A stretch of 64,000 bases of DNA from positions 41,576,068 through 41,640,067 of the forward strand of contig CM059566.1 of assembly GCA_030386875.1 (NCBI GenBank). Direction: 5' to 3'. Numbering within the stretch: position 1 is the first letter of the stretch; each line of letters begins with the position of its first letter. Under the pieces are notes generated by a model. That model had not been told where the DNA came from. It saw nothing but the letters and a program-made list of their open reading frames with translations, and made no database searches. Source of the DNA: Morinoia aosen. Its lineage: Eukaryota; Arthropoda; Malacostraca; Amphipoda; Talitridae. Positions 1 through 64,000 of the stretch are shown in pieces. The position numbers and the translations under genes were made by a program.

Positions 1-2370
1 GATGATTGGCTAGAAGATTTGAACTACTTAATTTCTTCTTCCAAGAATGTCAGAAGTTCAATTGAAGAAAGCAGTTCATGTAAGAGTTATAATGACAGAA
101 ACTCACAGGACAGATCAGCAAAAAGTGTTTCTTTCTGTTCCAGCACTAAAAATAGTGAGCAAATTAGTTTGCCAATAAGCACAAATGATACTGTTGAAGG
201 AAGGGTATCTTCTACTGAGAGCAGAGTTTGTCTTGCATTGGAAAAAGTATCTACTAATAGTTCAAAGGATGAGACTTCAAAAAGTGAGTTATGCTCTATG
301 AAAGATAAAGGTGTGCCAAACAAGAAAAAAAATGCTGCTGAAACTTTGAGAAAATCACAATTGCCAGAAAAAAGACCTGCTGATGAGGAAAGCAAATTTG
401 ACCAGATAAAATCAAAGTGTTGTAAATATAGCTCTGAAATATTGGTAAAGGATGGATCAGAAATTTATCCCCCTCTCCCAGTCATCTCAAGCAGCCAGTT
501 TACTGACTTAAATTTTGAATTCAGAATTGAGAGAGTTGTGAGTTGCAGATTAAGCTCCAGAAATGGGTTATCTATGTATGATTACCTGATTGAGTGGAAA
601 GGTAACTCTCCTATTGCTGACACATGGGTGGAAGAGAAGGACTTTCCTCCTGGATGCATCTTCATTGTAAAATTTTGGGAGGGAAATTCTACAAGAACCA
701 TGGATGTAAATGAGGTAAAGGATCACAAGAAAATTGAGGATGAAAATGGAGAAGAAATCCATTATCTTGTTATCTGGCATAAGTATAACAGCTCATCATG
801 GATTGCAGAAAATCATTTCCCAGAAAGTGCATCTGAATCACTGTGCATGTATAAGAAATCCCATATGCAAAATCAAGTTCTTTCACTTTCATTACTAAGT
901 GATGACACAGTAATGGTAGAACCTTTTGCTCCTAACTCCACAAAAACTTCAGCTGAAGTGAACTCAGATGATGTCACACAGTTGAAAAAGCAAGCTTCTC
1001 AAATTTGCGTGGAGATCACTAGTGGAAAAGAATCTAACTCCCTTGAGGCAGAGGAATCTAGTACTGGTGTTTTGAATAATTCTTCTGGGGCAAGCGACTT
1101 GAACAAGGCCAGTTGTTCAATGGCAGGCCAAACAAGTCATGACATTGGTAGTCAATCTGCTACAAAATCTGACTTGAGAAGCCCCATAAGTGAAAATATA
1201 GCTACTAACCAAAATAATGCTTCCACTGCTGTTGAGGTTTCCAAGCCGAGTCAAAATCTGAAGAAAGACGATAACTGCGTGGAGTCAAGCGAAGAAAATG
1301 AATGTATTCTGCAGAGAAACTCTGTTCAGGATAGTTGCCCTTCACTCAGAAAGTCTTCCAGAAATATGGATAGCAAGCAGACAAGTAATGTTTGTCCAAG
1401 TGAAACTCCTGCCCAGTCTTGTTCTTCACCTCAATTCAGTGATACGACTAGTCAAAATACTGCATCTGAAATTTCAAGAGACAAGAGAAAACCCAGAGAA
1501 GAATTTTTCTCCAAAGAAGAAAAGGAAAGAACGATGAAGGTTTTGAAAACTATTCCGCTTGGTCAAGTTTTGAACCAGAATGAATGCTTACAGTTCTCTG
1601 ATCTTGTTGCTCAATGCGAGCCTTTAAACACAGCATCAAATTCTACTCTATTTTGTGGAGTTCCACAGATGAGGTACCTCACTAATGGGAAGCTCCTGGG
1701 CATGTATGATGAGTGGAGGAAACAGAAAGCAAATAAAAAGGCTGATGAGTCCATGAAAAGTTTTGGTGCTCTCAGGGCCAAAATAAAGTCTTCAATGGAA
1801 TCGTATGGACTGAATTATGATTATGACGACTGTCTACTTGGTGTTTGTTACTCATTACACTTTGCCCGTGCTGGACTCACTTCTATGGCTGATATCATGA
1901 AGTTTAATTCATCTTCATGTACTGATGCACTCAAATCTTTCAAGGCTAATCATGATTCAGTTAAGAAAAAATATTATCAAAATATCGATCCTGATTCTGG
2001 ACCTCCCGAAAAAATCTTCAAAAGTGTTGATAGGGTTACTTTAAATCGGGCTTGCCGAACAAGCATGTATTATGATTTTGCTGGCAACAAAATCAAACGT
2101 GGCTTATCAGCTGTCAAAGAAGCTCTCTCCGAGTCTGATGTTGAAAGTCGGGCAGCTGTCAATGATGATTTGGCTGAACTCCAACAAGGTTTAGATTTCA
2201 TTGAGAAGAAACAAAAGAATCTTGCATCTGCCATCGACAGTTATGTTGAAGATGCTAAAAACAATCAAGCTGAGAAGAAATTGAAAAAGTTGGGCTATGA
2301 TGGTGATGAATTGAAGGATTTGCTCTCTTTAATTTCTCAAAATGTGCAGCAAGAAGTTCTAGAAAATTAA
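1..2370 (+). CDS. Two-chromodomain nuclear protein, 3' part (5' end outside window)
   Basis: The frame is open from base 1 to a TAA at 2368-2370, giving 789 visible residues. No convincing ATG start is visible, so this is probably the last, large exon of a longer gene. Residues about 174-230 look like a chromodomain: F-R-I-E-R-V, then Y-D-Y-L-I-E-W-K-G and D-T-W-V-E-E. Compared with HP1, the methyl-lysine cage keeps the central Trp, has Phe for the first Tyr and Asn for the Tyr after W-K-G, so H3 binding may be weakened. Residues about 236-285 form a second, more divergent chromo-like unit with Y-L-V-I-W-H-K-Y and S-S-W-I-A-E-N. The long linker is rich in Ser, Asn and Lys and looks disordered. 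Residues about 500-789 look folded and mostly helical, ending in a charged coiled-coil-like stretch; I do not recognise this part. A role in chromatin binding is inferred from the chromodomains only. No orthologue is assigned. Confidence 0.7.
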   Translation, partial: DDWLEDLNYLISSSKNVRSSIEESSSCKSYNDRNSQDRSAKSVSFCSSTKNSEQISLPISTNDTVEGRVSSTESRVCLALEKVSTNSSKDETSKSELCSMKDKGVPNKKKNAAETLRKSQLPEKRPADEESKFDQIKSKCCKYSSEILVKDGSEIYPPLPVISSSQFTDLNFEFRIERVVSCRLSSRNGLSMYDYLIEWKGNSPIADTWVEEKDFPPGCIFIVKFWEGNSTRTMDVNEVKDHKKIEDENGEEIHYLVIWHKYNSSSWIAENHFPESASESLCMYKKSHMQNQVLSLSLLSDDTVMVEPFAPNSTKTSAEVNSDDVTQLKKQASQICVEITSGKESNSLEAEESSTGVLNNSSGASDLNKASCSMAGQTSHDIGSQSATKSDLRSPISENIATNQNNASTAVEVSKPSQNLKKDDNCVESSEENECILQRNSVQDSCPSLRKSSRNMDSKQTSNVCPSETPAQSCSSPQFSDTTSQNTASEISRDKRKPREEFFSKEEKERTMKVLKTIPLGQVLNQNECLQFSDLVAQCEPLNTASNSTLFCGVPQMRYLTNGKLLGMYDEWRKQKANKKADESMKSFGALRAKIKSSMESYGLNYDYDDCLLGVCYSLHFARAGLTSMADIMKFNSSSCTDALKSFKANHDSVKKKYYQNIDPDSGPPEKIFKSVDRVTLNRACRTSMYYDFAGNKIKRGLSAVKEALSESDVESRAAVNDDLAELQQGLDFIEKKQKNLASAIDSYVEDAKNNQAEKKLKKLGYDGDELKDLLSLISQNVQQEVLEN

Positions 2371-3229
2371 CTACAATTTGGCTCCTAAATTCAGTCAGTT
2401 AACTTTATTAATTTTCATTTAAGGTGAGTTTTTTAAGGGTTCTTACTTTCCATTGCTAATTAGAAAAGTATGTGACCTTATTAATTTTGCTGTTTTGTGT
2501 TGTCTTTGTTTTATTAAAAAATTTTGATGACTAGCTTCTAATATTGTTCATTGAATTGTGATTTCAAGTGTTAATTGGAATTTTAGTTGCCATTTTTCAG
2601 TTTGACCTTGATGTCTTTTGATCCCAAGAAATTTTTTCTTCTGTTTTTCAGGTTTCCCCAGCAGCCTCACTTGAGTCTTTAGCTCTTGTTCAGATGTGAT
2701 CTGAAACAGCATGGTATATGTGAAGAGCATAAATTTGGGATGGTAGAAATCATCATTTGTCAAATAAATGGACTTGTGTATTGAAGAAAAGTTTGAAGTT
2801 GTACACTCTTCTCCTATATCTACAAGAAGAGAATCCCGTACATTACACGTGTAAAGAATTATGATCAAGTATACTGATCAATGGTTGGGAGTGGCTCAGG
2901 CAAATCTGTGTTCTATGAGTCCGTGACTATATCTCCATCTCATTTGTACTGGATACTTATTTTGGCAATTGATGAAGACCAATTCTTTTGAAACTCAAAG
3001 GATATTTTTGCTCGGAATTTGTGAAGCATCTACTCCAACCATAGTCTTCAACTACAGATATTGTTTTCAAATAAAGTAGAAATTTATGAATTTTTCTAGC
3101 TAACTCAGCTGGATTCCCACTTCTTCACCCAAATTGCTTTGGATATTGAAGACAATATTTCCATTCAGACATTGACATTGAAAACAGGCTTTGAAGTTTC
3201 TGCAATTTTCAAGCCCTATAATAGTCAAC
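2371..3229 (+). other. 3' UTR of the chromodomain gene and short spacer before VPS72
   Basis: AT-rich sequence with no supported gene. AATAAA hexamers at 2763-2768 and 3070-3075 are candidate poly(A) signals for the upstream gene. The second lies only about 155 bases before the VPS72 ATG, so the two head-to-tail genes are tightly packed and the VPS72 promoter must overlap the end of its neighbour. Confidence 0.45.
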
Positions 3230-6200
3230 ATGGCTGCCAATCGTGAACGCCGTGGAAATGCTGGCAACAAAATGGCACGCCTCCTGGACGAGGAAGAGGA
3301 GGATGATTTCTACAAGACAACTTATGGGGGCTTCAATGAAGAAGAGGATGACAATGACTACCAGTTAGTAAAATGCTTTAGTGTTTGAGTTTAGTAAATT
3401 GTCAATTGTCAAACAGTTTGTCTTAATTAGAGCAAAATTTAGTTCATTTGGCAGCTTAACATCAATAATGTTTACAGTTTTTATTTTCAGTTTAGGAGTA
3501 TTAATTTTATAAAGACAGCTGTTATTCCTATAAGACACAAGAAATACTGTAATTTGTGAAATCTTAATTCAGAATGTTCAGTAAGGTGGTCACATCTTAT
3601 TACAAATTATACATGTTTTACATTATATATTTCATTTTTGAAAAAATTATGTTTTGCTCAAAGCCATCGACAAAGCCTGTGAATTTTTTCATATTTACTT
3701 TGAATTCTGAATTGATTTACCTACAAAGGGGAAGCTTGCATGCCAACGTGAATTCTGTGCCAGTAGGATAGTTGAATATACAAATGAAATTAAATTTGAG
3801 CTTGACGTTCAAATTCAAGTGTACATGATTTAGCATAGCATATGCTTAGCTTGCTTCAAGTTCTTTGCTTTGGCTTACAAAACAAAACCAGCAAAAGATT
3901 ATTTTCTATTTTCTAGTGGTGTTAGGAGTAAAATAAGAAAAAGGGTTACTGTGATTAGGTATGTTAGCACATTGGCTGCATATTTTACACATATTTAGTA
4001 CTAGGTTAATTGCTCAATTAACTACCAGTATCAATGAATAGCTTTTGAATTATTTTATTCCTTCACTTGAATTGGATGGTGGCCTACAAGTTGGAATGTT
4101 ATGCAATTATTTTTTTCCTGAATCTTGAAAATGAAAAATGTAGTCAATGAAGAATGTAATCAAATTAAACGTGGCTTCTCAATTTTGCTACTTCCAACCA
4201 AACCGAACTGGTTGTAGCAACCACGCAAATGCAGTCTATGTGTTGAAGTACAATTATCTATATACTTAATTCAGTAAGTCAAAATTTGTCCAAGTCCGTT
4301 TAGAAAATTGGCTGAGTCTATATGGTCAAGTGAGGTATTAAATTGAAGCCACTTGTTTCTATATTTGCAGAAAACTATTTATTTTTTTTTCTTCATTTTT
4401 TTTTATTTTTTATTTTTTTTGTCTTTTTTTCTATATTTTTTTTTTATTTTTATTTTTTTTATTTATTTATTTATTTATTTATTTTTTATTTTTAGGCAAG
4501 TCGGACGACCCGATACTCGGGTTGAACCGGTAACTAGTTCAGTTTATTGCTGTAGTGAGGGACTTCTATAAACTGCTGATATGGTGATATGGAAAGGTTT
4601 CAGGGGTGTTTAAATGATTATAAGATGACTTGTTCTCTTTATACCTCTCAATTCAACAAAGTTAATTCACTTCTTTATGGTGGTTTCACATTATCTATTT
4701 ATTTATGGCCATTCTATTTTATACATCATCAAAGTGAGGAAATATTTTACCTTTGTTTCTTCTGTTAACTTATCTGGTGTATTATTTCTCTTATCAGGTC
4801 TGAAGTAGAAGCTGAAGACAAAGTGGACTCAGACTTCAGTATTGATGAAAATGATGAGCCCGTGTCTGACTTGGGGGATGCAGATGGTCGAAAGCCACAA
4901 AAGCGAGGGCGGCTCATCACTAAAGCATACAAGGTTTGCAGAAATTGATGTCAGTTATGGCTTGAATTGAGTCTTCCTGTAAATGGCTACCTCTAAATCT
5001 GGCTTTAAAAATTGGGGCAATGAATATAAAAAATAGATTTGCTAAGAAATTGGTAATGTGTTTAAGTCATCTATTATTACACTGTTTGAAATTACTGAAG
5101 GGTATGGGGATTTATAGTCTTATTGAACTGGTAGAAAATTTAGTGGCAGTCTTCAGGAGGGGTGTAGACTGTGTGCTTCAAGTAATGATTGAAAATGTTT
5201 CCTGCACTGTGAAATTATAGATAATTAATAATTTGAAAGAATATTTGCAAATTGGTGTTCTATTGCTTGATAAGCCAAGTGTCATTATCAGCTGCAGAAA
5301 GATGTACTATCTGTAACAGTATCTTACCTAGCAGAGTTTTGGGTTCACATATCATATCCAAGTCATTCAGCAGTGATCATTCTAATGGGCATAAGGTGCC
5401 TGGGATAGTTCCATGATTATTAGTTAATCAGTTGCTGGGATATGATCCGTTCACAAGGCTTATCTGCTTTCTACCCAGTTCTGGTGTAGGGTGTATTTAC
5501 TGTTCCATTTTGTTAATGGGTTTAACTGCCATAATTACTACTCAGCTGTAGTGGAGGGGTGAAGTGCCATATCTGTTGTTTGGGTGTGATAGAGAGTTCC
5601 TGTGACAGATTTATGGTTGGGCTTTGGTAGCGAGTGCTAGCATGACATGTGACGTTTTTGCATTGACTAATGAATTGTTTCATTATGCATGCATTTAATG
5701 CTATAATTGCTGTTCGTCATAATAATTGTATATAGTTTTCAGCATCTCAGACTCAAATGTTTGTTGTTTTCCAGGAGCCAAAGCCTGCAAAAGACCCCTC
5801 CAAAAAGCCTCCCAAAAAGAAAACTAATTTAGAAGCCTTCATTGTTACTGGTGAGACACAGCCTGTTATGTTTTGTAATTAAATTTGTAATTTTCATTGC
5901 TTGTTGATTGCTGCAAGGGAACTACCAATGTTAATTTTTTTTCTGTTGGACCTAGAGCATAGATGAAAATTAGCACTTATGTATTTATATATATACATAT
6001 TTTTTTGAGAATATAGGGGGATTTACATTGGGCACTTTTTCCATTTTTACTGTTGAAGAGATATTAGGACATTTCAAAATGCTGCTGCTCCTTGGATTTT
6101 TTTAAGAGTGTAAGGCCAGGTGATGTTGCTGCTTCTGCCATTGAGTTCCGTTTGCAGCGAGTGAAGCAGCGGCCTTACTTAAATACTCCTCTTCTGGTTG

Positions 6201-9200
6201 GTATCGGTGATACACAGTGGAGGAGTTGGAACTTTTTATTGATTAAAAGTTACGTTGAGACATTTTAGGATTACTGAACATGAAATGACTAGAATCGAGA
6301 TTTGAGGGATAACTAAGGTAAGGCACTGCAAGAGGATGATTTTCACCATTGGATTCTGTATAATGTGTTCTAGGGAAGGACCTTGGGATATTCTAAAATT
6401 TGAATTGCAAGAGATTTCAGAAAATTATTTTTGCTACTAAAGTTTTTGCCACTAATGCATTTTTTTGCTTTGTGAATCACTGTGCAATGTATGTTGAACA
6501 TCGAAAGAAGGCAACATAATTTTATAGACAATTTTATTGCAAGTTCATTCAATTGATATCCTTTTATATTGATGTAATGATGTTCACATCATAACAATGT
6601 AAGGAATATGGTTTTCTAATGTGAAGTTTAGATGGTGTTGGTTTGTGAAATGTCCTAAAACTTGAAAATTTAACCTTTTTTTGCCTTTTGCCTTGAGCTG
6701 ATCAGCTGTGTTTCATTTGAACATCTGCAAATAATCTTGTCAATACACAGCTATGTATCTGAGCTTGTCTAGAATAATGGTTTTTCATTTTTACTATTTT
6801 GGCTGAGATAGTCGAGTTTTTTGCCACTAAAAAAGATAAATTGTGTATAGGACAGTCTTTTATTCAAAAACATCATTATTTACCAATTTATTTTTCCAGG
6901 TGATAAGAAAGCAATCAGACGGTCCACTCAGCTCAAATCGGAGGAGACCATAAAGAGGCAAAAGGACCGTCAAATTGAAGAGACCAGAAGGAAGAGCCGA
7001 AGGTGAGACTGTGGTGACTCGTCTTATTTTTCTATTGACTGGAAATGTAGTTATACTTATTTCTCAGGCATGTCTTGCACAACTTTCTAACAACTGGGAA
7101 GCATTTTTTGAGAATGTTTTAATAACTTACAACCTCTATTCCATGCCACAAAGCGAGAAGCAGACCAAAGTACCTGTTTCTCATTATGCTACTATCCAGT
7201 CCTGTTAGATCCTACAATTGTAAGAATTGAGTTATTGCAGAAATTGCTGAGTCTGGTACAAGGCACACACCTTTAAATGCGCCTGTTTGTGCTTGGTGCA
7301 CGTTGATACACGGGGCAATGATCGAGCAGATGAAACAGCACGACAAAATCTGACTCGAAGCAGGCTTATGATAGGGTGTTGCTGTATCTTGACTATTGCT
7401 CTTTAATTAGGATTGTGATAGACAGATTATGCCAGTAGTAGTCAGACAAAACCCAGGGGAACAAATTGAATAGAATCACGGACTGCGTTTGTACGAGACC
7501 TGCCTCTTCGTGCAGTAGTTGACATGCCAAAGTTATTTTCTGCCACTTGAGAACAGATCACACTTGCCCAACGCACGTTTACCAGATGTAGTGACACTTG
7601 CAGGCGTTCTGTGGTGGGTGTGTTGTGTCCCTGATATTTTGGCCTACATTATCAGAGTGCCTAAGTCTCTCTGATAACAGATTTTGCTATTTCCCATCTC
7701 ACGTGTTATTTGAATCGCAATACTGTGTTTATGAAAATCCTGGAAGAACCTTTTCTCCCCCCACATGGTACTTTTTGATTGTAATTCACATAGTTTCTGA
7801 ACAACACATACTAACAGAATAGGTCATAGTGGTGCCAGTGAAGTCTCGCTTTCAGTTTGACGCCCGAGTCAAACGGTGATAGAGGAAGGAACTAATGGAC
7901 ATTGCCCATTCCATTTCTTGGTTTCTGATTTTATGCTGCACCAAGTACGTTCCAAAAACTTAACAGGATGTATAGGGAAATGGTGTGATCTACTCAAAAT
8001 GGGGCTGCTCTAACTAAATTATTATTTTAGGTTTTTGATAGTCACTCGATAGTCAGCATGGCTTACCTTGGCCGGGGACGGGTGTGATTGGGCAGTTGAA
8101 ATGCAGTGATAACACAGCTAACACAGAGTTTTATTGAGTGTAAAAGCCCAATGGCCTAGCACACTGCTGCTATTTTTGATGTCTTGTTAAGGGAGGTTCT
8201 AGCATTGGTTGGGTGCAGGCCAAAGTTTGGGTTACTGGAAGCCCAACTCTGAGGTCCTAGCTATCCATGATGAAATAAGACACTTGTCAACACCCCTCCA
8301 TACTTGCCATTCTGGTCAAAACTTTTTCAACCTACAAAATTTCTCTCTATTCACACAAACAACACATTTTGAGTTTTGCTGCTGAATTGCTTTCAAAGCG
8401 TCTAATTGTAATGATTGTGATGATGATCTGAGTGACCAAATAAAGCCTTTTTATTTTTTGTGAATAATCAGTGAAACAAGCTTTTACAGTTGGGCTGCTC
8501 CTGCCATGTTTATTGTCATAGCTTTATTAATAATAAATCAAAGTATACCGATGTACTACTTAATTTATTTTGGTCCGTACATTACCAGAATAAATCATGT
8601 AGTGCATCAGTATCTTCTAGTTGATTATTAAAACCATAACAACAAATATCTGTTGAGTCTGTTTGACTCTTCAGTGCAATATAGTCACTATAATCCAGCT
8701 TACCGATGTTGCCATTACTATTACACTTGCGCCAAGAATATTACTGCAGTGCTTTCTTTCAACCATCTTCATTCTGTCCAATAACTCCATCTCAGGACAC
8801 GACATCCTTTTCTGGGGAGGTGTCTCGTCTTCACATCTCGCTTCTTACGCTCTTCCTTCCCTTGAGAGGAACATGGAGGAGGAAAGGAGTTTCGATATAA
8901 TGAATCCATCGAGTAGAATGACTTTTATTTCCAGGTCGTCTGGACATGAGGAGCCTCGCATGACGCAGGAGGAGCTGCTGGCTGAGGCAAAGGAATCTGA
9001 AAAAAAAGAATCTCCTGAGTTTAGGTGTGTTTTTATTTCAACGTAGCTCAAAGATCTTGAGACATGTGATTCTCTCAATTTTCAAAAAGTTCGAATTTGC
9101 AACAAAAAAATTTGTTTGTAAAGTTTTTGGGCTCTTCTAATAAAAGAACTGTTAACATTTGAAATATGTCTTTACCTGCGGCTGCAAGGTTGAATTTTTT

Positions 9201-12200
9201 TATGTTGGCACTTGAACGTTTATATAATGTAGTCTAAGTGACTGAGGGCATATGGCTTTATGCACTAACTTGTGCTCACTGTTCTATCAGGCTTGTGCTT
9301 TAGACCAAAAGATCTGTTCTCTTCAGTGTGACTTGTTTTTTTTATGTGTAACTCCCCTCAGGGGGATACAACTATTGTAATTAAGGGAATTAGCGCTCCC
9401 AGGGGGAGCAATGTGAGGGCCCGAGCTGAGAGCTAGGTAGGTCTTCTCTTTGTTGAAATAAAATGCTTTTATTATGTTAAGGACCATCTTTTTTGGTTCA
9501 CTGCTGTCCTGTTTTTTCAGCACCTGCTACTTTCTTCTTCAACTTTGATCTTGTTTCATGAACTTCTTTCTTATCTTACTGTTTCTATGCCCTTTCTGCA
9601 TCGATTCCGCGTTCCCTTAACTCCATACTATATGGTGCCTTCTTCCTTCCTCTCTTTGGATCGCCTCTGTGGCGGATAGGGAGGCTTAAACTAACTAATA
9701 ATCTAATCTAATCTTTATGTGTAACTTGTTTATTTGAACTTGTACTTGCTTATTCAGTACATGTAATTTTAGTTACTCATGTTTGTGTGCACTGCTGTCC
9801 TGTTTTTCACCACTTACTACTTTCTTCTTCAATGTATATCTTGTTTCATAAATTTCTATCTCAACTTCTTGTTTTTATGTACCTTGTGCATAGATTCCAC
9901 ATTCCCTAAACTCCATGCTAAGTGGTGCCTTCCTCCTTCTCTTTGGAAGGACTTTTTTTGGGTTTAGGGAGGCAGAAACTAGCATGTGATCTAATTTAAC
10001 ATATAATCTAACTGGTCATTGCTAAATACATTTTGGTTCAGAGGTCATTCGCATTGAATCTTCAGCAGCTTTGTATAAGGGCTGCTGCAGAGGTGTCCCC
10101 TATGGTTTATTTCTCTTAGTTGCAATTTAGATAACATTTTGGGGCCTTTTTAATTATGTTGGAATATTTGTCATGTTTCATCATTTTATGTCACAATTCA
10201 ATATTTGTAAAAAAAATTTACACGAATAAAAAATCTCTGTTCGTTTTTAACAGACTAGAGATGGCTTAATTTGAATTTAACATGTGTGAAACTGAAGCAT
10301 TTTAGATATTTTTGTTATGTGGCCAAAAAGAAACCTGTATTATATACTGGTTTCTAAAGGTCTAATATTGCTGTTTCAACTGTCCTGAAACTGTTGTGCA
10401 ATCACTATACATGCAGTCAGGCTTGCGTGTATTTATTTTCTCACAAGTTCAATTCATAGATTCCTCAGTTTGTTACCGAACACTAATAACTTCAAGTCTC
10501 ATCAGAAGACCTGAGAGATTTTCATTCATGATGAGATATTTCACACAGAAAAGTACGAGCTGGCAGAAATGGACCGGAAGAAGCCCAAAGTGAAACGCCA
10601 AGGTCTGACGGTTCTCTTCGTTCGCTACCACTCGTGCACCATGCCTCTCATCCAGGACATCACCAGCAACAGCGGTAGGCAGGATACCGTCGCCTCTCTG
10701 GAGAAGAGGGAGCCGCTCAGGCTCGGCGCTGCCAGGGAACCTGACGATGGCAAGCTCGACTCCAAGGTCGATATTCTCGATGCTGAAGCCATGCTCGACA
10801 GCATGGAGGCGGAGGTGAGAGGCAAAAATTACTCAAGCTGAGATCCATGATGCTCAATTTTTATTTTACCATTAGAAGTTTTGTGTAGCAATTTGTAAAT
10901 TTAACATTTTTGCTAATGAAATAAGATGATTTAAATCTGTTTATATGTTGGAATTCATCCCCAATATAATAATTTGCATGATTTATGTATGTGTATATTT
11001 ATATACTGTATAATTATCAGCAACTTTCTCAATAATTCATATCTCTTTGAATGGTATACATATTCAAATGATCTAAAAACCCAGGCATTTGCTCACTTTT
11101 GTGCACAAGCCAAAAAATGTCGTGGCCATGAAAATTGAATTTATTGTTCAAGAAAATACAACTTATCGTGAGGAAAAAGAAATAGCAAATTCTTCAAAAA
11201 TTTCTTGGCTAACAATGAAAATTTTTTGGCTTGTACACAGTTGTTACTTGGTTGGTTCATCCTTACTCACTGGCTAAATTTAACCCTTTGGGTACTGATG
11301 GTTACTTTAGTGTCAAGTTGGCTAGTGTTCCCATTTTAGGGCATCTAACACAATTTTTTAAGTAATTATCTTGTGAGGGAATATTTTGAAATAAATAACA
11401 AAATTAGGGAAATTAATGGTATTCATGAAATTATATCATAGACATTCCAGAAGCCTGCTTGCATAAATTACCTTCTATTGATTATCTCCAAGTTCACACA
11501 CACTCACACACACACTCCCCCCCCCCCCCTCCTCAGGGGGCTACAACAATTGTATCTATGGGAATTAGCGCTCCCAGGGGGAAAATGTGTGAGGGCCCAA
11601 GCTGAGAGTTAGGTAGGCCTTCTTATTGTTGAAATGAAATATTTTTTGTTATGTTAAGGACCTCTTTTTTTTCGGTTCACTGCTGTCCTGTTTTTTCAGC
11701 ACCTACTACTTTCTTCTTCAACTTTGATCTTGTTTCATGAACTTCTTTCTCATCTTACTGTTTCTATGCCCCTTTTTGCATAGATTTCGCGTTCCCTTAA
11801 CTCCATACTAAATGGTGCCTTCTTCTTTCCTCTCTTTGGATCGCATTTGTTGAGGATAGGGAGGCTTAAACTAACTAATAATCTAATCTGTAGCGGTGAG
11901 GGAGGCTTGCCGCTTGAACTAACTTATAATCTTAGAATCCTAATCTCTTCATCTAAAGAACGGCACAGAGTTCGTGCGAGATATTCAATAACCTCTTTAT
12001 TTAATTTGAAGTCTTTCTCACCGTTCATTTGCTGATAAGTTTGGACAAAAGCTTATAATGATTTTTTCAAAATCTAAAAAAAAATAACTTTAAAATCGAA
12101 AATTTCTCCTGCTAAGCATGGAGCCTTAATAATTCATAATTTTTTAAATTAAAATAAAGAAGTAGACTTTGCTTGAATGATAAATTCCCACACTAAGGCA

Positions 12201-15200
12201 ATTTCACTGATATTTTAGGGTACTGATCACTTTTTTGCCTGACAATTTTTCCGTAAACCATTTGAATTTTCAAACTCAAAAGTGTTAGTGCTGTCTCATT
12301 GAAGCAACTGCGTCTTGGTGTGTATGAGGGTTTACACTGGGTTAAATTACCGTGCATAATACGGCTCTAAATCTAATTTTTCCATCTATTGTTCCTCGGA
12401 AAGCATAAAATAGTTGGTAGGTTCAAATTGATAAGGTTTGTCTATTCTATGCTATGGAGACTGGCACCCCCATCCAGAGGTGAACTGGTGTAATATCTTG
12501 CCTATGGATAGACTTTCGTGACTTCTTTTGTGCTCTCTTATCTTTTTTGAGTTTTCATGCGTTTTTTACTGCATCTTTTCAGTTTTCCTTCATCTTCCTT
12601 CCTTGCTCTAACTATGCGCACATGGTATCTGCATGGGAGCACACTTTGTGCACAGGGACCACATTTTCTTCAGTTTATTCTAAATGGCCCCATTATCTTC
12701 ACTCGCTTGAAGTTGACTTTGTTGTGGCAAAGTAGTCTCGAACTAACCATTTCTTGCTTTACAGATGAAGGAAACAAGCGGCATGGACTCTGAGAACAAG
12801 CGTCCTGTGGAGTTTTCTTTCAGGAAGGCTTTTAGGAAAACCAAGAGCAAGCTCACCACTCGCAACATGTGTCCTATTACCAGGTAAATAACCTGCATTT
12901 TTCCATGAATTTAGGGAAACCAAGCCAAATACTTCAGAGATGAAATTTTTAGACTGAAATCCTTTTTCAAAACTTAATTAGAATATATATTTTTTCAAAA
13001 TGAAGTTAGAATTAGAAGGCACACTTGTTTACTTTGTGGTACTTCATAGGTGAAAGCTAATATGTTCTGATGTTTTTGTTGAATTTTAATTTTTATCAAA
13101 GAAACAAACTCAACTACGTTATAAGTGTAATAATTATTGGGTCAATGACTGAAAATATACTTCGATTATAGTCAGAGTGTATTTTAGGTCACTGACCTGT
13201 GCGGCTACTCTGCCGACGATAGTGGGGAAGACCACTCATGAAAACTTCTAAGTAGATATTAAGAACTGAACTAATTTTTGACTGAATATTATCATTATTT
13301 CACTGACATAAACTTTTTTGTTAGATTTTAATTTTAAAAATTATTTTCATGAATGGTAACAATAATATGGCTTAGATTATTTTGTAGCAAGAATTACAAC
13401 TTGTTCATATTTGTTTTTTAGTTCTTTTTTTAGTGCATATATTTGATGTAGTATAAATGCCATACTTAGTTTTTGAACGCAAATTGGATTGATTTTCTCG
13501 ATAATATTTGCATTGTGTATTAATTGTACTGAAATAGACACTGCATTTGAATTCAATGTTGCTTCCTTAGAAGACTGCGTCAATCTTTGCATGTGTGTTG
13601 TTCACCATGAATATTAAACTTATCATTGACATTGCTTTATTTGTGATACCACGCATGTGATTTATTGTAATGAGCCCATCCATATATCCATAATTAAACA
13701 CTTTAATAGCCTGAGATTAAACTAAAGTTCAGTATTCTACTCAAATTTAGGGTCAATTGTAGTAAGCAATTTTAAAAATGGCAAACATTAACTGGACTGT
13801 GCCTATATTCAGCTTTGATTAAGTATTTATGAACATTGAGTTCATGTCTGCTGGTTGGTCAGCAGCATAATGGAAATTCTCTCTGTGTACCACTGGTGGC
13901 TCTCATGGTAGTTAACGTGTTGAGAAGAAGTCCGGCCATAAAATAAGGATGTTTTTTTTAAATTTAACACGTTTGCTATCCACCAGTAGATACCATTTCA
14001 CTGATTTCTCTATATTTAAATTAGACTACGGCGTATACAAAGTAAAATGTTATAGTGCAATTATATTTTCCCCCTTACTAGAAAGGATAAATATGTAATC
14101 AAGCACTGAAGATGGCTTTTCAGTTCTGTTTCTTCCAACCTAACCAAACCGACTGTGGAAACTGCAGAAGCCTAGTGAACGTGTTTGACATTCATGAAAG
14201 CTTGAGCAAGCAATTTTTTGCAGGTTGCCAGCTCGGTATTTTGACCCAGTGACGCGGCTGCCGTACGCCAGTGTACAGGCGTACCGCGTGCTGCGGGAGG
14301 CGTACTACCAGCAGCTCGAAGACAAGGGGGACCTCAACTGCAAGCCAGTGGCCGACTGGGTTGAGTATAGGAAAAAGTACAAAATGTCTCGGGCTCAGAC
14401 CGACTCGGTCACCACCGTCACTGCTGCACCGCAGCCTAGTTCTCTATCCAACAGCAATAACTCAAATAGCAATGCCATCTTGAACAGCAGCGGCGTTGGG
14501 AATCACGGCCTGCAAGCGGTTACCGTCAACAGCGTGCAGGGTGGCGCGCTGCAGAACCTTTCTCAGGTTCTCACTGGGGTTGTCCACACAAGCACACCCA
14601 ACATACAGCAGAACAGCACGATACAACAGATGGTGTCGAGCGTCGTGTCCAGCGTGGCTGCGACCCAACAACAGCAGCAGTTGCTGAGAGGCACCAACAC
14701 GGGGCTTGAGAACCAAGGCCTTTCAGGATCGTCTCTGGCTGCTGCGCTGAGCAACTTGAGCCAACAATCCAACCCTCAGCAGCAGCAACAGACGCCAACG
14801 CAGGGCGCTCGAACCATCTACCAACAGGTTGTGAGCAGCCGAGGAGGCTCTGTGGTGCCAGGCGGTGTGCGGCCGCAGATGGTTGTGGTGACCACGGGTA
14901 GTGGAGGCGTGCACCTGGTGCAGAGTGGCGGTGCTGTGCAGCTGGTGCAGAGCGCTGCAGGTGGTGCTGTGCAGCTGGTGCTGTGCAGCTGGTGCAGTCG
15001 GGCACTGGCACTGTGCAGCTGGTGCAAAGTGGCAGTGGGGGTGGGGTGCAGTTGGTGCAGAGTGGCAGTGGGAATAGCGTGCAGTTGGTGCAGAGTGGAA
15101 GTGGCAGTGGAGTGCAGCTCGTACAAAGCAGTGGTGGCAGTGGGGTGCAGTTGGTGCAGAGTGGAAGTGGAGGCAGCGTTCAGTTGATGCAAGGTACGGG

Positions 15201-15306
15201 TGGTGCGATGCAGCTCGTGCACCAGGGGGGCACTGGAGGCACGGTGCAGTTGGTGCGGCCTGTCGCTGGCCAAACTTTCACCAATTTGCAATCCTTTTTC
15301 AAGTGA
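3230..15306 (+). CDS. VPS72: VPS72 / YL-1, H2A.Z-handling subunit of SWR1/SRCAP and Tip60-type complexes
   Basis: VPS72 (YL-1) is a nuclear subunit of the SRCAP/SWR1 and Tip60/p400 remodelling complexes and binds the H2A.Z-H2B dimer. Coding exons read as 3230-3363, 4798-4933, 5775-5850, 6900-7002, 8935-9024, 10549-10814, 12765-12883 and 14224-15306. Every intron has GT and AG ends and, apart from the exon 5 to 6 join, phases match. The start has a good context (A at -3, G at +4) and the N terminus M-A-A-N-R-E-R-R is typical. Next come the acidic segment D-E-E-E-E-D-D-F-Y-K-T-T-Y-G-G-F (H2A.Z-binding type), a basic stretch, the block T-Q-E-E-L-L-A-E-A-K in exon 5 and the YL1_C domain across exons 7-8 (C-P-I-T-R, then F-D-P-V-T-R-L-P-Y-A-S). 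With two indels discounted the protein is about 663 residues, against about 364 in human. The excess is a Gln/Ser/Gly-rich tail. Literal translation breaks in exon 5 (A8 at 9000-9007) and in exon 8 (14-bp duplication at 14963-14990). Assembly error or allelic damage are both possible; purifying constraint elsewhere argues for a live gene. Confidence 0.93.
3364..4797 (+). other. VPS72 intron 1 with T-rich low-complexity tract
   Basis: Intron bounded by CA|GTTAGT and TTATCAG. A pyrimidine-rich low-complexity run of T with short (TTTA)n arrays occupies about 4376-4495. No other feature is recognised. Confidence 0.6.
4934..8934 (+). other. VPS72 introns 2-4, no recognised elements
   Basis: These introns (4934-5774, 5851-6899, 7003-8934) surround exons 3 and 4. 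I saw no coding, RNA gene or transposon signature, only ordinary AT-rich intron sequence with good splice sites. Confidence 0.5.
8935..9024 (+). CDS. VPS72: VPS72 exon 5 with a one-base frame break
   Basis: The exon opens after the acceptor TTTCCAG and closes at AG|GTGTGT. Its first part encodes S-G-H-E-E-P-R-M-T-Q-E-E-L-L-A-E-A-K-E-S-E, clearly YL-1. A run of eight A at 9000-9007 then puts the rest in a frame reading K-K-E-S-P-E-F, which matches nothing and leaves two bases at the donor, while exon 6 needs one. With seven A the frame reads K-K-N-L-L-S-L-E, joining exon 6 K-Y-E-L-A-E. That gives the N-L-x-S-L-E-K-Y pattern I expect from YL-1 proteins and repairs the phase at the same time. 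Confidence 0.85.
9354..9714 (+). repeat. 365-bp interspersed repeat R1, copy 1 (sense, VPS72 intron 5)
   Basis: R1 begins with CCTCAGGGGGATACAACTAT and a short palindrome (ATACAAnTATTGTAT). It carries a conserved core GGTTCACTGCTGTCCTG about 150 bases in and ends with AGGGAGGCTTAAACTAACTAA followed by short TAATCTAATCT repeats. The fixed 5' end and short tandem 3' end resemble a SINE or a short non-autonomous retroelement. No clear Pol III A/B boxes were found, so the class is open. Confidence 0.7.
9786..10010 (+). repeat. R1, copy 2 (5'-truncated, sense)
   Basis: It starts near the GTGCACTGCTGTCCTG core and continues through TTTCTTCTTCAA to AGGGAGGCAGAAACTAGC and a degraded ATCTAA tail. The 5' half is missing, as expected for truncated retroposition. 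It lies just 3' of copy 1 in VPS72 intron 5. Confidence 0.6.
11280..12345. mobile_element. TTAA-flanked MITE (family T2) split by an R1 insertion
   Basis: Lies in VPS72 intron 6. It begins TTAACCCTTTGGGTACTGATGG and ends near GGGTTAA. Its two halves match the T2 copy at 29395-29967 (for example GTCAAGTTGGCTAGTG and GTGAGGGAATATTTTG). About 11531-11935 is R1-derived and interrupts the homology. The TTAA flanks suggest piggyBac-type mobilisation. Confidence 0.6.
11531..11935 (+). repeat. R1, copy 3, nested in T2 (sense)
   Basis: Full-length R1 from a C-rich run to CTAATAATCTAATCT at about 11889, followed by a second short fragment of the R1 3' end (GTGAGGGAGGCTTGCC to about 11935). It sits inside the T2 element of VPS72 intron 6, so it is younger than that element. 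Confidence 0.65.
12884..14223 (+). other. VPS72 intron 7, no recognised elements
   Basis: AT-rich intron between AG|GTAAAT and TTTTTTGCAG. A short stretch near 14115-14170 (TTCTTCCAACC...AACCGACTG) resembles 4185-4225 in intron 1 and may be an old shared repeat. Nothing else is seen. Confidence 0.4.
14224..15306 (+). CDS. VPS72: VPS72 last exon: YL1_C domain plus long repetitive tail
   Basis: Exon 8 starts after TTTTTGCAG. It completes the YL1_C domain (L-P-A-R-Y-F-D-P-V-T, then A-Y-R-V-L-R-E-A-Y-Y) in its first 120 bases. The remainder is a low-complexity extension: Ser/Asn- and Gln-rich to about 14870, then 9-10 tandem V-Q-L-V-Q-S-G-type units to about 15190, ending T-N-L-Q-S-F-F-K and TGA at 15304-15306. 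GC content is much higher than in the flanks. The reading frame changes inside the repeats at two adjacent 14-bp copies (14963-14976 and 14977-14990). One copy fewer would join the two frames. I see no known domain in the tail. Confidence 0.85.
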
Positions 15307-15432
15307 CACACTCAGTAATGTACTAATTTGCAATCCATTTTCAAGTGACAAAACTCGATAATATCAAGTGACAAAACTCGATAATATCAAGTGACACACT
15401 TGGTAATATCAAGTGACACACTCGGTAGTAGA
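15282..15432 (+). repeat. Tandem repeat spanning the VPS72 stop codon
   Basis: A unit of about 23 bp (CAAGTGACAnACTCGGTAATAT) starts at 15300, 15342, 15365, 15388 and 15410. The first copy holds the last Lys codon and the TGA of VPS72. The second also repeats the preceding codons TTGCAATCCnTTTTC. The array therefore grew from the end of the coding region into the 3' UTR. Confidence 0.8.
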
Positions 15433-18249
15433 TTCCGTTTAATTTTCTCATGGAATGTTACGATGCCTTTTTTGAACCCGTTCCAGTCAGACAGGGAGGG
15501 TTTTTTTTGCTGAACCTCCATTTGGTATTTCTTCTTGGTTCTTGACGCTTTCATTGTGTGTGATCAGTGTTCCCTTATGGTGTGCAGTTTCCATTGCTCT
15601 TTATTTAATATCACTCATTTTTCCTGAAACTTGTTATTTCTATAGTACAGTACTATTGAGTTGAAGAAAGTCTTCGTTCTTTTTGCTTGATAAATTAATC
15701 ACTTGAATTCTGTTAGTCAAATAATCAAATACTAAATATGCTCTTCACATGCTGTATTGGTGAGTGATTTAAGTGACCTATTTTCATCCAATGTATTATA
15801 ATTCTTTTTATTTGTGAATAACTGTGGCATGATCAGAGAGGCCTTTGTGCAAGCACCCAATATCAAGTTCCGAGATCACGGTATTTATTTACTCGTGCTC
15901 GTGTGCCCAGAAAATGTCCCAATCGAAAAAGTTGGAAAAGCGTTATGATTCTTGGTAGGCCCTAATTTGATTTTGTCTTAGCAATAATATTCTCAATTCC
16001 ATTGGTAATATTTTTTATTGAAGCAACTGTATGATGAATAGTTTACTTGTGATACATTGTATTTGTATAGATGATCTGTTATACATAATTGTACATACTG
16101 TTTAAACTCTACTTTTTGAAATTTTTGCCTTACTTGCGGAACTTGCGAATTTATTTGTACAGTAATTCAGAAAATTTATGAGTTTCTCACAAACTTCGAA
16201 AGATGTCTGAAATCATTGTGCAGTTTTTGTTTGTATATTTTGAGTTCATAGTGTGTATGTATTGATTTTCTGTTGATTATTTTGGAAAAATATTATGACT
16301 CGCTTGTGATGCGAGCCTCTTTTGCAGACCTTGGGAAAAACTTAACACTAACGCCTTTTGTATCAGAAAACCAGAGAAATGAAGAACATCCTTAGAAATT
16401 CAGATTGATTGGCCGTCATTGCAAACCCGTGTTGCTGGTGGGTAAGTAGACTAATTATCTGATGAATTGCTGATAAAACCATTCATTACAAAGGTTAGTT
16501 CTAATCTTGCTTTGAAAACGGTTTTCAATGGAGCAGTTTCCAACCCTACACCCTGCTATTTGTTGTGAATATGAACAGAAGTTGATCTTTAGTAATTATG
16601 GTGATAGGATATCTGCATTTTAGAAGATTGTACTGCGCATTGTGCACAGCTCTTTCACGTACTGTTAGCCCTGTAGCGGTGGATCAGTTTGTATATTTGT
16701 TAATAGGACTGGAACTTACCATGTCGTCAGGTAGGCATGCATGTCAATTGGATGGCGACGTTCCAATGATCTCTGTAAATATCCCTTGTTCTTAATGTTA
16801 GTTTATTTTCACGTTCTCCTAGTGTTGGAGTAATTTTTGCTTACTTTGTATTGTGTAATTTTTTTATTGTTTCTTCTAAGAATTTGCTACTTCAAGATCT
16901 GTATACTTTCTAAGTAAACTACTGTTAATCACATAACGTAAGTTTTTTTTTCCTGCTAGGAGTACTAGTATCATATCGATATATAATACAATTTTACGTT
17001 GATAACCTCTGAATATGAAGTTACATGCTGTTAATAAATCGTAGATGGAAGCCTCCATAACTTTTCAATGTTTCGTGGGAATGCTGGTTTTCACTTGTTC
17101 TATATGAAAACTGCATGGTAGCTGTCTAAAGCTCCGCAAAGATGCAAGAAATAGGGTTGTGATAGTAAAATTTTTGCAAATGAATATATGTCCACTCTGG
17201 AATGTACACATTCATGTGCAAAAAATGGAATCATGAATGCGAAATAATTTGAAAATCGAAAATTAATCTTGAATAAGTACTGTTTCATGCTATCAACTCA
17301 ACCATTTCTAAATCAAGTTTTGAGACAACAAGCACATGCTCCACGTACGCCTCACCTCGTTCGTTTTCAGCCACCAGAAGTTGCAGAACTCGAATGTATT
17401 CTTGAAAGAAATGCAGTAATGAAGCTTTGTTAACGCTTTGAAAAGTAGGCCAACGGTAGCGCATAGTCATTCGTTTACCCTGCAGGGGGTGAATTTTGAA
17501 ATTCACTAGGGGACATGCACTCCCCCAGACCCTGGCCAGCATTTTTTTGTGTTTGCTTCAGTTGAGTTTCAATACTTACGAGAGACTTTTTTAGGATAGC
17601 ATCAATGGAACGGAAGTCTCTTGAGCTTAGTTTTGTACTTAAAATTTTACTCTCTTTGCCAAGTAAGTGGCTTTTGTTTGGTATTCGCATTTTTTGTGTA
17701 GGAGTCTTTCCGACTTTTCGAATTCGTTGAGGAAACGTATCACAATTTTATTGCAAATCAAGAAAATATGGTCTTCGCATATCTTTTCTTTCGGTTATGC
17801 TCCTTGGTTGATACTCCAAAGTGTGGCCAGACCTTTGTCGGTATCCTCTTCTATACACCGCTTGCCTTTTCCATTTACCTTTGCTGCACTAGCGTTTTTT
17901 CTGGAAGATCGAATTTTTTATACTCAAGTTCATTTGCTGATAAAATCGGCGTTCAAAGTCATTTAGCTAACTAGTGAACGTAAACAGGACGGAACGTTTC
18001 TTTGAAAGTTTATTTGATACGCAGCTACACCAATAATTTTTAATGCAAGTTTTGGTTGTGCCTCGTATGGGTTTGGATTACACATTTGTCCATTTGTTAT
18101 AGTGCTCGCGTACCGTGCTAACTTTTTTATTTTTTCCCACATTTCTTCACTGAATAAAATTTGTCTTTTCGGGAACTGTAATACCGCCTCGCGAACAGAA
18201 GGTTGGTTACTGGCGCTAATATGTCAGAAAGTGTAGTTTCTCGTCTTTC
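15433..18249. other. Spacer downstream of VPS72
   Basis: It presumably contains the VPS72 3' UTR, but I found no clear AATAAA close to the stop. The short open frames here have no recognisable family, biased composition or splice context. No transposon was recognised. Confidence 0.4.
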
Positions 18250-18625
18250 CCACCCCTCAGAGGGATACAACTATTGTATCTATGGGAATAAGCGCTCCCA
18301 GGGGAAAAATGTGAGGGCCCGAGCTGAGAGTTAGGTAGGCCTTCTTTTTGTTGAAATAAAATTTTTTTTTGTTATGTTAAGTACCACCTTTTTTCGGTTC
18401 ACTACTGTCCTGTTTTTCAGCACCTCTGACTTTCTTCTTCAACTTTGATCTTATTTCATGATCTTCTTTCCCATCTTACTGTTTCTATGCCCTTTCTGCA
18501 TAGATTCCTCATTTTCTTATCTCCATACTAAATGGTGCCTTCCTCCTTCCTCTCTTCGATACGCTCTAGCTTAAACTTAAGCGTATCGAAGCTTAAACTA
18601 ACTTATAATCTATAATCTAATCTTG
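18250..18625 (+). repeat. R1, copy 4 (upstream of MGST3)
   Basis: Near full-length R1 from CCCCTCAGAGGGATACAACT to TAATCTTGTC. Near its 3' end the usual sequence is replaced by an 11-bp perfect inverted repeat, TTCGATACGCT (18556-18566) and AGCGTATCGAA (18580-18590), and the CTTAAACT motif is duplicated. Confidence 0.7.
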
Positions 18626-19381
18626 TCTTTCCCAAGGTTAGTGCTCTGAAGGAAATTATTTTTCAATGCATCTCAGAGGATATAATTGAAGGATATCTGA
18701 GGTACTTTCCGAGGCAGTACGCTGATGGTGTCAGTACTGATCAGTTTATCTTGAGCAACTTGCGCCCATCTGTGGTAACCCAAGCTACCCACCACATAAT
18801 TGGTAACGCGTGTTGCAGGAGTCTAGTAATTTATATATAAAGTTGGGTAAGCTTTATCCATCATTCATTACTTCCGGGTCTTTCTCGTTGGGGAGGTGGG
18901 CATACCTTGCTACCGACCTGCACTATTGTGTTAGACCTTTACGCTCGAATGTGACGAATTCGTCACAAAAAATACTAGCTCCTTATGTACTAAATTACAT
19001 ACAGAGCTTCAAGCGAATTGACGACTTGGGTATATGTCATCTTCAGGCAGAGTTCATTGTTGCGTCAGCTTGGCGTGCAAGCACACATAGTTGTGCAAAT
19101 AATTCACAACGTAAAGTGACTACTCTAAAAATTTTATTATTATATTCATTGACCCTTTTCGTCTTATTGAGATGCCTGCGAAGCGTCCTGGGCGAATAAG
19201 AAACCCAAATTTTGCTCCCTTGTGATGCGATCTAAATTCAAACATCCCTACATTTTTCTGATTATCGCCTGTATGATCGGAAATAGAGGTTAACCTTCAT
19301 AAACAGAAATTTTACTAACGTTTTGGAGTAAATTTGAATATATTTTTATTGTCCCGATAACAAAATGCTATTGATTTTCAG

Positions 19382-19409
19382 CGAACAGATTCGAATTAAC
19401 CTTTAAACA
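19382..19409 (+). promoter_or_regulatory. Likely 5' UTR start of MGST3 coding exon 1 (acceptor)
   Basis: ATTGATTTTCAG ends at 19381, a pyrimidine-tract acceptor 28 bases before the ATG. It suggests a non-coding first exon further upstream, which I could not locate. Confidence 0.4.
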
Positions 19410-22400
19410 ATGGTGTTGGTCGACCTACCCCGCGAGTATGGCTATTTGGTGTTGGTTGCACTGGGATCGCAGGTTGTCATCATGTGGAAAGGCATCCAGG
19501 TGAGTTTGTAGGAGCGTCTTTGATCCGCCTTTAGACCTGAGGCAGGGCCTGTGAAGTGACCCACCGGTGGTCACTTAGGTGATTTTCATGGTGCTGCTGA
19601 CCCATCTGCAGTCACTAACTCATTTTTTATTAATACTTAATGAAAGCTTAATGAAGGCCCGATCCAGTTAATGTCTGGTATTTTCAAAGTTGATTACCAC
19701 AATTGACTTCGTATTTCAATTGAATATTAAACTTCAGTTTAACCCATCGCAGTTAACTTGTTAAAAAAATTCACGTTTTCATGGGTCTGGATGGCAAAAA
19801 AATTCTGTCGATGACTTGGAGTGCTGATTTTCTGGTAACTATCCTTGACACGTTCACCGCGGTTGTTGGCGGTTGGCTTAGCTTGGTTAGGCTGTAAGTA
19901 GCAGAATAAGGAAATCGACTTTACTGTTCGAATACATTTTATCCATCCTAAGAAATATGAAAATGCAATTGCACGGTAACATTTCCCTTCGTACGATAAC
20001 ATTTAGTTTTTAAAAACACGTCGTGAAACATGAAATATCAATAATTTATACCGGTACGGGAATGAGCTACTTACCAAATGATGCACAAATGGCCCAACGC
20101 ACGGGGAACGTGTCGAGTTTGAGTTTTCTCAAACTCTGTGTATGATTCTGAAATGCTGTTTGCTTGAATTTTATTGAGAACAACTCAAATTTGAACATTT
20201 TTTTGAGAAAACGGCACATTCAGCTATAGTTAGGTTATAGTTATATTTTTTTCAGTTCAGCTATAGTTAAGTCGACAGAGAAACTTGCACTACAAGAACG
20301 TGAATGTTTAAAAATCTGGCCCTGTGAACTATTGAAAAACCCTATGGCTGCTTCTTATTGTTCTGTGGTTTTCTTCGAATGTAGGATGTGAAGTTAGGCG
20401 ATTTATTTCGTCACAACTAAGGAAGAGCATCCTGTAATGAAGATGCTCATTTGTCTTAATCGTGCGAGTCCCAATCTATGCAATAGTTGAACTGATACAT
20501 TAATATTGTTAGTGGCTCATAGCCGGTGGTTGAATATTTAATTCATACTAGAAATCTGAACGAAAACTGGGAGCATTCAAAAGTGAAGTTGAAGTTCGCC
20601 ATCTGGATGACTCATGATTTTCAGGAAGTTTTGTTTCAATGAGCGTCAGATGTAATTTTTTTTTGAGAAAGTTGCAAAACCTGTATCTTCTTCAGCTCAA
20701 TATTACTATTCTCGAAGTGTAAGAAATCGCTCATAATTTGTGTGAAATTATATAGTTTTAACACGTATTCAATCTTTATTACCTAATTTTCTGTTCATCA
20801 TATGTATTTCTTCTATTTTAGGACTGGAAGCCTAAACCTCAAACAATATGTATCACAGAGTTGACTTGACATGTCTTAGCACTCGTCGTAGTACCTCATT
20901 GAATTTTTCGTTGACTTGCTGTCATACTCATGCAAGTAGCTGACGATTGTGACATGTTGGCCAGGTGGGCAAGCAGCGCAAGAAGTTTGGCATCAAGTAC
21001 CCTTTGATGTACAGCCCTGACAACGCTCTCTTCAACTGCTACCAGCGCGCCCACCAGAACACGTAAGGCTCTAGCTACTTCTTTTCTTTGATTGCTAGTG
21101 TGATGGAGGCTGACAGTGGGATGGAGGCTCTGTTCACCTGCTACCAACGCGCCCACCAGAATACGAAAGGCTCTAGCTACTTCTTTTCTTGGATTGCTAG
21201 TGTTACGGAGGCTGAAAATGTTGCGGAGTTTTGTACTAGTACTTACTACCAACGCCCCCACCAAAACACGTAGGGCCCAAGCCTCTTTTTTATCGATAGT
21301 CTTATGCAGGGTGAAAGTCGGTGTTCTTGGTACAAACGGTGCGAAAATTTTTGTAATTTATTGGATTATGTATTCTGGTATTAACCCTATGAGTGCAAGG
21401 TGCGCAATACATTGCACACGCGCCCATGCAAAGAACATTTCGAAAATTGTACGGGACGTAAACTGGGCATGTTGCTTTTTGATTGTATAATAGAATATAC
21501 AGGAAAATTATAATAAAAAAACGTAGAGGCCATTTACGCCATTATAACATTTACTTGTAAAAAATTAAGTCCTAGTTCAGTTTGTTCAAAATACCAAAAA
21601 AATTAAAATGAAACGGAGTAGAAAAATTGTTCATTTTTTAAAATTCAACTATAAGCCAAGCAGATATTTGAAAATAAACTTCGTTCAGACAAGCACCTCA
21701 CTAAACCCGAGTATATCAATGTCAAACGAAAGACACAGTGATAGTTGTCCATCATGGTTATTGCAGTAGGTATCCAGTCTCTTGGCTTTCCATGTTGTCT
21801 CGTCAATGTCGTCATTATTAGCAATATATTAATTGCAGGGACCTATGATGTCTTAATCTTTGTTCCCACGGCTTAAACTAAAGAAAGAATATGTAGAACA
21901 CCGTCGTTTAACATCAGAACATCTTGGATCCAGAAGTTTTTCTTTCTCCATTTTTTTTTGTGTAATGAGCCACGTGGGGTGAATATTCTTTGAACTCGAT
22001 TCCAGCCATCATTTTTAGTTTTTCTAACCATTGCATGGATTATAATTACCAAATAATTTATTATAGCCCCCGACAGGAAGTAATTCGTTGGCTGATTCTA
22101 TTTCATGCTTCCTTTGACAGCACTCCTCAAAGGAATCGCCCGATTCAATTTTCGACTCCTTTTTGCATTAAGCTGCTCTATTTTTATCTACAGGATTGTG
22201 AAGAGTTCAAAGGAATCCACTCGTTGTCTGCCGTTTTTTTTAGAGTAATCCATATTCTTTCCTCGGTCCTCAGTAGTAGTATCGTGAGGAAGTAGTGACG
22301 CGCTGAACAATCTCCCTGAACATTTAAATCTCAGTCGCTTTCTGTTGAGCTGCCGTTTGGAGCTAGATTCGCCCTCATCTGGCCAATTACACCAAGACCA

Positions 22401-25400
22401 TGAAACGCTGCAGCATGGGTCTGTGGAAGAAATAAATATGCATCAAAATGATGTCTCGACTATCTATGTAAATGAAAACTATCCTATTCCATTTGTAAGA
22501 ACTAATTTACATTTTTCACTACAAAGTAGTAGCGAGTTGCGTTACCTCATTTAGCTTACGATATTTTACATTTATATCGATTTGGCTGAAGACACATGTG
22601 TCACTATTGGCGCACATTACTCAAAAAAATGGTACCACTCCAGGCAACGTGTACCGATTGAGGCTTGCTACTTTTTTCGACAACTTCCCCTCAGTGGATG
22701 TTACTGTTGTATCTACAGGATTTTGCGCTCTCAAGGGAATTTGCGAGGTCCCGGACTTAAGTTTAGGTAGGCCCTTCTTTTTGTAGTAACAGACTGGGTT
22801 TTTATTATTTTTGTTAACCATGTTTTTGCAGTTCACTGCTGTCCTGTTTTCCAGCACATACTACTTTCTTTTTAAACTTTAATCTTGTTTCATGAACTTT
22901 TTCCGCAATTTACTGTTCCTATGTGCATTAATCCCGCGTTCCCTTTAATGGCACCTTCCTCCTTTCTCTCTTTAGAACGCGTTTGTTGCGGCTAGGGAGG
23001 CTTAAATTAACTACTAATCTGATTTATTTTTTTAAACAGAATATTGTACTGCTTTAGAAAATATTGTACGTTGACTGCTTGGTGGTGACCCATCAGTTGT
23101 CACAGCGGGTGAGCTGCGGGTGAGCGCATAAAGCGGGTGAGCTGCGTTGGTCGCACGAATTGAAAATTGAAATTCCATTCAAATTTGAATATTGATCTTC
23201 ACTTCAACCCACCGCCATAGAAGCATTGATATTACTTCTTGTTATATCCCTTCACAGTCAGAATTATATCTCTACTGGTTACACGTTACTGCTCACGCAT
23301 AGAAGCTTTGTGAGAGTTGAGGCAGCAGAAGGGGGGGCCAAGCACGTATGGTCATAGTGTTTCAAACGTTTCAAATCATTAGAAGAATGAAAAGTCAACA
23401 GGGTTTTATTTTTGTACTTCCAGTTGGAACACACTTTGTAACTGAATAACTTCTTCACACTTAGGCTGCGAGGTGACCCACCGGTGGTCACTGAGGAGAT
23501 TTCCTTAATGCTGCTGACCGACGAGCAGTCACACACTCCGTTTTCATAAATACTTGATGAAAACTAAATGAAGGCACGATCTATTAAATGTTCCTTGTAT
23601 TCAAAATTGATCTTTAAAATAACTCTAATTTGAATTGAATATTGAACTTCAGTTTGACTCGTCATAGATGACGTCTTCAATGTTGCTCTCTATTAAGGAG
23701 ACATTTGTTGTAATGGGAGTCACAACCTCGATTACGTGCGCATCGGAAAATGAATTTATAACTTCATTTTTCTTTTATATTCCTATTGTGTACCATTTAC
23801 CATATTTGCTCTGAATAAATTCAAAACTTTCACTATTGTAATGAATAAACGTTTCAGGACTGGTTTTTAAATCTCAAATCTACCTAATACAAGTATCGGT
23901 AACCACTAGAAAAAAGGCATTCGTGTGGTTAGCTATTATTTTTCCATTTCTTCCGACTTCAAATCTAGCTAATATAACCGAGACAAGTACGGGTATTAAC
24001 CACGACAAGTACGGGTATTAACCACGACAAGTACGGGCATTAACCACGACAAGTACTGGCATTAACCACGACAAGTACGGGCATTAACCACGATAAGTAC
24101 GGGCATTAACCACGACAAGTACGGGCATTAACCACGACAAGTACGGGCATTAACCACGACAAGTACGGGCATTAACCACGCCAAGTAAGGGCATTAACCA
24201 CGACAAGTACGGGCATTAACCACGACAAGTACGGGCATTAACCACGACGAGTACGGGCATTAACCACGACGAGTACGGGCATTAACCACGACGAGTACGG
24301 GCATTAACCACGACGAGTACGGGCATTAACCACGACGAGTACGGGCATTAACCACGACGAGTACGGGCATTAACCACGACGAGTACGGGCATTAACCACG
24401 ACGAGTACGGGCATTAACCACGACGAGTACGGGCATTAACCACGACGAGTACGGGCATTAACCACGACGAGTACGGGCATTAACCACGACGAGTACGGGC
24501 ATTAACCACGACGAGTACGGGCATTAACCACGACGAGTACGGGCATTAACCACGACGAGTACGGGCATTAACCACGACGAGTACGGGCATTAACCACGAC
24601 GAGTACGGGCATTAACCACGACGAGTACGGGCATTAACCACGACGAGTACGGGCATTAACCACGACGAGTACGGGCATTAACCACGACGAGTACGGGCAT
24701 TAACCACGACGAGTACGGGCATTAACCACGACGAGTACGGGCATTAACCACGACGAGTACGGGCATTAACCACGACGAGTACGGGCATTAACCACGACGA
24801 GTACGGGCATTAACCACGACGAGTACGGGCATTAACCACGACGAGTACGGGCATTAACCACGACGAGTACGGGCATTAACCACGACGAGTACGGGCATTA
24901 ACCACGACGAGTACGGGCATTAACCACGACGAGTACGGGCATTAACCACGACGAGTACGGGCATTAACCACGACGAGTACGGGCATTAACCACGACGAGT
25001 ACGGGCATTAACCACGACGAGTACGGGCATTAACCACGACGAGTACGGGCATTAACCACGACGAGTATGGGCATTAACCACGACGAGTACGGGCATTAAC
25101 CACGACGAGTACAAGCTATCATTTTTTCATTTTTAATTGCATCATCTACCCTATCTGCGGCGTGTATTGCCTGCCTGAGCTGATCTGTGAACTTGGCTTA
25201 CAGGCTGGAGGCGTACCCCCAGTTTCTGACGTGTCTGTTCGTGGGCGGCTTGTACAACCCGACGCTGTCCGCCGCTGCTGGCGCTGTGTGGGTCGCGAGC
25301 CGCGTCGCTTACGCTCTGGGCTACTACACCGGCGGTGAGTTGTCTTGCCGGGGTCGTGACGCTTCGTGAATGTACCAATTGTGATTATGTAAATTTATGC

Positions 25401-27740
25401 ATGATGCCATTTACAAATATATTTTGAATTGTACTTGATGTAATATGCCACTGCGTCTCAATGTGCGGATCACTTGTTGGTGGTAACAGGTTAAACGACT
25501 ACAATAATAATAAAAATAATTGGTGAATGTACGTTCAGGTTCAGTGGCTAAATCTGCACGTCGAGTTCACTTGCTGCCTTAGCACTCCCCATTTTTAGGA
25601 TTTAATCGAGCTTTGAAGTTGTGGCGGATTTGGAGTTGATTTTCTTTACTACTGACACCCCCCCCCTCCCCCCGGGGGATACAACTATTGTATCTATGGG
25701 AATTAGCGCTCCCAGGGGGACAATGGGAGGGCCCGAGATAAAGGTTAGGCATTTCATTTTGTTAAAATGAAATAGGTTTTTGTTTTGTTACATATCATCT
25801 TTTTTCGGTTCACTGCTGTCCTGTTTTTTCAGCACCTACTACTTTCTTCTTCATCTTTAATCTTGTTTCATAAGCTTCTTTCTTATCTTACTATTTCTAT
25901 GCCCTTTCTGCTTAGATTCCGCGTTCTCTTAACTCCATACTAAATGGTACCTTCTTCCTTCCTTTCTTTAGATCACATTTGTTGCGGATAGGGAGGCATA
26001 AACTAACTAATAATCTAAAATCTTTTTTACTACTGAAGATTTTCAAGGTGTAAATTCAGATCTTATATCAATATCGGTTTTTTCTTTATCTCGAGTCACC
26101 GTCACATGTACTGTGGCAATATTATTATGAGTCGCTTTTCGTGAGAGAAATTAGCTTTCAAGTATGAATACAACACACGATGTCCCACAAAAACCCAAAC
26201 TGAGTATTTATTTTCCCATATCAGTAACACCATGGTAAGAATACCTCAAGCATTTAATTTCTAGCCAAATTATCCTTCAAAATTAACCTATAGAAAAGGT
26301 ATAAATGATTAGGATGGTATTTCTGATACGGGAACATAGATACTCTGTTCGGGTTATTGTGGGACATGCTGTATAGCCGTTTTTATCTTCTTACGTACCT
26401 ATATTGCCAAACGGCTATAACAAAATAATGATTGAACTCGACGATTAGGAGATGAAAAAATAAATCCTGAATGCGCTGATGGAACGCTTATGTTTAAACC
26501 TCATTGTATGTGAATAAAAATTAAAATAAGAGTATTTTCTGAAATGTGTGGACCGCGTTAATATTTTATAAACGCAGAACTTACGAGTATTTTTATGTGC
26601 CTTCGTGATGACTGGAGTGTTCCCTTCGTAACGGAATGCTATGAAAACGCTCAAATTGTCTATCCCAGTGAACTGCGAGGCACTTTATCTAGTATTCTTG
26701 TACTATTATTCCTCTCATCTTCAACTTTTGGCTATTCGTGTCTCGCATGCAATTTCTGGACTTGAGAATTGATTCGAGGGATTTTGGTTGCAAATAGATG
26801 GTTTTGTGTTCTTTAGAGGGTTATGTGTGTTGAGTTTGTTCTCCAACATATTATAGGAATTAGTGGCTTTAGAAATAAACTCGGCATTCATAAACTCTTT
26901 CGTTGCTTAACACTTTGACTGCGACGTGCGCCACCTGTGGTACACGGAGGTAATTTTCGTTATGCTGCTGATCGACCAGTAGTCGCAAATTCAATTTTTA
27001 TAAGTACTTAATCAAAACTAAATCAAGGCACGATCCAGTTCATGTTTGGTTTTTCAAAATAGTTTTACTGCAATTGACTTGGCATTCAACTTAATATTTA
27101 GTGGTTGCAGTCAAAGTGTTAAGTTAGGGAGATTTGGTGTCGTCAGAGCTATTGATTTTCATTTGCATAAAACAAGTACGTATAAATTTTTCACATTGTC
27201 CACGCAAAGTTAGTTTATGAAAAGAATCACTGGTCTATCCTGTATACAAATTCACAGCAACGTCTCATCTTCAAAGCAAACATAAAATTGGTGGTGATTT
27301 ACGTACGCTTCTGAGCACGAAACTTAATACACTTTCGATATTATACCCTAATCACTTTTAAAAGATCTGTATTTGTTAAAATTTCGTCAACGCACTAGCA
27401 TTTGTTTGTAGAGCGTTGAAAATAAGTTTTTGTTGGAATTTTGCATATTCGCCTCAATAAGCTACGAGGAAAATCTACCTTGAGGTTTGTTCAGTTGTTT
27501 CCTGTACAGCTGCAAACCTCGATGTAAAATTGATTTGGAAGAATAATTGAAAGTCGTTCATCTATCATTTTTATTTGCAATTTTGTGAGTTTTGATAGCA
27601 TTTGGAAGGGATATTCATGTTCAGGAATGTCGTTTGCAGACCCGAAGAAGCGAATGTGGGGCGCCTTCGGCTATTTTGGCCTGTTCCCCATGATGTACTT
27701 CACTGTCCGCCAGGGCGCTGCCATGCTCGGTTGGTTCTGA
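19410..27740 (+). CDS. MGST3: Microsomal glutathione S-transferase 3 (MAPEG family)
   Basis: MGST3 is a small integral membrane enzyme of the ER/outer mitochondrial membrane with glutathione transferase/peroxidase activity toward lipid hydroperoxides. Exons 19410-19499, 20965-21062, 25204-25334 and 27640-27740 join in phase with good GT-AG sites and give 139 residues (family about 150). The start A-C-A-ATG-G is good, and an AG at 19380-19381 suggests a 5' UTR intron just upstream. Visible family marks: [10 protein letters not shown] at the N terminus (first membrane helix), K-Y-P-L-M-Y-S, the MAPEG core [13 protein letters not shown] (glutathione-binding loop), G-G-L-Y-N-P, and A-L-G-Y-Y-T-G-D-P-K-K-R before the last helix. 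All key residues I can judge are present and the frame is intact. The gene is convergent with ACADL. The 3' end of exon 2 is tandemly duplicated in the intron. Confidence 0.94.
19530..19764. repeat. T1-type MITE fragment in MGST3 intron 1
   Basis: It shares with the intact T1 element at 26907-27122 the blocks GTGACCCACCGGTGGTCAC, GCTGCTGACC, AATGAAGGCnCGATCCAGTTAATG and TTGAATATTnAACTTCAGTT. The ends are degraded, with a TTAA near 19761. Confidence 0.55.
21025..21310 (+). repeat. Three tandem copies of the MGST3 exon 2 end with its splice donor
   Basis: A unit of 102-105 bp starts at 21025, 21127 and about 21232. Copy 1 is the real exon end (C-Y-Q-R-A-H-Q-N-T) with its donor at 21063. Copies 2 and 3 encode near-identical peptides in intron 2. 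Copy 2 has lost the donor GT (ACGAAAGG), while copy 3 keeps ACACGTAGGG. They are exon-derived, non-coding duplicates. Confidence 0.85.
22686..23028 (+). repeat. R1, copy 5 (diverged, sense, MGST3 intron 2)
   Basis: Diverged R1 with CAGTTCACTGCTGTCCTG, TTTCTTTTTAAACTTTAATC and AGGGAGGCTTAAATTAAC landmarks. Confidence 0.6.
23066..23693. repeat. Two degraded T1-type MITE fragments
   Basis: About 23066-23225 and 23455-23693 both carry T1 blocks (GGTGACCCACCGGTGGTCAC, TGCTGCTGACCGACGAGCAG, TGAATATTGAACTTCAGTTTGA). Terminal inverted repeats are no longer clear. The sequence between them is plain AT-rich intron. Confidence 0.5.
23979..25112. repeat. 22-bp satellite-like minisatellite, about 51 units
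   Basis: Unit CACGACGAGTACGGGCATTA+AC is repeated head to tail with no length change through about 1.12 kb in MGST3 intron 2, ending 91 bases before exon 3. Units 1-12 carry ACAAG with several private variants. Units 13-51 carry ACGAG and are almost identical. A stop codon lies in the unit, so it is not coding. There are no spacers, so it is not a CRISPR array. Confidence 0.95.
25659..26020 (+). repeat. R1, copy 6 (sense, MGST3 intron 3)
   Basis: Full-length, little-diverged R1 following a C-rich run, from GGGGGATACAACTATTGTAT to ACTAACTAATAATCTAAAATC. Confidence 0.7.
26171..26371. mobile_element. Mariner-type MITE, about 200 bp
   Basis: Terminal inverted repeats of about 50 bp (GATGTCCCACAAAAACCCAA at the left, complement of GGGTTATTGTGGGACATGC at the right) are flanked by TA at 26169-26170 and 26372-26373. 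No coding capacity. It lies in MGST3 intron 3. Confidence 0.75.
26907..27122. mobile_element. TTAA-flanked MITE, family T1 (intact copy)
   Basis: TTAA + CACTTTGACTGC at the left and GCAGTCAAAGTG + TTAA at the right: 12-bp perfect inverted ends with TTAA target duplications, the hallmark of piggyBac-mobilised elements. It is 216 bp including both TTAA and lies in MGST3 intron 3. Confidence 0.8.
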
Positions 27741-27989
27741 GCCGCGCCGTGGAACTTTTGCAATGGGCGTTTTGGTTAATATGTATTGGTAATTGTAATG
27801 TTACTTCGGCTTAGCGTTTGTATCCAAGTACCGGGGTGCCTTTAACGATATAATCGTTCCTAAATTTGTATTGGTAATTTTGACGTATGTTTCGCTATGC
27901 TCTGGCATATAATTTTACGCACATTTGACGGCACAAATTTGGCTTAGTTATATAATTTTCTGTTATAATCTTTCCTGTACTGAAAATGC

Positions 27990-27995
27990 AATAAA
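27990..27995 (+). terminator. Candidate poly(A) signal of MGST3
   Basis: AATAAA 250 bases after the MGST3 stop codon, the first hexamer downstream. Confidence 0.55.
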
Positions 27996-28962
27996 GGATG
28001 AGTCTCTGTACTTCAATGTTAACATCAACGCGTTTCGGGATAATTGTTGTGAATGGCATTTTTTTCAGCTACGTGTCATTGACGATTCATTAAATTTACA
28101 AATTTTGACAACCTGCTGTTTATGATTATTCAAGACTTGGGTAAAAATTAAGTTAGTGAAGATTGTCTACGTTGGTTCGTTGATGCGTTGTATCCCAAGT
28201 TTCGGACTTGGCTAATGGCCTGATATGCATTTCACTGCGGTGTGTTCACATAATTGCGATATTGAGAACTTTACTAACTTGCGCTTCCATTTATTGTTCT
28301 ATGTCGTGCTCATTGCAATCCTACTTCTAATCTTGTTTTGGACTAGCAAAATTTGAATATGCTCAACGAAAAATGTTTTTTGCGCTCTTTATGATGTACC
28401 AATGGCTATGTTAGATATGAGAATAACTTCTCAGAAAAGTACCTTTAAGTATCTTTGGGCAGTTAATGATTTATCCTTGCTTTTGTTACGAAATATTGAG
28501 TAAAGTTTTTCTTTAGTTTATAGTTGACGGTTGTTTGTTGTTACCTTGAAAGGTCTTGTTTCACAGTTTAATCGCAGTTATTCTAAGTTTAGTGAGCGGA
28601 ATTTCTCTATCTCTTTCTCTTTGAAGTATTACGTCAAATAAAGTACTACCTTACTTATTACATGGCCTTAACTTTCTTTTTCTAAAGGTTGTCTTCAAAG
28701 TCTTTTTTTACTGGGCAATACTTTAGCCAATACGTTTGACATGTTGAGTTCTATCTCAAAACTTTCTCTTCTTACTCAAGTCTCCAAATATAGAAAATAT
28801 ATTATTTCTTTGTAGTTTTATTGAAGGCAAAACATTTACAATTGAACGAAAAGATTGTTCCTGTTGTCTTTCAGAAATGTTGCATGTTTATTGTTAAAGG
28901 TTGTTAGCATTATCCGTGTTGGGCATTTCTATTTTGATGTTAATAAAGCGTGAAATTTACTT

Positions 28963-29275
28963 GATTTTAATTCCCAGCAATGTATTATGGAAGTAGAGAA
29001 TTCTATGTTCGTATATTATATGCAAGGCGTATCTCCATACAAGACTCTCTGCGCATATTATAGAAATAGCAAACAGAGATGAGTTTATAAAACAAATAGA
29101 AAGTAATAGGTGATGAAATAAGGGACAGCAGTAAACCGAAAAAAAGCTGATCAGTAACAAAATAAAAAGCTTATTCTATTTCAGTAGAGGGAAAGGCTAC
29201 CTCAGCTCGGCGCTCGCATTAACCTCTTAGGAGAACTAATTCCCATAAATCCATTAGTTGTTTCCCTCAAGGCAG
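28963..29275 (-). repeat. R1, copy 7 (old, minus)
   Basis: Complement of R1 with GGGACAGCAGTAAACCGAAAA, CTCAGCTCGG and GAACTAATTCCCATAAAT. Strongly diverged. It lies in the MGST3-ACADL spacer. Confidence 0.5.
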
Positions 29276-29394
29276 TAGATCTTAGCACGTTCCCCGCGGA
29301 CAAAACTGGGCAAATGATCATTTTTAGCAATGTAAATACTTTATTACCGTGAACCAATTAATAATATATTGTTACATAACTGACTATAGTCTAA

Positions 29395-29967
29395 TTAACC
29401 CTTTCGGTACTAACGGCTACTCCAGTGCCAAGTTGGCTAGTGCTTCCAGTTTAGGGCATCTAACCTAGTTTTAAAGTAATTTAACTAGTGAGGGAATATT
29501 TTGGAGTAAATAACAAAATTAGGGAAATTACAAAAATTCTTTAAACTAGTTTTTGAACAATTCCAGAAGCCTGCAAATGTAAATTACCATAGGCTACATT
29601 AGGACCCTATAGCATAGGCACGCGTAAGTTCCTGCTACAGGGTCCGTGCATCACATTCAATACCCTTTACAATTAACTTGAGCAAGTTGTTTCTGAACTT
29701 TCTTTATTTCTGGTAAATTCCGGCAAAAACTTATAAATAATTTCTTCGTAAATACAAAACTGTATCATCAACATCACAAATTTATGTCGCAAAGCATGGA
29801 GCTTCAAAGATTCAAAAAAATTTAAAATTAAAATAAAGAAGTAAGCACTTGCTTAAGCTAAAAGCACCCACACTAGGAAATTTTCACTGATCATTCAGGG
29901 TAATGACAAATTTTTTCCCTGGATGTTTTTACCCAAACCATTTGAATTATCGTACCGAAAGGGTTAA
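29395..29967. mobile_element. TTAA-flanked MITE, family T2 (complete copy)
   Basis: TTAACCCTTTCGGTACTAACG at the left and CGTACCGAAAGGGTTAA at the right, ending in TTAA on both sides; 573 bp including both TTAA. Non-coding and piggyBac-like by its target site. It is the uninterrupted reference for the copy at 11280-12345. Confidence 0.8.
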
Positions 29968-30603
29968 AACGCAGTTTCGCTCTACCAAAAAGTTTCAAAG
30001 CTACCCACAAAAAATTTAAAGCACAATTTTGATCGACCATCACGAAAATCACCAAACGAAATCATACAAAAGCTAAAACAGGCATAACACAATGATTAAC
30101 AACTAACATAATTAGCCTCGGAAATATAAAGCGCAAAACATTTGTCACGTTGGCATTCGTATTCGCAACCAATAAATTGTTGAAAGTTCATGCATACAAT
30201 AAAAAAATATCGATAAATTTACGACTTATTTAGACGTCATTCCCAGCAGGCATTGGAATTTCACAGAACGATACAGTAAAAACGAATATTGCGTTCCAGG
30301 AAAATCCCCGATATTTTATAGTAATAAAACTCGAGTGAAGGAAACACAATCCAAGCCAGGTATTTGAAGAGAAGAACAATCTAAAGTAAAGGAAGAATGA
30401 TATAGGTGAAACTATTTTTAAAAAACAGTGGATGTTTACAATCTACAGACTAATTTGAAGTTATGGTGATTGGTGGATTTTACACCCGAAGTGTCTATGA
30501 AGAGGTTAATTGCAAGTTTCCAAAATGTCAAATAGTTTCACGACTGAACGTAAGATAAAATTATAAGTTTGTGCCTCGCTAACCATAATAAGGTATCCCA
30601 AAG

Positions 30604-30868
30604 AGAAGAAGGATGGAGGCACTGTTCAGTATAGTTACCGGAACCCGGAATCTATGAACAAGATGAGTTTCCATACAAGATCTCAGTAACAGCAACTTGA
30701 GATGGAAGTTCTAATAAAACCAGATAGAAGTTGAAAAAAGTAATAAGCACAGAAAAACAAGACAGCAGTAAACAAAAAAACAAAGGTCCAAAACAAAACC
30801 TTCAACAAAAAGAACATCTACCCAACTTTCAGCATTTTCAGATCGGAGTGCTAATGAGGCGACTGAAG
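30604..30868 (-). repeat. R1, copy 8 (old, minus)
   Basis: Degraded R1 complement with ACAAGACAGCAGTAAAC, CTACCCAACTTTCAGC and GGAGTGCTAATGAGG. Confidence 0.45.
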
Positions 30869-31863
30869 GAAAGCAGATATTTCGTGTTCATGCGATAGCG
30901 CTCAAGCGTGCCATGACAATGCCGCTTAAAGAAAGAAATTAACAACTGTGCAGCCAAGAGATTATTACAATTCTCTGTTTAATTTAGAACGCTCCAACTG
31001 AGCATGGAACGATACTATCACGTTCATGGGAACAATATGAAATAGACCCACTGATTTATTACATTGTCTTTTGGAACAGTTGTTAATAGGCGAAGAATAT
31101 GAACAAAGCTTTCAAAACCGTCACATAAGACTAAGAAAATTCTGAGCTAACAAAAACAACTGACCCCTTGTACTAGATAACTTGTACGAGGATGAACGAT
31201 CGCTTGGGCGAAATTGTATCATCGAGTCCACTGAAAGAATCGATTCACAACCAACATTGAGAACATCCAGATTGAAAAACGAAGGCTGACAGATCGAAGG
31301 AATGAAAACATCTGTAAATATTGTTACTTCATCCTACTTCAATCAGGCTTCCCGAAGAAATCCAAGCAAGTGATGGAGAAAAAGAGGAAAAAACAATAAT
31401 AATGTCTAGCTATAAAAATAAACTATGTTGATACTGACGAGCTAATCTTAAGATACTCTGTGAGAATCGCTGTGTTCGAGGGGCACCGAATAATGCTCCC
31501 TTCGTGGGCCATTGACGCTCGCCACTGTAAGCAAGAACGCAAAACAACAGTGAGCATGTCAAGTATAATTAACAATTCCTCGCCGCAATCAGAGCAATAG
31601 TGCGTGGTTCAATAACCTCGAACGGAAACAAACTTCGCGGTGAGGTTCGCCCCTTACATAAGAATGAATTAAGATTTAACGAAAAATGAAGAAGAGACAA
31701 GAAACATTGTGTTAAATTCGGATTCAAACAAAAGAACAATCTACATTCCAGTGAACCTATGAGCTTCTTCTTATGTGAATGGCACGTCCGAAATGAAGAT
31801 CAAATGGCATCTAAATACGCAGAACTCAAGTCGTACAAATTATACCACGTTCAATTCAGAATA

Positions 31864-32086
31864 TTAACACTTTGACAGTAACGTGTGCCACCGGTAGCCA
31901 CGGAGGGGATTTTCACAATGCTACTGACCGATCAGTAGCCATTAACTCAATTCTCATGAATAATTGAAGCTAAATGAATGTATGATCCAGCTAATGTTTG
32001 TTATTTCAAAATTGCTCACTACAATTGACTTTAAATTTTAGTTGAATATTGAACTTTAGTTCAACCAACTTCGTCCTCAGTGTTAA
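31864..32086. mobile_element. TTAA-flanked MITE, family T1
   Basis: TTAACACTTTGACAGTAACG at the left, CTCAGTGTTAA at the right, TTAA on both sides. The body matches the copy at 26907. Confidence 0.65.
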
Positions 32087-33949
32087 GAGAAACCCTAAGT
32101 AAATAAGATTTTACAAAGCTCAAGGGCTAAAACCTAAATAATTAACTATGTCACCACAATTTTTGCCATCATTTCAGTATTAAATTGTTTAAAACCTAAA
32201 CTTTTCACTAAGCAGGTAGAGCTTAAAAGATCTTTACGCCTATCTCGTGTCGGTGCATAAATATAGCTTCTCAACTGGAGACTTAAGTAACACTTGTGGT
32301 GGCATCAAACTAACACAATTACACCCACTGCGATTTGCAGCCTTAGAGCGAACTGAAAGAACAATTGAAATTTTCAACTGGACAGGAATCTCAAAACTTT
32401 ATTCCATACGAACTATTTTCAGATTTATAACCACACAAAGTGGAAATTTGCAAAATCAAACCATGACGAATAATTCGCAAGAAATAATGTTTGGATTAGT
32501 TTACTCGTGCTTGGACAGTAGCAAAATCCCTTGCTTTCAACAGCACGCATTCAAAACGAATACAAGAGTGTCGCCTCACTTCAAGTGAGTTTTTTTTACA
32601 GCTCGCGAGACTGTGTTGCTTCAGAACTATCTTTTTACTCCAAAAATTACTGCATAATATGATGGAACTTTAAGTAATAAAAATTTGATCGACAATTTCG
32701 TAATATTTGGGACATCTGCCACGCGCGTCCCTCGCTCCCAGGGGCCGCGATGCAGATACAACAGTTGCCGTCATACGGCATGTTAAACTCAAAGAAAATA
32801 AATAACCAACAAATCCCACCAACATATGCGTCAAGTAACAGCCAGCGATTATGGTATGATGTATCACACACATTACAGTAGACAGGACAAGTGCTTGAAT
32901 ACTTTCCCACATCAACACGGAAGCAAGCCACGTTGTTCAAGGGAGTGAACTAAATTGACCTATCCTCGTGCCGGCGCACGGTATAATACTCGTAAACACA
33001 ACCTGTCGTTTTCACTTACTCTATACAAATAACAACTAAATTATTTCCCAAAGAAAACAGCCCTGACGCAAATTTGATTCACTTAACATATAATTTTTGA
33101 GCTTATTCAGTCACACCGTAAAATTTCGGAAATTAAACAACAAAGATACCTGAACTAGGAGGCAACCTGTTTTCTCATGGATAAGCTGCTTCCCACATAA
33201 ATTTAATGCGTAATTTTTTCAAGTCGCAGGGTTACACAGTAAACATTCAAGAAATAAACAATTGGTTAGAGTCTCTGGACCGTTGTGTTGCTTAAGGTAT
33301 AGTTTCCGTGCATTCAAAGGACAATCCTACAGTTCATTCTTTCAACCCGAGAATGCAAGTAGAGCCAGTATTTCTTTAGAAAAAATTTGTCCCACGTTTA
33401 TAACACGTTTTCGTTCATTGTTTTATGAGCGAAGAGTAGCTTAGCTAAAGTTTGCCATTACTTTTCACAAATTCCAAGTTTACACGGTACAGCTTGTTAC
33501 AGCAAGCAAAAAGGAAACTAAGTATTGAAAGCACTACTAAATAAGGGAGAAAACAGCACACCAGTAGTTGGACGAAAGCGTCGGCCGGTCACACGGCAAA
33601 TAAGGCAAGAGATAATATATGAAAGTAATGAAACTCCAGCCTCAGGCCGGCGAAACAAGCTTCCAAGCTTGATCAGCGACGCTAGTGCCGTACTCAGCTC
33701 TTGAAATTGAACAGATTTTTTTTCAAACATTCCTAGAACATAACGTCAAATGCTTATAGGGCTCACGTTCTAGTATTAAAATTAGTCGTAACAAGCTCAC
33801 AAGTCCAACTAAAATCAATTCTACACCAAACTCTACAATCTGAACTTTTTTTGCACCAAACTAGAAAACGAAGCCAGCAAAAAATCCAACTTAATGTGAG
33901 CACCACGACAGCTGCACCACGAGGCCGGCCCGCTCTGCGGCAGTAGCGT
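32087..33949. other. Spacer downstream of ACADL
   Basis: No gene recognised; the short frames here show no family signature. The ACADL 3' UTR must lie here on the minus strand, but I found no clear AATAAA complement near the stop. Confidence 0.35.
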
Positions 33950-36900
33950 CTAGGCGACAATGGATCTGGCGATGAGCTCCTTCATGATCTCGTTGGCGCC
34001 CCCGTAAATGGACTGGACTCTGGCGTCCACGTACGCCTTGCTGATGGGGTACTCGCTCATGTAGCCCCATCCGCCATGCAGCTGCACGCACTCGTACGCC
34101 ACCTTGTTCTGCAGCTCCGACGCCCTGTGCCAGAATGTCATTGTCATCGTTTGGTCTGAACACGTCGGTGTTCCTGACCCTATCCGGTCGGAACTCAGAT
34201 AAGAGAAATCGATGTTATTGACTCACAATATCGTTCGCCTAACACTTCGATATTCCTGGCCCTATCAGGGAGAAACTCTGCTAAAATAAGGTAAATTTCA
34301 TGGCTCACTTTAATGACACGATAGATGTGGATAATATTCTTGACTCACAATATCGGTAGGTTAATGACAAGCTAGATGTAGATAATATTCTTGGCTCACA
34401 GTATTAGCGGGTTAATGGCTGGCCATTCGATGAAATAAGCAGCAAGAAAATTGGAGTGAGGAATGAGTCAAAATGAAGTTGCACCATTCATACAAATTAC
34501 TTTCACCTCGCAAGATACGGCATGTTAGTAACGCGAAGTTTCAATCGAGCATCTCATTCACATAAAAAAGAATTACTTAATTATTTTTTTCAAAGGACCT
34601 GTTGAATAGATCGTAAGTTAGTTTCAAGCCTCCATAACCTCAACAAAGGTGGTCTCGAGAGAGGAAGGTACCATTTGGTATGAAGTGCAAGAAACAGGGA
34701 ATCAGTGCACAAGGTGTGTCCCCTACACACTCACTGTTTATAGTAACAGCAAGATTGTAAAATGTTTAAAATAAATTCAACTTCACCATCAAAAAAGTTG
34801 CAACTAAAAAGTGGTCTCTGCCCACTTCCATGCATGACTTACATCGTTATTAGGATACCAAACCCTTACCAGTATTTGACCGTAGAGCAGACCAAACCCT
34901 TACCAGTATTTGGCTGTGGAGGAAACCAAACCCTTACCAGTATTTGGCTGTGGAGGAAACCAAACCCTTACCAGTATTTGACCGTGGAGGAGACCAAACC
35001 TTTACCAGTATTTGACCGTGGAGGAGACCAAACCTTTACCAGTATTTGACCGTGGAGGAGACCAACACTCACCAGTATTTGACCGTGGAGGAGACCAAAC
35101 CCTTACCAGTATTTGACAATGGAGGAGACCAACACTCACCAGTATTTGACCGTGGAGGAGAACAAACCTTTACCAGTTTTTGACCGTGGAGGAGCCAACC
35201 CTTACCAGTTTTTCACCGTGGAGGAGCCAACCCTTACCAGTATTTGACCATGGAAGCCATAGCTCCGTCCAGCCTTTTGCTGTTATGCAGCTCAATGCAC
35301 TGGTCAGTGAAGGCTCTCGTCACAGACACCTGAGTTTTTATCTCAGCCAGCTTATGCTGAATGGTCTGCACACACAATTGAATGTAGCATAAGGAAATGC
35401 TGGCTTCTACTGCACTGGATCGACAACATGTCATGTCATACAATATACCAAGATGGAATTTTCACTTGCATTTTCTTTAAAAAAAAAAAGACCACTATAG
35501 TGGTGAATGCACCCAAAAAATGGTGCACAAGCATAGAGAAACGTCGTGATATAAATAATTGATCGAGGATTTAACTCAGTTGTAGCGATTTGTGAATGTT
35601 TCCATGAAGCAATGCTACCCAATTTTCAAGTTCAACAATCAATTCTTCAAATTAAAAAGAAGTATAGGATTGCCCTTCACTTGAAACTTTCACAAGCACA
35701 AATTAAGCAATGAATGAAGATGTTGACAATTTCCCACCTGTAAGTGGGACAAAGTTTTTCCGAACGCCTTGCGCTGCTTCACGTAGTCACGCGTCGTCTC
35801 AAACTGCCACTCACAGTTGGCCGTGCTTATCACTGCAATCAAGAGGCGCTCCTGAAATTGCAAGCATTCAGGTTAACTTTTTATCATCCACGTGTATTTT
35901 AAAAATACATTCTAATAACAGGTCTAGTGTAGTCTATTCTCTGTTACATGAGTGATGTGCGCCTCAAACTTTAGCAGCCGATCGGCAGTTCAGTCCTCAT
36001 TCTGATGTCGGTGACATTTTTACGCCAGTGTAGTCTTATAATGATGGCTGTTGCGTTCATGGTAATACGAGGAAAAATTTCTGACAGTGTAAATGATAGA
36101 CAACAGCAATTTCCTACCAGAAGACGTCACTGCCAACTAAGGAGCAGTCAAAATAATTATCAGGAAGAGTGAAATTTAGCTTGATGGAAATAGAATAATA
36201 AGGAGAAACGATCCAGTCTAAAACACCAGAGAAGTGCTTGATTAATGTATCTGTGATACAGGCTCCACTACTTTATGGGTCAAGCTAAAACACATCATGA
36301 GTTTCGTACAGAGTAGGCCAGAAGTAACTGACCTTTTTAATTTACTGGCAAAAAGAAAATCTCATTTTATTTGAAAGATTATCATTCTTATGGTTCATTT
36401 CGGGATCCATTAACTCAGCTAGCTAATTAAAAGGGTCAGTTACTTCTGGCCCACCCTATATATCAGGGCAGGTCGTTCAATCTTGGTATCCTCGTTTCTT
36501 CACTATTGCAGCCTAATAAGAGATTTTTTCATCATTTGTACAATGTCTCAATGGTGCAGTCAGCACCCACTCAATCAAAAACCAATATCAGTGTACTGCA
36601 AATAACATTGCAATAATCATTCATTCCTAAAGAATCTTTGTCTTTCACTCGTTCGTTGTCTGCATCAAAAGGAGTAATATGTACAAAATTCAGAAGGTAT
36701 TGCATTAAATGGTATTTTATGTTACGATAATCATAATACCCTAAAAGCATTATTAAATCTTGTCATTTATGAAAAGCCGCATATGCTAGAACTGCAATAA
36801 TAAATAGCATTTTGAACAACGCAAGATGGTTCCATGCAGTTTTTAACAATGAAGCAAGCTACTGTTGCTGTTTAGTGCACGCAACAAAACTTGACATTGC

Positions 36901-39900
36901 AGCCATTCTTTGTTCTACCTCAGGATTACGAGTATGTTAATACCAGTTCATACACGAATGCTATGAGTCTATTTCCTGATGATCTGCTTAGATTTTTATT
37001 TTAATACCTGACTTCACACGACTTCATTTTGAATTCCCATCTTACTTTGTTTGCTTAATACGCTTTGCAGGTAATAGAAAAATGTTGACATTTTTTTTAG
37101 TGACTCCGTTGTTATTGCTAATTGCTTGTGAAATTATCAAAATTTTAACACAGGTGTTCCAAAGAGAGAAAGGTACGATTTAGTAAGAACTTAAGGGAAT
37201 GCGGAATTTATGCACACGGTGCATAAAAACAAAGTTCAGGAAAAAGTTTATGAAACCATATAAAAGTTGGAGAAGAGAGTATTAGTTGTGAGAAAAAAAT
37301 GACAACAGCAAACCAAAAATGATGGTCCTTAAAAACAAAATTTTTTTCAACATAAAGGAGGCCTACCAAACTTTCAGCTCCGGACCTCGCACATTTTCCC
37401 CCTACGAGTGCTAATTCCTTTAGATACCATAGTTGCTGCAACATAATTTTAATCTATTGTCAAAAGAATCGCAAAAACTACTCTTATAACTAAAGGAAAA
37501 CGTTAAGGGCATGGTTCGGGTCTATTTCCGGATTATGGTCATTTTTCGGTTTATAAACTCATCTTATAGATTTTTCTTGCGCATCCAACGATATAATTGG
37601 CTTTCAAGTACGTCAATTGGTTAGTCTCATGGACGGGGTAAAAGACGCGCACTGGTGAGACCTTGGGGTGCGCCAATGGATGGGTGACCTCCCTCTTCCC
37701 CCCCCCCCCCCCATTACGAGCCAGTATTGAGTGTTTCTCTACGGGAATAGCATGAGAGTTCATTCATGGCCTTACTTGAAATGCTTTCGTACTCAAACGA
37801 AACATTCTATTACTCAGTGATAAATTATGATGGTGTTATTGAGTGTTCGTTTTGAGTCCGGCTGCTGAGTCGTCAGCTAATTAGCTGGCTATGTAAACAT
37901 AAACGCCTCCCGGAGTTTTAAAGCTACAGGAATAGCAATTATATCAATTGAAAGGGCTTAAAAAGAGCTGCAAAGCAATACAGGTAATGGAAAAAAAAAT
38001 TAGTCAGCATTGAAAAAAAATTGTTCAAAATAAAAACCTGTTCTGAAACTTGTATTTATTGACTTTTGATATGGATTCTTTCCCACTGTTTTGAAGGTAC
38101 ATAAGAAGGTACAGAATCGCTGATAAGACTCAATTAAAAAATTAGTAATGAACGAAAAAAAAGTTTTTTTTGGGGAAAAATGGCTTTTCTGAAAACTCAC
38201 CTTTTTGATTTTCGAAAACCTACTCCTCCCACAGTTTTGAAGGTACAAAAATGACGAGCATACCAATCAATAGCGATTGAAAAGGAAAATAGATCCGGTG
38301 CAAAAGTTTTTTCAATTTCAATTCACCTTGAAAATTAGAAGTAAATTATTAAAAAAAGTGGAAAAAGAGGTCATTTTTTGGGAAAAAATTCTCAAAATTC
38401 AAAAAATCAAATAATCGAAAAACTTTTGCACCGGATCTCTTTACAAGACAATTTGCTATCTAGAAAATATTTTCTTAGTTCTGGGGTTCAAAATTGTAGG
38501 AGTAGGATTTTCCGCAAAACATGTTTTTTCATGTTTTTTAAAAATAATCCTATTCATGTATGGTTACGAAAAATACGCACAAATAAAAAAATTATTCAAA
38601 ACAATTTACACCTACGGTAGATATCTCAGAGAAATCCACTGAGAACTTACAGACTTTTTTTTACCCCTAACCGTCCCCTTAAGACAGCTGCTATACAAAA
38701 AGCAGCAAGAAAATCCAAAATATCTGACGACATAGAAGACGAAATCGCGGCAACACTTCACCTGCGGCAACTCCTGCATTAGCTTGTAGAAGCCCTGGTT
38801 TTCCTTGCCCAAGAGGGCAGTCGACGGCAGCCGAACGTCCTCAAAGAAAAGCTCAGCGGTGTCCTGGAATAGTTTACATCTTTTGTCTAAATGATGCAAA
38901 TGTCAAGAGAAATTCCTCAGCGTTTGAATCAGAATGTATTTGAACTGTCAAACAAGTGCACAATATAGCTCCTAACAAAGAAGGTCCCTATTATGGTCAA
39001 GTACCTATAAATAAAAGGCACTTTCCCCAAGAAATTAAAAAAATTCAGCATCACACACCTGGGCCTTCAATCCCATTTTTTGGAGCTTTTTGCCCTTTTG
39101 GTAGCCTTTCATCCCCTCCTCGACAAGGAAAAGAGATATGCCGTGAGCACGAGATTTGGCATCAGGCTTCGTCACAGCAACCACGATAACGAGGTCGGAC
39201 ATGTAGCCGTTTGTGATGAAGGTCTTCGATCCGTTCAGAATCCAATCGTCGCCGTCGCGACGAGCATTTGTCATTACGCCCTGTAAATCACTGTACAGAA
39301 ATGAATTAGTCCCTCTCACTGTTGCTACAATTTTCACACACGTAAATACAGCTTTTTAACCATAGGAAAACCATAAGAAAAAGCACCTGTAATGAAACCT
39401 AAGTTTCATGCAAATACAAAAAAAAACATCACTAGGCTAATGAGAGTGAAAAAACTTATTAGCAAGTACTGTACATATCATGTAAAGCAGATTAAAGAAG
39501 CTTATAAAGCAAAATATTTGGGTTAGCTATCAATCTCTGCAGAAATATTTGTGCATGACTAACTTAAATGTGAAATACACTAATTTATCCCCTGCAAATA
39601 GATAAAATAGACCAAACTCGATTAAGCAAAATCTGAAGTGTGAGTACATTATACTAAAATAAAGGTACCATTTCCTTAAATTTCTACCTCAGAAGGAAAA
39701 TTCAGTAAAAGAGAATGAAAAATTTCAGTAGAAGCAGGACTGAACAGCTTACCTTCCAGCACCAGGTTCAGACATAGCAATAGCACCAATTTTCTTTCCA
39801 GCAACCATGTCAGGAATGAACTTGTCAATTTGGTCTTTGGTGCCATAGTGTGTGATATAAGGCATCACAATGTCCGAGTGCAAGGCAAACCCTGGTCCTG

Positions 39901-42900
39901 AACAGTTGGCATACATTCTGAAAGAAAGGTTGCTTGTTAGATGTCTTGTTTTAGAGTCTAATGCACTTACATAGGTTATGCTTCAACATTACAAACTATA
40001 TTCCACATTACACAGACATTTCATGTAAGAGCAGTCCAGCTAGAACTTGAAGCATGTTAAAAAACAAGATATATATCAACATCAGTAGTTGCTGCATGAC
40101 AGGTTACAACAGTAATAGAAAATACCCACAATTCTTCCATGACAATGGAAGTATCTTTGAAGTCTCCACCAATGCCTCCATGCTCCTCAGGAGTAGCAAT
40201 GCCCAGCAGCCCTGCCTCGCCTGCCTTCAGCCACACTTCCCGGGACACTTGGCCATCTTTCTCCCATCTGAAGGAAAAACCATTCTTGTGTTAACTGAAA
40301 TGACACTTTTATGAAGAGTGGCCAACTCATTCTCGTCAATGCATTTCTTTCTTCACTCAACAATTGCACCCTACACTCAACAATTGCACCCTACACTCAA
40401 CAATTGCACCCTACACTCAACAATTGCACCCTACACTCAACAATTGCACCCTACACTCAACAATTGCACCCTACACTCAACAATTGCACCCTACACTCAA
40501 CAATTGCACCCTACACTCAACAATTGCACCCTACACTCAACAATTGCACCCTACACTCAACAATTGCACCCTACACTCAACAATTGCACCCTACACTCAA
40601 CAATTGCACCCTACACTCAACAATTGCACCCTACACTCAACAATTGCACCCTACACTCAACAATTGCACCCTACACTCAACAATTGCACCCTACACTCAA
40701 CAATTGCACCCTACACTCAACAATTGCACCCTACACTCAACAATTGCACCCTACACTCAACAATTGCACCCTACACTCAACAATTGCACCCTACACTCAA
40801 CAATTGCACCCTACACTCAACAATTGCACCCTACACTCAACAATTGCACCCTACACTCAACAATTGCACCCTACACTCAACAATTGCACCCTACACTCAA
40901 CAATTGCACCCTACACTCCACAATTGCACCCTACACTCCACAATTGCACCCTACACTCCACAATTGCACCCTACACTCAACAATTGCACCCTACACTCAA
41001 CAATTGCACCCTACACTCAACAATTGCACCCTACACTCAACAATTGCACCCTGCACTCAAAAATTGCACCCTACACTCAACAATTGCACCCTACACTCAA
41101 AAATTGCACCCTACACTCAACAATTGCACCCTACACTCAACAATTGCATCCTACACTCAACAATTGCATCCTACACTCAACAATTGCATCCTACACTCAA
41201 CAATTGCATCCTACACTCAACAATTGCATCCTACACTCAACAATTGCATCCTTCACTCAACAACTGCACATTTTACTCAGCAATTGCATTTTATTTTTAA
41301 AAATTGCATATTTTATTTAACAATTGCATAACTTTGCAAGCAAGTCTCCAATTTCAATGCATAGCTTTTTCACAGGGAATGAAAATAATTAATAAAAGGC
41401 TGCCTATTTCTCAATGAGTTTTGAAATACTGTGTCAATTTGTAACATAGTCACTTAACAGCAACAAACATACCTTTTGGATATTTTTTGCCGCTGAAATT
41501 CCTACTGAATACATAAAGAGCTTCTTCACCAGTATCCAAACTTACAATAAAAATGAAGCAACTACATTAAATAGAGATTCTTTTCACCTTACATTCCCAT
41601 TAAGCAACAACTACCTAAACTTAAATTCTTACTCAAATTTACTTAAATTTAAGTTTACTTAAATTCTTAAGTAAACTCTTAAGAATTTGTCAAGTACTTG
41701 ACAAATTAAGTAAATTTCATCAGCTACAAAATAGACATTACCTAATCTCTTGAAAATCTTTCTAATAAATTTCATAGCTACAAAATAGACACTACCTTAT
41801 TTCTTGCAAATCTTTCAAATCAGTAACAGAAGCCAAAAACTATAAACTTACTGGTCATGGTAGGGAACAACTTCTTCCTGAACAAATTTTCGAACAGACG
41901 CCCTAAAGATATCATGGTCTGAATCAAAGATCTCTCGGCAGCCAATATCCATCATAGTGTCAGCTTGAGCTGCTGCTTTCCGTTCACTCTGCAGGAACCT
42001 GTTTTGAGACCAATACAATTATATTGAGAATGCAAATGAAACATACTAAAAGAAAACCTGAACATGGGAAGAACCTAAAACAAGCATAGTATGAAGCTGG
42101 TGCACATTGAAGACTACACATACCCAGGTAGCTTTAGTCTCATTATAAAGAATGCTCTAAATTGGAAATTAGAAGAAATTCCTGTAGGAAATGAACCTGA
42201 GAGTGAAAATTTGTTTATAATAAAGTGTGAAAGAATGCATGCCAGAGAATGTGTTATTGTGATTGTATGCTATCTGACAACTGATGGGATTTTAGCTCAT
42301 CAAGAGAATGTAAAAAGTATGAAATATTAACAAAAATTGTGCGAGAGAACATTGCAGATGCCCTGATTGTGATGGGTGACATGAATGGCCATGTTGGTAT
42401 ACTTGGTGAGCCTGTGAATGCAAATGGACAAAAATTGATTGATTTCTGTGATGAAAATGAACTTGAGAACCTGAATGTCACAATAGGAAATGGCTTGCAT
42501 ACACTGCAAAGCAGGGAATGTAAAACTGCAATTGACTATATGATAGTGAATAGTAGAGCAAGAGTATTTGTCAAAAAAATGTTTGTAGATGAAGATGATT
42601 TTGATATTGACAGTGACCATAAAATGCTTGTGCTTGAATTTAATTGGGATGGAAAGGTGTCAATGCAGATTGTCAGCCGTGTAAAAAAAAATTGGTGTAT
42701 TAAAATGGCAAACTGGGAAGAATTTAGGAATGAATTGAGTAGATGCAACTGGAACAGATGTGGAAATGTAAATGGTCTAAATGGTGAGATTGCATGAACC
42801 TTGTATGATGTGGCAGTGCAAAAGATTGGTAGAATAAAATGCAGGAAAAGTATAGGAAATGCTAGGTGGTTTACAAGTGAGATAAAGGAAGAACAAATGA

Positions 42901-45900
42901 GAAGAAAGACTTTAAATAAGAAACAACGAAATATGAGGAAAATGTATGAAAGACGCAGAATTACTGAGGATGAATGGTAGAGTGCATGGAATGAGTACAT
43001 GGACCAGCAGAAGAAAGTAAAGAGAATGATTAATGAGGCTAGAGTTAAAGAGGAGAGACATCACGTTGAAAATCTAAGAAAGAAAGGTCCGGATGGAATA
43101 AAAGATTGGTATAGGTTTATACAAGGTAATGATATAGGTAGTGAAGTTCAAGTCGACGAATTAGTAGTCAATGGTTGCAGTGTGCGAGGTTGGGTGCAAA
43201 TGGTGAAAGCAGTTGAAGAATTCAGGGAGGATATTGGTGGAATGAATGAGCAGGTAACTGATGATGAACCCATAAATTTTCTGATTGGTGAACATGAGCT
43301 GCAAATGGAAGACAAAATCACTTGTGAAGGCGATCGTAAGTTTTTTGAAGAAAGTGAAAAATGGAAAGGCATGTGGCCCTGATAGGATCCCATATGAGTT
43401 CTATAAATGTGGAGGAGAGAACGTGGTCAATATGCTGAAGTGTTTATTTGATGAGATATGGAAGAGTGAGAGAGTACCAGATGACTGAAACAAGTGTAAT
43501 GTAGTTCTGTTGCATAAGGGTCATAAGGGTGGGCATAAGAGTATGAAAGAACTTAAAAATTACAGACCAATTGCCCTGGTTGACACTGTATGTAGGATAT
43601 TTTGTAGTGTTTTAAATGATAGATTGAAACGTTTAGTAGAAGAACTAGGAGTCCTAGGTGAAGAACAGAATGGGTTTAGGCAAGATATGTTGTGAGGATA
43701 ATCTTTTTGTAGTGAGTGAAATAATTGAGCAAATGAGGAAGGATGATAAGAAGCTATATCAGCATTCCTGGATATTGAGAAAGCGTATGACAGAGTGGAT
43801 CGGGTTAGGCTGTTTGAAATTTAGAGAAAAGTTGGAATTAGCAGAAAAATAGTGAACATTGTACAAAGTCTGTATGAGAACACAAGTGCTATCTACATGT
43901 TAGGAAATTTGAAAACAGGGCAAGTGAGGAGTGTTTGAGGAGTGAGATGGGGCTGTACTCTGTCTCCCCTGTTGTTTGGGTTGTACACAGAAGAATTAAC
44001 AGTTCGATTGAGAATGAGTGGCTTAGGACTGAAAGTTGGTAATGAGAGACTGAGTTGTTTGTTGTATGCTGATGATGTGGTTGTGATTAGTGAATATGGA
44101 CATGAACTACAGAGGATGCTTGACATTGTGAATGGATATAGTACAGATTTCAAGATGAACTTTGGTGCCAATAAAAGTAAGGTTATGGTTATAAATAGTG
44201 ATGAGACTGATAGAGACAGACTGTGGAATATTGGAGAAATCAGAATAGGTAGAACAAAAGAATACAAATATCTAGGTTGTATGATAAGTAAAGATGGATG
44301 CACTAGAACTAAGGGTGAGAAAGTGGCAAAAGCAATGCAGTGGAGTGGACAGCTAAGTAGTGTGGCCCAATACAGAGCAAACAAGTATGAATGCGTGAGA
44401 GGAATGTGGAAGTATGTTGCTGTACCTAGTGTCATGTATGGTATGAGTGCTCTTGCCTGGAATGGAAGTGACCTTGAAAAGCTGGATGTGATACAAAATA
44501 AGGTAGGACATTTAGCATTGGGAGCTCCAAAGTGGACAGCCACTGAAGCCATTAGAGGTGACCTAGGGTGGAGCCTATTTTCAGAAAGAATGATAAAAGC
44601 TGTGCTTAATTACAAGGTAAGGATTGAGAGAATGCAGAATAGCAGGTGGGGAAAGCATATTTTTGAATGGAATCTGAGTGTAAGCTATTGGGAAAAAATA
44701 TGTTGGGGGCATGCAAGGAAACTAAGTACAGTGGTAACTCAGTACTCGACCATAATCCGTTCTGAGGTGGTGGTCGAAAAACAATTTTTTCAAACACCGA
44801 AACCAATTTTCCCATAAGAAATAATGGAAAGTAATTTAATCCATTCTTACCATTAAGAAAAATATCTAAAATATTATAAGAATGTGTATCTAAATAACAA
44901 TTGTCTTCTCCTTCGTGATGTACGTATTGGCCGGCAATTTCTCCCAAAACAGGCCGGTCTTGTCACAGTTAAACACTTGTTCAGGAACATGCTCTTCAGC
45001 CTTGATGGTCTCACTGAATTCTGTAACATATTTCTCAGTCGCTGCTTTGTCCGAACTGGCTGCCTCCCCATGCCTGGTAACTCTATGAATCCCTGTTCTA
45101 TGTCTAATTTTTCAAACCATCCCCTGCTTGCCTTGAAAGTAAATGAACTAGCACCTTCACCTCCAGTAGTAATTTCCTTCTTCAGTTCAATAGTGGTCCT
45201 CACTATTTTCCTCTTTGCCTTCCCCCTTATCACTGTCTTTCTTTGGACCCATGATTAAGGGCTAGAGCAACACGAAAAAGTTTAAATCTGGAAAGAAATA
45301 CAGTACTCGGAGTCTCGGACAAACTGCGTACGTCTTACTCCGCCCATGGTCAGAGTCGAACTAACGCTTACCCGCTGGCCGAGAAGGGCCGAGGAGCGCG
45401 TTCGGGTTGACTCGGCTAGTCGAGTACCGAAAATCTGTTCGAGATCCGAAGCATTTGCTACTCTAATTTTTTGGTCGGGAACCGATTTGGTCGAGTATAG
45501 AGGCGGTCGAGTACCGAGGTACCACTGTATGCAAAAGATTATTCATGTTAGAATTGGGAGACCTGTGGATGACTGGAGTTTAACAAATGTTGGAGGTGAA
45601 GGGCCTGAGTGTGACTGCAAGAGGTGGAAAAAAGAGATTGAGAAGCAAACAAAAGAGTATGGATTGAATAAGTGGAAGCTTAGCATGAGGCAAAAGACTA
45701 CACTTAACTGGTATATGCAAAAGAAAGTACTTAAGTGTGAGATGTTCTATGATGGTAGTTTTGGAAGTCAACTCTTGTTTGCTGTGAGATGTAAATCATT
45801 GAGCATGAATAAGCGTACATGGAGGTGGAATGAGAATAATAATAGACTATGTCAGCACTGTGATAGGGGAGTGGAGGAAACAATTGAGCATTTTGTGCTG

Positions 45901-48900
45901 GAGTGTAGTAAGTATGAGCAGGAGAGAGAAAGTTCCATGAATGTGGTTTTTGAGCAGTATGGAGAGAATGAGTGGTATGCTAGATGTGCTGAAGATGTTT
46001 GTGGTATGCGGTGTATTGTTGGATTGGATCTGGTGTGTAATTTGAGTATCACTGAAGCTTTGAAAGTTTTTCTTGTACATGCCTGGAGTAAAAGATAGTG
46101 ACTGGAATGAGCAAGTCATGTAGAGTGGGCTGGAATGAGCCAGTCATGTAGAGTGGGCTGGAATAAGCCAGTCATGTAGAGTGGGCTGGAATAAGCCAGT
46201 CATGTAGAGTGGGCTGTAATGGCCCACCATGCACAGAGATGGTGTCTTGACGTACTGGTTATCCAAGTGATGGTGTCTTATGGCAGTTTGTGATGAGGAT
46301 TGGTGGATCCTGAGTAGCTTAGTGGACAAGTCTGGTACACAGGCGCTGAACTTTTTTGCATGAGTATCGAGGAGGGAATTGTAGGCCGTTACAAAGGCCC
46401 CAACACTGTTGGCCCTCAATTTCAAGTTCAAGTTGAATAATGTATAAGGTGATTTGTAACCAAGCTGTAATTATAAAATTATTAAATCAAAATCAGTATA
46501 ACTGATAACAATAATTCAAATTTATAATAATTCTGATATATTTTAGAACAATAGTAAATCCCCAAATAAGATTCAAAATTCTTGAGTATTGGCATATAAA
46601 CAATTTTGTTTTCTTCCTTCCATGAAGCTAACAAGGAATCAGTCTACAAATGAATAAAAAAATGTTGCAACCAATCAAATTATTTGTCCAATATTCTTAT
46701 TTGATACTTTATAAATATATTTCAAGGTATTAAATATTCACAGCATTTTAATAAGAGGAAAAGTTGTTTACTTTTCTTTTGATAGATATCAAATGGTTCA
46801 ATATAATGATAGCACAGGATATTTGTATTTTCTCAAAAAAGTGAGAAATAATCGTCAACACCTAATCATACTGAGATAGCACTAAGACTATAAAATGAGT
46901 ACTCACATTCCCACATTCTGAACCTCAGTTTTGAAATTTTGGTATACTATGCATGTTAATCAGACTTTGAGAAAGACATCCATACTAACATGACATGAAA
47001 CGAACACTGTTATCAATAATATTTAGTGATACCGATGTATCGGTATCGGCAGTATTGGCATCGGCAAAATCCGGCCGATACTTTACCGATACTTTCCAAT
47101 AATACGTATTTTATCATTAAAATGAAGGTCATAAATCATGAAAGTAAAAGTAGCTAACCTAATGATACCCGTTGTGTGTTTATTTATATATTTATTTGGT
47201 GTCCGCTTCTTAAGAAACATAGGTTGTGCGAGTTTGGGGTATCACGGATACCGAATTCCTCAGTGTAACATTAAGGAGGTCGTCCCACTTTTTGAACTTT
47301 TTTCGTCCGATTTGTTTGAAAATTGGCCAATATATGTATTATGTGAAAGTAAACCTTTTTCACTCCTGTCACTTTTTTTATTTAGGGCTTAGTTTTTTTT
47401 TCAAAAAATTAGTTTTTTGGTATATTTTATTGATATTTTAAATGATACTCGTCTTTGAGTTTTGATGCTAGAACAAAACCAAAGACAGTTTTTTGAATCC
47501 TTGGAAGATTCCTAACAAACCCAAATGGGCTTTTTTTCAAATTCAATATTTTTCTATTTTTTTCAAATTTTTCAAAAATTTCAAAAAAACAACACTAATT
47601 TGTTGGGTTTAGAGCTATATATTTTTTCAAAAAATTTGTATTTGAATAAAAGCCCATTTGAGTTTGTTAGGAATGTTCCAAGGATTCTAAAACTGTCTTT
47701 GGTTTTGTTCTAGCATCAAAACTCAAAGACGAGTAGCATTTTGAATGTTGAAAGTTAGAAGTGTTGGGTATAAGCATTAAATAAAATTTTTTGTTGAAGC
47801 GAAATATAATGAACAATTTATGTAATTGAATGCAGTTTTAATTTTTTTTCGATAATTTCCATACACAACTTCATATTCACACTGTGAATTGTGATTTCCA
47901 AATTTTGACATTTAATCAAGATAGGTTTTGTCAGGATAGGACAGGTTAGCTTAGATTAGGATAGGCTAGGTTAGCACAGGTTAGGTAATACCGACAGAAT
48001 TTTTCTCAGGTCCGCCTAGCTTAACGATGACATTGTCTATGGAATCTCCACGGGTCCTGCTACTATCTAATAATACCCTTGATTTATTTGGAGTCCGCTT
48101 CTTTCATTTTCTTTGTCACGCTCAGAAGGAGAGTTATAGAGACCGTAGTTCACCAGCGCGCAAGTACAAGAATATTTTTCATCACGGGTGCTGTTAGGGT
48201 GAATACATTAGTTGGGCACATTTGGAAAATTTGTTCAAGAAAGTTAGTGAATCCCGTCATTTTTGACGGGCTGTGCATACTTGTAATCAAATAAAGAGCC
48301 TATTCATACCTAGTAAATTAGCTAGGTAACTGTTAAATTATAGCGTTTAATCAGGCCCGCTATATGAATTCACTACTTTGAATTCCCAATGAGTCACGGT
48401 CATAATTGAAAGCTATGTAGCATGAATAGTTAAACCCTGTAGCGACATCAAATTATACTTTTACGACTAAAACCTATATAGTTTGAATTAATGTCCATAT
48501 CTTGAAGTATGTGACAGGCTAACAAAAACCAAACCAATTTAATAAAGTTGAAGGTGCATTTGAAAGTTTTCGTGAATTTAATATAGAAGTAGCTGAAAAT
48601 TCTATTATAATTCAGCTTGTAAATCGTCAAATATTCCAAAGCTAAGAATTTATTTTAATTTAGCAAGTATATCGCCGTTCATAAAAAATCTTGTATTTTT
48701 CTTCTATGTTAAGATGTTTGAAAAATTCACAAACAATCTTATAGTTGAATACACCTGAACGGGTCAGTTGATTGCTTTATTCGCAACTTGATGAATTTAA
48801 AAAGGAGGAAAGGAACTCAAAGGAACTCAATCATATTTATTAGGAATATGTTTCGGAGTCCAGCTCCATCATCAGTTCGTAGAAGAAAAATTCATTATGA

Positions 48901-51900
48901 CTACAATAAAAGAAAGAAGAAAATGTTGGATACAGTCATTAAAGGAAATCACGAAAACAAAAAAAAACAGAACATGTCCCAGAGAAAATAAAATCGACAT
49001 GATTTACCTGAAATTTGCAATGGGTGGGAACTGTCAAAATTGTTGAGGGCCGGTTTTCGTTTAAAAATATGTAGTGACTCTAAAATCCCGAGGTCACATG
49101 TAGTTGAAGCCGAATCTAAGATTTTGAAGTCCGCAGAGGATATCGGAACGTTGCATTTTAATGCGTGATTACAAACGAATTGTGCGAATTGGTTCCCCGT
49201 GCGGAAGCTTCAACTCCGATGTTCTGCCATTCTGATATAAAAATTTTGTGCCGTCATGCCGACGTACGATGATGTGCACTGCACACAACTGTACAACTGT
49301 AAGAATAAATCAGAAAGGCTCGCTTCTCCATCAAATCCTTGTACCGGAATTGTATAATTTTGAGGTTGCTTCTTTTTCCGGTACGAAACGCTTCCGATGG
49401 AGATGCGAGCCTCTCTGATTTATTCTTAACAGTTGTACAGTTGTGTGCAGTGCACATCATCGTACGTCGGCATGACGTCACAAAATTTATATAACAGAAT
49501 GGCCAAACATCGAGGTCAAAGCTTCCGCGCGGGGAACTAATTAGCTTACTCCTCACACTCCGCAGTACGTAATCACGCAGTAAAATGCAACGAACCAACA
49601 TCCTCTTTGGACTTCAAAATCTTAGATTCGGCTTAAACTGCATGTGACCTCAGAATTTTAGAGTCGTTACATATTTTTAAACAAAAACCAGCCCTCAACA
49701 GTTCTGATAGTTCCTACCCATTACAAATTGTAACTAAATAATAATCTTGTCGATTTTTGTTTTTCTGGGACATGTTTCAATTTTATTTTATTTTCTTGAT
49801 TTCTTTTAATGACTGTATCCAACATTCTGTTTTTTTTTATTGCAGACATAATGATTCATAAATTTACGAACTGATGATGGATGTGGACTCCGAAATGTAT
49901 TCCTTATAAATATGATCAAGTTCCTTGAAATTTTGGTTTTTAAATTCTTCATCTTATAGATAGTTGCGTGTTGGCGGATATTTTCGGTTTTGGGACTTAT
50001 CGAATTTTACTATTTTTTCGCCAAAGTATGTATTCGTATTTGGTCTGAATAACACAAAAACGACAATCCTTTTTTTGGAGAAATTTTAGTTTTGGTCCAC
50101 TTTTGGAGCCAGTTGCTATTATAGCTAGTCTACATTACGTTGCAATACGATTAGAAACGCATATCTATTGAATGGATTTCATTTTATTATTTTTCTCAAC
50201 AATAGACTTAACATAGCAAGAGCATTTTATTTTTCATAATCGGAAACTTTATTGTCAATATTTTGATATTATTAGATATATTAGCAAATAAATTTATTAA
50301 AACTCCCATGTGAGGGTTATAATGGTTTTATTTTAATACAAGTGTGCACGGCCCACCAAAAATGGGATTCAATACCCTTCATGAACGAATTTTCAAGATG
50401 TAGATGACAAACAAATACAGTATTTCCATCCTTACAGTACCCGTGATGAAAAATATTCTTGCACTTGCGCACTGGTGAAACTCATATCACAGATACGGTC
50501 ATTATAACTATCCTTATGAGCGTGAGTGACAGAGAAATGGAAAAAACAGACACCAAACAAGTAAACCAAGGGCAAGGGTATCATTAGGTAGAAGCATGAC
50601 CCATGGAAATGCCAAGGACAATGTCATTGTTAAGCTAGATGCACCCATGGAAAAATTCCGTCAACATTATCTAACCTATGCTATCCTAATTCTATGTAGT
50701 GACTCGCACTGCCGCTAATCACGTTCATGACGTGAAGGCATAGCGATCGTCATTACATGGTAGCAACTGCGGTTCTTGTAGGCCCTACACCACTAATGCA
50801 TTGTTCACTGTTGCCAATACGTAGAACGGAAAGTCGGGCAGGTTTAAAATGTTTATGCCGAGCACATATGCACAAGAACACACAAAGCTCTCTTGACTCG
50901 GAGTTCCCCTCCAGTGACAAATCACCATTACTCAAAAACGATTACTTCGGGCACAGCTATTCCCAAAATAAATATATTTAATTTAATGTCTTTTAATTAT
51001 TCAATATAACCTGAAAGCTGCACAAAAGCAACATGGTTAGGAAAAGTGCGCAAATTACGGCAATCACAACAACCTATCCAATACTACCAACCTATCCTGA
51101 TAAAATTTCAAACACATCAATGCATGTACAGACGATCTTTCAATGTTACACTGAGGAATTCGGTATCCATGATACCGCAAACTCAGACATCCTATGTTTC
51201 TTAAGAAACGTACACCAAACAAATGCATAAACAAACATACAACAGGTATTATTAGGTTAGATGATTGTAAAAGTATCGGTTTTGGTAGTAGTATCGGTCA
51301 AAGTATAGGCATTTTCAAGTCTCGGAGTTTTGGTATCGGCCAAAAAATGGGTATCGGTATCGGACAAAAAATGGGTATTGGTATCGGACAAAAAATGGGT
51401 ATCGGTATTGGCTAAAAAATGGTATCGGTACATCACTAATGATATTTTGCAACACAGAAAAACATTTAATATCTCAATAATTGAGTAAATCAACTAATAT
51501 CAAGTAGATACATTATTTTTTTACTTCTCTGTTTTATTGAACATAGAAAAACATCAAAGTAAACCTTAAAAAGTGTAAATGTGTAACGTTTGGTAGTAAT
51601 CAATTTTCCCGTTTTCAGTGCCTAAACATAGTTAATTAGATCGAAATAAACAAGTTTTCTTCTAAGCACTTTCCGTCTGAAATGATTATATTATGAGTTA
51701 TAGCGGTAGGTATAGTTTCGTCTTTGATGACGAATGTGCTCAAATAAACAGCTATTCATCGATTTTCAAATTTTTGTTGCTTAAATCATGGTAATAACAA
51801 TGACTAAGCATAGTTAATTAAGGAGATCATCCCAGGCCCCTGTCGCTCAGGTGGTCATTTTCCATGTTTTTGTTGGAAAAGAACCCTTAGGTGGTGGACT

Positions 51901-54900
51901 ATTTGGTCCTAAAATTTTATGGCGCTACGGGCAATAGATCCCCCCCCAGGGGGGGTAAGGGGACCAAAATCTACAACTTTGAGCCCATTTCAACCCCATA
52001 TAAAAAGAGAACAAATAGGACATGGAAAAAAAGCATATTTGAGTTTGTTAGGAATGTTCCATGGATTCTAAAACTGTCTTTGTTTTTGTTCTAGCATCAA
52101 AATTCAATGATGAGTAACATTTTGAAATATCAATATCAGTAAAATGTCAATACCTAAACACCAAAGGTCAAATTTTTTCAAAAACTAAGGCCTAAAACAA
52201 AAAAATGAATGGAATAAATTGTTTCTTTTCAGAAGTGTAGTATCGCAGTTTCCAGTACGACATTATGTTCATATAGCAGGAAGCTTTAACTTCAATTCGC
52301 CTAGCTGTACACCAGGCAGGAGCAAATGAAACGCACAGCAGGACTACTAGTAATGCACTGACTCAAAAAGGAACACATTTGCTTTAAGGGGACGGTTCGG
52401 GGTAAAAAAAAAGTCTGTAAGTTCTCGGTAGATTTTTCTGAGATATCTACCGTCAATGTAAATTGTTATTAATAACTTTTTTGATTTGTGCGAATTTTTC
52501 GTAACCATACGTGAATAAGATTTTTTTTTAAAAACATGAAAAAACATTTGTTGCGGAAAATCCTACTACTCCTACAATTTTCAACTCACAGAACTCAGAA
52601 AATATTTTCAAGATAGCAAATTGTCTTGTCCAGAGATCCGGTGCAAAAGTTTTTCGATTATTTGATTTTTTGAATTTTGAGAACTTTTTTCCCAAAAAAT
52701 GTCCTCTTTTTCCACTTTTTTGAATAATTTGCTTCTAATTTTCAGGGTGAATTGAAATTTAAAAAAAATTTTGCACTGGATCTATTTTCCTTTTCAATCG
52801 CTATTGATTGGTATGCTCGCCATCTCTGTACCTTCAAAACTGTGGGAGGAGTAGGTTTTCAAAAATCAAGAAGGTGAGTTTTCAGAAAAGCCATTTTCCA
52901 AAAAAAAATTTTTCGTTCAGTACTAATTTTTTAATTGAGTCTTATCAGTGATTCTGTACCTTCTTATGTACCTTCAAAACAGTGGGTAAGGATCCATATC
53001 AAAAGTCGATAAATATAAGTTTCAGAACAGGGTTAATTTTTTAACTTTTTTTTTTCAATGCTGACTAAATTTTTTTTCAAAAACCTGTATTGCTTTTTAG
53101 TTCTTTTTAAGCCCTTTCGATTGATATAATTGCCATTCCTGTAGCTTCAAAAATCCGGGAGGCGTTTATGTTTACATAGCCAGCTAATTAGCTGATGACT
53201 CAGCAGCCGGACTCAAAACAAACACTCAATTACACCATCATAATTTATCACTGAGTAATAGGATGTTTCGTTTGAGTACAAAAGCATTTCAAGTTAGGCC
53301 GTAAATGAACTCTCTTGCTATTCCAGTAGAGAAACACTCAATACTGGCTCGTAATGGGGGGGAAGAGGGAGGTCGCCCATCCATTGGCGCACCCCAAGGT
53401 CACACTAGTGCGTGTCTTTTACCCCGTCCAAAAGACTAACCAATTGACGTACTTGAAAGCCAATTATATCGTTGGATGCGCAAGAAAAATCTCTATAAGA
53501 TGAGTTTATAAACTGAAAAATGACCATAATCTGAAAATAGACCCGAACCGTGCCCTTAAGACTAGAGCGACCCCGGAAGTTAAACAAAGCCCTTCCGGTA
53601 AGTGCACCACACGGCGGCATCCATTGGCTGCGTTTATGACACTTCCGCCGGTGACCGCGATATCCCAAACCAAGCACGATAAGGACATCCTGTGAGTTTG
53701 CCATGCGAGGCTCACAACAACGATCTTCCGGGACTCGTAAACCTAGGCCTCCGGAACTCTCACTTACAAACCAGTGTCATACTATAACGATGCATATTTT
53801 AATATATAACAAGAAATTACATATCATAGTCAAATTTCATAAGAATCAGACTGAAAATAAAAAATTTCATATTATTGAAAAAATAATAAAAAAAAAATTT
53901 TTCGGGGGTTTGAAAATCACAATTCACAGTGTGAATATGAAGTTATGTATAGAAATTATTGAAATAAAATTAAAACTGCATATAATTACATAAATTGTTC
54001 ATTATATTACACTTCAATAAAAAACTTTGTTTTATGCTTATACCCAACACATTCAACTTTCAACATTCAAAATGCTACTTGTCTTCGAGTTTTGATGCTA
54101 GAACAAAACCAAAGACAGTTTAGAATCCTTGGAACATTCCTAGCAAACTCAAATGGGATTTTCTTCACATACAAATTTTTCGAAAAATATATAGCTCTAA
54201 TCCCAAAAAATTACGGTAAATCTGAAGGAGATGACAGTTGTCGATTTTCCACTTTTTGGTGCCTGAACCTAATTAATTGATTCAAAATAAACAAGTTTTC
54301 TTCTATTCTTTTTTCGTCTCAAACGAGTATTTTACGACTTATAGCGGTAAGTTTAGTTTCGTCATTGATGACGAATGCGCTCCAATAAACAGCTACTCAT
54401 CGATTTTTGAAATTTTCTTGCTTGAAACATGGTAATGACATCAAAATAAACAACTTTTATTCTATAAACTTTTTTCGTCAAATGAGTATTTAACGAGGTA
54501 TAGCGGTAGGTTTAGTTTCGTCTTTCAAGACAGAGCGCTGGAAGCGAGACGCCATTGCAGTATTGCCATACAACTCGATCAAAGAATTTCTTTCCGCTTC
54601 AAAGACTGGAGTTGCGGTAAGTCATTTACCGCTATAACTAATAAAATACTCATTTGAGACAAAAAGTGCATAGAAGAAAACTTGTTTATTTCGATCTAAT
54701 TAACTGTGCTAAGGCATCGAAATTTACAAAATCGACAACTGTCATCTCCTTCAGATTTACCAAAATTACTGTTGTTTTTAGAAATTTTAAAAAATTTGAA
54801 AAAAAATAGAAAAAACTTGAGTTTGAAAAAAAATCCATTTGAGTTAGTTAGGAATGTTTCAAGGATTCTAAAACTGTCTTTGGTTTTGTTCAAGCATCAA

Positions 54901-57900
54901 AACTCAAAGACAAGTACCATTTTGAAATATCCATAAAATATTCCAAAAACTTATTTTTTGAAAAAAAACTAAGCCCTAAATCGAAAAAGTGAGAGGAGTA
55001 AAAAAGGTTTACTTTCACATAATATATATACTGGCCAATTTTCAAACGAATCGGACTAAAAAAGTTCAAAAAGTGGGACGATCTCCTTAAATAGAAATAA
55101 ACAAGTTTTCTTCTATGCACTTTCCGTCTAAAATGAGTATTTATTAGTTATAGCGGTAAATGACTTACTGCAACTCCAGTGTTTGAAGCAGAAAGAAATT
55201 CATCGATCCCGTAGTATGGCATCACTGCAATGGAGTCTTGCTTCCAGTGCGATCGTCATCAAAAACGAAACCAAACCTATTGCTATACCTCATTAAATAC
55301 TCATTTGACAAAATAAGTGTATAGAAGAAAAGTTGTTTATTTTGATGTTATTACCATGATTCAAGCAACAAAAATTTGAAAATCAATGAGTAGGGTAAGT
55401 TGCAAAAATTCGTCCAATTCGAATTTCCGTACACACCAAGTATATTTTACTTTAACAAGCTAATATGGAGTTGAAGTTCATCGAAAAGTGGTTCACGTGG
55501 TAACTGCTGGTTTATAATATTGTATAATTGCCACAAACCGCAAATAAATATCACTGTTTGAACAAAAATGACAGCCCAAGTGAATGACCTGCGTTTCAGT
55601 TGTTTATGAAGTTGTCACACCTTAATTGACTACCATTTTGCATCGCCGACTAAAAATTTTTCCGATGACGAAGTTGTTGTGTTAGGCGATGTCGTACCTG
55701 TGTGAGTGTTGACAGCTGTAGTGCTGCTATTTTACAGTTTTATTTCTCCCTTTGTTTGTTTCTGAGGTGTACTAAATTTCGAATCTTTTAACGTTTATGT
55801 TTATCCTCATTGTTTATGATCCTTAATATCTTTTCAGGTATAGATTTTATAGTTTATGAATTGGACCGGCAGGCCGCAGCCGAGACGGTTCAAGAAACGG
55901 TTTGTGAAAAGTACAGAAATTTCTTGAGAATTTCTTGAGTCCTATTTCAAACTTTAGTCCACCACTCGTAACTTTTGAAAGAATGCACCTATTGACTTCA
56001 AATTACTCTCAAACGAAAGAACAAAACATTTTCTACAAAGGTGTTATATACACATTCAAAAAATTTTCCTGAGAAGTACAGAAATTCTTTGATAAAAATG
56101 TTTGATTCGCGTGCCATCGCGAGCGCGAAAGGGTCAACTAAAGTCTTTCGTCGGCGCGTGAGTCGTACAGGTTCATCGCAGAATTCCTGTACTTTTCAGA
56201 AACAATTTTGAATGTGTTTATAACACCTTTGTAGAAAATGTTTTGTTCTTTTGTTTGAGAGTAATTCAAAGTCGATAGGTGCATTCTTTCAAAAGTTACG
56301 AGTGGTGGACTGAAGTTTAAAGTAGGACTCAAGAAATTTCTGTACTTTTCAAAACCGCTTCTTGAACCGTCTCGGCTGCGGCCTGCCGGTGCCTTGCACA
56401 CGCTCTTGAAGCATTGTTTTTGGAACACCATATTTGTCACTTGCGTTGCGTATACTCGAACTTCCATTTTTTAACTCTGCTAATGCGTGAACGAGATCAT
56501 CATTGCAGTAGTGGTGTGTTTTACAAGGAGCCATAATTTAATGTCAACATTCGTCCCAATTCATACCGACAGGCCGCAGCCAAGACGGTTCAAGAAACGG
56601 TTTGTGAAAAGTACAGAAATTTTTTGAGTCCTACTTTAAACTTCAGTCCACCACTCGTAAGTTTTGAAAGAATGCACCTATCGACTTTAAATTACTCTCA
56701 AACGAAAGAACAAAACATTTTCTACAAAGGTGTTATAAACACATTCAAAATTGTTTCTGAAAAGTACAGAAATTCTGCGATGAACCTGTACGACTCACGC
56801 ACCGACGAAAGACTAGTTGACCCTTTCGCGCTCACGATGGCACGCGAATCAAACATTTTTATCAAAGAATTTCTGTACTTCTCAGGAAAATTTTTTGGAT
56901 GTGTTTGTAACACCTTTGTAGAAAATGTTTTGTTTTTTCGTTTGAGAGTAATTTGAAGTTGATAGGTGCATTCTTTCAAAAGTTACGAGTGGTGGACTAA
57001 AGTTTGACGTAGGACTCAAGAAATTCTCAAGAAATTTCTGTACTTTTCACAAACCATTTCTTGAACCGTCTCGGCTGCAGCCTGCCGGTATCAAAACGTA
57101 CGCATCAAATCCATTAAAAATGAACACGCTATTATATTACAAAAAATTTGAACGCTCACAGGTAACTTTAGCGCTAAACAAAAATATAAATTTCAATTTA
57201 GAGGGTGTACGAACTTTTGTGATGAGGTTCGAAACGTGGTCGAAATTTTAAATTAATTTCAAATTTGGTTCGAACTTTCAAAAATTTCAGTTGGACAAAG
57301 TGTTCGCAAAGCAAGTTGTTTTTTTCATATCAAGATTTGAAAGATTCTTTTTAGTGCAAAGCACGATGAACCCAATGCATTTGCGCTTTTTTGACGATAT
57401 TTGCAGCAGCAATAGCGATCTTGAGAACCGTTTGAGAGGGTTTGAAGTTTGAACCGTTTAAATCGGACAAACATTCGGACTTTACCCTAACTGTTTATTC
57501 CAGTGCATTTTTCATCAAAGACGAAAACTAAACCTACCGCTATAACTCGTAATATAATCATTTTGGTAAATGTTGAGGATTAACCGGGAATTGATATTTA
57601 ATTTTTTGGTGCGTAAACATAGTGCATTAGATCAAAATAAACAAGTTTTCTTCTATGTGTTTTCTGTCGTAAATAAGTATTTTACAAGTTATAGCTGTGA
57701 ATTAGTTACCGCAACTCAAGTGTTTGAAGCGGGAAGTAATTCATCGAGTCCTGCAAATGGCAACGCTGCAATGGAATCTAGCTTCCGGCGTGATAGTTTT
57801 CAAAGACAAAACTAAATCTACCACGCTAACTTGTAAAATGTTCATTTGATAAAAAAATTTATGGAAGGAAAGTAGTTTATTTCAATTGATGTTATGGTCA

Positions 57901-59010
57901 ATATTGAATTTAATGTTGTCAACGAATTTCATAATTTCGTAGGTATAGATAGGTAATATAGTCGATTTTAAGACGTTTTACAGGAATGACAATGTGCCCG
58001 GAAATGCTTATTTTTGGAGATATTTAACTTTGAAGTTATAGGAACGTCGTTTATAAAATTGAACAAACGGAGAGGTAAATAAGCAGAAATCCTGTTCTGA
58101 CGTAACGATAGGTAAGGTTAGGTTTGGTAAAGTTAATTTAGTTAAGTATCCTAACCTAAGTAAGCCTAAAATATCTTCATTTAATTCAACCATACCGAGG
58201 CCGATGACTCCCGCCAAAAAACTTGGCGTGGTCCGCGTCCGCAAAACGCCGGAAGAGCCATATCGAAACTGCCGTTAATGCTATTCTTACCTGGCGTTAT
58301 TTATCCTATATCTCCAAAACTAAGCATTTCCGGGCACATTGTCATTCATGTAAAACGTCATAAAATCGACTATATTACCTATCTATACCTACGAAATTAT
58401 TAAATTCGTTGACAACATTAAATTCAATATTGACCGATGTTATTACTATGATTCAAGCAATAAAAATTCAAAAATCAATGAGTAGCTGTTTATCCGCCCG
58501 CATTCGTCATCAAAGACGAAACTAAACCTACCACTATAATTCGTAAAATACTCATTTACGGCGGAAAGTGCATAGAAGACAACTTGTTTATTTTGATTAA
58601 ATTAGTTATGTTTAGGCACCAAAAAGTCAGAAATAAATTATTGTCTTTTCCTTCAGATTTATCCTTGTTTATTTAGATCCAACTATGTTTAGCAAAAACT
58701 GGAAAATCGATTACCATCAAATGCTAGGTTACACAATTACCTTAAAAAGTTTTAGGCCTAGGCCTACTTACATCATAAATTTTCACTAGTTAATACATAC
58801 ATTTACAGAATACAATAAAGTTAAGAATCTACAAATAAACCAGTGTGTCGGGTATAAAAACTAGAACTGAACTTAATTTTATGAAGAAGGAATGCAGAAA
58901 ATAACAAATACTCACATTTGTGTAGAAAATCTTCTTGGAACTTGTGATCGGAATGTTTTGCTCACCCGAGCAACCGAAGAAAGCAGCCCGTATCTAAACT
59001 GCTGTGCCAT
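33950..59010 (-). CDS. ACADL: Long-chain specific acyl-CoA dehydrogenase, mitochondrial
   Basis: This flavoenzyme catalyses the first, alpha-beta dehydrogenation step of mitochondrial beta-oxidation and passes electrons to ETF. Nine minus-strand coding exons: 59010-58916, 41998-41852, 40267-40130, 39917-39753, 39290-39059, 38863-38762, 35851-35738, 35365-35238 and 34124-33950. All junctions are GT-AG and in phase, giving 431 residues (human 430). Residues 1-31 are Arg/Ser-rich with R-R-F-S-T, a mitochondrial targeting peptide. The first family signature A-M-S-E-P-G-A-G-S-D spans exons 4-5. T-A-E-L-F-F-E-D-V-R-L-P is exon 6. The catalytic base is expected to be Glu294, the first residue of exon 7, in L-P-Q-E-R-L-L-I-A; an ERL-type Glu here distinguishes LCAD/IVD from other ACADs. 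R-K-A-F-G-K-T follows. The second signature Q-L-H-G-G-W-G-Y is in exon 9, which ends E-L-I-A-R-S-I-V-A. No frame breaks. Intron 1 is about 17 kb of nested mobile elements. Confidence 0.95.
34655..34730 (-). repeat. R1 fragment, copy 10 (ACADL intron 8, sense to the gene)
   Basis: Short piece matching the complement of the R1 3' half (GAGAGAGGAAGGTACCATTTG). Low-confidence remnant. Confidence 0.4.
34857..35262 (-). repeat. Minisatellite built from the ACADL exon 8 splice donor, about 12 units
   Basis: Units of 32-34 bp (plus strand ACCAAACCCTTACCAGTATT+TGACCGTGGAGGAG) run from intron 8 up to and into the exon 8 end at 35238. On the coding strand each unit reads GTCAAATACTG|GTAAGG or a close variant: the real exon end plus donor, repeated about 11 more times. 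If any downstream donor were used, the reading would be TGG TAA, an immediate stop after residue 374. Confidence 0.9.
36309..36458. mobile_element. Mariner-type MITE, 150 bp
   Basis: Inverted ends GGCCAGAAGTAACTGACC and GGTCAGTTACTTCTGGCC with TA on both sides (36307-36308, 36459-36460). It lies in ACADL intron 7 region 35852-38761 (between exons 7 and 6). Non-coding. Confidence 0.75.
37150..37441 (-). repeat. R1, copy 9 (sense to ACADL)
   Basis: Complement of R1 with GACAACAGCAAACCAAAAATG, GGAGGCCTACCAAACTTTCA and GTGCTAATTCC landmarks, between ACADL exons 6 and 7. Confidence 0.55.
37503..38682. mobile_element. 1.18-kb TTAA-flanked element, family T3, copy a
   Basis: TTAAGGGCATGGTTCGGG at the left and CCTAACCGTCCCCTTAA at the right form inverted ends with TTAA duplications. 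It matches, in inverted orientation and nearly end to end, the element at 52384-53559. No transposase is visible, so it is a large non-autonomous piggyBac-like element. It ends 79 bases from the ACADL exon 6 donor. Confidence 0.8.
40361..41333. repeat. 20-bp minisatellite, 45 in-register units, ACADL intron 2
   Basis: Unit CAATTGCACCCTACACTCAA is repeated 45 times from 40361 to 41260 with not one length change. Substitutions cluster in the last third (CTCCAC, then GCATCC). About four decayed units follow to 41333. The plus strand has no stop in any frame, so three overlapping frames of over 300 codons arise with the same 20-residue period. These are artefacts of the repeat, not genes. Confidence 0.95.
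41340..41851. other. Rest of ACADL intron 2
   Basis: AT-rich, with a short direct and inverted cluster of TTACTTAAATTTAAG and TCAAGTACTTGACAAATTAAG near 41630-41715. Nothing else is seen. Confidence 0.35.
44729..45527 (-). mobile_element. Tigger/pogo-like DNA transposon remnant inside the LINE
   Basis: Inverted ends CAGTGGTAACTCAGTACTCG and the complement of CGAGTACCGAGGTACCACTG are flanked by TA (44727-44728, 45528-45529). The minus strand encodes pieces of a Tigger transposase: a helix-turn-helix part with G-W-F-E-K near 45120 and, in another frame, F-N-C-D-K-T-G-L-F-W-E-K near 44960, the region of the first catalytic Asp. At 799 bp it is internally deleted and cannot be autonomous. Confidence 0.85.
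46105..46215 (+). repeat. 31-bp tandem repeat in the LINE 3' region
   Basis: About four units of GGGCTGGAATnAGCCAGTCATG + TAGAGT. It lies just after the last LINE codons, so it belongs to the element 3' UTR. Confidence 0.7.
46441..47015. other. ACADL intron 1, unassigned AT-rich sequence
   Basis: No coding or repeat signature was seen between the LINE tail and the foldback element. Confidence 0.35.
47271..47915. mobile_element. TTAA-type element T4 fragment inside the foldback left arm
   Basis: It begins TTAAGGAGGTCGTCCCACTT as in T4 (51818-55090) and ends near a TTAA at 47912. Inside, 47455-47530 and 47645-47740 are inverted copies of each other (TTTTGATGCTAGAACAAAACC type). The right arm of the host element lacks it, so it is a later insertion. 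Confidence 0.6.
48789..49954. repeat. Central palindrome of the foldback, 560-bp arms, 24-bp loop
   Basis: Arms 48789-49348 and 49373-49954 are inverted copies with scattered mismatches and small gaps. The core TGTACAACTGTAAGAATAAA is mirrored by TTTATTCTTAACAGTTGTAC. The loop is about 49349-49372. A transcript across it would fold into a long double-stranded hairpin. Confidence 0.8.
51330..51420. repeat. 24-bp tandem repeat at the right end of the foldback
   Basis: Four units of AAAAAATGGGTATCGGTATC+GGAC. The left end has only single GGTATCGG motifs, so the array expanded after the arms formed. Confidence 0.7.
51818..55090. mobile_element. TTAA-flanked element T4 with nested T3
   Basis: TTAAGGAGATCATCCC at the left and GGGACGATCTCCTTAA at the right are inverted ends with TTAA duplications. 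It holds inverted blocks with CTAGAACAAAACCAAAGACAG (54090-54140 and 54845-54905) and the complete T3 element at 52384-53559. No transposase was seen. Confidence 0.65.
52384..53559. mobile_element. 1.18-kb TTAA-flanked element T3, copy b
   Basis: TTAAGGGGACGGTTCGGGG at the left, CCCGAACCGTGCCCTTAA at the right, TTAA on both sides. It is a nearly full-length inverted counterpart of 37503-38682, nested in T4. It carries a G/C-run segment (GGGGGGGAAGAGGGAGG) also present as a longer C run in copy a. Confidence 0.8.
55865..56390. mobile_element. 526-bp foldback palindrome, copy 1
   Basis: ACCGGCAGGCCGCAGCCGAG at the left and its near-exact complement at the right; the arms pair almost to the centre (near 56128). 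It is nested in the pogo-like element beside the psq fragment. Confidence 0.8.
56565..57089. mobile_element. 525-bp foldback palindrome, copy 2
   Basis: ACCGACAGGCCGCAGCCAAG at the left, CTCGGCTGCAGCCTGCCGGT at the right. Same family and length as copy 1, on the other side of the psq fragment. Confidence 0.8.
57896..58435. mobile_element. hAT-type MITE with exact 8-bp target duplication
   Basis: Inverted arms of about 135 bp start GGTCAATATTGAATTTAATG and end with its complement. GATGTTAT occurs at 57888-57895 and again at 58436-58443. No coding capacity. Confidence 0.85.
58916..59010 (-). CDS. ACADL: ACADL exon 1 (mitochondrial presequence)
   Basis: Encodes M-A-Q-Q-F-R-Y-G-L-L-S-S-V-A-R and on to R-R-F-S-T-Q, then donor AAT|GTGAGT. 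Phase 2 matches exon 2 at 41998. The assignment rests on phase, the Arg/Ser-rich presequence character and position; 17 kb separates it from exon 2, so it is slightly less certain than the other exons. Confidence 0.8.
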
Positions 59011-60212
59011 TTTAGCTTAATTCAATAAATCGGTTGATGAATTAAATTATCAGTTTTGACTATGAGAACTTTCACCAACGGGAAAGCTACCAGTTTAAAG
59101 AGCTCAGTCACCGGCTGCCTGACGACGCGTAGTGTAGCGCAACTACTCTCACTGATGCGCCAGAGCTATTAGTGGTTGACATTCCGCTTTTCATTCATTT
59201 GCAGCTGACAGGCATCTTATCACTGAAATCTTCGGCCTAAAATATTTTACCCTAAAATTTTATGTAACATACAACTTAGATGTTAATACAGTTCACAGGC
59301 AATTCACAGCATAGCCTTGTGATGTAGAAATGATTTTTTCAACTTTTTATTCTCAGACTGAAGCCATAATTTTTCTCAAGGCAAATAGGCTGTAATAAAA
59401 AATTGTCTACTATCATCTGTTCTAGAGATGAAAAAGTATAAAAAAAACTATTGGAAATAAGAATTGCATGTAGTTGAAAAAATTCCTGGAAGCAAATGAT
59501 ATTTTTAAAAAATATTCAAAATGAAGCATTCTACTGATCATTTCATTATTACCATCGAGTTGTACATACAAATTTTCAGACTTTACCCACTGGGAAGGAG
59601 TGAGTGAGTGAGTGAAGTTCAGCTTATGGAGCAATAGAGTCCTTTTAACATTAGCTGCGCATTTTATCTGCATACTACTTTCACTCAAGTTGCTACAGAG
59701 ACTATGGAAAAATCCCGCGAGGATCAGGCAGGAATTAAAACACAGTATTCATTATTTATTATGTAACGCAGTACCTCTTTCGCTACTAAGAAGACTGAAA
59801 TGAACTTTCCTAGGTTTCTATTAAATGAACAAGTTATAAATAAGTTTAAATATAAAAGTAAAAAATAATAAATATATACGCTTCTATTTGATAAATAAGT
59901 TATTTTCCATCTAATTTTTTACACATACTCATACATACTCATAATGTGAAATGAAACATTCATGTTTAAAAATATTTTCTAATATTTCAGTTTTTCAAAG
60001 TTCCTTAGTCTATATGCCACAATAGGTAATACTCATGTCATAACAACGACATAGGCTGAAAAAATTCAGAGAAACCTGTATATACACTTTCTTTGTTACT
60101 TTGTATTCGATGAAGCCGTAAATACTGGAGACAATCGCATGACACAAAGATCTAAATAATGAAAGCTTAGGTTGACAGTTCCATCAACCTTGACACATTA
60201 GCTTCACGAGTC
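59011..60212. other. ACADL upstream region
   Basis: Must contain the ACADL promoter and 5' UTR on the minus strand. A small GC-richer patch (59095-59170, with GACGACGCG and GATGCGCC) is the best promoter candidate; no TATA box is evident. No gene is recognised. Confidence 0.4.
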
Positions 60213-61083
60213 TGTTAGGATTTTGATGGGTATGCTAGTATCAGCTTCCAAACCCTAAGCAGTCACTCGACAGTATTTGTAAACCATGAGAGAAGGGTAA
60301 TAAGGCGAGGGCACTCAGCTCGGTCTTTTTATTCGGAGGAAGCGCCCGGCGGACTGGCGGGATCTTGACTGGAAGATCTTCTCTAGGTGGGCACTCCGTG
60401 CCAGCGAGGTCCGTCAAGCGATGGTGTCGGCAGGATGTAATGAGTTGTGTTTTGGGAAATTATATAAGCCCAATTTAGACTAACTCGTAGCATAAGCCTT
60501 TGAAAAGAGAACCCGTGACGTTGGTGGTGTCACTTATGGTATCAGCTTTATTAATCCCAAGCTGGACGAGCAAGTTATCGTAGTAGAAGCAGGTAGTTTA
60601 GCTAGCCTGTGAGTGTAATCTTAGGCTTACTAGGTTCCAAAAATAACCCATATGAATTTCAAGGGAATAAATTGTAAATGAGATCTCTCAGGCCCAAACT
60701 CAGGTAAGATTCAGTTAAGGCAAAACAAGGCCAAAACAAGACAAGTCAAAAACAAGAAGACCCAGGGAAACTGAGTGTGTGGTGGCGTTTGGTGATGTCG
60801 TTGAGGTTCTGCAAAAAGTCGAAACGCTGGATGAGCAGTCCCAGGAGACATTAAGGAAAAATTCCACCACTGACAGTCCCCAACATCGTAAATGATAAAC
60901 TCCCACAAAGTAGACTTGTTAGGCTTTTGGATGGGGGGTGCTAGTATCAGCTTCCAAAAACTCTAAACAGTCACTCGACAGTATTTGTAAACCATGAGAG
61001 AAGGGTAATAAGGCGAGGGTACTCAGCTCGGTCTTTTATTAGGAGGAAACGCCCGGCGGACTGGCGGGATCTTGACTGGAAGA
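60213..61083 (+). mobile_element. Small LTR-type element (copia-like or TRIM-like) with 165-bp direct repeats
   Basis: 60213-60376 and 60917-61083 are direct repeats beginning TGTTAGG and sharing GCTAGTATCAGCTTCCAAA and TAAACCATGAGAGAAGGGTA. Between them, TTATGGTATCAGCTTTATTA near 60535 resembles a Met-initiator tRNA primer site of copia-type elements. Internal length is only 540 bp with no gene. The right repeat may be truncated. Confidence 0.55.
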
Positions 61084-62239
61084 ATCTGTAGCGAACCTTC
61101 GGCACGCAACTCAGTATAAATTTCGGAAATTCTCAAAATGATCATTAAAAAATTCAGTAAAAGAAATTCAACCATCGGAATAAAATTTCATTACGGAATT
61201 AATTAACTTCTATCCTCAATTCTATTAAAATTGTGCACTGAAAAATTCATTCTCTAAAAAATCACTTTTGCGTTGTAACGAAACCCTCCATGACGCTGTG
61301 TCGGCAACATTTTCACTCGCACTAGCGCCACTCGTACCAAGTCATTGAAAGTGTGTGCACCGCGTGTTTTCTCTGGTGAGAATTAAAGTATTGTGTGTGA
61401 CTTTGCTGTTCTACGGGTAACTATATTTATGTATGATATGTAAACTATCAATAATATTATCGTGTATGTAGCATACCGCTACATAAGCGTAAAAATTAGA
61501 AATTTGCTATTCATACTTAAATAAATTAATTAGTAGCATTAAAAATATTACTCTAATTTATTATTAATTATTTTCTACTTCTAATTCACCATCATTGAAG
61601 TTTTTGTGTAAATGCACGAAACAATAAAAATAACACTTGACATTTTTCGAGAGAGAAGCCCTCTGGTGGCAACACTGCGCACTTGCGCGTCTCTTCTTTC
61701 AAAGCCATTCTGACTTATGGCGCCCGACTAGCAGTGTTACAAGCAAATTCTCGACCTCTACATCAGCGCCATACACACAACCTCACAGTCAAATCTCCCT
61801 GGGTTTATTCGTATGGGGCTTCTTGAGTGCCAATGCTGATTGCTAAAGATATTCTCACATAACCTGTGACTAAACTTGCCTTCTACTAAAACTAGCACGT
61901 CACTTAACCAGCTCTTGCTAATGTGCGAATGTGCTAAGGCACCGACTTGCGCCTGCTCACATGAGCTGGATTTAAATTTCACGCACACCTCCCCTTATTT
62001 TGGGGACATTAGTTATTCCTGAACTACGTCATTGACCCTCGCTCAATCATCTCAAATCGCCAAAGTAACTTCCCAAATCAAACTCACTCACCGAGCCTAC
62101 TCCATCGCGTGCCGGCCTTCGTCAACGCCCGCCTGGTCCTCCGGCACGGATTGCCCACCTAGACAAGCTCTCCGAGATCAAGAACCAAGACTGTTCCTGG
62201 TTTCCATCTTCAAATAAAAACCCACCTAAAAACGAGCTG

Positions 62240-62440
62240 AGTTCCAAACCGCTTTTCATTAACCCTCTCGTAATCTTCCCCGAACAATTTCGAGATATCG
62301 ATCGAGTTTTTGTATTTGTCGTTCAAACCAAAATTTACATTCAAACCACCAAACGGCTTAACAAAACCCGACACTGGTGCATTGGCCGATTCGTAAAAAT
62401 AAAAACTAAACTCGAAGTTTGGGAGATTTTGAGAGGATAA
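62240..62440 (+). promoter_or_regulatory. LTR end and primer-binding region of the gypsy-type element
   Basis: ACCCGACA ends at 62373 and is followed by CTGGTGCATTGGCCGATTCG, the layout of an LTR terminus next to a tRNA primer site and leader. AATAAA at about 62213 fits an LTR poly(A) signal. The LTR 5' border is not clear. Confidence 0.45.
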
Positions 62441-62954
62441 TGTTGGCGTATCATTGTAGTGATAAATTTTCCCATGTCGTAGTGATTTGAGAGATTTCCT
62501 GTGGAGCTTGTCCGTGCTAATTATTCTTTGAGCAGCTCTAACAAAAATTTTTTTTCAGCACCATTTCCTGTCCTTGTTGTTTGTTTTATGTGCCTCAGTA
62601 GGTAGGGAAAATATTTTTTCCTATTCCCGTGCTGTGCATTTATTCCTGTCTCCCGCAAAAAAATTCGCGTTTCCATTCTCCATTTTCTTTCCGTTGTCTT
62701 CAACGTTATTGATTGATTGAGTAGGTAGAAAAATAATTTTTTCTCTCACTTGCTTAATTTTGTGCCTACGCAAATTGCCGCATACCGCATAATAATTTTT
62801 TTCTCCTCGTTTCCAATTTCATATTTCCTATCTTCTGTTTCACTTAATTTGAATGATTGAGTAGGTAAAAGAATTAACGCAAACCCTTGCTACCTCATCC
62901 CAAGTCTTAGGCACTGATATCATTAATTGCGCATCCCCAAAAGAGATTGCTAGC

Positions 62955-63881
62955 ATGCCTGACTCAGATAATGAAGATCGAGCCCACTCAAATCCCATTA
63001 GGCTCCCTCCTTTCATTCCAGGGGACGCCCACACTTGGTTTAACCAAGTGGAGGCGGTATTCAGGTATAATAAAATACGTAGTGAGATAGACAAATTTTA
63101 CGCTCTCGTGAGCGCCGCGCCCACAAAACTCCTTAATGACTCCAATGAGCTTTTAGAAAACCCTCCAGACCGCGATCCTTACGGAATCTTGAAAAGAAAA
63201 ATTTTGGCAAGGCTTCAGACGTCCGATGCGGACAAGTTTCGCAGTTTGGTAGACGCCTCAGCTATTCCTTCTGTCTCTAGTTCTTTCCCTCCCACTTCGC
63301 TAGTTAAAGAGCTGCGGAAAATCGCTACAGGTGTGGCCGTAGCTGAGGGATTTTTGAAGGAAGTTTTCATGACGAAGCTCGCACCTAATGTGCGTCCTTT
63401 CCTCTCACTAGCAGGGCCCGAGCAAACGTTGGAGAAATTAGCGGAAGCCGCAGAGACGGTGATCCGAAATATTAATTTGCCAAGAGAATCACAAGTTGCT
63501 TCCCTGAATGTAGCTGCTACAACTTTTAGCCCGTCAAATACGGCGCAAAATCAATCCTCAGCCACAATAGATAAGCTGCAGCAGGACATTGCTGAAATAA
63601 AGCAAGCTCTCCAAAATTTTCAAATAGGTCAGAGTGTGGCTCACATTCAGCAAAACCCAGGGAGATCCCAAAGCCACCAGAATGCCTACGACTATCCTTA
63701 TGACTATCCCTCCAACTATCACTATCCTCCTCCTCCCCCTCAACGCTTTGATAGAGGTAGATCTTATGATAGGTCAAATCAAGACCGCCGCTTCAGGTCG
63801 CGCTCTCGTGATGCTAGTAGCAATTTATGTTGGTACCACAGGAAATTTGGTGACCAAGCGCGCAAATGTGCCTCAAGGTAG
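62955..63881 (+). CDS. Gag of a Ty3/gypsy-type LTR retrotransposon
   Basis: A 308-residue protein starting at ATG 62955. The N-terminal capsid block L-P-P-F-I-P-G-D-A-H-T-W-F-N-Q-V-E-A-V-F is typical of arthropod gypsy-type Gag. A Gln-rich middle and a Tyr/Pro/Arg-rich segment (D-Y-P-Y-D-Y-P) follow. A zinc-knuckle-like end, C-W-Y-H-R-K-F-G-D-Q-A-R-K-C, precedes the TAG. This Cys-Tyr-His-Cys layout binds nucleic acid in related elements. The frame is uninterrupted, suggesting a young copy. Protease-like sequence follows in another frame. Confidence 0.85.
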   Translation: MPDSDNEDRAHSNPIRLPPFIPGDAHTWFNQVEAVFRYNKIRSEIDKFYALVSAAPTKLLNDSNELLENPPDRDPYGILKRKILARLQTSDADKFRSLVDASAIPSVSSSFPPTSLVKELRKIATGVAVAEGFLKEVFMTKLAPNVRPFLSLAGPEQTLEKLAEAAETVIRNINLPRESQVASLNVAATTFSPSNTAQNQSSATIDKLQQDIAEIKQALQNFQIGQSVAHIQQNPGRSQSHQNAYDYPYDYPSNYHYPPPPPQRFDRGRSYDRSNQDRRFRSRSRDASSNLCWYHRKFGDQARKCASR

Positions 63882-63883
63882 TG

Positions 63884-64000
63884 TCCTCGTTATACCGAAA
63901 TGACTTCGGGAAACGCCATCTGCGACGCATAGTAGCGAGTACTGCGTTGCCTCATTCCCAGACTACTCGCCTCCTCACTATTCTCGATCCCGTCACCAAA
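63884..64000 (+). CDS. Start of gypsy-type pol (protease), cut by window end
   Basis: In the -1 frame relative to gag, sequence reads T-T-R-L-L-T-I-L-D-P-V-T-K at the window end, the segment that normally precedes the aspartic protease D-T/S-G motif, which would lie just outside. The frame is open back past the gag stop, consistent with -1 frameshifting. Confidence 0.45.

Follow-up and report, generated by a model that had tools for sequence, protein, structure and literature searches.

An inverted pair of transposon copies around exons 2 to 6 of the long-chain acyl-CoA dehydrogenase gene of the amphipod Morinoia aosen

Two full-length copies of a transposon, here called T3, stand in opposite orientations on either side of exons 2 to 6 of the gene for mitochondrial long-chain acyl-CoA dehydrogenase (ACADL) in Morinoia aosen. 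We consider it probable that they were inserted independently into introns 1 and 6 and that any circular RNA made from the enclosed exons is minor or absent, a reading that overlaps with two of the alternatives weighed below, namely that the pair is inert and that it acts mainly through exon skipping. The gene lies in a stretch of 64,000 nucleotides from contig CM059566.1 (assembly GCA_030386875.1), referred to as the window, and coordinates are counted from its first letter (Table 1).

The gene and the inverted pair

ACADL was identified by the alignment of residues 37-430 with a solved structure of a mitochondrial long-chain acyl-CoA dehydrogenase (E 2.9e-189). Exons 2-6, on the minus strand, total 784 nt, are delimited by AG/GT sites and give an open reading frame when joined. 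A first-pass annotation had reported that inverted T3 copies at 37503-38682 and 52384-53559 enclose exactly these exons, the left copy beginning 79 bases past the exon 6 donor, and in all of this it was right to the base. Compared by BLAST, the two stretches share a single main alignment, plus/minus, that pairs 37503-38682 with 53559-52384 at 91.3% identity (1087 of 1191 columns, 26 of them gap columns). The intronic segment 38761-38683 is 79 bases long. The match scores 1376 bits; when the 25.6-kb gene was resampled 20 times under a first-order Markov model, the best inverted match reached at most 36.8 bits.

The placement of T3-right in intron 1, also part of that annotation, holds to the extent that the top candidate for exon 1 (58916-59010) lies beyond this copy; the exon itself is a prediction. 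It comes from a scan of the minus strand between 42001 and 164000 for exons that start with ATG, are in the right phase, have a donor score >3 and encode 3 or more basic residues but no more than 1 acidic one; the candidates were ranked by a score of our own. The best candidate, 59010-58916 (MAQQFRYGLLSSVARVSKTFRSQVPRRFSTQ/M), scored 16.1 vs 13.1 for the runner-up; it resembles a mitochondrial presequence and is in frame with exon 2, while the match to the solved structure starts only at residue 37. Were exon 1 to lie on the near side of T3-right, that copy would fall outside the transcript; this is less likely, the scan having ranked a candidate beyond T3-right first, but its list also has weaker ones within 42001-52384 (at about 48.2 kb and 47.2 kb, among others). 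CpG islands failed as a guide to the promoter, CpG being undepleted here (median observed/expected 0.94), and Rfam at gathering thresholds gave zero matches in the 64-kb window.

Table 1. Features of ACADL and of the repeats within it (positions in the window)
Feature	Position	Strand	Remarks
ACADL predicted exon 1, coding part, presequence-like	58916..59010	-	top of presequence and donor scan; frame joins exon 2
ACADL exon 2	41852..41998	-	AG/GT-delimited; putative back-splice would enter at 41998
ACADL exon 3	40130..40267	-	AG/GT-delimited
ACADL exon 4	39753..39917	-	AG/GT-delimited
ACADL exon 5	39059..39290	-	AG/GT-delimited
ACADL exon 6	38762..38863	-	AG/GT-delimited; putative back-splice would leave from 38762
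ACADL exon 7	35738..35851	-	acceptor for putative exon 1 to exon 7 skipping
ACADL exon 8	35237..35365	-	
ACADL exon 9, coding part, then TAG	33953..34123	-	
T3-left, full-length non-autonomous TTAA-flanked transposon copy, ACADL intron 6	37503..38682	+	begins 79 nt past exon 6 donor; reverse complement in transcript
T3-right, full-length second copy, opposite to T3-left	52384..53559	-	intron 1 if predicted exon 1 holds; 10,386 nt upstream of exon 2 acceptor
Palindromic (self-inverted) element, intron 1, competing hairpin	48789..49951	.	80% over 1195 columns
Palindromic element, intron 1, competing hairpin	55809..57147	.	86% over 1363 columns
Intron 1 arms inverted to 54763-55090 and 53909-54213	47271..47902	.	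pairing would cross the T3-T3 stem
Stretch with partner arms 53909-54213 and 54763-55090 of 47271-47902	53909..55090	.	

The transposon family and the origin of the pair

Judged by its ends and target sites, T3 is a non-coding, non-autonomous DNA transposon of Kolobok type that is flanked by target duplications of TTAA and has GG...CC ends. TTAA stands at both ends of 25 of 29 full-length copies and TTAG at both ends of one, suggesting that the target duplication is 4 bp long; in the remaining three the ends are unequal. The first two bases are purines at both ends of all 29 copies (GG, with GA at one end of L029). The treatment of the Kolobok superfamily in PMC9587614, which sets it against piggyBac on the point of the ends, gives TTAA target duplication and 5'-RR...YY-3' termini, and T3 has both the TTAA-type 4-bp target site duplication and the RR...YY ends. 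A difference from Kolobok elements is that neither a transposase nor an autonomous partner was noticed for T3, short of a systematic search; two longer copies (L027 and L028, 2.3-2.6 kb) that were considered as autonomous relatives are both T3 with inserts, their largest reading frames being 114 and 113 aa. The ends of piggyBac elements carry letters other than RR...YY, and that superfamily was rejected for T3 on account of its GG...CC ends. Exact T3 ends occur 801 times genome-wide and the reversed pattern 0 times, and the copy number is estimated at 740-1,400.

T3-left and T3-right differ by 3.6% and 4.1% from the majority of the 29 copies and by 7.2% from each other. The mean among these copies is 6.8% (406 pairs), and the pair ranks 189/406, in a sample that consists mostly of best matches to T3-left and so is not random for such a comparison. 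The sequences flanking the two copies differ. Because of these flanks, and of a divergence that is ordinary for the family sample, the two appear to have been inserted separately in one burst, and a local inverted duplication was rejected on the same grounds. Further inverted T3 pairs exist in the genome (C1 and C2), with open frames listed between their arms. Among 73 sampled copies, 2 inverted pairs lie within 15 kb, for which the expectation is 0.26 with 741 copies (P 0.03) and 0.95 with 1,415 (P 0.25); the excess of close inverted pairs, which cuts against pure chance, thus holds at the lower copy number but not at the higher.

Pairing of the arms and its likely consequences

Over about 1.1 kb the two arms could pair in the pre-mRNA, and the duplex would be very stable, computed at -1741 kcal/mol with 1098 pairs in runs of up to 92, against -282 and -284 for the arms folded alone. 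The first-pass annotation was sound in calling the arrangement, with its arms inverted around exons, one of a type known to favour back-splicing. Given the predicted exon 1, both introns flanking exons 2-6 carry complementary sequences. Their distances from the two back-splice sites are very unequal, 79 nt for the donor and 10,386 nt for the acceptor. Since the upstream arm is so far from the exon 2 acceptor, pairing would raise the contact between exon 6 and exon 2 only about 1.5-fold (ideal chain, 13.7-kb loop), or about 2-fold if hairpins in intron 1 fold up the gap, compared with 16-fold for arms 300 nt away, all of these being crude estimates that ignore proteins and RNA compaction. With this spacing an abundant circle of exons 2-6 is unlikely; a low-level one is possible.

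Our preferred account is that the Kolobok-type element was inserted twice, independently and in opposite orientations, and that its arms would find each other in no more than a small fraction of transcripts, since intron 1 can be spliced out, and T3-right with it, before T3-left is made; the window for this loss would be 3.3-4.5 kb of transcription, from the exon 2 acceptor to T3-left. Slow splicing of so long an intron 1 could, as a counterpoint, allow the duplex to form. When the arms do pair, the geometry, with a contact gain for exon 1 and exon 7 of about 6-fold by the same crude estimate, would favour skipping of exons 2-6 and editing of the duplex RNA over back-splicing from exon 6 to exon 2. 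The RNA that joins exon 1 to exon 7, with its stop at codon 36, would likely be decayed, the majority of ACADL transcripts would be spliced normally, and any circle would be a minor by-product.

Among the alternatives, the one that survives best, to which we give a little less than an even chance, is that the pair is inert, intron 1 being spliced first co-transcriptionally or the arms being kept apart by proteins or by hairpins within introns. All the inverted matches listed above 45 bits in the gene, other than T3 with T3, lie inside single introns, and they include the intron 1 palindromes of 1.0-1.4 kb. The T3 pair scores highest, at 1376 bits, but intron 1 has palindromes of 1320 and 958 bits, as well as arms whose pairing would cross the T3 stem. 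Both T3 copies, moreover, diverge about as much as others in the family sample, and special conservation was not seen. Against inertness stands the length of the duplex, which exceeds that of the repeat that caused skipping in mouse Tbxt, 297 bp (PMC10901737), and the laccase2 fragments of 242 and 392 bp that were effective in fly cells (PMC12060249).

Less favoured, and in our view rather unlikely, is that the pair mainly causes skipping and so lowers ACADL output, the circle being unimportant. The path between the exon 1 donor and the exon 7 acceptor, 23,065 nt long, would be cut by the T3 stem to about 7,009 nt. The skip product would be frameshifted and be decayed, its stop at codon 36 falling 233 nt ahead of the last junction. 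Inverted intronic repeats are reported to promote skipping as well as circles in worms (PMC8330042) and skipping in TBXT (PMC10901737), and an inverted pair enclosing exons, as in TBXT, is present here around exons 2-6. This alternative, however, requires T3-right to survive until T3-left has been transcribed, and it depends on the predicted exon 1. Skipping as an outcome of inverted repeats had not been considered in the first-pass annotation.

That pairing instead drives efficient back-splicing, so that a circle of 784 nt lowers ACADL mRNA, we regard as improbable: the exact anatomy of the pair, its standing as the sole inverted match across exons among those listed above 45 bits, the stability of the duplex with a donor so close to its foot, and the C. 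elegans cases in which deletion of one complementary stretch abolished or strongly reduced circles (six genes, PMC8330042) speak for it, but they are set against an acceptor 10.4 kb from the stem, a 13.7-kb loop where a TBXT pair 4.2 kb apart is credited with a minor transcript and one 1.4 kb apart with the main one (PMC10901737), and the modest predictive power of inverted repeats for human circles (PMC12093144). The statement that a circle is expected goes too far in view of this distance, contact gain and modest prediction, and the weak gain likewise leaves its presumed competition with ACADL mRNA unjustified. A literature search gave nothing on 'circACADL', and among the papers on ACADL and circular RNA that it returned no title concerned an ACADL circle. 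The boldest reading, to which we attach very little weight, is a lineage-specific RNA switch in which two DNA transposon insertions, through a 1.1-kb stem with one foot 79 nt from the donor and the other 10 kb from the acceptor, would yield both the circle of exons 2-6 and a frameshifted exon 1-7 RNA and so lower the mitochondrial enzyme.

Discussion

The closest parallels are of three kinds. The Drosophila circular RNAs of laccase2 and scarecrow, like the putative ACADL circle, come from exons flanked by complementary intronic sequences (PMC12060249); the laccase2 constructs carried fragments of 242 and 392 bp, and their authors conclude that proximity of repeat to exon matters, whereas the upstream arm in ACADL lies 10.4 kb off, with five exons enclosed. 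In C. elegans, zip-2 and six further genes have introns complementary across exons, as in ACADL, and one set of matches promotes both circle and skipping (PMC8330042); these matches differ from the T3 pair in having been tested by deletion. In the AluY-AluSx1 pair of ape TBXT, inverted transposon copies in different introns likewise loop out exon sequence, the difference being that the arms are 1.4 kb apart around one exon (PMC10901737), compared with 13.7 kb, five exons and a predicted frameshift in ACADL.

To have exons enclosed by an inverted pair does not amount to making a circular RNA, and as it stands the ACADL locus adds one more such pair from a transposon family of hundreds of copies. 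If the stem acts, a 13.7-kb loop and a distance of 10 kb between one arm and its splice site would not be too much for transposon arms of 1.1 kb, and the locus would then test how far the proximity of repeats matters.

The ACADL gene and its inverted T3 copies

The minus-strand gene ACADL is delimited as nine coding exons, which together encode a 431-residue protein, followed by TAG, with the N-terminal, middle and C-terminal acyl-CoA dehydrogenase domains; among solved proteins, the one it matches best is the mitochondrial long-chain acyl-CoA dehydrogenase (E 2.9e-189). The first-pass annotation had predicted a circular RNA joining exon 6 to exon 2, and the exon limits it used are borne out: a donor at 38762, an acceptor at 41998 and 784 nt for exons 2-6. 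Exon 1, which that annotation's evidence did not include, is a prediction from sequence, the best of a scan over 42001-164000 ranked by a score of our own design; if it is right, intron 1 is 16,918 nt long and T3-right lies within it.

The same annotation's two inverted copies of T3, a TTAA-flanked non-autonomous transposon, are equally real. Their main alignment spans 1191 columns at 91.3% identity and scores 1376 bits; when the gene was resampled 20 times under a first-order Markov model, the best inverted match reached 36.8 bits.

Positions of the features discussed (window coordinates unless a locus or contig is named)
Feature	Position	Strand	Remarks
T3-left	37503-38682		intron 6
T3-right	53559-52384		inverted relative to T3-left
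Predicted ACADL exon 1	59010-58916	minus	top scan candidate; presequence-like, good donor, phase fits exon 2
Palindromic element	55809-57147		intron 1; could self-fold as RNA
Palindromic element	48789-49951		intron 1; could self-fold as RNA
Minisatellite	40354-41288		intron 2, inside proposed loop; 20-bp unit, about 47 copies, 98% match; long open frames in three phases
Non-LTR retrotransposon remains	42339-44817	plus	intron 1; Pfam endonuclease and reverse transcriptase matches
Minisatellite	23975-25112		22-bp unit, about 52 copies, 98% match
YL1 C-terminal domain protein	14225-15187
Chromodomain protein	19-2370
DUF7041 frame	62955-63881		read as gag-like
Inverted T3 pair	L029/L030 (C1:14.93-14.94 Mb)		11.3 kb apart
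Inverted T3 pair	L031 (C2:58.98 Mb)		5.3 kb apart
T3 array	L024 5461-7879 (G000:C7:21923000-21932999)		copy lacking its last 74 bases, then full copy head to tail, then two more repeats of T3's last 77 bases; matches overlap 3-4 bases
Mitochondrial frames	L053 33-3735		ND3-like frame between ND2-like and COX1-like frames

The T3 family

Exact T3 ends occur 801 times in the genome and the reversed pattern never; at three mismatches the counts are 6758 and 3928. Rebuilding 73 elements out of the first 100 of the 801 ends gives an estimate of about 740 full-length copies, while half the excess of ends at three mismatches gives about 1,415. Matching flanks were found around 26 of 29 full-length copies (TTAA on both sides in 25, TTAG in one, unequal in three), which gives these four bases the appearance of a target duplication. 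Read inward from either side, the ends are mostly GGG(C/G)ACGGTTCGGG. TTAA together with RR...YY ends is described as the signature of Kolobok (PMC9587614), to which T3 may be assigned by its ends only, since no transposase was found. In divergence the two window copies are typical of the 29-copy sample, standing 3.6% and 4.1% from its majority and 7.2% from each other, where the mean over 406 pairs is 6.8% in a sample made up mostly of best hits to T3-left and hence non-random.

Under random placement, about 2 (741 copies) or 7.5 (1,415 copies) inverted neighbours within 15 kb would be expected genome-wide. Two such pairs, both confirmed by BLAST, already lie in the sampled 252 Mb, which suggests that T3 copies may be somewhat clustered. 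Given this expectation and these pairs, the ACADL pair is unremarkable as an arrangement, and is distinguished by enclosing exons.

Pairing of the arms and its possible products

As RNA, the two arms could form 1098 base pairs, with a longest run of 92, at -1741 kcal/mol; folded alone, they reach -282 and -284 kcal/mol. There are 43 inverted matches at E up to 1e-4 in 33500-59100. Among those listed above 45 bits, with near-duplicates merged, three cross exons, all T3 with T3, and each of the others is confined to one intron; these include intron 1 palindromes 1.0-1.4 kb long.

The T3 stem would close a 13.7-kb loop, in which the path from the exon 6 donor to the exon 2 acceptor measures 3,236 nt through the exons and 10,466 nt the other way round, so that by a crude polymer (ideal-chain) estimate contact between the two sites would gain only 1.5-fold, or about 2-fold if the hairpins at 47.1-52.2 kb were folded away. 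Hypothetical arms 300 nt from each splice site would bring 16-fold. The path from exon 1 to exon 7 would be shortened from 23.1 to 7.0 kb, a gain of about 6-fold. The estimate agrees with the conclusions reported from Drosophila constructs, that pairing and proximity to the exon both set circle output (PMC12060249), and from a human study, that inverted repeats favour circles and predict them to a modest degree (PMC12093144). For TBXT, the authors ascribe the main skipped transcript to a pair 1.4 kb apart and a minor one to a pair 4.2 kb apart (PMC10901737).

Timing also enters, T3-right being transcribed before T3-left. Beyond the exon 2 acceptor, polymerase must cover 3,316 nt before it reaches T3-left and 4,495 nt before it has transcribed the whole copy; elongation proceeds at 1-4 kb per minute, which would leave roughly 0.8 to 4.5 minutes for splicing of intron 1. 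Were intron 1 removed in that interval, the T3-right arm would be lost with it.

The 784 nt that skipping of exons 2-6 would remove are not divisible by three. Translation of the resulting exon 1-exon 7 RNA would stop at codon 36, with the last junction 233 nt further on, which makes this RNA a likely decay substrate. The predicted 784-nt circle would offer no endless frame; over four laps, 271 codons is the longest open stretch. In worms the same complementary stretches are reported to promote both circles and skipping, and six genes almost ceased to form circles once one stretch was removed, showing how decisive repeats of this kind can be (PMC8330042). Young transposon pairs are reported as tied to circles in five mammals (PMC8516420).

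Mitochondrial and COX1-like sequences

The mitochondrial COX1 contig has open frames under code 5 (TGA as Trp), and the protein has an arthropod look. At L053 the frames are presumably ND2, ND3 and COX1, an order that is unusual beside the usual mitochondrial one. Contig C28 carries two copies of a TGA-containing COX1 separated by 18,356 bases, the pattern that a mitochondrial genome would give if it were read twice. Several COX1-family frames free of internal stops lie at 55-72 Mb of C27, with which C26, C28 and C29 were grouped; those of C27 come perhaps from symbiont or contaminant contigs.

What the T3 pair means for ACADL

The predicted circle thus stands in part: an exon-enclosing inverted pair exists and a stable duplex is possible, but the estimated contact gain between exons 6 and 2 is 1.5- to 2-fold, and the pair is not in itself evidence of a circular RNA. 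An account compatible with its promoting skipping or being inert, readings in which our confidence overlaps, is that T3 simply inserted twice, with any circle minor or absent, and this we consider probable. As anatomy, the pair is confirmed, and it is an ordinary insertion pattern of the family.
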